Assembly (NCBI RefSeq): GCF_000219625.1
Contig: NC_018207.1
Location: forward strand, 868,001-932,000
DNA: 64,000 nucleotides
Reading direction: 5' to 3'
Origin: Zymoseptoria tritici IPO323
Lineage: Eukaryota > Ascomycota > Dothideomycetes > Mycosphaerellales > Mycosphaerellaceae
Part shown: positions 1 through 64,000 of the stretch, piece after piece
Layout of the letters: every line of letters starts with the position of its first letter
How positions within the stretch are numbered: the stretch's first letter is position 1
The notes under the pieces: model-generated
What the model was told of the DNA's origin: nothing
The model's database searches: none
The model's input: the letters and a program-made list of their open reading frames with translations, nothing else
Program-made: the position numbers and the translations under genes

Positions 1-45
1 TACGGAGAGCGTCGCCCATCTACAACCACGCACCGAACTCTAAAG

Positions 46-473
46 ATGTCCTCGTTCGACTTCAGCAGCTTACCACCAGAACTCCGCACCCTCATCCACA
101 GCCGAGTCTTCACCAACCACTTCGACCGCCTGTATCGCCAGATGCGCGGCACGCTTGAGCCCGCCATTCTTCGTACGAGCCGGCTTATGCGCCGCGAAGG
201 TCTGGAGAGTACTCAACCTTCCTGCGAGCGGAGCAGGAGCGGCTCGAAGAGGTTGCTGCTCGGGAGAGAGATAACTCCGGCCGCAGGACGGTGTGGGTGA
301 ATCAAGGTGGGGTCCGCTTTCAAGCGCTGAGCGCGAGTGTGTGTCGGTCGCTTGTGCGGCATGAGAGGGAGAGACTGAGGTACTTCGAAAGTGCTCGCGT
401 AGCTCTAAGGGGGCATGAAGGAGGCTGGCAGGAGTCAGACGCTGGAATTCGCGCGATGAAGGAAGAGGTGTAG
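46..473 (+). pseudogene. Small F-box-like protein, frameshifted
   Basis: The N-terminal frame from the ATG at 46 reads a leucine-rich start with LPPELR at residues 9-14 and a NHFDR motif. This matches the intact paralogue at 31534-31914 (LPPELRLRIY, THFDR). Near position 207 the homology leaves this frame and continues in the frame that ends with TAG at 471-473: FLRAEQERLEEV, then SLVRHERERLRYF, against FLAAEQERLEEL and SLVRMERERVRFF in the paralogue. A single missing base in the stretch around 205-210 explains the shift. Joined, the product would be about 142 residues, close to the paralogue's 126. F-box proteins are SCF ubiquitin-ligase adaptors, but only the first helix of the fold is visible, so the role is inferred. 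It could be a pseudogene, a sequencing error, or an unusual short intron. Confidence 0.6.
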
Positions 474-1024
474 TTCTTTGGGGTGTCGTTAAAGCCTCGG
501 ACCACTGCCGATATGGTACCGAGAACAGGCCATCCGAGCGAAGATGGGACTCTTCCCGACAACCCTATGATTTTGCTCGCCATCTCTAGTCCAAACGTCC
601 CGGCGAGTTTGCTCACCATTGGGCAAGCAGGCGAGAACGACAACGGCTGAAGCGACTGGGGATGGGACAAGACCGTGGAAGATGCATGTCATAGTAAAAC
701 TACCTTGGTATCATGTGAAGGTGGCAGAGTGTCATTTCTCGACCATTCTAATCAAGTCTCTCACTGCTCAAACGTATCCGAGCTTCGCTGCAGCTCCGTT
801 CGTCCATTCTCTCGGGTGCCCGCTTTTCCACTCAAAGACCCTCGATCTCGTGCGACCGACTGGTATTTCCCTAAACGCCTCGCTTATGCTGCCTGAAGGC
901 AGCTTCGATGAACCAACCACATCGGTCCTTCTTTGAGAGCAGTTTCCGTTTTGTGCCGTCGTGGTTGCTGCGTCGTGGCAGCCTCCGCGCTCTCTCCATC
1001 TTGCTTACAAGATTTCATGTGCCT
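474..1024. other. Intergenic, between converging 3' ends
   Basis: No gene is supported here. It separates the F-box-like gene (+) from RAE1 (-), so it should hold two 3' untranslated regions. The short reading frames in it match no family I know. Confidence 0.5.
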
Positions 1025-2251
1025 CTACCGCTTCGTTGTCTTCGGGCGAGGCTTGCACTCATCCCCCACAATCGGATGAAGCATGATCTTGTTGGGTGTC
1101 TGCTGGGTGTTGAACTGGTAGCCCTTGCTCCAGTCGTAGCTGACCGCGTAGGCGAAGATGCTGCCAGTGCGATTGAACGCCGTTGCGCTGATGGTGCCAC
1201 CAACCTCAGGATAGCCCTTCAGCCTGTGCTTTGCGTCCTTGTCCCAGAAGTGGAACGTGCCGTCAGATCCCGCGGTGCTGAAAGTGCCGTGTTGGGGATG
1301 GAAGCTGATGGCGTTGACGGCGAAGACGTTGCTGATGGTGCGGTCGTTCGGTGGTGTTTGTCGATGGCACTTGAAGCTGAAGTTGCTGCCCGCATCCTTG
1401 TCTTCGATGTATTGAATCGCGCAGCGGCCTTCTATGCTGCCGACGGCGAAGCCGGTACCGTCAGCGAAAGTGCTGACAACTCGGGTCTGCCATTTGAGAG
1501 GTGATTGCATTGATTTGAAGAAGGTTGTGGGGTTCTTGAGGTCGATCACGTGAATCCATCGTTCTGCCGTGCCGACCACGAGCATCTGGTCGTTACGGAC
1601 ATCCATGGTGTAGACGCGCTCCTTGACGTCCAATGAGGCGACGGGCGTTTGTTGTCGCAAGTCCCAGTACTTCACCGTCTTGTCCCAGCTGCCTGTCACC
1701 AGCATGGGAGTGCCGTTGGCCTGAAAGGACTCTACGCAGCGAATTGGCTCGTCATGCGCAGCGACTTGTGTAGGTTTCGTGATGTCGCCTCCGAGATCAA
1801 GCATTCGCGCAGCTTTGTCCGCGCCAACTCCGAAGACTTTTGTACCGTCCTGCAACAACCGTTAGCCACGCGCTCCTAGATGATATCTTCTGAGTGCCAT
1901 TCTTACCCCACTCCAACATGTGTTCAACGCGGGGCCCTCATGACTGAACATTGCCTTTCCTTCCGTCGTTCCATTCTCTTTGACCTCGTATATCCTCACA
2001 TTGTTGTCCCAACTCGATACGGATAGGTAGTCAGCGGCAGGGCTGAAGCGCAGGGCAGAAACGCTGTCGGTGGGAGGGTTCGCAACCTCGACGTCGCCTT
2101 TGAGGTCGCCCTGGGTAGGGTTTGCCGCGCTGTTGGCGCTCGAGAAAGCCATCGGATCGGAATTGCTGCTCGGCGAGAGGAGAGTGATCTTTCGGCCGGT
2201 GCTGGGAATCTTGTAAGGACCTGGACCAATCTGGCGGTTTGGGTATGCCAT
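1025..2251 (-). CDS. RAE1: RAE1/Gle2 mRNA export WD40 protein
   Basis: WD40 beta-propeller protein of the nuclear pore. It helps mRNA export by binding the GLEBS motif of Nup98-type nucleoporins and in animals also serves the spindle. Two exons: 2251-1907 and 1849-1025, giving 389 residues, near the family's 350-370. The 57-bp intron (1906-1850) has GTAAGA, branch CTAAC and acceptor TGCAG, and joins CWSG to DGTKVFG. Family hallmarks are CWS.DG.KVF, GSWDKTVKYWDLR, GTGFAVGSIEGRCAIQ, FKCHR, SFHPQHGTFSTAGSDGTF and IFAYAVSYDWSKG, which together are specific for Rae1 rather than other WD40 proteins. The ATG at 2251 is chosen because only non-ATG codons precede it in frame. Nothing looks abnormal. 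Confidence 0.95.
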
Positions 2252-3982
2252 GGTGATGATCTGGCGCAATTGGTGCGCAATGTTGGTGAGAGGAACTTAC
2301 TGCAGTCGTTGATGAAGAGAAGGGATCAGTCCTCAAGTATGACGAGCGTGAACTTCGTCAATTCACTCGTTGCACGTCTCCATTCACCTGTGCGATTCAC
2401 GCGCTTGGAGCTTTCGGAACGCGCTCTCGGGTGTCAGATTGCTCGAGTTCTTCGGATGTGCGGGATTCGCGGCTCTTCGAATTCTCCAACGGGTAGAGGA
2501 TTGTCGAATCAAGCGGCCTTGCTTGCAGAGTGTGTCTGCAGTCGATGTCGTTGCTGTATGTCTTTTCTCGATCGTCGTTCGATATTGATGAAGTCCAATT
2601 CAAGGCATCCATCAGGCTGCACTTTGAGCACAGACCCCGACGGCCCGCATCCGCACCTGCTTCTTCAATTCTCTTCAAATTCCCTCCGACAACCTTCCTT
2701 CACCAACTTCTCGCTCGAAAAATCGCTATCAAAGCTCACACACAGACGAGTCTCGTACTCTGTCAATCACATACAGCTTTGGGAGAAAGTCCCCGGACAA
2801 CACCTGCCTTCGGTCAGGATTGCGGAAACGCGCCGCCACAGAAGCAATTTTGCGGCTCATTTTGCATCGGCCTCCATCCTCTTCATCTGCCCATGTGCCG
2901 TCCGCACTCTCACCCGGAAGCTTCGTCATTCGGACTGCGCCGGATCTGGAGACCGGTCGCTCTCGGGTGACCGCCCTGCAAAGGGAGACGATGATATGAG
3001 TCTGCGCTTCTTTCCAGCTGGTCATGCTGTGGTGTCGCCAAAGGGCGAGAGGAGGTCATGGGATCTTGTATGGAGACAAGTTGGACTCAAGGTCAGTTGT
3101 GAGAACATTTTGTCACGGTCAACAGATATGCGATTGCTCACCCTCTTCACTCACATGCTGAGATGGGTAACTCGATGGGGCTTATTCTCGATGCGAGGAG
3201 TTCAACTCTCTTTTCGGGCTTGCTGGGTGGATTGCAGGATTCACGCCTTTGCTGTGTCGAAGCAGCCAGGCTCTTTACTCTGCGAATGGCAGCTGTTCAA
3301 GTGATGACACAAGTAATAGAGTCAAGCACTGAGAATGCGTTGTCGGGTTTGCCCTTCACTGGGCGGTCCGCGGCGTGCTTTGATGCAACCATTACGACGG
3401 TATCTGATGAACGTTTTACATACATTATGTAGCATTAAATATCCCCCGCAAAGCACGCTTCTGTCTACCTCACATTCATTCATACCAGCCCAATGCTGAT
3501 TTCACGCTTTTCCCAGGACAAGTCCGCAGGAGACCCCGAGCACTCCCGGGGTCTGCAACATCGATGTTTCCGCAAATAGGCATAGTCGCACAAGACCAGG
3601 CCACCTTTGCATGAGGCGTTCATGGCGAGGTCGCACGTCCCAAGTGGATAGTCTTGCCATGGCGGACTCGAGCAAGACTTTCGCACGATGCACGAGTACT
3701 TTCTTTCCGTCGTATTGTTTACGCTTGGATCGACGCTCGAAGGAGAGGCTGAGGTACTGAGGTACTTCGACCGGCACTCCCTCATGAAAGTCGGCTTGCA
3801 AGAAGTCTCCATCTCGCTTGCATCATGCCGCTCCTTCGCTTGCGAAGCCGCAGCCATGTGGCACCTTGCTTCGTCATGGTGATAGGCTGGAGGAGCCGTC
3901 TGTGTGAATCGAGCAAACCCCGACGAGATTTACTGTCTACCCTTCTATTCATCCGAGGCATTGACGGAGGTCTTGGTCGACA
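2252..3982. other. Intergenic, divergent promoters of RAE1 and the CorA-like gene
   Basis: No gene is recognised. Around 2655-2730 the plus strand is rich in pyrimidines followed by CA-rich sequence, as at many fungal transcription starts, so an unrecognised short transcript is possible. A 344-codon open frame at 2270-3304 has no family resemblance. One copy of a direct repeat lies at 3396-3436. Confidence 0.4.
3396..3436 (+). repeat. Direct repeat, copy 1 (partner at 8658)
   Basis: A 41-base stretch beginning GACGGTATCTGATGAAC matches 8658-8698 at 35 of 41 positions without gaps. The two copies bracket the CorA-like gene. Both lie just after or before a gene end and are AT-rich. Confidence 0.7.
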
Positions 3983-6900
3983 ATGTCGCGACACCGCTCA
4001 CGACAACGTCAGATGTCAGACTCGGACTCATGGACGGAAATCGCACGGGAGCCAGCTCCTATGAACGACCGCCCATCACGGAGCCTACCTATCAATCCTC
4101 CTCGACCAACATCATTTGCTAGACACGAAAGTTATCGACCTTTATCCCGTTCCTCTAGTTTTTCTCTCATCAGGGAATATTCCCTTCCTGAGCATTCTCG
4201 CCCCCCTTCAAGGCGCAACATCCGCCGTCGATTCTCTCGCTATCGAGGTTCGCCGGACACTGACGATGAATCAGACGAGAATGAGCCTCCTGGCAACGGG
4301 CTGAACGACGAACTCTTCTGGGACGCAAATGACCGCAAAACAAGGCAGACGCGACATCGAGAATACTCGCGACCACGCTCTCTCGATCGAGACTGGCTGT
4401 CCTTCGACATATCACTCGGACCTGCTACATTGTCTCAGCCGTCTGGTCGGCACGGTCAAGCAGAACATGTTGTGCTCTTACGCAAAAGTCCAGGCAAAGT
4501 CACAGAATTTCAAATATCAGCAGCGATCTACCGAACCGGGGACGATGATGCCAAAGTAGATCTGCATTTGATGGAAGCGTCCAACGAGTGGAATGGAATG
4601 CGCTGGTATCACGTCCAGCAAAACGAACTCCAATTGGAACCTCTCATCGACATGGTCGACTCTAAGCCAGGACTCGATGCGAGTGACCGACTTCTTGCTG
4701 CGGGTCTTCTTCGTGAGGTACATGCCGAATGCAGCTGGAAGCAACGGACGAGCAGACTTCCGCCCGGATTTATTCGGCGCCATTGCGGGAAAACGGCTCA
4801 TAGAGCCAAAGACCGCCCTGATAATGCGGTGGTTTTCATGAGCGTCCCTTTCTTCTCCAATGAGATTCGCCCCACGGCATTCAGCTCCTCGCAAAGTCCT
4901 ACCACCACTCTGCTTCAAGCGGGATACCCGGACGACAACACGCCCGCCAGCTCCAGTGCAGCTGCCCGTTCGGCGAGCAAAACGCCTCCCGGTGTACCAG
5001 AGCTTTGCGTCTCGCACTTGTGGTTATTACTGTGCAACAAAGGTATTTCGCAAACGTACACATCCTGCAACGAACGATGCTTCAGGTCTGACTGACATGG
5101 CCGCAACAAAGTTCTTTTCACCGTCTCGGACCGAGACGCAGAGCATCACATGCACGAGCTTTTTACCACGACTAGCATCTCTCCAAGCGGAAGCAAGCCT
5201 TTGCTGGCAGAGATTACAACCCCGCGTCAAAGAACATACCACATGATCATCGACCCGCTCCCATCGTACTTTGTGAGTAACCATATCGATACTGCTTGCC
5301 TTGGACTCACCATGTCGACAGCACTTTCGAGAACAAGTCCGTCAGAAGTGCCTAAACTATCCAGGCGTGGATGTGAACACATACTTCCTCACCTTCAATG
5401 ACCACACAGAGCTGAATGCCTCCTCATGGATTGACAGAATGCGAAGTGAAAAGAATGCTGTGGTACAAATACGGGTATGCAGCGACGGCCGAATAGCATC
5501 GCCTCGCGGTGAAGGACTGAAGGCATCGCCGTGGTACGACGATCGACAAGTATTACTTATGCAGCCACGAGACATACTGGAGGACCGAAGCCATCATCCC
5601 GCCGTAAGTGCCAAACGTGAGCTCGAAGGCTTGGTCAATGAACATTTTCAACGCAGCGACAAGCAAGGCATATATGAGCTACTCGAACTCGGAAACGTTG
5701 AACTGCGGGGACCTCCGAAAGTTATAGACAATACAATAACGGGCCATGCAAAGCATCCAATGCCGGAGGTCTATGACATTTCGGCACCGAGACTGCCTCT
5801 GATGCGGGAAAATGGACCCAGTGTGTTTTCACGGCTGAAGCCGTACAATGCAGATCAAGACCAAGAACCATTGTCTTCGGACGCCGGATCCGATACAGCG
5901 GAAGCTGGACCCGTCGTACAAGAGTTCTCTGCGGATGATTTCACCTCCATGGGCGCAGCTGACGACACTGGTGCAGTCGGGGTCTTGGCCGATCCCTCGC
6001 ACGATGCTGATGGTCCTGCAGCGAGCGCTTCAAATCACTCCTTCGAACCCTCTGACGCTTTGGTGGTCCGGGGAAGCGACAATTCCTACAGCAACGTGGG
6101 GAAATCAGTACCACGGCCTCGCGACGACGTCCGCGATGGCGATGAGCACGAGCCACGAGTGTCAACGGCAGGATCAGAGCCTGCGCCTGACACACTCGAA
6201 TACCTGCATTCAATATCGCCAACGTCGTTGCGCATCGTGAATCCGCAAACTGTTCCCGACATCGATCAACGGACCTCGCTGTCGCCGGGGCACGCTGCTC
6301 GGAACGATCGACTTTCCGGCGATGAAACGACATCTCCCCGGCCAGGTTTTCCCGAACACAGAAGCCTGCAAAACATCTTAGGATCGCGCGAGGGTCTCGG
6401 TAAACACGAGCAGGCCACTGCCACAGGGCCTCGTTTTGCGAGAGCCCCGAACGTGGCGCCATTCTTCAAGTGGGCGGCCAAGGGCTACCCAGAGGAAGGA
6501 CTTCCACGAGAGGAAACGATTGATCAAACTCGGACTCTAAACACCATTTTAGATGGCCTAAGCTTTGTCCGCGACGTGAAGTCTCGGAAGCCATTCGTTC
6601 GTTGTCCCGAATTTACCCTTTCAGTCCTCGAAAGCGATTTCCCCTTCCTTCGGGACAGCAACGAAATTGCTCGCCGCGACGGGAGCGCATTTGCGGCAGA
6701 GCATGAAGCACTCAAGCTACGCGTCGGGCGCAGTCTCGTGGAGCAAGGTCTATGCGAGAGGGACGATCTGGTAGGTGGACAACATGCGTGACTTCTGCAA
6801 GCACTGATGACTTGTCACAGACATTCCATATTGGTGCGATATACGATGAAACCGCCAATATTGTGGGCAAGTATATTGAAGCAGGCCATCCGCATTCGGT

Positions 6901-8539
6901 GCTCCTAAAGTTATGGGGCTCGCTTCACTCGGTATTTCATGTAAGTCTCGACAAGAATGGTGCTAGACGACGAGACTGACGAACCGCTTGAGATGCTCAT
7001 CGATTCAGACGAGGCGCTACACGACAATGAGCTTTCGGTGTTCTCCGTTCGCCCCTTGGACGAGTGTAAGCGACGCATCCACGAACACATGATAGCTTAC
7101 TCTTGGGTCGATGACAGCCACCAATGCTGCCTGGGACGCATATTCCACACCAAGTTCGAGTTAATCGCCCACCTTCGCTCCACACACCTCAGTTGGCGGC
7201 TTAGTCCGTCCGATTCGCAAGTCGAGCTCCTCATCGCGGAGCACGGTCGCGGACGCACCCTTGAGCTTCTCGGCATCACCAACTCTTTCCTGGGCTTCTT
7301 GTACCAGTTCCGAGAACAAGTCGAAGGTATAGCCTGCGGAGTTGCAAGCACGAGTGAAGGTGTTTCTGGCTTCGCCCTCAGTCTCCCATCATCCTTGGTC
7401 GCCAGTTTTGGCCAGTTTGTGGTTGCACATGCCGAATGTGCCTTTGCCGCATCGAGGTATGACCGTTTGTATCGCATAGCTTGGACAGCCAAGCAACACA
7501 AGCGTACCAGGGAGAGCGCAAGGCGTTCCATCGATACAGCGACAGAGGGATGCCAGCGTGCCTTGGATCTTGTGCATAAGGCAAGACGCGATGTCAGCCT
7601 TGTGTGCAACGCGGACGCCCGACTGCTGAGTCTCGTGGAAGTGAACAGCGTTGGTCTGCCGCTTATCGCTGCTGGGCTACTGGCCAACGCCTCATCGAAG
7701 GTAACTATATCTGGAGAGGACCGAAACATCGTCCAGATGCACCAGGATCTGTCCAAAACATTGGTATGTCTCGGCCGCCGTGATCTTACATTCAAGACAT
7801 AAGCACAGCTGACCGAGTTACCCGCGAAAAGGAATTGCAAGCGTATGAGAAACCTAGTAGAAAGCTTCTGCTAAGGTTAAATCGATTCCGCCAGGAGCTC
7901 ATCGCATTGTCCGAGAGCAGGGCCAAGGCTGACGAGGGAAACTTCCACTTCGCCAGATGTATTCGACCCTCCTCATTCCGCATCACCACGCAAGACAGGA
8001 AATCACAATTTCGATCCGAGCACAAGCTACTCTCTGACCACCACTTTGATTTGGTGTTCCAGACCAGCCAAGTCGACAGGCTGTTGCATAAGAACTCGGA
8101 TCTCAGCTCGCAAGTCAAGCAAAGTGTCGAGGTGCTCGAAGCGGATCACGGAAAAGCGATTTTGACCTTCACAACCATTACCACTATCTTTCTGCCTCTG
8201 TCCTTTGTCAGCACGTTTTTCGGGATGAACACGACCGATGTGAGGAATATGGACGGCTCGCAGTGGGTCTTCTGGGCAGCGGCTATTCCCTTCACAGCAC
8301 TTGTCACTGGCCTCACGCTGCTCTTTGCATACAGATGGAATGCGATTGTGGATCGGAGTCAGGCCAGCTGGGCATCAATGAAGTTGAAGATACAGCAATT
8401 CGACATCAAGGACAAGGACACATGGCGCGCTGGGCGTCTACCGATATGGTCCACGGAGACCGAAGATAAAAGGGCTCGCATGAGGACGGATACTTGGGGC
8501 ACGATGGAGTCCGGACGAGCTGCCAGAAGAGCAAGGTGA
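3983..8539 (+). CDS. Large CorA-like (Mg2+ transporter family) membrane protein
   Basis: Fungal member of the CorA metal-ion transporter superfamily with a long soluble N-terminal part. Proposed exons: 3983-5042, 5112-5272, 5322-6770, 6821-6940, 6993-7763 and 7832-8539, 1,422 residues with all phases consistent. Each intron is 49-69 bp with a GT start and AG end; the acceptor at 6992 (GAG) is the least certain. The C-terminus has two membrane segments, with ILTFTTITTIFLPLSFV leading into FFGMN, then WVFWAAAIPFTALVTGL. GMN (near 8222-8230) is the CorA selectivity-filter signature. The first 150 residues are Arg/Ser-rich and probably disordered. Residues around exon 3 (YFLTFNDH) are typical of the fungal CorA-like group. 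Whether it moves magnesium is not shown; these long fungal members are uncharacterised as far as I know. Start chosen at the first ATG of the open frame. Confidence 0.85.
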
Positions 8540-9036
8540 AAGGACACATGCACGGCTCTGTGCCATATTCAAACATACTGCACGAATGAAGAAGACATTG
8601 GCCAATGGCTCTCTCCCCAGAAACGCAAAGTCACAAGCACGTAGATCCAAACATTTTGACGGTATCTGATGAACATTCTACATACACAACTTAGCATTGG
8701 TATTTATCTTCCTAATGGTCTTTCCTCACGCCGTACTTGTCTCAAGTCCGTCGTCGATTGAGCGCATCCAACTTCCCTGTTCACCTATTCTCCCATTGTA
8801 TGCACGGAAGCTCTGAATTTGACAGGTCATGCGCATAATATGTCGACCTGTATGGTCACACAGACTCAGACGCTGCTGCTGCTACCCGCGACATGTCCTC
8901 AACAGATCCGCCGAGGTGCAGACGCGAGGGAACCACAAACGCAGAGCCATCCGTCTGCTCATGCACTTCAATCTTTCTTTCCATTACTTCCTCAAGCTCT
9001 CCGTCAGAGTTCCCAAATATCCACGACCATCAGCAC
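8540..9036. other. Intergenic between CorA-like and SET genes
   Basis: Contains the 3' region of the CorA-like gene, the second copy of the direct repeat (8658-8698) and the promoter of the SET gene. No further gene is seen. Confidence 0.5.
8658..8698 (+). repeat. Direct repeat, copy 2 (partner at 3396)
   Basis: Matches 3396-3436 at 35 of 41 positions. It lies 119 bp after the stop codon of the CorA-like gene, so it may be part of that gene's 3' end. Confidence 0.7.
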
Positions 9037-10386
9037 ATGACCATGAGTAAGCTCTACACAATCAAAGACTCTCCAGGCAAAGGACGAGGCGTCTTCGCCA
9101 CGCAGGCCATTCGTGCTGGCACGGTGATCATCAAAGAAAGCCCAGGTCTCCAACTTCCCCCGGTCAGCTCCAGAGACTACACGGACATCGTCACTCCCGA
9201 CTTCGTCCAAAGCGTCTTCGACAAACTCCCAAAGGCGTCTCAAACCCGCTTTCTCTCTCTCCACGAGGGCTCCCGACCATACCCATCCAAAGTCTTCCGC
9301 ATTTACAAAGCAAACGTTTTCCTCAACCCGGACAGCGTGGCTGCAGTCTACTTCGATATTTCCATCATCAACCACTCCTGTGTCCGCAACTCGCAAATGG
9401 AACAGGACGGACCCTACGGCAAAATCGTTGCAAACAGGGCTATCGCCGAAGGCGAGGAGATCTCTATCTGCTACAACGAGTTCTACGACTGCATGACCAA
9501 ACGCGTGCGCGGCAACGTCATGCGGGCGTACTACGACTTTGACTGCAGCTGTACTGGCTGCACACTGCCGTCTCGACAGCAAGAGCTCAGCGATGCTCGG
9601 AGGAAGCTGCTCAACGTCTTGAAGAACGCCGTGGACGGGCGCCGACCGCTCGACATGATGCCTCTGGAAATGCTCGGCGCCATGAGTCGCCAGCAAGCCG
9701 AGCAGAAGAACGTGCTCCGTGGAATGGCGCACTTCCCGCTCGCGAAGAAGTTGACGCCGCAACAGCATGTTGCGTACAACATTCTCATCGCAGGGCTGCT
9801 GACTGCCGAGGGCATTTCTGGAACGGCGGTTCCCAATGCGTATCTGAACGCTGCAGATGCGTTGTTCCGGCAGATCTGTGAGCAGAGCGAGTGCGTGTTG
9901 TTGCTTTCCGCGAAAATTTTGAGAGCGTGGAGCATGAAAGCGCTCAGAGGAATGAAGCAGCTTCGAGGTACTGCGTCTGAAGACTACAAGAACGTGAAGT
10001 ATTTCGACGACATGGTCGTGAATGATTGGCAGATCGAGATTGCCTTGGGCCTGGTGAGTACTCGGTCGAAATCGACATTTTGTGTGAGCAGGCAAAGCTG
10101 ATTACAATCAAAGCTCAACAAAGGGATGGGGCATGGCGATACAGCTGCTATGCATGCCAGACCGGGGATCAAAGGCGTGATGAATGTCAAGATGATGGGC
10201 GAGAAGGACTTCGCGGCGACCCTTCGCCCGGCATCGATGCGGGCCTGATCTGAGTCTCTGCATGTCTGCTTGTAGAAAATCCTGAATTATGCTCGTACAG
10301 CGCTGGGACAAGTCGAGCTCTTGGCTCGGATCCATTGCGTCAATGCCAGCATGGGTGTGCTGGAGCGGCTGGAAACCGGCCATTAG
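9037..10386 (+). CDS. SET-domain protein (SMYD/SET5-like lysine methyltransferase fold)
   Basis: Predicted S-adenosylmethionine-dependent protein lysine methyltransferase. Exons 9037-10053, 10114-10176 and 10276-10386, 396 residues. The second intron (10177-10275) has a weak GTGATG donor but keeps phase and ends in TTGTAG; without it the protein would stop at a TGA 66 bases further on. The SET domain starts with GKGRGVFATQAI (near residue 17), has NHSC at the cofactor-binding position, GEEISICYN near the catalytic end, and a cysteine cluster CSCTGC afterwards, like a post-SET zinc site. The C-terminal half is helical. The ATG at 9037 is chosen because the SET domain begins just after it; an ATG two codons on is an alternative. 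The substrate cannot be told. Confidence 0.88.
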
Positions 10387-10407
10387 ATCCAAAGATACAA
10401 CGACCTT

Positions 10408-11718
10408 TCAATAGTCTCCCTGATGCAGATTCTTCGTAGGCACCCTCGAAATGCCATGATATTGATCGTGCCTGCTGACTGCAGGTACAACCGGTCGTTC
10501 GTCCGATGATGTCCGGATGGATGTACTTGTGACCAGCTTCTCCAGTTGCAATCTCAAGTTCTCCGCCATATCTGCCTCATCTCCGACACTCTTAGATCGC
10601 ACGCGGCTGAGGGACTCATCTTCGGGTACAACAGGTCCAGCATCGGATCGTGATCGCTCAGGCCCGTGCATTTGGTCTGCTGTCGGCGACACCGGTCTTG
10701 ACTGTGTTCCGCGAGTCTTGCCGAACGACTTGAACATTTTCAGAAACCCAGGCCGTTTCTTCTTTTCGTGACCATGCGCAGCAATCCCACCATTATTGCT
10801 AGCTGGCGGCGCAAGTGCGGCTTGCTGCTGCTTGACTGCAGCCATATTGCTTTCGCGGCCCTCACGACTGATATTGTCCAGAGCTTGCTGGGTCGCCTCG
10901 AGGTATTCCGGGTAGTCTTCCTTGCAGATCTCTTGCAGCAGCCTCAGCTTGGAGATATCCTGACTTGTCCGTGTGCGATCGGGAGCAATATGCCATCCAA
11001 ATACCCTGATGTCCATCCTGCAACCCAAGTCCACCCGTTGTTTCACTCCCATCAAATCAATGAGGAAATCCACCTTTTCTTGCGTGAGCTTGATAAAGCT
11101 TCTGAACTTTGAGGTGTCTGCTATCGTCCATGGCTGGCGGATAATCGAGTTCGCGCGGCGGGTGTTGATTTGAGCGCGAGTCTCGGCGACTTCTCTTAGA
11201 AGTTCGTACTTCTCTCTGAACGATTCCAGTCTCGTCATATCGAAAGCTTGGTCTCGTGGTGCGAATCGCTTCGGTGGCTTCAAGCCATAGTGTGCCATCA
11301 TCTCTTCCCGCGAAGTATGCGACGATCGGTCCACAATCGCACTCAGCGTCTCTTCAATTACACTTCTCGTTCCTGACTCGTCCAGTCTCGGGTCTCTCGC
11401 ATCGAAGAAAGTGGGCTCCTTGAGGTCCGGATATGCCAGCGAGGGATGCTTGGGTACTGCCCGGTCGGTGACAGTAGCCGGCGGCGAAGGCACGCCCACC
11501 ACGGATCCCCATATTAGTAGACGTGCTTGCTGAAGACCCAGCCGTGTCAACAGCAGCTGTTCTTCCTTCTCCCATTTGTGCGACGGTTGGATCAGCCCAA
11601 ATGCCTCAACGCAGCTGCTGAACAGGCTGGCCAATACGAGGGCGCCATTCAGCATGGCCTCATGCTCCGGGTTCTCGACATGCTCCGAGTGGTCTGCGCT
11701 GGCTTTGTCGTTCAACAT
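10408..11718 (-). CDS. HeLo-domain protein (HET-S-like cell-death domain)
   Basis: Single exon, 436 residues. Residues about 24-75 (LVLASLFSSCVEAFGLIQ, then LLLTRLGLQQARLLIWG) fit the N-terminal HeLo domain of Podospora HET-S, a helical bundle that in known cases inserts into membranes and kills the cell during heterokaryon incompatibility. The middle is helical. A Lys-rich patch (EKKKRPGFLKMF) and a Ser/Pro-rich region follow. The last 20 residues contain QYHGISRV and end NLHQGDY, reminiscent of the short amyloid signalling motifs that end HeLo proteins; this last point is inference. The ATG at 11718 is the first in frame. It is divergent from the acyl-CoA oxidase gene and tail-to-tail with the SET gene, only 21 bases apart. 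No partner NLR gene lies in the window. Confidence 0.85.
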   Translation of the reverse strand: MLNDKASADHSEHVENPEHEAMLNGALVLASLFSSCVEAFGLIQPSHKWEKEEQLLLTRLGLQQARLLIWGSVVGVPSPPATVTDRAVPKHPSLAYPDLKEPTFFDARDPRLDESGTRSVIEETLSAIVDRSSHTSREEMMAHYGLKPPKRFAPRDQAFDMTRLESFREKYELLREVAETRAQINTRRANSIIRQPWTIADTSKFRSFIKLTQEKVDFLIDLMGVKQRVDLGCRMDIRVFGWHIAPDRTRTSQDISKLRLLQEICKEDYPEYLEATQQALDNISREGRESNMAAVKQQQAALAPPASNNGGIAAHGHEKKKRPGFLKMFKSFGKTRGTQSRPVSPTADQMHGPERSRSDAGPVVPEDESLSRVRSKSVGDEADMAENLRLQLEKLVTSTSIRTSSDERPVVPAVSRHDQYHGISRVPTKNLHQGDY

Positions 11719-12937
11719 GGTCAATATCGCATATCAGTAGAGAGGGAGTAATCGAGCAGAGAGGTAAGGGAACGATGACGGTACTAAAAAGACGCCTACA
11801 ATCATGGAGGGATAATGGACCGATAGTCGAGACCTCAAGCGACAAGTACCGCCGAGCAGCGCTGGATCGCCGAACATCTGTCCATCACGAGAGTAAGCTG
11901 GTGAGGGGCTAAAGACCTCAGCAAAGCGCCTCTCCAACATCTTGTCGGATGGTCGCAATTGCAGCTTCGACATGTCCTCGTGACATGCGTGGCGCACGAG
12001 TTGAAGGATGAGGGGAAGAAGGTGAGATGGAGGGGAGAGGAACCTCACCTCATGTCGTGACAGAAAAGAGATTCTAGAGCACTCGCCTCAAGGCCAAGAC
12101 AAGGACTCCCATGTTTCAGCACCTCAATTCATCGACAATCGCTTCATAACGTAAGTGTGAGTGCAGACCTCCAAGCCTTGAAGCATGAGGTACACACATG
12201 TCCTTGCAGCTCGATTCTCAAGTCTGTTTCGACGAGAGCGGCGGCTGATCTTCTTTGCAGCTTTCCCGAAGACGCGCCATGTTTCATTAGAACTTCTCCC
12301 GTTCTCATGCCCAGACTGCAATTCACGACTTGCACCTTAGTGGCTCAGAGTGTGCTGTCTGAATGGGACTATGGAGCTGAGCACAAGACACGAGTTGTCG
12401 GATGTCCGTGTGGGATCCTGATTATGTTGATTTTTGCTACTGCTGCTCGGCGAAAGTGTCTCTGGCATGTGATCGGGAGAAAGTGGTATGATCATCAATT
12501 CACACCTCAGGCAGGACAAGTTTTGGGATATGCTCGGCATGTAAGGATGTTGCTCGAGGCACGCCGGAGATTCCATGATCACGCCGCGGCGGTTCAGGAA
12601 TGCCGATTCATTCTCGTGGCAAAAGACCTGCGACAGGAGGCAAGCCGCTCGTGAACGAGTTGTCGGCCGTAGCAACAACGACAATTCGATCCGAGAACGA
12701 AGTCTAGAAGCCACAACGGGTTCTCCCTCCATCAAAGACCACGGGACAAAGGTCAGTCTAACCGCTTCAGGCACGAGCTTTCAGAGGGAGGCTCAGGGAG
12801 CCGAGGCGCTCGGTCAAATCGAGGTCGTCATGGCAAAAGCTATATTGTCTCCATGTCGCCCGTCGCGCGATTCCATTTCTTCCTCAAAGAACTCGTATCT
12901 AGGACCATACCATTCCACATCCGACGATACCGCAACC
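11719..12937. other. Divergent promoter region, HeLo and acyl-CoA oxidase
   Basis: No gene is supported. Open frames of 104-165 codons in it match nothing known and lack coding character. Confidence 0.5.
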
Positions 12938-15084
12938 ATGGCCGAAGTTCCTCAATGGGTGCGCAACCTCAAGCCAGCCGAGCCTCAGGGCTCCGACCTC
13001 CTCGCTCAGGAGCGAAAGGCTTCCAATGTCAACGTTGAGAAGTTGAGCAACTTCCTGTTCACCAAGGAGGCCCTTTCACGACGGGACGAGATCCTCAAGA
13101 TCCTCAAGGCTGAGCCGATCTTGGACAAGAGCCAGGACTACTTCCTAGGAAGAGTAGACAAGTGGGAGCACGCTCTCGGCAAGGCGAAGAAGGTCAGACA
13201 GCTCGCAGTCAAGCACAACTGGGGCGATCTCGAGAAGAGAGTGGCCAACGATCTGATCAGCGAGCCTCTCCCATATGCCCTCCACGAGGGCATGTACTTG
13301 GTCACACTTCGCGATCAGGGCACACCCGCACAGCACGAGAAGTATCTCAAGCCAGCTGAGAACTTTGAGCACATTGGATGTTATGCTCAGACCGAGCTGG
13401 GCCACGGCTCAAACGTTCGTGGTCTCGAGACTCTCGCCATCTGGAATCCTGAGGACCAGACCTTTATCATCCACTCTCCACACTTGACGTCCTCCAAATG
13501 GTGGATCGGATCCCTCGGCCGAACCGCCAACTACGCTGCCGTCATGGCCCAGCTCATCATCAATGGAAAGCCATACGGACCACACCCGTTCGTTGTTCCT
13601 ATCAGAGACCTGAAGACCCACCAGCTTCTTCCCAATATTTACGCCGGAGACATCGGCCCTAAGTTTGGATACAACACCAGTGAGCGATTTCTACTTACAA
13701 CAATCCTGAATCTTTGTGCTAACAATTTGTAGTGGACAATGGTTACCTGCTGTTCAACAAGGTCAAGGTGCCGCACGATGCTATGTTGGCCAAATTCTCC
13801 GCCGTCGACCCAAAGACTTCCAAATACCTCAAGCCCGCCAGCCCATCTCTCATTTACGGAACTCTGACATGGGTGCGCAGTACCATCGTGCTCATGTCTG
13901 GTAGCACTCTGGCACGTGGTGTCACCATTGCTACACGATACCTTGCAGTCCGTCGTCAGTTCCAGGATCGCGATGCACCCGCAGGGCAGAAGGGCGAGAA
14001 CCAGACGCTCAACTACACCATGGTGCAGATCCGCTTGTTGCCACTTCTTGCGTCTGCCTTCGCCCTTCATTTCACCGGCAAGGGTATGATGTCTCTGTAC
14101 GAGGCCAACCAGAGGAAGATCAAGTCGACATCCACCACTGGCGACCAGAAGGAGCGCGATCCAGGTCCAGAGGAGACTCAGTCTGGCTCGGATCTGCTAT
14201 CTGACTTGCACGGCACATCTTGTGGATTGAAGTCACTGTGCTCCACCATGGCAGCTGAGGGCCTCGAGGTCTGTCGTCGCGCTATGGGCGGTCACGGCTA
14301 CAGCTCTTTCAGCGGTGTTGGAAGCTGGTACGCCGACTACCTGCCAACTGTCACATGGGAGGGCGACAACTTCATGTTGACGCAGCAAGTCGCTCGATAT
14401 CTGCTCAAGGCCGCAAGGACCGTCATCAAGGGCCAGGACCCCAACAACGACACCACCGAGAATCTCACCTACTTCCACAAGCGCCGTGACGTCGGTGCTG
14501 CGTTCGACATCCTCGACAAGGACGACGAGATCGTCTCCGCTTACGCGTGGCGCTCCGCATACCTCACTTTCGAGGCCCTGCACGCGCGCGACGACCTCAA
14601 GAAGAGCTGGAACAGCCTTCTCCCGGCCTTCTACCAGCTCTCGCGCGCTCACTCTCAATACCTCATCGTGAAGAACTTCTACGAGACACTCCAATCGCCG
14701 TCCATCAGCTCAGAGCTCGACCCGGCGACCTTGGTCCTCATGCACAAGCTCTTCCGCCTCTACGCCCTGCACACGCTCGAGCAAGAGTCGGCCGACTTCT
14801 TCACCAGCTCCGCCGTCACCGTGCAGCAGATCCGCCTCGCACGCACCAAGGCTGTCATGCAGCTGTTGGAGGATATCCGCCCACATGCCGTCCGCTTGGT
14901 CGACAGCTGGTCTTTCCCTGACTGGCAGTTGAACTCGTCGCTCGGCCGTTACGACGGAAAGGTGTACGAGGACATGTTCTACCGTGCTGCGGAGCTGAAC
15001 CCGTTGAACAAGAGGATCGTGGACCCGTACCCAGACAGCCCGGTCTTGTTCAGGAAGGAGGCTCCGGAGAAGGGCAGACTTTGA
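12938..15084 (+). CDS. POX1: Peroxisomal acyl-CoA oxidase
   Basis: Flavoenzyme for the first step of peroxisomal beta-oxidation: it turns acyl-CoA into trans-2-enoyl-CoA and passes electrons to O2, making H2O2. Exons 12938-13679 and 13733-15084, 697 residues, the usual family length. The 53-bp intron (GTGAGC, branch CTAAC, TTTGTAG) splits an ATG codon inside GYNTMDNGYLL. Family motifs: YAQTELGHGSNVRGLET, TSSKWWIGSLG, GHGYSSFSGVGSWYADY and TWEGDNFMLTQQVARYL, the last holding the catalytic glutamate region. The C-terminus is GRL, at best a weak PTS1 peroxisome signal, so import may use an internal signal as in yeast Pox1. The ATG at 12938 (context CAACC) fits the start of the family. Confidence 0.95.
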
Positions 15085-18000
15085 TTGCGTTTTAAAGGAT
15101 AGATTGGATATAGCGGGATGACTTGTATGTATCAGTGTACGAATCTGATGAAGATCTACTTCACTGTCTCGAATAAGGTCATCAATGTGCCTACCTTGTC
15201 TCGCTGACGTCGAAGCATTGTCGGATCTCGATCGATTCTCGCGAAGACTTACCTTGTCGCGGGCCGGCCATATCGGGCAGACTCGCAGCACTGGGATTGT
15301 TATACCCATATGAGAGCCGCGCGGACATGAAAGCGGGGTGCAAGAATTAATTGATATTTCTCCAGGGATACTGCTGGCACTTCGAGATGCCGTTTCTGTG
15401 AAGATGGTGACAGCAATTGCGACTTCACGTTTGCATATGTCATCATCGCAGATCAGATGTTGCGGCCAAGGCTTGCACGACTTCACTGCCACACTTGTAC
15501 ATACCTTGCTCGGTCGTACGACAACACCCCTTGGCCGAACCACCTCTCCAGCTATGGGTAGCAGTCCTCTCCGCATGCCGTCCGACAAGCACCGAAGCAA
15601 CGGCGCCCACATCACGATCGCTGGCCTTCAGTCCGGCATCACTCCCTTTTACGCACCATTTCACCACGAACACAACTTCAGCGGCACAATCGGCATTTCA
15701 TCATCATCGTCTCGATCAGCACGTCCTCCACAAATGATGAACCAAGCTTAGCCGCGATGTCGACCATCCGATCGATCCTATCCACGATTTATCTGTCCCG
15801 GACCCCGCGATGGCACGAATGCTCGAGGGATCATCCTCGTACGATATGTCGATCCCTGAGTGCGTTTACCGGACGACACCCCGTGCTCACCGCGCGTCGC
15901 GCGACGAATGACTTCATCTTCGTTGCTGGAGTGCTTGTAACTGGAGGCGCGGCCGAGCCAAAGAGCGGTCAAGACGAACGATGACGTTGACGGGAGTTGG
16001 GCGTAAAGTCGGCGGGAGGTGAAGTTACAACGAGCAACGACTGCTGATCGCGGCACTTGAGAGAGGTGACCAGCATACTGTAGGGACGTACAACGCGGCC
16101 ATGCCCTTCCCGTAGCGCCGTGCCATGCAATGCAAAAATTCCGAGAAAAGAGCCCATGATCTATCTTCTCACCCAGCATGCGACGCGGAGCTAAAGCTCG
16201 ACGAGGTGAGGTCCGTACAACGACCTCCTCGAGCCGTGGTATAGCCGGTCCACGTCAATCGACAGTCGTTCGGTAGTCCAAGCTCGGTCCTCCGATGCAT
16301 GCCTCACAATCTTCGCACATAGATCTCGCGGCCTTCCAGCCAACCGCCTGCCCGCGATAGAAGCATGTGCAGCGCAGATCGCTCTATGCGACACGACAGC
16401 AGCAGCGACGAGCACGACCACGTTTCACCATCTGTGCGATTCTTCCCTGCCATGCACAGCCACCCAGTCGGCGACCGCGAGGACTTCGGCTGATTGTTCT
16501 TGCTACCTTGCTACCTTGCTCGACCGGAGTGATCACGAACTCTGCACTACATGGCCGGTACTAAAAGTTTTAGCGACTTGACGGGTGTGGTAGGAACTCG
16601 GAATGTTCAGTTCGCACGGATGATCACCGATGTTGTGTGGAAGGTTGGTGAAAGGCAGCTAAATTGACACTTTTGCCGTCGTGCTCGAGCACATCAGACG
16701 AGCTAGCAAAGTACTAGACCAACGCACCGAGATCAACCACGTTCACTGCCGCGATTGCCTCTTATCAGCGTGGAGAAAACGGAGCAGTCGATGCAGAGTA
16801 CCTGCACTGGACTGCTGACCTGCGTGTCGTCTAGTTGGCAAACGCAGGAGAGGCGAGGAGAAGTGTTGGACGATAAGACCTGAGCTGACGTTGGATGGAG
16901 TTTGAGTTTGTTGCTGCACACCACTACGTGGCCGCCACGCATCCCACGATAGGTGGTTGGCGAATAGGTTGGAGGACGAATGGGTTGGTGGGATGGTCAG
17001 CCGCGCGCTTGAAGCGAATAATCGCATTGTTCGAGACGAGTGGTGAACGATGACCAGATGGTGCAGGTGGCTGGGTTGATATCCTAGACTCGCTCTGCTT
17101 GGTGAACTTCATAGCATTGAAGGCCATGTCATTGCAAGGTCAAGCAACGATCGATACATTACCATCGCGTCACTTCGTGTCCGATCTTAGCGGTCGTAAA
17201 TACCGTCTCGCAAATCGCAAACCTTCACTTTCGTCATTGTCAAGGATGTTCGAAGTTCGGACGTGCTTTTGACCAGCACCTCATCGTCCGGGTTCATGTG
17301 TTCTGAGACAATGATGAAAGCGCTGGTCCCTAGCGCTTGCGTGGACATGCCACGATTTCGGTCGTGACCTGGAGGATGAGCACTGTTCTCGCGTCGCTTG
17401 CTCGTCATGATGAAGTCTTTGAAGATTGCGCAGGAAGAGGTCTGCGCATGCATACCTCCCCTCAACCTCTCAATGCACGATACCGCGAGCATTTCACGCA
17501 TCGAGGAATTCAAGCAGCACTGGAACCGCTCCATGCATGACGATAAGCGAGGACGTGGGGAGACCCTTCGGCTGAAGCAAAAACCTGACCCCAGCAGTCT
17601 AGCCCGCCGCCTGCATATCAGTGCATGAACATGCTGGAGCCGTGCGCCGAGAAGGGCCGGATATCGCTGGGGTCCATCACGACAGAAGTCTTGCTATCGT
17701 TGAGAGTGGCGATAAGTCTTGAGCCGAAGGTCGGGTTTGCATGGCTCTCCACTGCAAGATAGATGAGTCTCCAACATTGGCTCCGGAGAGTGGTGGAGTT
17801 GTCTGCGCTTTCGTGGTGGATACATCTGTGGAGGTATACATCTCGCTCTCGCATTTTACTTTCCCAGCAGTGGAGGTGGCAGTGTACCGAGCCAATCGAG
17901 GACACAGCGCAGAGGTAAAGTTGTCCTTTGCACCATCGGATTGATGACTGTGTATGGCCTGTGCCGTGTTGTCGTGCAGTAGCTTCTCTGCGCACTGTTC

Positions 18001-19778
18001 TCCTCATCAATGAGTGCCATCGCGGACGAGCAAGCATGGCTTGGACCTGGACCACCCTGGACCAACATGTACCGATACAGTCGCTGGAAATTGATTTTAG
18101 TGGCACAAGGAATGGACGCAAAATGATTGAGCAGGAATTCGGCTGTTCATGCTTGTCTGTCTGTCGAAGCTGATCTCCAGGACAGCAGGCCACCACCACC
18201 ACAATCACATCATCATCAGCAGGGAGACGCATTTGGATGGCGGCTACTGCGCATGTCAGATGATCGCGATCATCCCTCTTGGCCGCTGGACAAATGAGTG
18301 CATCACCAAGCAAACCAAGCGCCTCTCCACAATTGAATTGATTGGCGACGGCTGCGGCTGCGGCGGCTTTGTCCATCAAAGTCACCAGAGAACAGCGGCT
18401 GGGCGTCACGCCTTGATCTCAAGAGCACCTCATTCAAGATCCTTTGTCATCATCATCTTCGAACACACCCTGCGTCTTACACCCCAGCGCGCGAGCCTGG
18501 GCATGAAACTGTGATCCCAGTCGCGGCTAAGCAGAAAAGCAGCACGCTCTTCGCCTAGACTTCCCGTTCCGTAGAGAATGAGATCCCAGCAGAGCGTGCG
18601 TGCGTGCGTGCGTGCATATTGGCAAATCCTGCGAGGCCTCCACTTATTGTGAGCGTCGCCAATGTTTCAGGCGGACTGGGACACGAGGCTCAAGCAGTCA
18701 TCAGCCAGCATTCTCAGCAAGACGCAGGACCCGGGCTTTGTTGCCGCCGGACAGGAAATGATGCCACTTCCATTGCTGTATCACAAGGATTGGACGAGGC
18801 ATTAATTTAACCCCGCCCGTTGATGATGTGCAGTGTACAAGAGTACATGAATGGGGATTGTGCAGTGCTTTCTGCCAATCAATAAATCCAGCTAAAATGC
18901 ATCGGCGCCGAGCGGATAACGGAGTATTCATGCCCATGGTGCAGGAAACGGTGTGAGGTTTTATCCCGAGCATAAGGATGCGGTGGGGCCGGACTGGTGA
19001 CTGAATCGACTCTGAGTGGAGGGGAGGCATTTTGCTGGCCCTGGTCGTCTCGTCCTCTCGCTTTCCTGCGCCCACGCACGCCTCCGCTTATTAGCGTTTT
19101 TCCTTGTTCATGCGCGCACCAGACCAGTTGTCCCGTTGCAGGCAACGTGATCTCTCACCCAAGCCACCCAGTCAGTCCAACTCGTGCTCGAGGCTGCCCC
19201 ACTTCTGCTTCGGGTGATGGTGGTGGGTGCGTGCAAGGGCATCGTCCATCGTGCCTGATTGCCAAAAGCCTCAGCCCAACAACCCCGACCCTGCTCGTCT
19301 ATTGCTGATCCCATCTGCTTCCCTTCTTCATATACCCTACCCATTCCTTCCTCACGATCCCGAAGCTCTTTTCCGCTTCTTCACTCTCCAGTACCTTTTA
19401 CCTCTCACACATTGCTTCCTACCATTGCGTCTTACCACCCAGTCATAACGGCATTACACAACTCTTGACTCTTCGACCAAGCCGGACCACCGAAACCCAC
19501 CGTTGTCTCACGCCATTCGAGCTCCCCATTCCATCGTGGTCATTGCGCAATCGTCCGTGCGCTACATATATGAATCACACCCTCACCTAGTTCATACATT
19601 GAAATATTTTTCGCTGCCTCGCCGTCGAGAACTTTCGATCCAACTCTTCGATCAATATACATCTACAACATCGACAGAGTTGCTGCCGTCGCTCTGAGTC
19701 ATCGACTACTTGACTCTTCTTCACACCTCGACAGACTCGACTCCAACACAATACAACACAACACCACAACTATCAACC
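15085..19778. other. 4.7 kb gene-poor stretch
   Basis: I see no gene that I can support. Base composition is ordinary and not RIP-like. Notable items are a TGCG microsatellite (about 18595-18615) and a pyrimidine-rich run from about 19300 to 19450 that leads into the Ecl1-like gene and probably marks its transcription start. A long 5' regulatory region or an unannotated noncoding RNA would fit. Confidence 0.4.
18595..18615 (+). repeat. (TGCG)n microsatellite
   Basis: About five perfect tandem copies of the 4-base unit TGCG in an otherwise gene-free stretch. Confidence 0.8.
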
Positions 19779-20270
19779 ATGGACTGCTTTCAAGACTTCT
19801 GCCTCTTCTGTGACCGGGACTCACCTGACGGTCCCTACTGCTCACAACGATGCAAACTCGCCGACCTTGAGAAGGCGAGCTCGTCCAACCCTGGATCACC
19901 CACATCATCTCGACACGACCACCGCGACACTCGATACGTACTGTCGCCAGCATACAAGTTCCACAGCGAGCAACAACAACAACAACACCAACGAACACCA
20001 GGCTACGACGCTCCAGCGGCGAACAACTCTCGACGACCTCGATCATCCTACTTCATGTGGACAGCATCGCCCACAACCCAGGACCGATCACTCATCGAAG
20101 ACCGCTCGCTATCACCCTCATCATCACGCACATCACTCTCATCAACGTCAAGCGGCTCCAGCACGACAGACGCCTTCTCCGCGCAAGCTAAGCAGCAACT
20201 TCAGGAGTATTTTAGCTCCTTCGACCAAGCTCGAGCTGCAAAGCGGAGGTCCAGCACTAGGAGCACCTGA
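19779..20270 (+). CDS. Ecl1-like zinc-binding lifespan/stress regulator
   Basis: Single exon, 163 residues. The N-terminus reads DFCLFCDRD, then GPYCSQRCKLADLE, a CxxC...CxxxC pattern followed by an acidic helix, as in the fission yeast Ecl1/Ecl2/Ecl3 family (Pfam life-span regulatory factor), small nuclear proteins that extend chronological lifespan under nutrient and zinc stress. The remainder is low-complexity: a Gln run near residue 65, Ser-rich tracts, then a helical segment (QAKQQLQEYFSSFDQ) and a basic end. The ATG at 19779 directly precedes the zinc motif; only non-ATG codons lie upstream in frame. The unusually long gene-free 5' flank suits a gene controlled by many inputs. The family call rests on the short cysteine motif, so it is moderately sure. 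Confidence 0.75.
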   Translation: MDCFQDFCLFCDRDSPDGPYCSQRCKLADLEKASSSNPGSPTSSRHDHRDTRYVLSPAYKFHSEQQQQQHQRTPGYDAPAANNSRRPRSSYFMWTASPTTQDRSLIEDRSLSPSSSRTSLSSTSSGSSTTDAFSAQAKQQLQEYFSSFDQARAAKRRSSTRST

Positions 20271-22327
20271 CTCGACCAAGCCTCCTGACCTCACCTGGAG
20301 TTACACTTTCACACACCACGTCAGTCCGACGACACCACTTCCTCGGACCTGTGGAAAGCTTCTGCATTGGAATTATTGAGCGACTTCTGACACGACCACC
20401 ACGGCTTCAAGACGACACAGCATCGAAGCCGGGATCCTTCTTTTGTACGCATTGCATCATGGTGTACCACTAAAAGCATCTGACCGGGACATTTTGGGGA
20501 GACTTGTTTGAATCACAAAGGCGCGAAAAAAAAACCCCAACATGTATCTGAGCGAATCTGGGTTGGAGTTACTTCTACGAATTTGGCCGGCGAGCCATCA
20601 TCTGTACGCATGAACGAAAGGAAGTTTTGGGATGAGATTTTTTCTGGTGTACTCGATCGCTACTCTGTTGTTGGAAAGGGTCCATTTGTTTGCTTGCTTA
20701 TGGAGGATACCCTTGCGTGTTGCGACGAAGGGTCTTGTTTCAGCATATTCCGATCGGGATGCCACAGAACGGACATCCCGACGAGGAGGGAGAAGGGCAC
20801 GAGTGGATGGGAAAGGCGATGAGGGTTTCAGGCATTCGTGCCACATGTCTGAGTTGGAGCTTCGAGGGTGTAGTTTCGACATGACCAAATCGAGAACACT
20901 GCACTTCATCATCATCACCTTGATGGTGCTGTGCTGTCTTTCATCGCCACTGCTGTTCATCATTCGTTTCCATTCGTACTTGTTTGAGATCCCATCAATG
21001 CAATGCATCCTTGACATGAAGCAACATCGATAGCTCTCATCGCGCATGAACCTCATGACATAGGTGGGAGAGGAGGTCAAGTAGGTATGGCGAATCAACT
21101 CCCTCACTAGCGTCGTGCCACTGCATTGAACTTGCTCACACACAAATCTGCCCCGCGCGGCGCCGCAGCGCTTGTTTCTGCCTTTTGCACATCCCTCCGC
21201 AAACAAAAAGTTTATTTTACAGTCGCCGAGTCGTACAGAAGAGAAGAGGACAGTCTAGCTGAAAATGCCAGATTGGTCAAGACTGGGACTGCACGTCCTA
21301 GCCGAGCTGAACGTTTCTTCCTTGTTGTTCTTCTAGGCATGTTCACTGATGATCACTGCGGTACCAGCCGGACGCTTCACTAGACCGCGGGCTTCAGACT
21401 TGATGATGTGCTGTACAACCCGAAGAAAAACCTGCCGTCGGCGGAGCTACAGCAGGACAGACGCAGAATGCACACGAGGTTTCTGGCAAGGCAGACGGAC
21501 TGCTGCTACTGCTGCTGCGGCATTTTCCTGCTCCGCTCCCAGCACAGTGGAATTTCGTCGTGACACTACTGAGTCTGCTGCAGCTGCACTACTGTGCTGG
21601 GCTAGGCCCTGCCGCTGCTTGCTCGGCTTTGAGGTGCAGCTCGTCGGGTCCATGACTCGGGCCAGGCGAACTGTCCGAGGGTGAAATGCTGCAAGAAATT
21701 ACGTGCAGGCTATGCTTGCTTTCGCGGACGGCGAAAGTTGTGGAACATTGTTTGAGCTGGGATGCGGAGATCAGGAGAGTGATGGACTGACTGTGGTGGA
21801 AGTCATCGTCACAAGTCCATCATGTCGAAGGAGGTGGAGCGGCGTGGTCCGTTCGGTGTATACGACTAGACCGGCGGCGATCGCGCGTGCCGGTGCGGTC
21901 CGTGGCCTTCTTTTGATGGTGAGATGTCAGGTGATCAGGAGAGAAGTCGATTTCCAATGCCTTCTCGAGGTGTGACGAGTGGCTTGATTGATCACGACAT
22001 ACCGGACTTGCAGGGCACATCGTAGTTCGTACAGCTGCTCTCTGCTGTGAAGGCACGCAATCGACTGGTCATGCGCTGGCAATAGAGCGACCTCCCTGGC
22101 CGACGACTTGCGACTGCCTCAAAGTTTGACCGCCGTCAGGACATTGCGATTCGATGATCCCAAGTTGGAAGCACAAGCACATCTGATGAAGAGCAAAAAA
22201 TCCTCGCAGGACCTGATTCATTTGCAGCAGCATTCGCATTCGGGTAGTGCACTAGAACTACCGTCTACTCCACAGCAAGTGGGTCCTCTGTCGCCTCACT
22301 GAATCGGTCAGGTCGTACATCGGCTTG
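20271..22327. other. Intergenic, 2.1 kb
   Basis: Lies between the 3' ends of the Ecl1-like gene (+) and the FNT gene (-). No coding region is supported. An A9 run occurs near 20525. Confidence 0.45.
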
Positions 22328-23473
22328 TTACACCATTGCTTCGGGACTAGAGTGACTCGGTTTTCTCTCCGTCGACGACGCCCTCTCGGAGGCATCATCC
22401 GCGCGTCCGTTCAAGACAACCTGGTCTCCCGGAAAGAAACCACCATCGATAGAGATTGGACCCTGTTCGCCGGAGACGTGCTGTGTGAATCGAACAAGTC
22501 AGGGTTGGCCAGTTCAGTGGGAGAGTATGGAGCGAGTTTCGACACTTACGATGTACCAGTACGCCACTCCTACGAAGAGTCCTCCACCGATGATGTTACC
22601 GATCAAGGCTGGGATCAAGCTCTTCCAGATGTAGAAGCTCACGGAGATGGCTGGATCGCCGAGGAAGATGGCCGTTGGGACGAAGAACCTGCAAGCGTCG
22701 AGATCAGTGTCTGGCGAGCGGCTACCACAACAGGCCTCTCTTACATGTTTGCAACAACGTGGTCAAAGCCAAGACACACAAACGCAAAGGTCGGCCACCA
22801 AATCGCCATGACTTTGGAAAAGTACTCTCTCGCCATGTACGCCAGGAAAGCAGCCATACACACAAGCCAGTTGGCTCCAATGCCACGCAAGAAGACACCA
22901 TGCCATGTCGGAACGAGGACTTTGCTCGCGTTGAAACTGAAGACTGTTTTTTGGTATACCGGTGCACTGAAGACACCTCCGTAGCCGGTGATGATGGCGA
23001 CCACGAAGAGCGAGCCTGCGAGGTTTCCCCAGAATGTGACGAACCAGTGCAGCAGCATTTTCGGGATCGAGATGCGGCGTTGCAGGGCGGCGATTGTTGT
23101 GATCTGGATGCGGGTCACGGTCAGTTCCTGTCACTAACATTGACGATTGTGTAGCCCCCGAGCCATCACCCACCATGAACGATCCAGTACAAAGGTCTGT
23201 TCCCGTGACAATGATCATCGTCAATCCGAACGGGAAAATCAGCGCAGCTATCGTCCGAAGGAGTCCCGGAGCGTTCTCCTGAAACCAAGGCGACGCATTC
23301 GTGCTCAGCAGGGCCGCACACGCGAACGAGAGGAGCATTCCGGCGATCACGGCGCTCATGAACATCTTGTCGAGCCGCATGTTGGCTTTCGTGTAGCCGG
23401 CTCGGCCGCAGAGCTCGACCGTCTCCTTGGGAGAGTAGGCATTGACGATGGCGTGGACGTGTTGGATCGTCAT
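22328..23473 (-). CDS. nitA: FNT-family nitrite/formate transporter
   Basis: Plasma-membrane anion channel of the formate-nitrite transporter family; Aspergillus NitA takes up nitrite. Exons on the minus strand: 23473-23174, 23103-22745, 22688-22550 and 22480-22328, 316 residues; introns 70, 56 and 69 bp, all GT-AG. The N-terminus has AYSPKETVELCGRAG and LSTNASPWFQENAPGL. The pore region has FWGNLAGSLFVVAIITGYGG and FLRGIGANWLVCMA, followed by FDHVVANMFFVP and ALIGNIIGGGLFVGVAYWY, covering the six helices and conserved FNT loops. The tail is hydrophilic. Transport of nitrite rather than formate is inferred from nitrogen-control sites about 660-780 bp upstream. Confidence 0.93.
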
Positions 23474-24750
23474 GTTGGTCGGTCGTCGTTCGTAAGTGCG
23501 TAGAATGGTGATTTGCAGGATTGTCGTCGTCGATGAAGACGACTGGATCTTGTGGGACCTCAAAGCTGTTATACGGTATGTCTTCAGGTGTCGACCAACT
23601 TGCATCATATCCTCGGCATTCTCACAAACAGTGATAACATGCAGAAAGAACACCAATGCTTCGACGGCGCTATACAATGCTTATCTGCCTTCCAAATCGT
23701 CTTTCGACCAACAGCGTTTCCAGCAATAATCTGACAGAGAACGTTGATCGCCAGCTCGACCAATCTCCACGCTCAAGACGAGACATGATCCCGTCGGAGA
23801 TGCAGAAGACGAAGCTTGATAGCAGTAAGGACCGCGGATGGCGTTCGTTTGAGTCCGGGGATTAACGCGTCAATGGATCCTCCAGTGAGCCGCATAGAAA
23901 ACCAATGAACGAGCCACCGCGTCTGCCAAGTCGGAGCCGAGATGCATTGTCGAGAGAATCACTGTCTCGGAGTTGCAGACTGCGAAGCACCATGTCGCGT
24001 ACACTATTCGGCTACGTTCGTCCGCTCATCGCACTCCCAAAGCAGCGAAATCCATCACCATGAACTCCTTTAATCACATTCGCAGAGTCAGATTGAAACG
24101 TGACTTTGACATCACGCCCAGCATCGTCTCTCCACGGAGTCCACGCGGAGTAGTGCACTATAGATTGCGAAGATGAGGGGAAGATAAGTCTCCTGTTCTC
24201 GTTGGTAGATAGACAGAGAAAAGGTAAGCAGCAGTGCATGTATAGATAAGACGATAAGGGGTCCGTTGATCTGCAAGAAAGTCTACCAGAAAAAGGTACT
24301 TCCAGATTAGGAAAGAGGAGCGGGTTCTTATCGGCTGTTGGTATCAGCCTCTACTTTGGTCTTGATCCGTAAAGCCCGCATGGGTCTGCATCGACTTCGA
24401 GGACGACTGCATGTTGCTCGATCGGGTCGACGGTTCTCAGCTCGCAACATGCTCTGCATGCGCATCTTTGACTGCACGTTTGAACGCCGGGCTCTGGCGA
24501 ATGTCAGCCATATTTGTAGATAACTCACGAGCACCATGATTGATCATTGGTGGAGCTGTGGTGTTGAGCTCATTTGCTCATTTCATGATCACAAAGTCTA
24601 GATAAGTTCTACAGAGCTTCACTGCGATCGGCTCAATGACAACGCCGATCTTCGTGCTTCATTGAACAAGTCACCTCCCAACCCGTTCAGCGCCTGTGCT
24701 TCCAACTTTTACAACACACCCTCACCTGGGAACCACGACACGCTCTCTCT
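23474..24750. other. Upstream region of the FNT gene
   Basis: Separates the FNT start from the SEC23 stop. No gene is seen. It contains the nitrogen-regulatory motif cluster listed separately. Confidence 0.5.
24130..24258 (-). promoter_or_regulatory. NirA-like site plus three GATAAG boxes
   Basis: The minus strand of about 24132-24139 reads CTCCGTGG, an exact match to the nitrate regulator NirA consensus CTCCGHGG. GATAAG boxes, the AreA/NIT2 nitrogen GATA-factor core, lie at about 24183, 24245 and 24253. They sit 660-785 bp before the FNT start. Matches to such short motifs can be chance, but the pairing fits control of nitrate/nitrite genes. Confidence 0.5.
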
Positions 24751-27155
<2,405 letters not shown>

Positions 27156-27763
27156 CGTGGGAGCTCGATCGAGGGTGTTGTTCGAGGTCTGCGCAAGAGA
27201 AGGAGATGGTGGTGTTTGCCTCTATGCTGCAGAGCCGTCGGGTCGCGGAAGGCTGATGTACGAGTGAGGTTGCTTGGGTGAGTAAAGGTAAGGCCAGATG
27301 TTTGCGAAGCTGTAGCGACGTGTCGATGGTTGCTCCTCCCCACCGCAGCGCCAAGCCCAGCATCTAGCGTGACTACAAAGTCCACACTTCGCGCCGCATC
27401 TCTCCTCTTCTTTCTTCTTCATCTACAACATTTTTGCCAGTCCGCGCTATTCTACTACTGATATATGACATTCATCGCTCGCCGTAGCGTGAGTGTCTTC
27501 GCGCTGTGCATAGAGCGATATACGACCCATGGCTGGGCGCCTGGCCTTGATTATTCCCGTCTTGGGTCCTCTGATAGGCTAGGAATCAGCAGTGGTCACA
27601 ACTATTGATTTGCACGAGTGACATTGAGGAAGAGCAGAAAGGCGATGCCAGTCCTTGCACGTGAATGATGAGAAGTCTTCTAAGTGGATTATCAGGATCG
27701 GGATGCCTCACGACTTGTGAGACTTGCGAATTTCATGATCTACATATTCGTTTCCCATACATG
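27156..27763. other. SEC23 promoter / transporter 3' region
   Basis: Intergenic. On the minus strand it holds the SEC23 upstream region and the 3' end of the amino acid transporter gene. No gene is seen. Confidence 0.5.
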
Positions 27764-29521
27764 CTAGCTGCACGTTGCCATTGCGCCTTCGCCCCTGATC
27801 ATCTTGGCTCCTGTCTGTACCAGGCTGATGGTCATCACAAAACATCCAAACGCTATGCAAGCGTACGCCGCATATGTCTCCCAAGTCCGTTTCTTCGTAA
27901 GCTTGACAAAGCATAAGGGTGGAAGGATGTAAGCCAAGGCGCAGGCGCTGGTAGCACCGACGAGCTCAAACACGATTCCGAGGTCGCATGTGACGAGCGC
28001 CATGCCCATGGCGGACACGATGAGTGAAGTGGTGAAGATCAGATGGCGATTTGGCTGGAAAGGCTCGTGCGGGAAATAGTAGAGCGTCATGACTTCCCGG
28101 CACACGAAGCACTCAAGCGGAAGTGTCGTGAGCATATTGAGGCCGAAGCAGCTATAAGAGAGTCAGCGTGAAAAATACACGGTCTCGGAGATATACTGAC
28201 AGTCGTGCTATGTTGACCATGATGTTGTTGGACGGAAAGTTATTCAGAACATTGCCCTGAGTCTTGTCGCCGAAGCAAAGATATCCGACAAGTGCCATGG
28301 TCATGCAAGCAACCATCGAGATGCCAGTCGAGTAATGCGTAACTCTGGCAAACCTATCCATTGTCGGCGTCTTGAGAGACCCGTAGATCAGAAGACTGTT
28401 GTGATGGCAGACAAAGGCGAAGGAGATGACACCAATTGCCTGGAAAACGCCGTCGTTGATGAGTAGGCTACCTTTCAGCGGCCCACGCAGTTCGGCGGGT
28501 GTCATAGGGCCCTGTGTCAAGACCGTGATTACGATTATGATCATGCTGATCAGAGCCAGAGTGCTGGCTTTTGCGAGCTGAAGCAAGTCAGTTGTGGTCA
28601 TGGTCGCGCTGAACAGATGAATGCACGTACCATAGCGATGTCTCTGTATAGAGAAAGCGGGAAAGAGATTCCCAAGACGAACAACATGATGATGGCCCTC
28701 CGATTGGTGAGTAGCCAAAGAACTGGAATCGTATGCAAAGTTGGGAACAATGCTCCAAGCACTCTCGGAATCGTGTCCCCAATAATAATACAGAAGGCAA
28801 CCATGCCTCCAAAAGCGAAGGCCCATTGGGCAACCGAAATAGCCACAAGGCCAGACTTGCCAAAGCAATGCTCCATTGTGGCCTGAAAAGAGTTCTGCCC
28901 GCTCAGCTTCGAATTTGTGACGAGAAGGCGAATGGTCCAGTCCACAGTGACGGTCAAGGCTATCAGGAGCAGGATGCCGGTCAACAGCCCTGCTTGCCTG
29001 AAGGCGTATGGTTGTCCAATGATTCCAGCTCCAATGATGCTGTTGGCCATATTCATGAACGCACTTCTCATCCCACTCTTGGGTCTCGCTAACTCCGACT
29101 CGAACTCGTCAAGATCATTGGCAACAGTGACGCTGGGAGCCTCGATTCCTGTGAGCAATGGTGCCCGTTGATATTCCGAGTTGGAGTGCTGCGACATGTA
29201 GTCCTCCTCGTCCATCCAGTCTCCACTCTGCCGCGCATTGCCATTGTGCTCCCTCAGTCGTTCCGACTCGTCCACATTGAATCTGACTCTCAATGGCGTT
29301 CTCGGGGCTCCATTCCTGTTTTGCGCGAAAGACGACTGTCTTCTCGGAGGTATTCCGGGATGCTTTGGCGGATCCTCCTTTGAATATACCACTAGATCCT
29401 CGCCGTCATCATCGGGCGATTGTTCATTCTTGTCATGCTCTTGCTGTAACAATCCTACACTGGCTTCCTGCTCTGCTTCATGGTTGTCGGAGCTCGGTAC
29501 GGTGGTGTCGTTTCTGGCCAT
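27764..29521 (-). CDS. AVT-type vacuolar amino acid transporter (SLC38/AAAP family)
   Basis: Amino acid/auxin permease family. Exons 29521-28631, 28577-28201 and 28151-27764, 551 residues; introns 53 and 49 bp with GTACGT and GTCAGT donors and consistent phases. The first 150 residues are hydrophilic and acidic (DGEDLVVYSKEDPP), then MRSAFMNMANSIIGAGIIGQPYAFRQAG opens transmembrane helix 1, with the GAGI(I/L)G.PYA hallmark of AVT/SLC38 proteins. About eleven membrane helices follow, including FAFVCHHNSLLIYGSL. In yeast, Avt proteins export or import neutral amino acids at the vacuole; which subgroup this belongs to, and the substrate, cannot be told. The long N-terminal tail is common in fungal members. 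Confidence 0.92.
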
Positions 29522-30676
29522 ATCGCAGCATTTTCGCTCCTCAAAGAGTTCAAATCTGCATGCTGATCATGCAGGAGAAGTGAACACCGTAGAACAATTC
29601 AAGTTGTGTCATGAAAGTGAAACTGTGATGAACGCGCAGCTCGTTAGATCTATTGTGGGTCCCTTTAGCCCCTGCCGGCTTTGTACATCGACATCACCTT
29701 TCCTTTGTCCTCACCACCCTCCTCCAAGAGTCTTGCGGCGGTATGAACACTCATTGACGGAGCGCTACCTCTCTACCGGCATCTTGCGCATGACATATGT
29801 GGGTTCAAGATATCCTTCCATGATGGTCCGTCGAGAGAAGTCGAGTTGGATGTTGAGGCCGCAACATACCATCGGCAGCATGACCCCAGCAACCCTACAA
29901 TATGTGCAGAACGTCTCCGGCAGCAGGTCTCGCTGCACAGGAATTGACCGCTTTGCACACAGAGGTCCTCACTACAGCTTGATGAGCCGAAGTTTTCTCG
30001 TGAAAGCTCCAACCTTCTTTCATGCGCCGCCGTTAAATCGCAAGACCATGACATTATTGTATGACGCGAACAGGAAGATCTCGTGCAGCAACGTCGTACC
30101 GGAAGGATGCTAGCAATACGACGGCAGGATTCCGAAGGATAGGACTGACGAATTCACTTGAAATAGTCTCTGCAGCGCCAAAGACGGTAAGTATATACCT
30201 TGAAGACGTCAGTCATTCCTAAACTGCAAATGATCGACGTCTGCTTCGGCAGCCGATCTTGTCCATCACTACGGGACTATACTTCTGTGCTTCGTACTTC
30301 AAGAAAGCGCCAAGAATAGAAGCACTCTGAAGCCTATATCGATTAGTGCTGTAAGGCGACCAACCTGGACGTCATCTTGGGGCAGCAAGGCGTCCTATTG
30401 AGCTACAATTGTCTCGGGAGGCATGCCGAACTACTGTAGACTGAATACGACTCCAAGTTGGCTCTCTCGCGGATGGTGTGCCGGTGACCGGAACGTTGAC
30501 GCAACCCATGCCAGGTCAATTGAGGTCAATGGCGAGGTGATCGACGCCTGTCCTGCAGAGCTGTATATATAAGGACCTGCCGCAGCTCGAGCAACATCAA
30601 ATCATCATCACAACGACCCAGCAACAACATCACACACAACAATTCTCACGCCAACAACACCTCCCACATCAGCACC
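29522..30676. other. Divergent promoter region
   Basis: Between the transporter start (-) and the secreted-protein start (+). No gene is supported; an open frame extending from 29238 to 30113 is mostly antisense to the transporter. The TATA box of the secreted-protein gene lies at its right end. Confidence 0.5.
30564..30572 (+). promoter_or_regulatory. TATA box of the secreted-protein gene
   Basis: TATATATAA lies 105-113 bp before the ATG at 30677. A CA-rich leader (30595-30676) follows, typical of a strongly transcribed fungal gene. Confidence 0.65.
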
Positions 30677-31362
30677 ATGAAGTCCACCATTGCCGGCACA
30701 GCAGCAGCCCTGCTCGCTCTCAGCAGCTCCGTTGCAGCTCAGACGACCCAGTCTGCACCTTTCAGGCTCGTAATCTCCAGCTCGGTCAAGGCCGTCGACG
30801 GCAAGGTCCTCAGCGCCTGTCATGAAGGCGCCGCGATCGAGGGTCTTTGCATCTCCGATCCTGCAGGCTCGACCTTTCAGTTCAACACCACGACCGGCCA
30901 AAGCGAGTCGAACGTCGGCACAATCACCTATAAACTCGATGCCGGAACTGTTCAACGTAAGTCTCACCTCTATACATTCACCCTCCACTACTGCCCCAGC
31001 TGCAACTTCTCCGCCCCCATCGAGACCTCTGAACTGACCCCATGTCAGCATCGTACGGCCTCACCTTCTTCTACTCGCCGTCTTCCACCTTGGCTCATGC
31101 CCAATTTGGCGGCATCGGTCAGGACCAGCAATTTGGCTTCGACAAGGACAACAAGCTCCATGTTCCGACTTACTATGACGAGTCCGTCTACCCTCCCAAA
31201 AGCCTGGGTTCGTCGAAGTCTGAGTACCACTGGTACTTTTGCAACTACAACTACGCCGGATACGGCTACCAGAGCCTGAACTGGGCCGTAGGTGACGTGA
31301 AGCCGAAGAACCCTACTTGCGCGAAGGTGGATGTTGTGAGGAGATACTCTGCGGCCTATTAG
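30677..31362 (+). CDS. Small secreted protein
   Basis: Exons 30677-30956 and 31049-31362, 197 residues; the intron (92 bp) has GTAAGT and GTCAG. Residues 1-21 form a clear signal peptide (MKSTIAGTAAALLALSSSVAA, cleavage near AQ). The mature protein has an N-glycosylation site in FNTTTG and three cysteines in the visible parts (SACHEG, GLCIS and WYFCNYN) plus one near the end (PTCAKV), enough for two disulphides. The second half is aromatic-rich (YHWYFCNYNYAGYGY). It ends SAAY. I do not recognise a catalytic family. The strong TATA box suggests high expression. It could be a cell-surface protein or a candidate effector; no function is assigned. Confidence 0.88.
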
Positions 31363-31533
31363 TAGTTCGGCATTGCAAGACGGGTGACGATGATGAGGGT
31401 AGGGTGGGATTCGTAGATAGGTCTGCGTAATGGAAGTCAATACTTCTCAGAACGCTTTGCCATGTCCGACCTATTCAGCGTTGCCGTCGATGCCACATCG
31501 TCTTATCATTGTTCAGACTTGCTTCGCACGATG

Positions 31534-31914
31534 CTACACATTTCCCTTGCTCCCCCTCAACGCCACCTCTCCACTATCAAAGAACCTCACCCTTTCCCTC
31601 TCCATCCTAACCAACGACCAACACTCTGCGTAACTCTGATCGCAATAGTAATTGTACGGAGGGCCGTGCCAACAGCGCCCTTGCGGAGGACCGGCAATGA
31701 GCTCTTCCAGACGTTCCTGTTCGGCGGCGAGGAAAGCGCGGTATTCTGGGAGACTTTCGTGGCGGATGAGGCTGGACGATTCGAGGATTTCGGGCCAGAA
31801 GAAGGGATAGGAGGGGTAGAACGTCAGGGAGCGGTCGAAGTGGGTGATGAAGATGTGGGCGTAGATGCGGAGGCGGAGCTCTGGTGGCAATTTGGTGAGG
31901 CTGAGGGGCGACAT
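31534..31914 (-). CDS. Small F-box-like protein (paralogue of 46-473)
   Basis: Single exon, 126 residues from the ATG at 31914. LTKLPPELRLRIYAHIF at the start looks like the first helices of an F-box. The middle has EYRAFLAAEQERLEELI, and the end has SLVRMERERVRFFDSGEVALRG. The same blocks occur in the frameshifted gene at 46-473, so the two are dispersed paralogues about 31 kb apart. The frame is open further upstream to 32166, but only from a non-ATG codon and into low-complexity sequence. Ends with a stop after KGNV. An F-box role in ubiquitin ligases is inferred from the LPPELR pattern only; the rest matches no family that I know. Confidence 0.7.
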   Translation of the reverse strand: MSPLSLTKLPPELRLRIYAHIFITHFDRSLTFYPSYPFFWPEILESSSLIRHESLPEYRAFLAAEQERLEELIAGPPQGRCWHGPPYNYYCDQSYAECWSLVRMERERVRFFDSGEVALRGSKGNV

Positions 31915-32129
31915 TGGAGGGAGGAGTTGGGGTGTTCCGTCTGAACTTCGGCTGGTTGAGAGCGTTGGTGTCGCGGATATCGAGCAAGGAAGGAGATCAT
32001 GATGACTTTGAAGGCAGGTCAGATCCACTGTCCGGTCGTTTGTCGACTGATCTAGCAAACTTGCAGGGATGATTGAACTAGAGCTCGCGAGCGTCGCCAT
32101 GAAAATTGCCATGAAGATGCGCGCGATTT

Positions 32130-33405
32130 CTACTTTTGAACCTTCGGCAGCATCTTGTTGAGCCAAGCCACCACGCTGCTCTTCTCTGCAGAGTCCATCC
32201 CGGAGAGCGCTCTGTCCATGACGGCGCCCCAGTGTTCGATCTCGTGGATCTTGCAGCCGATGAGACCATCAAGATCATCTTGTGAGGTCGACGAAGTACC
32301 TGAGGCCTTGTACGACAACGAAACGCCGTTCACGACGCCGTTCCGGACAGAAAGCTCTAGATTGGCATTCAGATCTTTCACCGACTCTGTTGAGATGGTG
32401 AACTGAGGCGTCTGTAAATATGTCCACTCCAGAGACTGCTGGCGTGTTAGCTTCTTGATACAGCTGTGTCACTTGCATACTACAAACCTTCAGCTCCTCG
32501 TAACCTTTACGAACGTCCTCGTTTTCCAGCCATCTCGATGAAACTGTGATAGCAGGCACAGTCTTATTGTCATTATATTGCTCCGCAAAGTGTTGCATCA
32601 TTGCGGCTCCGAATCTCCACGCCTTGAGCTTGATATTGCCGACCGGTGAGCTGACACTCTCCACCCCACGGGCAGTCATGAACGGCTTGGCTGGAGAATG
32701 CAAGTAGTCCGGGATGACGTCCAAGTTCGGGCTCGACAGCAGGCATGTCCCATGGTGCAGAGCACGACCCTTCGTGAGCTTGTATGCGGATCCAGATACC
32801 TTCAGAGGTCGTGGTGTATCGAAGTCCTTGGCCTCGTATGGAGTACTGTGTGTATCTGCTGGATCTGTGTCGGCTCCACGTTCGCCTTGATCGAGGACAA
32901 TGTCGTGGCGAGCATTCACTCGTGCCCTGTCGATTTTGCAGAGCCTCAAGGCTCGCACCACCATTTCGGCACTTTTGTCGCGTGTGAAAGTTGCAGACGG
33001 AGTGATGACCGTCCAGTTCATATTGCCTTCATCGTGAAACACAGTGCCGCCTCCACTACGACGCCGCACCAGATCGACCGCTCCCAGTCCTTTCGGCTTG
33101 GGTTTCGGCCCAGGCTTGACCTTTGGCGGAGGTCGGCGATCGCCCAAAAGTGCGAGGTTCACTTCCAGCCATGGGTTCTGGTTCCTGCCGATGACAATAC
33201 TGGGCCGGTTCGTATAGGTGAAGAGTATCGCGGAATCTGGATGGGACTTTTGCAGCAGATAGTGCTCGATAGCGAGGTTCAAGTAAGGATCCCTAGATAT
33301 CGAGGCATAGCACTGCACTGGCCATGACAGCCGCTCCAGTGGTAATTTATAAGGCCCTTTCACAAGGGGTGCAGCCTCCCTCAAGAGGGAGTGGAAGAAA
33401 ATCAT
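32130..33405 (-). CDS. AIM22: Lipoate-protein ligase A (mitochondrial)
   Basis: Attaches lipoate to the lipoyl domains of mitochondrial 2-oxoacid dehydrogenases and glycine cleavage protein H, through lipoyl-AMP. Exons 33405-32488 and 32435-32130, 407 residues; intron 52 bp (GTTTGT donor, GCAG acceptor). Family motifs: [48 protein letters not shown] (lipoate/ATP-binding loop) and [22 protein letters not shown] (catalytic lysine region). The C-terminal accessory domain follows. A Pro/Lys insert ([14 protein letters not shown]) lies between two core strands. The N-terminus could serve as a mitochondrial presequence. A three-codon upstream frame (MAP, then TGA overlapping the ATG) starts at 33413. 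The gene is divergent from SOG2. Confidence 0.93.
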
Positions 33406-33413
33406 GGAGCCAT
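33402..33413 (-). promoter_or_regulatory. Minimal upstream ORF overlapping the ligase start
   Basis: On the minus strand ATG at 33413 is followed by GCT, CCA and TGA; the TGA overlaps the ligase ATG as ATGA. Translation would need reinitiation or leaky scanning, if the transcript starts upstream. Confidence 0.5.
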
Positions 33414-33852
33414 GGGATCGTGATTGGTATGATGAAAGTATATTAGGAGGAAGAGGCGTTGTTCTCTCACAGTCTAGCCGCCTCCGCGCTTCCCCAGTTT
33501 TGAACGGGGCCTGTCAAAACTCTTTCAAAACGGGGGAGTCTTGATGGGTGAGTGTTTTGCGTGAGATCTGTCTACAATCAAACCAAACTGCAGTGTCAAG
33601 CACAAGACTTAAAAGCCGATCCTACGGGTAGTTCTACAGCAGCTTTTTCCACAATACTTTAGCAATACCTTAAGGTACTTCTTCAGAAGCATCACAAAGG
33701 TTGTGAAGAGAGGACGCTAGTGCAGACGCTAAGGCAGGTACCTCGTTGACGTTCCTTCCACACGACCCTTGAACATTCCGCCCCTTCGAACACCTCGACA
33801 ACACCCACCATTCGCTTCACCCTCACGACCGCCGCACGACGAATATGCGCAG
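33406..33852. other. Divergent promoter, lipoate ligase and SOG2
   Basis: 447 bp without a gene. A palindromic stretch with AAAACTCTTTCAAAACGGGG lies near 33512-33540. No other element is recognised. Confidence 0.5.
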
Positions 33853-36750
33853 ATGGCGCTCGTCCAGTCCACCAAACCGGTGATGAGCCTCCCCGATCTG
33901 GTCACCTTTGTCAAGAACGAACTCGATGCCGACGAAGACCGCCAGGCCAAGGCCTCCGCCGCGAGCGCCGGCGAGTTACCACGCGAGTCACAGACCGGAT
34001 CGACCGTGGACCTGAGCCACAAAAACATCAATGTGTTGCCGGTGGAGGTCATATTTCTGATCAAGGACAAGGTGGAGAGGTAACAATGGCTGTGACGGAC
34101 GGTGGACAACTCGCGCGGTGAGCTGATTGCTTACTAGGCTCGCACTTTCACACAACCCGCGCATTGCACTTCCCATTGAGATTGGTCAATGTGACCGTCT
34201 GCGTTATCTGAATCTACGGTGGAACAAGCTCAGGCAATTTCCCATGGCAGTACGGACATTTCGTTGCAGGAGAGTGAATGAGCACTGACATACGGCAGGT
34301 TTTGACGCTTTCGAAGCTGGAGATCCTGGACATCAGCAAGAACCAGATTGACGGAATACCCGAGGATATCAAGAAGATGACCAATCTCAAATACCTGGCC
34401 GTGGCACGAAATCAGATCAAGCGACTCCCACTGGCATTGGGGGAGATGAGCTTGGTGAAACTCAAGTTTGACGAAAACCCTATCGAATTCCCTCCTCCCG
34501 AAGCTCTCAAACCTTCGGCGGATCGGACAACATTCATGGTGGAGTCGGAGAAGGACAAGGACATGTGCCAGCAGGTCAAGCGGTATATGAAGACCATGAC
34601 GATGCGAGCGCGTCTTACCGCGAGCTCAGATGAAGACCTCAGGTGAGTTGCGAGAAAAGCTCATCATTATTGGACTAGCTGCTAACTCACCTCAGCAACG
34701 TCGAAGTCACCCCGCGTCCTCCGAAGAGGGGCTTGCACGGCGGTCGCTTTCCAGTGCGGCCCAGCGTCAGCGACATCGAGCACATCCACGACCTGAAATC
34801 CGAATCTCCTCCGGATCACATTCCGCCAATCCCGCAGAGATCTCATGCTCGCGGCATGTCCTCTAGCTCGCAGTTCGGCTCACGCCCAAGCATTGCCCCG
34901 CTATTTGGCATTGGCAGTGACGGTCACAGAAGTCGAAGTGAATCAGTGGCCTCCAACGCCAGCATGAGGAACAGGCGGCAAGGCTACGTGCCACGTAAGA
35001 ACACTGGTCTCGGTTCACTGAGTGAGATGTCCTCACAAATGTCGGCTCGTTCTTCGCAAGCTGCGACTCTTACGCCTCCACATTCTCGCGCCCCAAGCGT
35101 GACCTCTACCTTCAACGGCTTCTTGAACATCGGCAGTGGAGGGGAGTCCTCCGAAGCTGCCAGTCCAATCGACGGACCAGTCAACCGCAATATACTCTCA
35201 CGCAAACTCGCCAGTCTACCCGAGAGTCGTAACTCCCGGCCACCTACTCTGAACTCGATCAAGGTTGTCAAGCGGGTGCTGTTGATGCTGTTCTACCTGT
35301 ACCGACCAATAGCAGATATCGCGCAGCAAATCGGAGCGGGCTCATCGAAGCGTTCTGGTCTCGAACGCCAATTGTTCAGCGCGAATGCGAACGTGGAGGA
35401 GCTGGACCGTCTCCTGAACGGCGCCAACAGCATGATCGAAGATGGCCGAGAAATCGATCAAGCTTTCCTGACATCAATCACTCGCACAGCGATCACGGCA
35501 CTGAAGATGTACATCTTCGTGATCAAGGAGGTCAATCGAAGCCGGCACCAGATCGCCAAACGGGTTGATGCATTCCACGTCAGATGCGTCCTCAATACGT
35601 CGTATAGCACGCTCGTCGAGGCGCGCAACATCTGCCACATGCTTGGATTCCAGACCAAGACTTCGCCAAAGCGCGATACCCTGAGGCCGTCCCAGGCCTG
35701 GAGTAGTCGCACAGTAACGCCAACGCAGCCTCGATCGTCCAGTAGCAGGAGACGAGGTAACACCGTCTTGCCGATCTCCGGCAGCACCACGAATCTGCGA
35801 GGCGCGGTGCCACCAGTGCCATTGCATTCCAATGGCAGTCGAGGCAGCCGAAGCAACACCATGGTGTCTCAAAGTGGTCCGCCCGCTCGATTGAACGAAT
35901 CATACCCAGGTCTTTCACAAAGCAGGAACACATCCCGCAACAACACAATGCGCAGTGCAATGGGCAGCATGCCGGAAAGCGAAGGCGAAGACGGCGCTGA
36001 TAGAGTCTACATGAAGCTCAAGGCATGTTGCGACCTTGCCGCTCAGACGCTTCCTCCGGTCCGCGCGGAACTATTTACGAGAAAGACCAATGCCGACAAC
36101 ACCGGTCATCCGCAGTCATCGCACAGATATGCGCAAGCAGTCAACAAGTGTGACTTCATGCTGGCCACGAACAGCAAGCTCCTGTCACGTCTCAAGGTCA
36201 TGAGAGTGGGCGACCCAGCCCGCTATCAACATGAGATTCGAATGTTGACAGAGGGCTTTGCCAAGGTATGTAGCACGCTCTTCAATCCCCAGCACCAAAG
36301 AAACACTAACGTTTTCAACAGGACTGGGCGAATTTTGCTGGTGAAGTCATGGTTCTCGCCGCCCACCGCTTAGAGATCGGCAACATCAAGGCGAGCTTGA
36401 AACCGGTGCAGTCCGCGGTGAAGGAAGCCACTCGCGCTTCGACACCGCCGCAAACAGCATCTTACACTCAAGGAGGATCAACTCTCGGTCGTCCGCCTCC
36501 GACTCCAAGCTTCCACAACAACTCACTGCCGAGCCTGAACACAAGCCTGACTCCAGTGCCGGGACTTGCTACACCAGTCCCAGCGACACCACTCAGCGCG
36601 GCTCTAGGTCCCGCGGCTCAGGCTACTGTGCCGCCAGTGCAGGTTGTCAGTTCGCCGGAGTATTACCCGCAGCAGGCTCCTTCTTCGAGAAGCCGTCCTG
36701 CCGACCGTTTCGATTCGAGTCTGCCGCCCGGCGGATATTCAAGAAGATAA
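33853..36750 (+). CDS. SOG2: SOG2, leucine-rich repeat protein of the RAM pathway
   Basis: Scaffold of the RAM network (Cbk1/NDR kinase signalling), which controls polarised growth and cell separation. Exons 33853-34079, 34138-34249, 34299-34642, 34696-36265 and 36322-36750, 893 residues with all phases matching; introns 49-58 bp. Leucine-rich repeats fill residues about 50-190 (VDLSHKNINVLPVEV, LEILDISKNQIDGIPEDI, LKYLAVARNQIKRLPLAL). A Ser/Pro/Arg-rich linker follows, then the SOG2/RAM domain: VVKRVLLMLFYLYRPIADIA, ALKMYIFVIKEVNRSRHQ, YMKLKACCDLAAQTLPPVRAEL and DWANFAGEVMVLA. The C-terminal tail is Pro/Ser-rich. The ATG at 33853 is the first in frame. Confidence 0.94.
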
Positions 36751-37398
36751 TGGCGAGTTCAAAGTTAACGTTCCCCTGCACACACAATCACATTTGCTTT
36801 CAGCGCGGCGCGGCAGCAGCGGCATGGCGTTACTTTAAGGAGGGAATTGGAGCGAGTCTTTTGGTCATTGTCTTGTAACAACACGAATATTGGGGGCGAA
36901 GGAGGCGCAAAGGTCGGGCAATGGAGCATCATGAGCGTACTCTCCGTGGACATGGAGGTCCGCTAGGCATCTGGGAGGGCAACAGGCGCAAAGGTCAAGA
37001 GCAGAAGCCGTGGACAATTCACGAGCGTATCTGCGCTGGGCAATGGGTCTCACGGCGCAAGGAAATGGGAGGCAACGGGAACATGGCAGACGTTCTCGCG
37101 CTCGACCAGGATGGTCCTCAGCGCACGAAGATTCACAACGATGAAACGCAATTACGACAGCGAGAAGGTTTTTTTGACATAGCGAGCACTCGGGTTCGCG
37201 CTTGATTGTAGCAAACGACAGGGCTATAGCCATGGAGAAACATGCAACATCCGTGCTGCACAGTGCGCACCAGTTCCACCACTTCCATGTGCACATTCCT
37301 TCCATAATCCATCGATCCACCTTTCAACCATCGCTTTACTCCATGCTGCAGCCACGTCGACTCTGTTCTCCTTCGCAAGACCCAACGCAGCGATGCGC
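36751..37398. other. Intergenic between converging SOG2 and P1
   Basis: Holds the two 3' untranslated regions. No gene is seen. Confidence 0.5.
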
Positions 37399-37860
37399 TT
37401 AGTCGAAGAGACCGAAGCCCATGTCCTCGTCGGACTCCTCCTTCTCTGTGATTAAATCGTATCAGCACTCGGTCTCCGTGTCCCATGAGTATACCGAAGA
37501 ACTCACCCTCCTCCTTAGCAGCCTCAGGCGCAGCCTCGGCGGCACCACCAGCAGCGGCGGGCGCGGCACCACCAGCGGCGGGAGCGGCACCACCTCCGGA
37601 TCCGACGTTCAAGAGCAGCTCCTTGACGTCCTTGCCCTCGAGGGCCTTGGCGAAGAGAGAGGTCCAGATGGGCTCGACGTCGGCGACTTTGGCGGCGGAG
37701 ATGAGGGATTGGAGCTTGTCGGCCTGAGAAAGTATCATGTGTTAGGAATGATTTTTGCAGCGGATCCCGCAGGCTGTGGGATATTGCGTACGGTGATTTC
37801 GACACCGTCATCCGCGAGGATGAGGGCCGCGTAGGAGGAAGCGAGCTCGGAGGTCGACAT
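37399..37860 (-). CDS. RPP1: 60S acidic ribosomal stalk protein P1
   Basis: P1 forms the ribosomal stalk with P2 and P0 and recruits translation GTPases. Exons 37860-37792, 37723-37507 and 37445-37399, 110 residues, the usual size; introns 68 and 61 bp. The N-terminal dimerisation domain reads [19 protein letters not shown] and [23 protein letters not shown] Gly/Ala/Pro-rich hinge follows, then the universal acidic tail [16 protein letters not shown] split by the second intron. VEPIW identifies P1 rather than P2. The promoter lies to the right, in the region interrupted 380 bp upstream by the large transposon. Confidence 0.98.
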
Positions 37861-38231
37861 TGTGATGTTGTTTTGTGGTGTTCGATGAGATGCCAACACA
37901 ATCTTGTGGTGAAGGTCTTCTTCTCGGCGATGTGGTGATATTCGAGAAAGCGCTTCGTTAGAATTGACAGTGCTGGCATTTCGTAGATCTTGGCATTCCG
38001 TAGATCTCATGCCTCAGGCAGGAGCGAGTGGGGCATGAAGCATGCACGACTGAAGAGGAAGGCGCTTTCATCGCTCTGAAACGACATGACTGGAAGATGC
38101 ATGTGCGGATCTGGATACCTCGCATCGCTGACTGCTAGCACTCACTGCATATGCACATTCATGTCGAAGAGCAAGCAGCGTCGAAGGTGCCGTGTCGTCC
38201 ATGTCTTCAATGTGGGACAAGGCATGGCCTC
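37861..38231. other. Upstream region of P1, cut by the transposon
   Basis: 371 bp without a gene. Together with about 120 bp right of the transposon it formed an original divergent promoter of about 500 bp between P1 and the DUF2408 gene. The flank is not RIP-mutated. Confidence 0.6.
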
Positions 38232-38240
38232 GGAAGCGGG
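38232..38240 (+). repeat. 9-bp target site duplication, left
   Basis: GGAAGCGGG directly before the terminal TAGTCTCAG; identical to 55414-55422 directly after the right terminus. Confidence 0.9.
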
Positions 38241-38320
38241 TAGTCTCAGACGCTCAGACCACCTCGCGTATCAGGCCAATCAGGTGCAAGCACCTAGCCC
38301 TACTGTAGGTGGTCTGAGGG
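38241..38320 (+). repeat. Left terminus: TIR plus subterminal hairpin
   Basis: TAGTCTCAGACGC at 38241-38253. Then TCAGACCACCT (38254-38264) pairs perfectly with AGGTGGTCTGA (38307-38317). The loop holds a smaller hairpin, AGGTG/CACCT (38282-38295). GAGGGCCTAA follows, as in the MITE at 58150. Confidence 0.85.
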
Positions 38321-38687
38321 CCTAACTAGTGTTTTTTGGTAATAGAGTGTTAGCTTTATATGTAAATTATACTAACATAGAGTGTTAGCACCTGAACGCG
38401 TCTGTACGACTAACAGCGACGATAGTATTACTAGGTATGAAATCTAAAAATCCGGCTTAGTTATCTAATGCAGATTAACGTGCTCTACAACCTCCTGCTA
38501 TTTGTTTTAACCTAACGCGTTAGACGAACGAAGAGTAGGCTTTCGCGTATCTTTAGTCTAACCGACGCGTTTGTATAGCGAGACAGCAATGCCTACTCCT
38601 CCTTTAGTTTTTGTCTAATGCTAATTAAAATTTGTCTATTAGATAGCTAGCCGTCCGCTCCCTAACTTAACTAAAGCTGATTTTAGG
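38321..38687. other. Left subterminal noncoding part of the transposon
   Basis: AT-rich, RIP-like sequence before the helicase frame. It contains AAAATCCGGC near 38447, a motif also repeated in the MITE. Confidence 0.5.
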
Positions 38688-39360
38688 ATGCCGCGCTATA
38701 AATCTCGTCTTTCTAGGTTAAATTCTAACCTAACCCGATCTTTCGCGACGAGTACCTTAAGTAGCTTTGGCGCTAGCGAGTCCGGACAAGTTAGCAATAT
38801 GTTAGATAAGGCGACTAATAAGGAGGATCGATCGGACGAGTCGTTTTCGCGTATAGAAATCACTGCTTTTACTAGCGTGCCTAAGCGCATTCAGGTAGTC
38901 GATAACGACGACGACGACGATAGTAATAGTCTGTCTAACGTCCTAAGTAACTTCGATAATAGCGAGGACCTCTAGGGTAGTCTACAAAACCCTATAGAAC
39001 CGTTAGTATTAGATATCGCCCTTTAGACGATTTTGTGTAGGGGTAGTATAAAAGTATATTTCATTCGGCGGGAAGGATAGCTAGAGAAGATAGTGTTAGC
39101 ACTAACTAAAGAGATTCCGGTCGAAGAAGACGACGTGTTAGTTAGGCGGCTGCTAGAGCGGGTATTCTAGTCGGCGTAGAGGAATGCCTATAATGTAGAC
39201 GTAGTCGAAGCCGCTTAGGTTAGGGCCCCTAACGAATGCTACACACCTTCTATTTCTCTGCCTGCTAATATGCTAGACTAGCTAGTTGTAATAGCGCGCC
39301 GCCGCGCGTTCGATAAGGTGTGCTACTAGATTAACTATACCGTCGAAACGCCCGTGCTTC

Positions 39361-39373
39361 TAGACGGACAATA
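39361..39373 (+). repeat. 13-bp LINE target site duplication, left
   Basis: TAGACGGACAATA, identical to 44972-44984, inside the helicase frame. Confidence 0.88.
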
Positions 39374-40340
39374 CAAAACATCGACATCCGCACTTCCATT
39401 GCACACCCAATATTGACCCGATCATCACCAAACACGCACTATTCGAAAGCCCTTATCAAGGCCGTTCTAACGAACCCGCATTTACCTCGCTGCCCTTAAA
39501 ACCTACGCCGCTACTGGAGTTTAAAGATTCACCTTGTTGCCCCCTTTGGGGTGCAAATTTTGACCCTAAACTCCGGGATTTGGCCCCTACCTCCGAAACC
39601 TTATTCCGACCTCACCTCCCCTATACTCGAAATATTCCCTGTTTAGGGCATTGTATAAGGAAGGTTCACAACCTGTACTATAACACAACACTACAACACT
39701 TCAACATACTATAACACAACTAATACGCCGCCGATTCGGACGCCGTGTAGCCCGTTTGAAAGCCCTCGACGAGAGCTCTTATTCTAGCTATCAAACGCCT
39801 GATTTGGTCGAATTCTAAAAGAGCTAAAGGCTAAACAAGAGCAGTGTCCCTAGGATACACAAACATACACATACACTTAGTTCTCTCTACACTAGAGTTA
39901 CCTGTTGTCCTACGCCGCTAAGAGAGGAAGCTAAAGGAGCAGTGTAGTTTAGTAAGGACGAATTTGCACCTCTAGGGATTAGAGTAGTAGTACTAGCTAT
40001 ATAGCTAGATACTCTGTATAGAGTATAGGCCTACCTTTCCCTAGAGACAAAGGTTGTCCCGAACCTGCTATAGCTACCTGTAGAACACCTCTAAAGCCTG
40101 CTACAAAGACGCACGTTGCTGCAGGCTAGAGTACTTCCTAGAAGCAGAGGTATATTTATATATCTCTTCTCTCCTCTTTAAAGTATACCTTCTCCCACTT
40201 TGTATAGTAGGAAGAAGAGTGCCCTAGTGTCGTAAGTAGGCTAGGACCCGAACGCGATTGGAAATAGAGACGAATAAGCAGCCCTCTCGGCGTAAGACTA
40301 CTAAGCCTCTTTTCAAACAATAAACAACAACAACAAGACA

Positions 40341-40879
40341 ATGTCTATCGAGACGGAAATGGAAATAACAGACGCAAGCTCAGCCCCTTAGACTCTAAAA
40401 GCTACGGCTAGAGGGGACGAGGAAGTTACGTTTAAGTCTCTTAAAACCCTGCCGTTGCCGGAGGAACTACTAAAAAGAACCGGCATTCCTTTTATACCTA
40501 GGAAAAGGCAAAACCCCTTCGAATTTAGTATCTCCCCGACTCGCAGCCCTTCTCTCGGAAAGAAACAAACACTCTCTTACACGCCCGCGAACGAGAAGAT
40601 CCTATAAGCCCGACAGCTACTAGTCGAAGCGGCGGGGGATCTAGTCGGGTTTCCAGGAGAACAAACCCGGGTTCTCGACCTTCTCGAAGTCTTTCAGCAC
40701 TTTACCAAGCGTACAGACTTTAGGACAACGTCCCAAATCCTCGCAAAGCAAGTCTCGAACCTAGAAATAACAACAAAGAAACTAGCAGCACAGGCGAAGA
40801 AGCCTACTTTCGCAGACGTTGTTAAGGGAGACAGCGGATCCGCTACCTCTACCTCCACCTCCTCGACAACAAAGACAAC

Positions 40880-40911
<32 letters not shown>

Positions 40912-41519
40912 AGTGGACGACCGTCTCCCGGAGGGCTAGTAAGCCGAAAGAACAAGTAGAACCGATGCCTCTTATCCTTGTACTAAAGGATAAAGAGAAG
41001 GAACTCGACTAGATCGCAACCCGAGACAAAATTAACGACGCTCTTAAAGGCGAAGACCAAGAGCTAGCTGTCCTTGCGATAAAGAAATCATTTCGGGGTA
41101 ACATTGTCCTAAACTTTGCAACAGAGAAAGCCCGCTAACGAACGATCGATAGCCTTACTAAGGTTACCGATATCGTAGGCGAGGCACGGGTAATAGAGGA
41201 CTCTCTCTGGCATAAGGTCGTAGTCTACGGCGTCTCGACCGCGAACTTTAACACGCCAACGGGCCTACAGGACATTTAACGAGAAATTAAGACCTTTAAT
41301 AGAGGTCTTAAACTTGCAGGCACCCCGATTTGGCTAACAAACGAAGAGAGAAGAAGGACTCTTACTAGGGCGACAGTTCTAGTAGGTTTTGCTACCGAGG
41401 AGGAGGCAAAAAGGGCTATTTAAAACCGTCTATACGTAGGCGCGGACAGCCTAAGAGTCGAGAAGGCGAAGGATCGTATACAACAGAAAGGGAGGCCCCT
41501 AGAACGTTCTATATGTTAG
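40341..41519 (+). pseudogene. LINE ORF1 (gag-like), RIP-disabled
   Basis: Starts MSIETEMEIT at 40341 and runs 393 codons to TAG at 41517-41519, with several internal TAG/TAA. It includes VLDLLEVFQHFTKRTD, a helical part (ILAKQVSNLEITTKKLAAQ), a Ser/Thr run and a CAA-repeat polyglutamine tract near 40880-40910. The stop overlaps the ORF2 start as ATGTTAG. ORF1 of this class binds element RNA. No zinc knuckle is evident in ORF1. Confidence 0.75.
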
Positions 41520-44500
41520 AACACTCTCTACGGATCTTCTACGTTAATCTTAACCGATCTATCGAGGCTACAGAGTCTACCTTAGACGTCGCGGTTAAGC
41601 AGAAAGCCGACCTTCTACTAGTCCAGGAACCGTGGACTATAGAAGACCCGATAATAGGCTACAAAGAGACGAGATCTATCGCACACCGGGAATACAACCA
41701 GCTATTCCTAACGACTACGGATTCGACGATCCGGCCAAGAACAATGCTATATATTAGCACAAGACTTAACGTCAATATCTCTCCTATTTTATTAGACGAC
41801 AGCGACATACTTTCCTTTGTTATTTTAGACAAGAAGGGCAACAAGATCCAGATAGTTAATCTTTACAACGAGAAAGACCTTCGGGATACCGAGAACCCGT
41901 AAAACCGACGAACAACAGAGAGAACCCTCTACTCTCTACGCAACACGTTCCTTCCAAACACTCTACTAGTAGGAGACTTTAACCTTAGACACCCGTCCTA
42001 GGATCCGAGGGGAAAGGATACTACTAGCGCCCGCGAATTTATAGAGTAGATAGAAGACCAGGGCTTTACTCTACGTAATACGATAGGTGTCGGGACCTTC
42101 TATAGGCCGCACCTAGACGCAGAGTCGGTCCTAGACCTTATGTTTACAAGAGGATCCTTATCTACGAAAGAAATCGACTAGAGAACGATTCCGACAGGCT
42201 TAGACTATAAGGCTATATCTATAGACCTTATTAGCGCGCAAGATCGAGCCTAACAGAAGAAAGTAGTTCTAGATATAGCTTCCGCGGATTAGGAACTGTT
42301 TACAGATCTCCTAATAAGCAAGGCGACGTCTATTGACTATACGAACTCCCTCGACGAAATCGCAGACTCCCTTACCTCGTGTATTACCGAATCGATGCGG
42401 GGAGCAATCCCAGAGAAAGTAGTATACGCCTACGCAAAACCTTAGTGGAATAGAGAGCTACGCACGCTACGCCGTACAATGTCTAGAACATATAGACAGA
42501 CCTTTACCGACGGACGTACGCCGACGCTTAACGAGAAAGAGGCGTACACGAAAGCGAGAAACGAGTACTTCCAAGCTATTAAAACAGCTAAGAAGAACCA
42601 CTAGAACGCTTTCCTCGAAAAAGAAGACTCGAAATCTATCTTTAAAGCTATGTCCTATACTAGAAATAGCAGCCGAAGACAGATACCTACGATAAACAAC
42701 GAAGATTCTTTCGAAGGGAAATGTAAGGCCTTCTCCGAAGCCTTATTTCCGCGCCCTCCTGCCGAGGAACCTCTGCCCAGCCGTTAGGAAGCGTATACAG
42801 CCGGGGATTAGGGCTGGACTACGCTAACCGAAGAGGAACTCGCTGCCGCCTATAGTACGAAGATAGTAAAAGGAAAAACGCCGGGCCTAGACGGTATTAC
42901 GCAAGCTATTATTAGTAAAGCGTACGGCGCTATTCCTATTACCTTTCTACGTATATACAGTAGGCTACTCGACGAAGGACACTACCCCCGATGCTGGAAA
43001 GTTGCGACAGGCGCAGTTCTAGCAAAGCCGGGGAAACTAGACTATTCGGTCCCTAAGGCCTACCGAGTTATCTCTCTCCTAAACTGTCTCGGCAAGATTA
43101 GCGAGAGAATACTCGCGAAACGCCTAGGGATTATCGCAGAGACGAAGCCCCTTCTACACGACTCGCAGTTAGGAGGGCGAAAGAAGAAATCGGCTATCGA
43201 TACGGTGCTTCTCTTAACGAACGAAATCGAGGAGAATCGAAGAAAGAAAAAGAAGACTTCGGTTATCTTCCTCGACGTAAGAGGAGCATACGACTACGTT
43301 GCAAAGAACCGACTGTTAAGAATAATAATCTAGTTAAGGCTTCCGCACAGCCTTATACGTTAGGTTTAGTCGTTTATAAGCAATAGACGCCTACGAATAG
43401 CATTCGACGGACAGATACAGGAATTCCAGGACGTAGAGATCGGCGTTCCGCAAGGCAGCCCGATGTCTCCTATCCTCTTTCTTATCTATACGCGCGACAT
43501 ATTCTTCTCGCTACAAGGAGTTACTCCTAGTTCCTACGTCGACGACATTAGACTATCTACCTCGTCTACGTCCCTTAAGAAGAACTCTAAGGTACTAGAA
43601 CGTGAGGCAAGAAGGCTAATAGACCTAGGAAAGAAGAACTCGATTGCTTTCGACCTAGCAAAGACAGACCTAGTACACTTCTCGAAAGGGAAAGGGTCCG
43701 ATTGCCCGGTAATTCTTCTAAACGGCGATATTGTTCGCCCGGCAAAGAAAGCGATAAGGTAGCTTGGGATTTAGCTAGACGCCGGTCTTACCTTTAAGGA
43801 GCACATTGCAATAAGATCGGCTTAAGCACAAGCGGCATTCTATCGATTAGAAAGACTAGCAAATACCGAACGCGGTCTGTCATCTATATCGTTAAGAAAG
43901 ATCTACCTAGCCTGCGTTACTACAATAGCAGACTACGGGGCCCCGGTTTAGTAGCGGTCGAAAAAGAGCATAAAACCTCTAGTATCTCTACAAAGTAAAG
44001 CTTATAGGAAGATCCTAGGCGTTTTCCGTACCGCCCCAAACGTCCCGTCCGAAGTAGAGTCAAATCTCTTCCCCCTGGATCTACGCCTAGAGAGACAGTT
44101 AATTTTATACTCTCTACGCGCAGCAAAGCTACCCGAAAACTACCCCGTAAGACTCGCTATCCAAAGCGCGCCTTCGGATACGCGAGAAGTCTAACACGAG
44201 GACTCGAGAGAGATACTTCCGCAAAAACGACAGAGAATATAGATACAACTACTCTATTATCGACTCCGACAATACAAGCATTTCGTAGAACACGAGAGGG
44301 CTAACCACGCAAAAGACGATCTCTTTAGCGTCTGGAAAACCCGATACGAAATAGCAAGACAACGGGAGATTAATAAAGTACCTAGGAATACAAATAGCTA
44401 CCTTAGTCGATTTCTATAGAGCTCGCTAGGAAAACATAGAATAGGAGGAAGACGTGCTTTAACTAGTGCCTTCTATACTATCCTATTAGGACACGGATAC

Positions 44501-44758
44501 CTAAAGTCCTATCTCTATCGCTTTAGACACGCAACGACGCCAGACTGCCCTTACGGACGACGAGAAACAGCAGAACACCTCGTATATAGCTGCCCTATCT
44601 ACGATGTATTTAGGCTACTACCGCTACGACAAGCACAATCTCTGCTAGAAATAGTAGAAGATAAGGAACTCCGGAAACACCTTACTACCTTTCTCTCGGA
44701 TACAAAGATTGCTTCTAGGTCCTAGCACCTAGTAAGAGGCGAAGACGAGACCGTCTAG
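41513..44758 (+). pseudogene. LINE ORF2: endonuclease and reverse transcriptase, RIP-disabled
   Basis: About 1,081 codons with many in-frame TAG and TAA stops. The N-terminus (LRIFYVNLNRS, then LLLVQEPWT) is the start of an apurinic-type endonuclease, with the catalytic Glu in QEPW. The reverse transcriptase has GIPQGSP-like VGVPQGSPMSPILFLIY and the active-site block SYVDDIRL (near 43537). The C-terminal region has GHGYLKSYLYRF, then CPYGRRETAEHLVYSCPIY, a CCHC-like knuckle typical of ascomycete Tad1 elements. An RNase H-like part may lie between. One unbroken stretch of 129 codons covers the endonuclease start. Confidence 0.82.
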
Positions 44759-44971
44759 CCTACACTCCTTTTACTTTTCCTTATTTGTCTTTCTTTAAAG
44801 TCCTTCGATACTAGCTTGCTACTATCCTAGGCACGGGTCCTTCCCTAAGGTCAAGAGATACGAGAGAACAACGAGTGTACATAGATAGACTGCTGTCGCG
44901 AGACAGCCGTCCTACATAGTCATAGACTCATACAGGACGTAAATGGAACAAACAAACAAACAAACAAACAA

Positions 44972-44984
44972 TAGACGGACAATA
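44972..44984 (+). repeat. 13-bp LINE target site duplication, right
   Basis: TAGACGGACAATA directly after the (ACAA)n tail; the helicase frame resumes here. Confidence 0.88.
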
Positions 44985-47604
44985 AGCTATAAGTATAGCG
45001 GAGTAGGTAGACATAACTGAGCGCGCGGTCCGTCTAATGTATCCGTATTATGCCCGAAAGCTATAAGTCCGTATACTGCGGCACCTACTCTTCGAGAAGA
45101 AAGACCTAGTCTGGATTGCAGCTACCTCGGCGGGCAAGAGTCTAGCATATTAGTTATAGGCGCTAATACGGAAGAAGATGTCGATCTTAGTACTTCTAAT
45201 TAATTAGATTAGCAAGGAACAGCTCGAGAAGATCGAGTGTTTAAAGGGAAAACTGTTAGTATTAAACTCGAACACTAAGGCGGAGCTTACTAACTAGTAG
45301 TAGAAGCTACTATATTCCGGGAAGTGTACCTACCTTATGTTGTCTCCTAAGATAGTAATATAGTCGTAGTTTATAAAACTAATAGTTAAACCGGTAGTAA
45401 GGCAAAGGCTCGGCCTCTTTATGTTAGACGAGTTCTACCTAGTTTACTAGTAGGGGATAGAGGGTAGAGGATTTCGGAAAGAATATACCTATCTAAAGAA
45501 TCTTTAGTCTACCCTAACTAATCGTGTTTGCTTCTTTAGTTGTTTAGCGACTCTCGAGCTAGATACTCTCGTTAAGTGTTAGACAGCCTTTAGCTTTTAC
45601 AACGATACAGTTGTCGTGCGGGATTCGATTAACTAATCTAAGATATCTATGCGATGTTGCGCTATTCTAGATAGTATGCTCGGGAACTACAAGACGCTTC
45701 GATATCTAACTAATCGCCTTGCCGGAGCTAATAGCGTGCCGAATCCCTAGTCGATTAAGAAAATAGTAGTGTTTATCGACAGTCGCTTAGGTATCTACAC
45801 TACGGCGTCTAGCCTCCGGTCCTACCTATATGCCTAATTCTCTAGAAGCCTAACGATTAACTAGATCTATACTATAGTAAGAACCTACTATAGCAGGACG
45901 GCTAGGCGAACGTAGGCGAATGTAATTAAGGAGTTCTAGAAACCAGACTCGAAGATCCGGATCCTGTTCGCGACTAAGGCTCTTAGTCTAGGCGTCGACC
46001 TGCCTAATATTAAACAGGTTGTTTAATACCGCCTTCCGCAGAACGCTAGCATGCGGACTATTATGTAGCGAGCCGGGCGCGCTATACGTAATAGTAAGTA
46101 GTAGGGCACTAGAACTTTTACCTTCCTTTACGACTAATAGATTGTAGGCCCTCGGTCGCCGGCCTAACTAAACTAGACTCGTGTAGTCCCGGACAGATTC
46201 TTAAACTCGGAGTAGGAGAAAGAGGCTAGTAATCTCGCCGATGCGCTATCTAACGCTAGATTAGATGCTAACGAGCCGGCGCCTGTCGGACTGCCGTCGG
46301 CGGTACGCAAGAAGCCGAGGGCGAAACTAGGTCCCTAGTAGAAGCGCGACAATATAAACTATTCCGTATAGGAGTTTGTAAACGCTAGATGTGATGCAGA
46401 TAGTCCGGTCGACTGTCGTCGCGTTACTACTTTAAAGCCCTTCGTAGAGCTACTGCCTAAAGGGCGTATCCGCAAGAACTACTACGACATCTACGACTAG
46501 GATATAATATTGCCTACCGACTGCTTTTCTAAATAGATTCCGTCTTTGGCGGACCTAGATGCCGCCTATGCTAGACGCCCGTACGAGAAGACGATCCGCG
46601 AGGGTCTAAACAAATAGGAGCCTAGCGTAGCCAAATTGTATTATAAAAAGGCACTGTTCCCTAGTATGCCCGGTTCTCTTCTGCCTTAGACGGTAATCGC
46701 GTATCTTGCTTCTATATTTGGCTCGCCTAGTACGAAGGGAGACGTAATAGCTCGCTAGGTCGAGCTAGCCTGTTCTACCGTAGACTTCCGACCGTCTCCT
46801 AAGCTTGTAACTATACTAGTTTCGAAGCTGTCGGTGTTGCTTAAGCTAGCGCAATCGGTCGAGGCCTAGGAATTGTAGAAGAGTTAGGAACGCGTCGGGG
46901 CGTATCGTATTCGTACGTAGAAGCGCTATCTAAGTCTCGAACTCTCTATAAGTCCTAAGCGATCTCCTAGGTCCGCTTCGGACAATGTAAGGGCTGCTAG
47001 TAAGCTAGACTATAAGCTTGCCGCTTAGTCCGTCTATAGTCCTTACACTAGTCCGGTACGAGAGCCTAGCCCTTTAGTCGGTAAGCCGCCTACGCCTGTC
47101 CCTAAAAGGCTAAAGGTTATATAGGCGTAATCTAGTAGAGCCGTCCTCCCTCCTAATCGCGCGCCTAGCTCTTCTGTCCGCCGTCCTACCCCGCCGCCTA
47201 GAGCGTATTCCGGAGTTTCTACCAGCTATCGAAAGGCTACGCCTAAAGTATCCGATAATAGAGTTCGTTCGGACGGCCGTCGTTTCGGCACTGTGTTAAA
47301 TCCGAACTAGATTCGGCTAGCTAGACGTCGGTTAGCTTCTCCGGTGCTAGCTATAGTGTCGCCCGAACCGATAATCGTAACAACGTCGCGTAGTCGGACG
47401 CGGGTAGCGAACGTAGTGCCCTAGAAGCATCGGTTTAGTTAGTAGGGTTTAGGTGTCGATAGTGTCTATAAAGAGGTCGACTAGTTAAAGATATAGACTA
47501 TTTTGCTAAGGATTTTAGATTTTAGCGTATTATAATAATAGCCCCGCTCGAGCCCTTAACATCGCCTCGTTATCTCTCTCTACTAGTATATTGTCCTTAT
47601 ATAT

Positions 47605-50600
47605 ATGTCTATAGTTATAGAAGCCTTAACTCTAGCCGCCCGAAGGGGGTGTCTGTAGTATAAATGCAAATTACCTAAGCCGGCGCCTCTAGTCCGAACG
47701 CCCTCCTAGTCGACGTTAAATGCTAGCGGGTCTAGATCGAGCAAGAGTCGGGATGCTAGTGTCCGGAGACTAAGAAACCGTTATAGCGAAGGCAAGACGA
47801 AGAGAGAGAAGGTAGACCTCCTGCTAGCCTAAATAAAGGAGTTAGGGATAACATTCGGGACCTTTGTAGAGCTGTATATCTTATATAAGAAGGGCGCCTC
47901 GTCGTCTAATTAGGCAGAGACGGCAGCTACTAGGACTAAGAGGTTAGCTAGTCTGTTATAGAAAGATTAGATATATATAAGAGTATCTAAGCATATGCCT
48001 CCCGGTAAGTAGATAAACACAGAAGCAGTATGTAACGAACTAGAGATGTTGCGGGGGCGCTAGGTAAGGAGGTCCGGTATATATACGGACATATACTTAC
48101 GTTTTTAGGAGTTCGGGCAGTAGGACTAAAAGATGCCTACGGAAGATCTAGATTACAAGGGTGCGGTTTAGTCGATAGGAGAGTGCGTACTGTTAATATA
48201 GGCACTCTTTAAGGGGATATTAGGTCTACTACGAAAGGCTGTCCTAGCTAATTACATGCTTAGGCGCGTAGGTCTAGTTGCTAGCTTACTCGGACGGACA
48301 TAGCATCCGCGATACTATAGTTAGTTCCCGAACTAGCTAGGAATATATCTCCAGAGCTAGGGCGTAAAGTGGCGGGTAATCGCAGTGCTATCCGGAATAG
48401 GTATCTGCGCGTTACCGAAAAGCATATACCGCTGCAATCGACAACTGCACTCCCTAGCGAAGGACCGTATTACCGGCTTTAGACGAGATTGCTGCATATA
48501 TAGTATCTATAATAACCTAGATATCTACTACAAAACCGGGGAGTATAGGCATAACCGTAAGGATAAACTAAAGTATGTTACGACTAGTATAGTACTTAAA
48601 AGCATCGAGGTGCCGCAGACTAGTCTAAAGCGGGTGTATTTTCGTAAGGACAAGCCTCTTTAGCTCGTAGACGTACTCGAAGGAGACGGCAATCGATACG
48701 ACGCTGTCTAGAAACAAATCTTACGCAGCCTTATTACCTCGGCTATCGTTAGATTGTATCCTAACGTAGTCGCGTATTGTTTAGGTGTCGATACTACTAC
48801 CGATAACGATCCTCCGCGTCGCGGTAATCGAACAGTAGTGTCTAGCACTAACCCGGGCACTAGTAGGGAGACCGCCACATATAATAAGCATAGAAAGAGC
48901 AAGATCGACTAGGACATTATCGCTAGCTTCCCTACATTTCCTACAATCGACTAGCTAGAGAAGTAGAAAAGCGTAACGTGCATACTAAATCTTATGTTCG
49001 AATACGAGGGTACGACTAAAGGCACATATGCCGTAATCGAGAACATTCTCGAGCGCTAACTCGGATATAGAGACATATATAACGAGTTCTTACGGCACTA
49101 AGACGCACAATCCTCGAGGGCTAGAGGGGATACTGTTTATAACTACTAAGGCGCTACTAGCAGCTAGCAAATCTACTACCGGAATCCTTATCCTGCCGCT
49201 AATAGCGACGCTACCTAAGACACGGAAGGTCGTCCTATTAAACACTCCTAGCAACCCTATTAGTTATACCTAGCGACCTAGTCTACTGTTCAACTATCCT
49301 AACAGCAGTATCTAGCAACCTAGTCTACTTTCTAGCTATCCTAACAGCAGTATCCGGCAACCTAGTCGACTTTCCAGCTATCCTAGCAGCAATATCCGGC
49401 AACCTAGTCTACTTTTCAGCTGTCCTAGAGCACGCCTATAACCTCCTAACTACTATATCCGGCGATACAGTCGACTTCTACGTCCGCCTAGAGCACCCCT
49501 ACGACTTCCTAACAGCTATCCGCGGCAACGAGTAGTAGTTTTCTACACGGTAGACGCAATTCGTCGGCCCTACGTAGTTATAGTATACCTAGCGGACCCC
49601 CGAGGGCGCTTAGATAGTCGCCAGGTATAGTACTACATATTCTACGAACGCGGTCGCTAGGAGAGAAGCTAGAACACTATATATACGATCGGACGAATGT
49701 TATCTTCCTAATGTATAGCGACTAGTTGTTAGTAAAGAACATCCGGACATGCCTTAAGGAGGCTCGAGAGAACGACGACGCATTCGACAAGATGCAATAG
49801 GTACTACCGTTACTAGGTTTGTTCTACCTAAAGATGTGCCTTATCTAGGCAATCGAGAATAACTTTAATAGGCGGGAAGGCTGCGCTGCCAAATCTTTAT
49901 TAATAGTCTATCGAGGACTAATAGAAAGGAAGATATGCCCCTTATTCTATGCACCCTATAGCTACCTAGAGTGTCTAACCTTAGACAGTTTTGATGCTAG
50001 AATACTCGCATTTATGTACGAAGAGCTTAAGCTAGTCGTATATAGTCGGACAGCGATATCGACCTACATTCGCGCACTTACTCGCTAAGGGTTTACTAGT
50101 CTAATAGACAAGGTCTACAAGAAGGCCTTCTTGCATAAGGCCTGCTCGTTAGATGCGGACTACCTAAAGGGAGACACTATTAAGGCAAAGAACTCGTATT
50201 TATTAAAGAGGTATTAGTCGAAGAAGGCTAGTGCGACTAACAAGGCTGCTACTATAGCCGACGGCAACGAAGAGCGTAGGAATTACATCCGATTCCTTTA
50301 TATCGTCGAGATATATTAGATACTGTCGCGAGCCGTAAAGTATACGGATATCGGACTACTCTGCCGGGTAATTAACCGATGCATCTTAATCTTCTACGCT
50401 AGATTACACAAGAATTACGCATTTATTATGCTATAGATAAAGTAGTTAACGGACACCGAGACGTCTTATCCGATACTGTAGCGGGCTATACTAGCTAACG
50501 GACTAGTAAATATAGCCGGTGCGGACGATAGTTAGTTCGAGATCGACAGGGCGAATAAGTTTCTTAACCGGTATCTGAAGACATTAATAGCTAGCTAGCG

Positions 50601-51294
50601 CAACGGCACGTTCGACGTCGAGAACTAACTAGAAGAAGCCGCGCTTTTAGCGACCTATACCGGCTACCTGCGAGAGGTTATCGAGGCTAGGTTCGGGGAG
50701 GTAACGAATACTAAGCATACCTTACTAAAGTTAGTCGAGGAGATATATGTAGTCGTAACGATTTGTTACTAGGAAACACTGCCGACGAAGGTAGTCGATC
50801 TAGATGCGAATATAGTCCTCCCTTTTTACGCTATAGACTTATATGCTATAGGTGTTAAGAACCTAGTAACTAACGTAAAGGGTAGCAGTCGACTAGAGAG
50901 GTTTAATAAGAATGTAGTTGTAAAGGACTCTTAGATTGTATAGGTAGACTAAGATCTAATCCCGGTAAACATAGAACTACCGGACCTAATAACGGATCCT
51001 TACCTCCGCCGTATAGTAGCGATAGACATCACTCCTGGACTAATAAGGACGCCTTAGGATCCTAATAGCGAAGACGAGGTAGGTAATGTTTACTTCGATA
51101 GCGACTAACCTTACTTGCTAACAGCTATGCTATTACCTGCCTCGTATGTGTATACGTTAGACGCCCTTAACATTACATTTAGGCACTTACTAACCGCCCT
51201 TTCAGGCATTAGCACGACCAATTTACGTGCAGACGCCCTTTACAAGACGCAGTTCGGTTATGCACCTATGTACGTACTACGTCGACGACGTTAA
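47605..51294 (+). pseudogene. DUF6589-like putative transposase, RIP-disabled
   Basis: About 1,230 codons in one frame with frequent TAG/TAA. From 48385 an intact stretch reads LSGIGICALPKSIYRCNRQ, then DNLD-like NNLDIYYKTGEYRH and LKYVTTSIV, followed by IEVPQTSL. Later parts read DKMQ, LPLLGLFYLKMC (near 49792) and LLATYTGYLREVIEARFGEVTNTKHT (near 50650-50720). This order (DNxD, TT, PxxGL, TKHT) resembles the DUF6589 family, which I associate with fungal mobile elements; no annotation source was available. A role as the DDD/E transposase is inference from its position in a TIR element. A 42-bp tandem repeat lies in the frame at 49267-49434. Confidence 0.62.
49267..49434 (+). repeat. Four 42-bp tandem repeats in the DUF6589-like frame
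   Basis: Units start at 49267, 49309, 49351 and 49393, each about 42 bases and in phase with the frame, encoding a repeated 14-residue Gln/Ser/Thr linker (pattern YPAT.STF.LS.QQ, dots are RIP stops). Confidence 0.8.
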
Positions 51295-51594
51295 TTATAC
51301 AGCTCGCAAAGGTAGCAAGACGCCTACTTCTACCCGACTTTAGTTACTAAACTTCCTTCCTTCTTTATTAACCTTCTTATACTATCCGATTGCCCTTCTA
51401 TCCCTCTATTAACTATTACTTTATCTATCCTTTACTATACTACTCGTTATACTACTTATCTATCCTCGCTAACTACCTTGCGCTTTTAATAGACGGAGAA
51501 TCTCGTTAGTAGACTACATTTAAGCGTAAGTTTCGCTACGCCTGCAAAGATAGAGATTTACTAACATATAAATAGTTTTACTATAGCACCTAGT

Positions 51595-53145
51595 ATGTAG
51601 AGGAAGCTAGCCGACTAGGGCATCTCGGCGGAGGGTTAAGATATGTACGATATGTACGCCGAGTAGTTTTGGACGGAATAGTATAGCTAGGTAAAAGTTA
51701 CGCTCTACAAAGACAACATTGTTAAGTTCGTTTAAGGGCTTTACCGCGTAGTGTATTAGAAATCCGGCTCGGTAATTAGGGACGTAAACAAGCGCGTAGG
51801 GCGTTAAGGGCGCATGCATTCTAGCATTATAGAACTAGTAGACGATTCCCGAACCGGTCTATACGCGCTCGTATCTAGTAAGGAGATTCTAAGGCGCTTC
51901 GGTAATTAGATACGTACCTTCGTGCCTAGCACCTCTGCTACGAAGCTAGTAGCTATTCTAGCTACTTTTTAGATAGGCGGTGCTATTATGTCGGCTACTA
52001 AGACTTGTACGAAGTGCGGCCTAGCTAACAATCCGAATAGATTCGCAAACGACTATATTGTCTAGCTACACCCTATATAGGAGAGGGCTAGGGATAGAGA
52101 GTTCCTCTTCTTAGGTGCCTGTACTAACTACCTACTTTATAGCAATTATAACAAGTATAGTCTAGCTACGAACAGTCTAGCTACGAAGTACACGAAGGAA
52201 GCAACGCCGGACCGTAAGGAGAGTAAGGAGGACGAAGAGACGGAGCGTCTTCCTAGCTTAGGAGACGCTTAAATAAAGATCTCCGATATGTTACTCTTTA
52301 TAAGTATAGAGAATGTCCCCGAGGTTATAACGCACTATAGTAGCGGACGCGTCTTAGGCAAATATAAGAAGTATAGGTGCATTATAGTCCTATTTAGATA
52401 CGACGCTCGATTCGACGCGGAAGAGTACACCGACTACCTAAAAACCGCTCTAAAGGAAGCGTAGGGAGAGGTTAACAAAGTAATTAACTAAGACTACTCC
52501 CGTCGCGACCTTCTAGATCTAGATAGTCCTCCGGTAACGATAGCGCTACCTTCTATCTAGCTAAAGACGCCTATATATAATAGGCGTACAAGCACTCGTT
52601 CGATAGGCGCTCTACAATCGGACGTAGAAATAGCGGACGCGTCTAAGGTTATAGGTCGTAGGACAACTCGCCGCATAAGTAATAAAGTGCGCGAGGACAA
52701 GGCGCGGTTAGCGGATAAGATTAGGGAGGAGCGGGAGGAGGCTGCCTACGAGGAGGCTAGAATAAGGTCCTCTTAGAAGGAGAGGCCGGCGAAGAAGTAG
52801 ACGCCTAAGGAGACGCCTACGAAGTCCCGGCATAACGATCCGCACACTCTAATAGCTGACTCTACTAAGCGAAGCGGGAAGAAGTTATTTACCCCGTTCG
52901 GATTCGACGTCTGGCAGGATAGCCCTTCCGGCGGAAGACACGTCTTAGAGGGCGGCGAACTAACCGGCACGTTCTTCTTGCCTAGATAGGTTAACCTAAG
53001 CCCGGGACGTAAGCGAAACGAGGGTTCGATCGACTTAGATAGACACGTCGTCTAAAGCATCTTTTCGCACTAGGACTAGAGTTACGGTAGCCGGGTTCCT
53101 CCTAGCAGTAGGCTAAAGAAGTTAGACAGGCGTAGAGGCAAATGA
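51595..53145 (+). pseudogene. Third transposon frame: zinc-ribbon-like protein with basic tail, RIP-disabled
   Basis: 517 codons ending at TGA (53143-53145), a stop type that is otherwise absent from the frame. Internal stops are TAG/TAA. The middle reads CTKCGLANNPNRF and, about 30 residues on, GACTNYLLYSNYNKYS, which would be CxxC...CxxC...C if RIP changed Cys or His codons to Tyr. This resembles the DUF3716 zinc module of fungal proteins. The C-terminal third is Arg/Lys/Glu-rich (KARLADKIREEREEAAYEE) and likely nuclear. The function is unknown; DNA binding is a guess. Confidence 0.5.
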
Positions 53146-54240
53146 TTTAGAGGTAGCGAGCACGAGCGTTAACTATATTTAACTAATTTTATAAGCATGT
53201 TTGTAGCACTTAGGTAAGATGCGACACGAGCATTCTTTATAGCTTACCTGTCTCTAGGATAGCCCTGTAAGTGTTAGCTTTAGTATTTATTTCGCGAGTC
53301 CCTTTTAATAGTAAAGTGTATAGAACCTTTAGCACTGCTATTAGTTGCTTGCCTGTCGTTAGGATAGCCCTATAGGCGATAGCTCGAGCGTTTAGTTAAG
53401 TAGATTTCAATTAAACCCTAAAAGCCTGCTTATATCTACTAGTTTCTTATTAAAAGTATTATATACCGTAACATAACCTAAGCTAGGCTACGACGACAAC
53501 TTAGATATATTAACCTTCGCCTAACAGCCGATAGTAAGGGGGACGGGCCTAATACAAAGAACCGGACTAAGGAGTCTAACATAGCCTTTAGCCTCGGCGT
53601 AGTAGAGCGCCCGGCTACCTATATAGCCCGTATAGTAATATAGTAATAGCAGAACCGACATAATACTAGCCAGACAGTCCTTAGCTAGCAAAACTTATTA
53701 ATAACCTCGCTAGGTTACTTAAGAAGTAGAGCATCTAGATAGGCGCACGTCATCCGACGCAAGACTATTACCTAGAGCCTCTAACAACGTAGACTTAGTA
53801 GCAGAACGATAAGCAGTAGAACGATAAGCAGCAGAACAACAAGTAGCAGAACGACAAGCAGCTAAACGGTAAGCAGCTAAACGGCAAGTAGCTAAACGGC
53901 AAGCAGCTAAAGTAGTATCGCCTAGAGCCCTAGGCTACAATCGATAGGCGGAGCAGTACGTAGCATATAGGTAGTTAGGTAGAGCATTAGCTACAATATT
54001 TGCGACCGGCGGACTAACAGCTAAACTGCACATTAGTCGGATCGTCTAGCGAGATTATACGATAGCTAACATAGATTAAGGAAACAATCCGACATTACGT
54101 ACGCGTAACGCCTACGCAGACCTGCACATTTACTAGGCAAACAAGACGACGACGCGAAGACAAAACAGACGCGATAGGGCGAAGTATTTATCTCTCGGAC
54201 ATTAACAACGTTTAAACATATCGCATCGACATTAACAACG
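53146..54240. other. Noncoding part of the transposon
   Basis: RIP-like, AT-rich sequence without a sustained frame. It holds a 15-bp tandem repeat at 53805-53909. Confidence 0.5.
53805..53909 (+). repeat. Seven 15-bp tandem repeats
   Basis: Seven contiguous units close to AACGACAAGCAGCTA, with scattered C/T and A/G differences of the RIP type. Confidence 0.8.
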
Positions 54241-55044
54241 ATCGCCTTCTACCGGTCTAGCCTAATTATCCTCTTCCGCATCTACTTATTAATTACTACC
54301 TATTTAGGTGCGTATCGAGCCTAACTAGTCGCTCGTAGCTACTAACATCTAAAGATTAGTATATGCTAGCAATACGAAGAGACCGTCGAGCGCAATCCTC
54401 GCAAAGGAACTCTCTAGAGAGTGCGCTAGCATGTCCGACGCTAGATAAAGGTACTACTATCGAGCACCTTCCTAGACTACGAGTATAACAACGTATACGA
54501 GATAGCAGCTCCTCGCCCTAGGGGAATATACGGCAGCCGCGCAGGCGTCGGCGATAGGCGCAGCGCTATGCTAGAAGACGTCCGCAACCGAAACCCGCTA
54601 TCCTACTACGCTACTATAGCGTAGCTAGTACGCGAGACTATAAGTAGATACCTCGCGCCTAGGATTCCGTACTACGAACTAAAGCTTACGCACACTAGGA
54701 ACATTTAGAAGAAGGCAGATACTATTTAGCCAGGCAGCTTAGTGTCGCAAAGGCCGGAGTACAGCGGAAATGCGCTAGACGGCAGTAGAGTTAGGCATAG
54801 AGAGAGACGAGAGCTAAGCGTTAGACGTTAGTTAGTTGCTATACTACCGGCGGCTGCTAGGCGTCGAGACCTAACCCCGAGTGCTAATATAAACGTCGCT
54901 TTAACCTCTTTAGGTCGCAGGTCTAGTATAGCTGCCCGCGCTTAGCGGGAGGTAGAGGATAGAGTAGTTAGATAGCAGAAGAAGGAAGCCCTAATAGCAC
55001 GTATAAACGCATAGGCTTAGTCGAGTACCCTACGGTATAACTAA
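54241..55044 (+). pseudogene. Fourth transposon frame, unknown, RIP-disabled
   Basis: Frame in the same phase as the others, readable through TAG stops, about 268 codons. It contains DYEYNNVYEIAAPRPRGIYG and ETISRYLAPRIPYYELKLT. Start uncertain, end at TAA 55042-55044. I do not recognise a family. It could instead be a spliced 3' exon of another gene of the element. Confidence 0.35.
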
Positions 55045-55345
55045 GTGTAAGTTATATAATAGCTACCTTCGCCGGATAGGTACAGACGACTAGTAGCGCA
55101 AAGGCGGGTAGAGGTAGTGTTATATAAAGGGAGGATATAATACGTCTAGAGGTCTAGGAGCGGCTAGAGATTCCCTTTTAGGCGACTAAGGTGCGGCTAT
55201 TGCGATTAGGCGGAAACAAATTATATTAGATTAATTTTACAAGTTATACGAATCGTTTGCGGGTATTAGACAGGCGTTTAGACTAATATACAAGTTTTCA
55301 GATTTTAGCTAACCCTCTATTACCTAGTTCGGCTGTTGCGCTCTT

Positions 55346-55413
55346 AGACTATACAGGAAGGCGCCCCCGAAGGGGATTAGCGCCGCCAAGTATAGTCTGT
55401 GCGTCTGAGACTA
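55346..55413 (-). repeat. Right terminus: TIR plus subterminal hairpin
   Basis: Read from the outside in (minus strand) it starts TAGTCTCAGACGCACAG. AGACTATA (55346-55353) pairs with TATAGTCT (55391-55398). Inside, GGCGC/GCGCC (55360-55364 with 55380-55384) and CCCC/GGGG (55365-55368 with 55372-55375) pair further. Confidence 0.85.
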
Positions 55414-55422
55414 GGAAGCGGG
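55414..55422 (+). repeat. 9-bp target site duplication, right
   Basis: GGAAGCGGG directly after the transposon end; identical to 38232-38240. Confidence 0.9.
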
Positions 55423-55542
55423 GTCATTCGGACATCCATCTATCGCCGCCGCGCCTCTCATGACATCCTCGCTCGTCTTCCACCACCAACCTCACAATCA
55501 CCATTCCTTTCGACACACACCACACTAGAACACCCTCCTACG

Positions 55543-57084
55543 ATGACAGACTCACCCTACCAGCGCATCCCGCTGGATCCGAAAGAACAACCGATCCTCG
55601 ACCGCATCCTCATCATCCGCGACCACCTCTCCCTCCTCAAATCCGATCGCAGCACATATATCAAGAGCGCAGACGTCGTCAAGTACTATGCGCAACTGGT
55701 GGAGCAGGTTGAACTGCTGAACAAGATACGAGTAAACAAGCGCGATGAACAGAATCGCGTGGACACAGTACTGGACGACTGCTTTCGGCTTATCTCGCTC
55801 TTCTTCCTCACGATTGGCCGCAACCGCGAAGCACCGGCAATTTACTCATGTGTCGCAACGGTGGATAGATTACTCAATCACTTGAAAGAGGCTGGGTTCT
55901 ATCTTCCCAGCGATTTGACCAGCATCAGCGACCACCTTGATAAGTGGGAGAAGACCATTGAGCGGGATAGGAACCAGCACTCTGAGGATCTTCTCACCCT
56001 GCTCAAGGCACGGATTGATCTCTGCAAGGCGACACTGAAAGATCTGCGGGCGCCGCTGAGCAAGATGGACAAGGATACGATGCGCACATACGAGAAGCTG
56101 GTGTCGATTTTGCGGTCGCTTTCAGCGTGCAACACTCGGTCGAAGGTAGGACGAGACAGCCTGGCACGACTGGTGACGTATTCTAACAAAGGTATAGTTC
56201 CCATCGAAGGAAGTCAAAGAGTACGAAGACCAACTACACGAGATCCAAACCGAGCTTCACGCCGATGCCCCGACTCACGAAGGCAAGAGTGCAGAAGACG
56301 TGTACGCTGAAAGACTGGCTTTGATCCAGCTCGCCGACAATGTGGAGGAAGATGGGACGACTGTGGCAAAGTCTCTGCTCGCGAGATGTCTTCTGTGGGC
56401 AGAAATCATCCAGACGAGGTGAGCGGCAATTCATGAAGTGCGAGCAGCTGGAATGTAAACTGACAACGGAATGATAGAAACGGCCAAGTCGAAGAACGAT
56501 TCAGGGAGCTATTTGAAAAGCTTCTAAAGATCAAGAATGCCCTCGAACACATGAACCTCACTCAAGCATGGTCACTCCGAGAAACAGACTTGTACGACTT
56601 CCAACGCCAGCTCGATCGCATCGACGACTCACGTGTGGGCGGCCAATTTGTCGATGCCGAAGGTAAGGGCGGCGATCTCCACGCCCAGCGAACGCTTCTA
56701 TACCTGCTGCGCAAAGGCTACGCCTTCATCTACACGTACATGATCTCTTCCGAGCCCGTGTCGGAAGCCCTCCTCCCAATCTACAACCAGCTGCAGACTC
56801 TGAAGAGATGCCTCGAGGAAGTCAAGCGCTCTGGTGGAGTCGACAGCCCGCGCGAGCTCTACCCTTACAGCATGAAGCTTACCTCCATCGACAACATGCG
56901 CAAGGACGGGAAGTTCATGGTTGGCGAGGACGTACCGGAGGGACAGGGAAGCGTTACTGCTCTGCTGTCCGAGTGCTTCGAATTGGCTTATGAGTTGAGG
57001 AATGATGCGGATGAGAAGTCGGACCCTGCTGGTGGTCCGGTGCAGGAGCCGAATGGCAATGGTGCAGCGCAGACTGCTTCATGA
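55543..57084 (+). CDS. DUF2408 / UPF0662 family protein
   Basis: Conserved fungal cytosolic protein, like fission yeast C30C2.08, of unknown biochemical role. Exons 55543-56145, 56198-56418 and 56478-57084, 476 residues; introns 52 and 59 bp, the second with branch AACTGAC. The sequence is largely helical: ILDRILIIRDHLSLLKSDRS, YYAQLVEQVELLNKIR, FRELFEKLLKIKNALEHMN and RTLLYLLRKGYAFIYTYMI. The tail is acidic and low-complexity. The ATG at 55543 is the first with family sequence after it; the frame opens upstream to 55399, crossing the transposon boundary, which cannot be native. The transposon end lies 130 bp before the ATG, so the native promoter has been displaced. Confidence 0.88.
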
Positions 57085-57456
57085 TTGCAAATCTGGGCGG
57101 ATGGAATTGACATTGGCGACTGCGAGGCGTTTTGGAGTGCAAAAGGGTCGACCTCTCCTGGACTGAGCACAGAAGTGGGCGGAGAGAGACAAAGATGTCG
57201 GCAGGCAGCCCTGCGGCAGAGAGAGGAGAATTGTATGAGCTACGAAGAATACGAGCGTCTGCAAAAGACGATGGCAACAGAACGGATGCGGTATCAGTCC
57301 AATGCGTGAGCGCTCTCGAGGAGAGAGGTCGGATCTTAACGAGCAGAATCTTTCAACTATCGCCATTTATTTCTATCATCCTCCGATCATTCCTGAGCCG
57401 AACATGGCACTGACAGCTAACATGAACGCAGCATTGACCTCCACCCACCGAACTCC
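57085..57456. other. Intergenic between converging 3' ends
   Basis: 372 bp between the DUF2408 gene (+) and the small SET gene (-). No gene is seen. Confidence 0.5.
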
Positions 57457-58053
57457 CTACCCCAAACCCTCAACCTCAATCCTCCCTAACACATCCCCAC
57501 CCTCTTCCTCCTCACTCCCCTCCCCATCCGCATCCTCAAACCACAACTGACTCCCGTACGAGATACACAATTCCTCGCCCTTCTCCACATCCCTCAACGT
57601 GCGGTACACCACCACTTCTCGGGCGAGATCCCTCGTCCATCCGACGTTTTGGTCTCGGGAAGAGTGGTTGAACATGGAGCCTAGACCGAGGATTACGGCT
57701 TGTGTGGCAAGTGCTTCACCGTTTGGGTGGGTGAGGGTCCTGGCGGACCGTGGCCAGTTGTAGGTGTAGTGGTACAGGGAAGTGTGAGCGATGTGTTTGT
57801 CGTTCTCCGCTGGGTCGAGAATCAAGACGGGACATATGTCGATCAAGGTTCCTCGGGGTATGGAGTTCGTGGCGAAGACTCCGCGACCTGGTGTTCAAAG
57901 TCTCGTTAGATTGTTGTTCGACAAATGTGATTTTGTGGGGTTTTGCGATGGACGGGATTTACCTTTTGGTGTGTTGAGTCTGAGTTCTAGATGTGGACAT
58001 CTTTGGAGCGAGATGGAGTCTTCTGTCGAGCCTGGAGCAGGCGCGACGGTCAT
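57457..58053 (-). CDS. Small SET-domain protein
   Basis: Exons 58053-57963 and 57887-57457, 173 residues; the 75-bp intron has GTAAAT and CACCAG and splits the conserved GRG. The protein is little more than a SET domain: KGRGVFATNSIPRGTLIDICPVLIL at the start, MFNHSSRDQNVGW (NHSS in place of the usual NHSC) and GEELCISYG near the end. A Glu/Gly-rich tail follows. There is no post-SET cysteine cluster. Small SET proteins of this build occur in many fungi and bacteria; the target is unknown. It is divergent from TRAPPC13, with a MITE between them. Confidence 0.85.
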
Positions 58054-58140
58054 TGTTATTGTGAGCGGCTCATCGAATCAAGCGATGGTTATCTCTTGGT
58101 TTTGATAGATGACGACCAGGAATTGCGAATGGTTGTAGCA

Positions 58141-58149
58141 CAGAGCTCG
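58141..58149 (+). repeat. 9-bp target site duplication of the MITE, left
   Basis: CAGAGCTCG, identical to 58717-58725. Confidence 0.88.
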
Positions 58150-58163
58150 TAGTCTCAGGCGCA

Positions 58164-58217
58164 CAGACCCTCTTGGCGAGCACTAACCTCTTCGAGCGCC
58201 TCGCCTGAGAGGGTCTG
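58164..58217 (+). repeat. Left subterminal hairpin of the MITE
   Basis: CAGACCCTCT (58164-58173) pairs with AGAGGGTCTG (58208-58217), and the stem extends through GGCGAG/CTCGCC after a small bulge. GAGGGCCTAA overlaps and follows it, as in the large element. Confidence 0.85.
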
Positions 58218-58263
58218 AGGGCCTAAGCCGGATTTCTAGGAGATGTAGTGCAGCACGCGACAG

Positions 58264-58328
58264 CGCAATAACAACGACCTTTTTTAAAAATCCGGCACTG
58301 TAACTTTGTAGAGCCGAGTCTTGCGATT
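58264..58328 (+). repeat. Left arm of the MITE internal inverted repeat
   Basis: 65 bp, near-identical to the reverse complement of 58491-58555; the central part from GTAACTTTGTAG to GCGATT is perfect. Confidence 0.85.
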
Positions 58329-58490
58329 CGAACGGCGTATCGCATAGAAAATTTAAGTATGTTTTGCGTGCCCTAATAGAGCTCGCATTTTCCTGTTTTT
58401 CGCCTAACAAATTAGAATTCTAAAGAATTTGCGCGAGCTCTATTACAGCTTTCGTTTGGCGTCGGATTTAAATAATTAATATACTATTTA

Positions 58491-58555
58491 AATCGCAAGA
58501 CTCGGCTCTACAAAGTTACAGTCTCGGATTTTTAATAACTAGTTTCGTTATTGCG
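58491..58555 (-). repeat. Right arm of the MITE internal inverted repeat
   Basis: Partner of 58264-58328; mismatches are confined to the outer third. Confidence 0.85.
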
Positions 58556-58653
58556 TTGTAGCAATTAGGGCCGAAACGATGCTACGCTTTATTAAGGTGT
58601 AAATTCTATACTAATGCTGCGCTCTATCTCCTAAATTCGGCGTTCGGACCCTT

Positions 58654-58701
58654 AGACCACGAACAGTAGGCGTGCGAATCCGCGCTAACTGGGCGTGGAC
58701 T
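58654..58701 (-). repeat. Right subterminal hairpin of the MITE
   Basis: AGACCACG (58654-58661) pairs with CGTGGACT (58694-58701) at seven of eight positions. Confidence 0.65.
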
Positions 58702-58716
58702 GAGGCACTGAGACTA

Positions 58717-58725
58717 CAGAGCTCG
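58717..58725 (+). repeat. 9-bp target site duplication of the MITE, right
   Basis: CAGAGCTCG directly after the MITE end. Confidence 0.88.
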
Positions 58726-58905
58726 AAGTGAAGTCGGATTTCTGCAGTCCAACCCTAACCTAGATCGATCGACGACGGGTGCAGGAGCTATCGTCGGCCG
58801 AATGAGTTCACTTGAACTTCACCTTTACGTTCCGTCGTCAACTCTGCTATTTGCAAGCACCTCGCACAATGATATGCTTTCCGTCATGACAAGAGTCCCA
58901 CAGTC

Positions 58906-59841
58906 ATGGCTCTACCCCAACGAGCTCGCGCCGGCACCGTGAGCGGCCCTCACTCCATCTCCCTCAAAGTCCTCCGCCTCTCACGCCCGACTCTCGCCGT
59001 ACAAACTCCCCTCCTGTCCACCGCATTCAACAACGGTCTCGATATCCCTGCAAAGGCGTCTCTAGCCTACCCAAGTGCCGATCAGAATTCAACGTTCCCA
59101 CTCACGCCTCTTCTCACCCTTCCCGCTTCGTTCGGCGCCGCGTACGTGGGTGAGAGGTTCACTTGCACGCTTTGTGTGAACAACGAGCTGCTGGCTGAGG
59201 ATAAAGCGAAGAGCGTGAGTGGGCTGAAAGTCTCGGCGGAATTGCAGACTCCTACGTTCAGCGATGCGGGCGTGGCGTTGGAGTTGAAGTCTGCTCTGAC
59301 GAAGAAGGAGGAGGATTTGAGTCCGGGAGATACACTGCAGTATACGCTGTCCCACGAGCTGAAAGAAGAGGGCCCACATGTCCTCGCCGTGACGGTGTCG
59401 TACACTGAAACCTCGCACACGGCTGAGGGAGGTGCGAGCGGAGGACGAGCGAGGACGTTCAGGAAACTGTATCAGTTCGTTGCTCAGCCTCTACTCGCTG
59501 TGCGGTCGAAGATTACGGAACGGCAGAGGAGGGAGAAGGATGCGTTGCGGCAGTGGATTTTGGAGGCGCAGTTGGAGAATGTCGGGGAGGTGTCGGTGGT
59601 GTTGGAGAGGGTTTGGTTGAAAGAGGAGGATGGGATGAAGGGGCAAGATGTCAATGATAAGGAGGCGGTCGTGTTGAAGCCGAGTGATGTTGAGCAGGTC
59701 ATGTTTCTGGTCGAGGAGGAGGAGAGGTTGAGTGAGCTGTCTGCGAGGGTTCCGCTGGGAGAGTTGAATGTTGATTGGAGGAGTGCGATGGGAGAGAGGG
59801 GAGGGTTGACGACTGGCACGTTGTCTAGCAGGCCGAGATGA
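58906..59841 (+). CDS. TRAPPC13: TRAPP complex subunit 13 (DUF974)
   Basis: Subunit of the TRAPPII/III tethering complexes acting on Golgi and autophagy membranes. Single exon, 311 residues, normal for fungal members. Motifs: HSISLKVLRLSRPTL at the start, PASFGAAYVGERFTCTLCVNN (first beta-sandwich), LSHELKEEGPHVLAVTVSY, and RKLYQFVAQPLLAVRSKI. The end carries LGELNVDWRSAMGERGGLTTG followed by SSR, the conserved C-terminal signature. The ATG at 58906 is close to the MITE (ends 58716), so the MITE lies in its immediate upstream region. Confidence 0.93.
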   Translation: MALPQRARAGTVSGPHSISLKVLRLSRPTLAVQTPLLSTAFNNGLDIPAKASLAYPSADQNSTFPLTPLLTLPASFGAAYVGERFTCTLCVNNELLAEDKAKSVSGLKVSAELQTPTFSDAGVALELKSALTKKEEDLSPGDTLQYTLSHELKEEGPHVLAVTVSYTETSHTAEGGASGGRARTFRKLYQFVAQPLLAVRSKITERQRREKDALRQWILEAQLENVGEVSVVLERVWLKEEDGMKGQDVNDKEAVVLKPSDVEQVMFLVEEEERLSELSARVPLGELNVDWRSAMGERGGLTTGTLSSRPR

Positions 59842-62800
59842 GGGCATTTGATGCAATCGAGCTCAGTCTGGCGGCTCCGCAGACCGTGTGGAGGAAGGGT
59901 GTTCCAGGACATGGTGGAAATGGTCATTGAGATACTGGTTTTGCCAGCCAGTATGTTGTGATCGTCTCCTCTGGTCTCCCTATGGATATTCTCAGCGACA
60001 ATCCAAGGAGGCTTCGCAGGGAGCACCTGGCCTGATACTGGCAGACCATGGCCCACGCTTCACATCTCATGAAATGGAGATCGATCGAACGTGGACACCA
60101 TTGCAGAACATGTGCCAAACTCGGCCGCAACGAACAAACGCATGCAAGAAGATCGGCGTCGACCACCCTATGGACTTCCCGCCGTCCTCCTCACCAACCC
60201 AGATACGTCATCCCGCCCTCCCTCCTCGCACAAACATACATATACCCCACCAACTTGCCCAATTCTCAGCACAATCCCTAGAGCCAGTTCCAATGCTGGC
60301 TCAGCCGTACAGCGTTAAGAAGCGCGGGTCACCTGTCGAGAGCGCTGGTAAAACAATTTCTTTGTGAAGGGGTGATATGGCAATTTGGCCAGGAACAGCG
60401 GAGGATTATTACATACCTTACGGTGGGGAATTTGTTGCTTTGATCAATAGTAAACCAGCCAAACCTTGAGGGGGGAGGTGCCGTATATTGGGTAAATGGG
60501 TTTCTTTGTCCTGCGATTATCCTGAGAGGGAGAAAGTGGTTTTTCTTTTGCATCGCTCAAGAATTCCGCGGTTCAGAACTCGCTCATGGTCTCATGTTCA
60601 CTCGAACCTGCGGTCTGTCTGATGAATCGAAACCAGCCCACAGGGATGAGCTTACGCTTAATGGTTTGATTGTCCCATTGCATCTATGCCGGGGTTTTCT
60701 TTTGCTCTTTTGCATGTGACACATTATGGGCGAGGCTGGAGGACGAAGAGGGCGGAGATCGAAGAACTACTTTTTTGCCGAAGGCGTCAATGCCTTGCAC
60801 AACATGTTTTGTGTCTGCCGCATTTATGGCAGAGAGGGACTTGCTGGCTGGACAAGACGAGCAACTTCAAGCCACGCCAGCGTACATGAGGCATCGGCGA
60901 AGGGAGCAGGAAGGAGAGTTCCTGAATTATTTCTTTCGAGACAACCTAAGGTTCGCTTTGCACATTTCCAAAGTTGGCAGATCCGATGCTCCAGAGTTCG
61001 AACACATATTACAGAGGAATTGGAAACAATTCTATCGTCAATACGAATAGCTCTCCACAAGGCTTTCAAGGCGGACGCACAGCCGCATTGATGCTCAGGA
61101 GAATGGGCAGACATATTGAAGGTTGCGGACTGAGAACCTGATGCCCTTAGCAGGAGCAAGCATGACTTTCTGATATGAGTAAGGCGGATTGGGGGCGCTG
61201 AATCAGTGCGGCTGTTGTCCGCTGACTTGTCATGCACGATATGAACGCCATGCCGTGAACCGTTTGCTTGCGCCATGTGGTCTCACCAACGGTCGATCAG
61301 GGTCCGCGGTGGGGATGTTGTGAAAAAGTGTTATAGGCCACGCGGTTGCGTTCTGTCATGTTTCGATCAGATGAACGGCCGAAATGCTTCAGATCTATTG
61401 CCGTGCGTGATCGACTTTCTCAAAATGCGCATGCTGCGTGGTCTGTCTTCTAAAGGCGTATTCTGCATAAGCAGCTGACCAAGAAGTCGGCATATACCGT
61501 AATAGTGCTAGCTCAACGACAAAGTGAATTGAGTTTACGCTCCACACAAATTTCGTGGTTCGTGGCTTGTCCGTCTATTTTAGGCACAATCTTCAATACA
61601 GTTGAGGACGCCCTTGGAACATAATCTCTCGAGGATGCAAAGTCCATACCTTACCCTCGTGCTTCGATCGAAGCTCACCATCAGCACTGACAGCGTTATC
61701 CAGCCACGACCAGGTCCAGCCGTCCGCATCACGGCTCGCAGCTCGCATCTTGACCATCGCTGGGCACGTTCGGCGCCAGCCAAACCTTTTCCCCAACTTT
61801 AAGCATTTCTTTCGGTATGATGAAACAGGGGCCGACCACGCAGGTTGCACAAATTCACGGCAGAGACCACGCGTTGAAACAAGACAGTCCATCAATCAAA
61901 ATCGTCAAACGACTCAAGTGCCGATAAAGTTGTAGATTGCGGCTCGGTGTATTTTCTGTCGTGCAGGTTGCATATGCAGTAAGGATGGGAGTTCTGAGAC
62001 TTTTTTTTTGATGAATTATGCGAGCATGCCGGGATATGACCTCAAGTCTTTGGTCTTCACCGCAGTGCTCCCGAGAGAGCTTGTGCAGCCTTGCAGGAAC
62101 AGCTCATGGACGGAGCTTGGGGCCGCGCTTACTCTTCACAGGGGCAGCTTTGGGGCCAGGGTTGATGTGGTGATCATGACGCCGCTGGGTGGTCTGAGAG
62201 TGTTGTGCTGAAGAATTGAGTGGTTAGGTCTCACAGTGTTGCTCCGGCTGACATGAACGAACGATGGGAAGGCATGTCTGTTGTGTTTTCCAGGATAATG
62301 TCCGCGGACTCATCGTGTCACGATTCGTTTGACGCAGACGCGATCCATATATATATGTGTATGCACGCTTATGCAGTGCCACGCGGGTGCTTTTGTTCCT
62401 GCCGAGGAGCAGGGAATAAAAAGTTTGAGGCGTGTAACGCGAAGGATGTCGGCTTGTGAGTTGAACGTGGAATACGAACTTAGCGGATTGCGTCCCCTCC
62501 GCTATCAGGGGTATTCGTGTGCGGGTCTCGTAGCGGTGTTTTGTAGTAAGACCCGTATTCGCTGCGCCTCTGCATGATCGATATTGAGTCCAGGTGTCCT
62601 CAAGCAATCGTGTGTTCAGAGTGAATTGCATCGGAATACATGGACAATAGAAAGCATGTCATGGACGTGAGAACTGTGGAGTGAATGCCACGCCACGACC
62701 CCCCTTCCCCTCCTTTGTTGAGGTAGGGGAAACCTAGCACGCCTGAGAACACTATCCACTCTATTCACCGCAGATTCTCCAAAAGGGTTCGTTGCACATC

Positions 62801-63435
62801 TATCTTCGACATCTGAAACGAAGAATATCTCATTTTCGGACAAATCATGCGCGAGAAGCATTCCATAGGACCATCCCGCGGTCTGACTCTGCTATCTTTG
62901 CAGATTGTCGCTTAAACTCTCCAAGGCGCTCGGACGTTGAACCCTCGTCGACACCGAGCTCGACCTGAGAGTTTCCGTAGAACACACTCTTCCTGCACAC
63001 AGACACCGGGCTTCGTTGCGCATCTGTCTTCAATACCGACATTGAGACTCCAGGATTCGACAGCATCACCAGTGACCCGTCCCTGCCGTCGTTGGGATTC
63101 CTCGTGCCACGGTATACACACCCGCTCGGTACCAATCCACGTGTCGGACTCTCGGCCAACGTCAACCCATTCCACGCCGTGCGACTAGGAAACGACGGAT
63201 CGCACTACACCGCTGTGCCTGGCGTGTTACCTGTTGAGCCTCCTGGAAGAGCACAATCACGTACCTGACATTTGACAGCCGATTGTTGACTGCTGTACGC
63301 CGTACCACTCCACTGCCGCTTGAACTTCGGTTCGAGTACCGCCTATTCATGCAGTAAACGCCTTTGTCCGCCAGACTCGATCCTCAGCACCGTGCAAAAG
63401 CACGGCTCGCCTCTCTCCCCGCCTCCACATCTCCA
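59842..63435. other. 3.6 kb without recognisable genes
   Basis: Open frames of up to 159 codons occur but none matches a family or shows coding character. The right end should hold the promoter of the DENN-like gene. A weak direct repeat around GGTTCGTTGCACATCT (about 62789) and GGCTTCGTTGCGCATCT (about 63009) is present. Confidence 0.4.
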
Positions 63436-64000
63436 ATGGCTCCCTCCAGGTCGAGCACGAAGCCGTCGCAGGCTTCAGCGGCCTCCAACGGCGACACCTC
63501 CGCACCACTGGCCGACTATTTCTTCATATGCGGCATTGAATCGTCACAGGTATACGATGAGAAACTTGCCAACCTACAAACAGCAGCCCCGGTGGAGGAC
63601 ACGATCGACGAGGACCGCGAACTTGAGATTGACGATACCCGGCCCACAACCCCGGGCTCACCAGAGCATGGTCCACGAATATCGCGGTACAGCTTTGAGG
63701 CGAGAAAGAGCGTGGGAAGCATAAACTTGGGAGAAGAGACCATATCCGCAAGCAATCGTAGCAGTGCAACAATACGGCCATTGAAGATTGGAGGATCTGG
63801 TTTGACAGACGATGATTTCGACCAGGTGCTTAAGAAGTTTGCCTCGGACCGGGACAGCTTTCTTGAGGACATGCACATTGCAGCTGGTACCGTCACCACT
63901 CAGACGCAGAACAGAAAAGCGCGGCCGAAGACGGTTCGCATAACTCCGCATGAGGAGAATGGAGGCATCAAGAGCGGCGTTGGTAGTCTTCGGAGAAGAT
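63436..64000 (+). CDS. Probable DENN (AEX-3) domain protein, 5' part
   Basis: Open from the ATG at 63436 to the window edge, 188 codons without a stop or a convincing intron. After a Ser-rich start comes LADYFFICGIESSQVYDEKL, the typical entry into the upstream-DENN region of fungal AEX-3 proteins, guanine-nucleotide exchange factors for Rab GTPases. An acidic, Ser-rich stretch follows (TIDEDRELEIDDTRPTTPG), then LTDDDFDQVLKKFASDRDSFLEDM and a basic part at the edge. The core DENN domain would lie beyond the window, so the call rests on the first motif. Confidence 0.65.
   Translation, partial: MAPSRSSTKPSQASAASNGDTSAPLADYFFICGIESSQVYDEKLANLQTAAPVEDTIDEDRELEIDDTRPTTPGSPEHGPRISRYSFEARKSVGSINLGEETISASNRSSATIRPLKIGGSGLTDDDFDQVLKKFASDRDSFLEDMHIAAGTVTTQTQNRKARPKTVRITPHEENGGIKSGVGSLRRR

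Follow-up and report, generated by a model that had tools for sequence, protein, structure and literature searches.

The question raised by positions 38232 to 55422 of the window analysed here, a 64,000-nucleotide stretch of contig NC_018207.1 of Zymoseptoria tritici IPO323, is whether they hold a mobile element and, if so, of which kind, of which true size and in which state of preservation. As read from the window, inverted TAGTCTCAGACGC termini together with the direct 9-bp repeat GGAAGCGGG bound the segment 38241-55413. The two borders are composed as follows:

38232-38240, no strand: left copy of the target-site duplication (TSD), GGAAGCGGG, by direct reading
38241-38253, plus strand: left terminal inverted repeat (TIR), TAGTCTCAGACGC, identical in 11 of 11 copies
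38253-38318, plus strand: left subterminal hairpin with 12-bp arms at 38253-38264 and 38307-38318, from folding compared with shuffled sequences
55346-55398, plus strand: right subterminal hairpin with arms at 55346-55354 and 55390-55398, from folding compared with shuffled sequences
55401-55413, minus strand: right TIR, TAGTCTCAGACGC (the forward strand reads GCGTCTGAGACTA), identical in 10 of 11 copies
55414-55422, no strand: right copy of the TSD, GGAAGCGGG, by direct reading

In the window copy the TIR is perfect over 13 bp and, read by eye, extends to about 19 bp if one mismatch is allowed. The right hairpin folds better than expected from its composition (z -3.45, with equally good folds in 0 of 200 shuffles); for the left one z amounts to -1.93 and 10 of 200 shuffles fold equally well. 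The 39.7-Mb genome was searched with the outermost 100 bases at either end. The left end gave 11 strong matches and 22 weaker partial ones, and the right end matched at all 11 strong loci, pairing with the left ends, so that the search for further copies with the same termini defines a family (family A) of 11 full copies. Both 13-bp ends are identical in ten of them, and each copy is flanked by an exact 9-bp direct repeat whose sequence differs from copy to copy. This pairing of termini at 11 loci, along with 11 exact and differing TSDs, implies that the ends are not due to chance. The initial annotation, which had claimed a precisely bounded DNA transposon and a 9-bp duplication, thus proves accurate with respect to termini and TSD, and all 11 copies agree with it. 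Searched against plasmids, the left end of family A returned no match.

The same annotation had called the element complete at 17.2 kb, which does not hold. Seven of the 11 copies are uninterrupted and measure 11,574-11,651 bp, while the other four, including that in the window, contain nested insertions. The true family A element is about 11.6 kb long; the window copy reaches 17.2 kb because a 5.6-kb Tad1-type LINE is nested inside it:

39361-39373, no strand: left copy of the 13-bp duplication of the nested LINE, TAGACGGACAATA, by direct reading
39374-44971, plus strand: nested Tad1-type LINE with (CAAA)n tail and in-frame stops, from its domains and duplication
44972-44984, no strand: right copy of the 13-bp duplication, by direct reading

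The insert encodes an endonuclease (about 41846-42178) and a reverse transcriptase (about 43031-43774) and, with its target duplication and simple-repeat tail, has the make-up of a LINE. Its matches lie inside eight nested clusters listed with family 623 in Table 4 of PMC4522978, and the assignment to the Tad1 clade follows from this overlap, with no tree behind it. The LINE inserted later, into the helicase reading frame of the window copy.

The coding strand of the window copy comprises the following parts:

38625-39368, plus strand: N-terminal part of the coding frame (element frame 1), ahead of the nested LINE, from frame analysis
45082-46092, plus strand: SF2 helicase with RecQ-like sequence, interrupted by in-frame stops, from Pfam and PDB-chain matches
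49248-49415, plus strand: repeat of 42-bp units within the coding strand, from repeat reading
49696-50718, plus strand: DUF6589 (PF20231), the presumed transposase core (2.4e-29, 105.5 bits)

Pfam confirms both the helicase and the DUF6589 content proposed from the letters. The helicase was tested in the window copy and in copy C9: in the former, Helicase_C (about 45868-46092) matches at 9e-11 and the DEAD region (about 45082-45492) weakly at 0.0012, while in the latter DEAD is matched at 3.4e-6. The helicase resembles helicase Q5 chains in the PDB (5.8e-10). A zinc-ribbon frame, likewise proposed, finds no comparable backing, since the sole matches, to DUF3716 (0.011, copy C9) and DUF808 (0.068, window copy), stay below the cut-off. 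Helicase and DUF6589 share strand and frame, and between 385 and 7182 this frame contains 14 fixed-stop codons (mostly TAA/TGA) and the other two frames 69 and 83. DUF6589 occurs at 41 places genome-wide, 13 of which fall within the 11 family A copies, every copy being represented.

Sixteen TSD pairs were fetched for a sister family (family B) of about 13.7 kb, whose ends are related to those of family A; 15 are exact and one has a single mismatch. Family B also carries DUF6589, and its DEAD match reaches 5.6e-8 in L040 and 1.2e-4, below the cut-off, in L039. A 123-bp derivative of this sister family is flanked by the TSD GACATTTGT. The design is common to family A, the sister family and two short derivatives.

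What kind of element is this? We consider it very probable that the feature belongs, as one of its copies, to an AcademH-type DNA transposon family in Z. tritici IPO323, an assignment made by comparing TSD length, TIRs and helicase domains with published summaries. AcademH is described with TSDs of 9 or 10 bp in PMC10045372, and PMC10799480 attributes DEAD and Helicase_C to AcademH, KolobokH or Helitron and reports AcademH as low-copy in Ascomycota. Family A shows a 9-bp TSD, exact in 11 of 11 copies, TIRs of 13 bp and an element-encoded DEAD/Helicase_C helicase (window copy and copy C9); filing it under AcademH is favoured because these traits fit the published description. Of the two suggestions made at the outset, AcademH and Mutator, the former is therefore the better one, in agreement with the summary in PMC10045372, and the statement that the element is not a standard family was too strong: family A belongs to an already known kind of element, not to a new one. 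The window copy also bears subterminal hairpins and a repeat of 42-bp units. Speaking against the assignment are the weak DEAD match of the window copy (0.0012), the profile search with DUF6589, in which no solved relative emerged, and the predicted structure of a DUF6589 protein, whose mean pLDDT of 44.9 was too low to show a DDE fold or a catalytic triad. Protein searches returned 11 distinct proteins (P0001-P0011), too few to build a deep alignment.

That the element represents an undescribed superfamily of its own, formed when a RecQ-like helicase and a DUF6589 transposase joined independently of AcademH, appears improbable to us. Such a reading could draw on DUF6589 itself, which is not named in the literature searched and for which a profile search for solved relatives reached a best E of only 0.88. 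One undamaged DUF6589 gene of the genome, C18, points the same way: a scan of two proteins, the nearly identical homologue P0003 and that of the upstream frame, found no helicase domain. Against such a separate origin stands the match of TSD length, TIRs and helicase domains to AcademH as summarised in the sources cited above.

Much less probable still is a Mutator-like element (MULE). The 9-bp TSD would suit it, as PMC10045372 gives IS256 and MuDR a range of 4 to 10 bp. However, the MULE domain, found at 50 places in the genome, is present in none of the 11 family A copies, which carry helicase and DUF6589 instead, and RIP (repeat-induced point mutation) does not blind this search since 48 of the 50 matches hold in-frame stops.

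In-frame stops break the DUF6589 region in all 11 copies (10 TAG and two TAA in the window copy), and this damage is RIP, by which the fungus defends itself against repeats. Differences in 21 copy pairs number 555-722 each, with merely 3-20 transversions; the changes in family A are C-to-T in CA context, and RIP-type substitutions are likewise seen when a sister-family copy is compared with an undamaged homologue found in a different Z. tritici strain. Pools of YCA sites, estimated from the overlap of surviving sites between copies, are 78-348 by pair and 310 in the union, values which are biased downwards by rate differences between sites and were given no weight regarding RIP depletion of the ancestor. 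The in-frame TAGs are read, from sequence comparison, as RIP scars and not as recoding because tryptophan, glutamine or arginine stands there in the undamaged homologue (W 4, Q 2, R 2 at the TAGs of the sister-family copy). The least credible reading takes the frames as functional and TAG as a tryptophan codon, through a changed code or A-to-I editing. In its favour, TAG=W opens long frames, TAG is fixed in all copies at many codons with TGG surviving, where it does, in one of 11 copies, and editing of UAG is described for filamentous ascomycetes in PMC11156358 and PMC11087585. Recoding and editing alike are rejected on the mixed W/Q/R residues, the alternation of TAG with TGG, CAG and CGG among family A copies, the fixed TAA also in frame and the CA-context C-to-T changes. 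Family A is real, recently amplified and now broken.

Ends, TSDs, copies, domains and RIP-type damage were observed directly; the AcademH-type element may have moved as follows. A single continuous protein, carrying the SF2 (RecQ-like) helicase towards its N-terminus and DUF6589 towards its C-terminus, would most likely bind the ends, that is, the 19-bp TIR and the neighbouring hairpin. DUF6589, as putative catalytic transposase, would excise the element and the helicase would open or process strands; the target strands would be cut 9 bases apart, and repair after insertion would yield the 9-bp duplications, the movement presumably being cut-and-paste. Once the family had amplified, RIP mutated each copy separately, so that the DUF6589 region is broken in 11 of 11.

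Tentatively, the elements filed as Helitrons in publications on Z. tritici may be families A and B. Both start with TA and combine a helicase match with DUF6589, and by rough addition they amount to a few hundred kb; the family A terminus reads CTA, with a purine as the next base in 7 of 11 copies, and a hairpin lies near the 3' end. If so, some of the "Helitron" bursts reported for Z. tritici would be bursts of cut-and-paste AcademH elements. Family A supplies exact ends, TSDs, a copy list and a coding layout, and the sister family part of these, a catalogue against which current annotations of a well-studied wheat pathogen can be checked. The uncharacterised DUF6589 is now linked to an element that has TIRs and 9-bp duplications, which makes the guess of an Academ-type transposase directly testable, and the 11 copies form a natural and clean record of the context in which RIP acts in Z. 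tritici.

Among known systems, Helitrons share with family A the helicase and the hairpin near the 3' end, but family A possesses TIRs and TSDs, and Helitron_like_N (Rep/HUH), present at 12 places in the genome, occurs in none of its 11 copies. Plavaka and KDZ are fungal DNA transposons too; in PMC12730594, Plavaka is given 2-3 bp and Zisupton and Dileera 8 bp, in contrast to the 9 bp of family A. The proposed profile comparison with Plavaka located its domain at just two other genome places and in none of the 11 copies, and the KDZ domain search gave no match in the family A copies, its control being equally silent. AcademX belongs to the same superfamily as AcademH; unlike family A it has TSDs of 3 or 4 bp, and PMC10045372 contrasts it, by its nuclease, with AcademH and its helicase. 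It is with AcademH that family A shares the DEAD/Helicase_C helicase, the TIRs and the 9-bp TSD.

Both ends of the transposon at 38241-55413 ("window copy") read as the initial annotation had claimed, i.e. as exact inverted repeats enclosed by a perfect 9-bp repeat.

38241-38253: left terminal inverted repeat (TIR) TAGTCTCAGACGC, reverse complement at 55401-55413
Both sides of 38241-55413: target duplication (TSD) GGAAGCGGG, a direct repeat read in the sequence
~39374-44971: nested LINE with 13-bp duplication TAGACGGACAATA and CAAA tail

The genome search with the terminal 100 bases of this copy, which the same annotation had proposed, did reveal further copies. In 39,686,251 bases on 21 contigs, the left end finds 33 matches, 11 of them full-length at 95-100%, and the right end 11, so that 11 left and 11 right ends combine to 11 paired elements (family A), which have spread to unrelated sites. 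Each of the 11 is flanked by an exact 9-bp direct repeat whose sequence differs from copy to copy. The pattern TAGTCTYARACGC occurs 25 times in the genome, with 22 occurrences representing the ends of family A copies; since its reversed control is found 4 times, the 3 extra ones may be due to chance. A hairpin may form beside the TIR at either end of the window copy, with z -3.45 at the right (0 of 200 shuffles as good) and z -1.93 at the left (10 of 200), the latter therefore being only slightly better than chance. CTCAGAC, present twice at the left end, is a plausible candidate binding site.

The window copy sits between a minus-strand and a plus-strand gene (flanks 37133-38231 and 55423-57084) and thus probably inside their shared upstream region. 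The minus-strand neighbour presumably resembles ribosomal protein P1. A TIR-like word, TAGTCTTAAGAGC, present at many places on many contigs, some near contig ends, is probably part of another repeat.

While the ends of the "complete 17.2 kb DNA transposon" described initially hold, its size does not, as it is inflated by the nested LINE. Seven of the 11 copies are uninterrupted and measure 11,574-11,651 bp; nested insertions enlarge the window copy (17,173 bp) and those named C21 (18,577 bp), C3b (20,279 bp) and C11 (14,139 bp). The LINE encodes endonuclease (1.3e-14) and reverse transcriptase (2.1e-29) domains, and a 4.2-kb piece of it has at least 36 genome matches (35 of 136 candidates scored). 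Such matches are contained in 8 nested clusters listed with family 623 in Table 4 of PMC4522978 (chromosomes 2, 5, 6, 7, 9 and 14, contig number taken as chromosome number). Family 623 is described there as a Tad1-clade LINE with a 12-bp TSD, compared to 13 bp here, and as absent from nests whose base is a DNA transposon. Since the window copy represents a family 623-type LINE inside a DNA transposon, this suggests that family A lies outside the DNA-transposon class of PMC4522978.

The proposed helicase and DUF6589-like content of the window copy is borne out by Helicase_C (9e-11) and DUF6589 (105.5 bits). The DEAD region on the frame-1 strand reaches 3.4e-6 in copy C9 but misses the cut-off in the window copy, at only 0.0012. 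Against solved structures the helicase is RecQ-like (best 5.8e-10, helicase Q5). In frame 1 of the plus strand, 14 codons (element positions 385-7182) are stops in every copy, mostly TAA or TGA; the two remaining frames contain 69 and 83 such codons. Because helicase and DUF6589 share this frame, we infer that they would constitute one protein. Genome-wide, DUF6589 gives 41 matches, 40 of which exceed the cut-off. Family A accounts for 13 of the 41, every copy having one or more, and each of these 13 is interrupted by in-frame stops. The sole stop-free match of the 41 (C18:115874-116983; L043:1300-3027) belongs to an open frame of 575 aa, preceded by another of 410 aa. A helicase domain was sought in two proteins, the homologue P0003 and the upstream frame, and is absent from both. 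The near-identical Z. tritici protein P0003 is 100% identical over 95% of this gene, and strain ST99CH_1E4 carries such a protein.

Family A bears damage of the repeat-induced point mutation (RIP) type. The seven uninterrupted copies differ pairwise by 4.8-6.2%, and the low number of transversions (3-20 of 555-722 differences per pair, 21 pairs) suggests a young amplification. Counted over all 11 copies at sites with C kept in at least one copy and invariant neighbours, the mutated fraction amounts to 0.79-0.81 for TCA and CCA, 0.33-0.38 for GCA and ACA, 0.04-0.06 for TCG and CCG; in the remaining contexts it does not exceed 0.015. Accordingly, the base 5' of C strongly steers RIP (YCA ~0.8 versus RCA ~0.35; copies L017-L038 and window 38241-55413). 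For Z. tritici, PMC4522978 and PMC8016269 describe RIP as well as C-to-T changes at CA that depend on dim2; a single literature search for a YCA/RCA-type context in Zymoseptoria returned nothing relevant. Of the 342 residues of P0001, a predicted protein of strain ST99CH_1A5, 303 are identical in the sister-family copy at C2, whose 8 stops replace four W, two Q and two R. The stops of family A likewise fall mostly on P0001 residues W, Q and R; an H and a D position, at which the two families differ, are also affected. These correspondences exclude that TAG is read as a sense codon, which had been a serious candidate explanation.

This sister family (family B), whose TIRs read TAGTCTCAGGCGC and TAGTCTCAGAAGC, is related to family A and is indicated by the 22 weaker matches to the left end. 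Reading of the ends covered 16 of the 22; 15 of the 22, plus 1 more, make up 16 end pairs. TSDs are exact 9-bp repeats at 15 pairs and show a single mismatch at one. Among the matches listed, 12 of 16 span 13.4-14.6 kb, 3 span 26-36 kb, probably holding nested elements, and one is a short derivative; a further derivative adds to these.

C1:4509625-4510045: 421-bp family B derivative, among the matches listed
C7:1582623-1582745: 123-bp family B derivative, TSD GACATTTGT

DEAD matches are read near the left end of two B copies (5.6e-8, and 1.2e-4, below the cut-off), and the Z. tritici protein P0001 matches 71% of the sister-family query at 90% identity. Together with P0003 and the match to coordinates given in PMC4522978, this strongly suggests Z. 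tritici IPO323 as the source of the DNA. In one B copy (L045:1471-2928 and L045:1-1164) long frames are broken by TAG alone, with no TAA or TGA. The 27 TSDs, 11 from family A and 16 from family B (one of the latter inexact), reveal no strong target motif; base A is scarce at position 9 (1/27).

As to mechanism, the DUF6589 protein would act as transposase and the helicase as an accessory enzyme opening strands or repairing at the cut; the target would be cut with a 9-base stagger and the element would move by cut-and-paste.

No paper naming family A was found in the literature searched; the 2023 curated Z. tritici library, described as comprising 331 consensus sequences, may well contain it. 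We consider it possible, if rather doubtful, that both families were filed as Helitrons in the Z. tritici literature. Where PMC9970103 gives full-length copies of high-copy families (218-13,907 bp), DHH is among the longest classes, near the length of family B, which motivates this reading without proving it. However, true Helitrons also occur in the genome, where Helitron_like_N has 12 matches (11 of them above the cut-off, none within a family A copy), and a 3' CTRR fits at most 7 of the 11 family A copies.

With respect to classification, KolobokH is an unlikely home for family A, as Kolobok elements duplicate TTAA. The presence of TIRs and a TSD, together with the lack of Helitron_like_N, excludes Helitron; the domain searches of the genome exclude MULE (50 matches, in none of the 11 copies) and likewise Plavaka. 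Two heavily stopped Plavaka-domain relics are located elsewhere (C7:784803-785627 and C2:245909-246730). The sole stop-free MULE-domain matches of the 50 (C13:1122240-1122530 and C9:934870-935199; open frames of 210 and 685 aa) are possibly undamaged or domesticated. The KDZ search gave no match, its control being silent too. Of the two affinities suggested initially, Mutator falls with the MULE-domain search, while AcademH, of which transposase homology is a further defining feature, is the best, still presumptive filing for family A, based on helicase, TIR and 9-bp TSD. DEAD and Helicase_C are listed as domains of AcademH, KolobokH or Helitron in PMC10799480. In the comparison drawn in PMC10045372, AcademH is linked to a helicase and TSDs of 9 or 10 bp, and AcademX to a nuclease and TSDs of 3 or 4; family A, with its helicase and 9-bp TSD, resembles AcademH.
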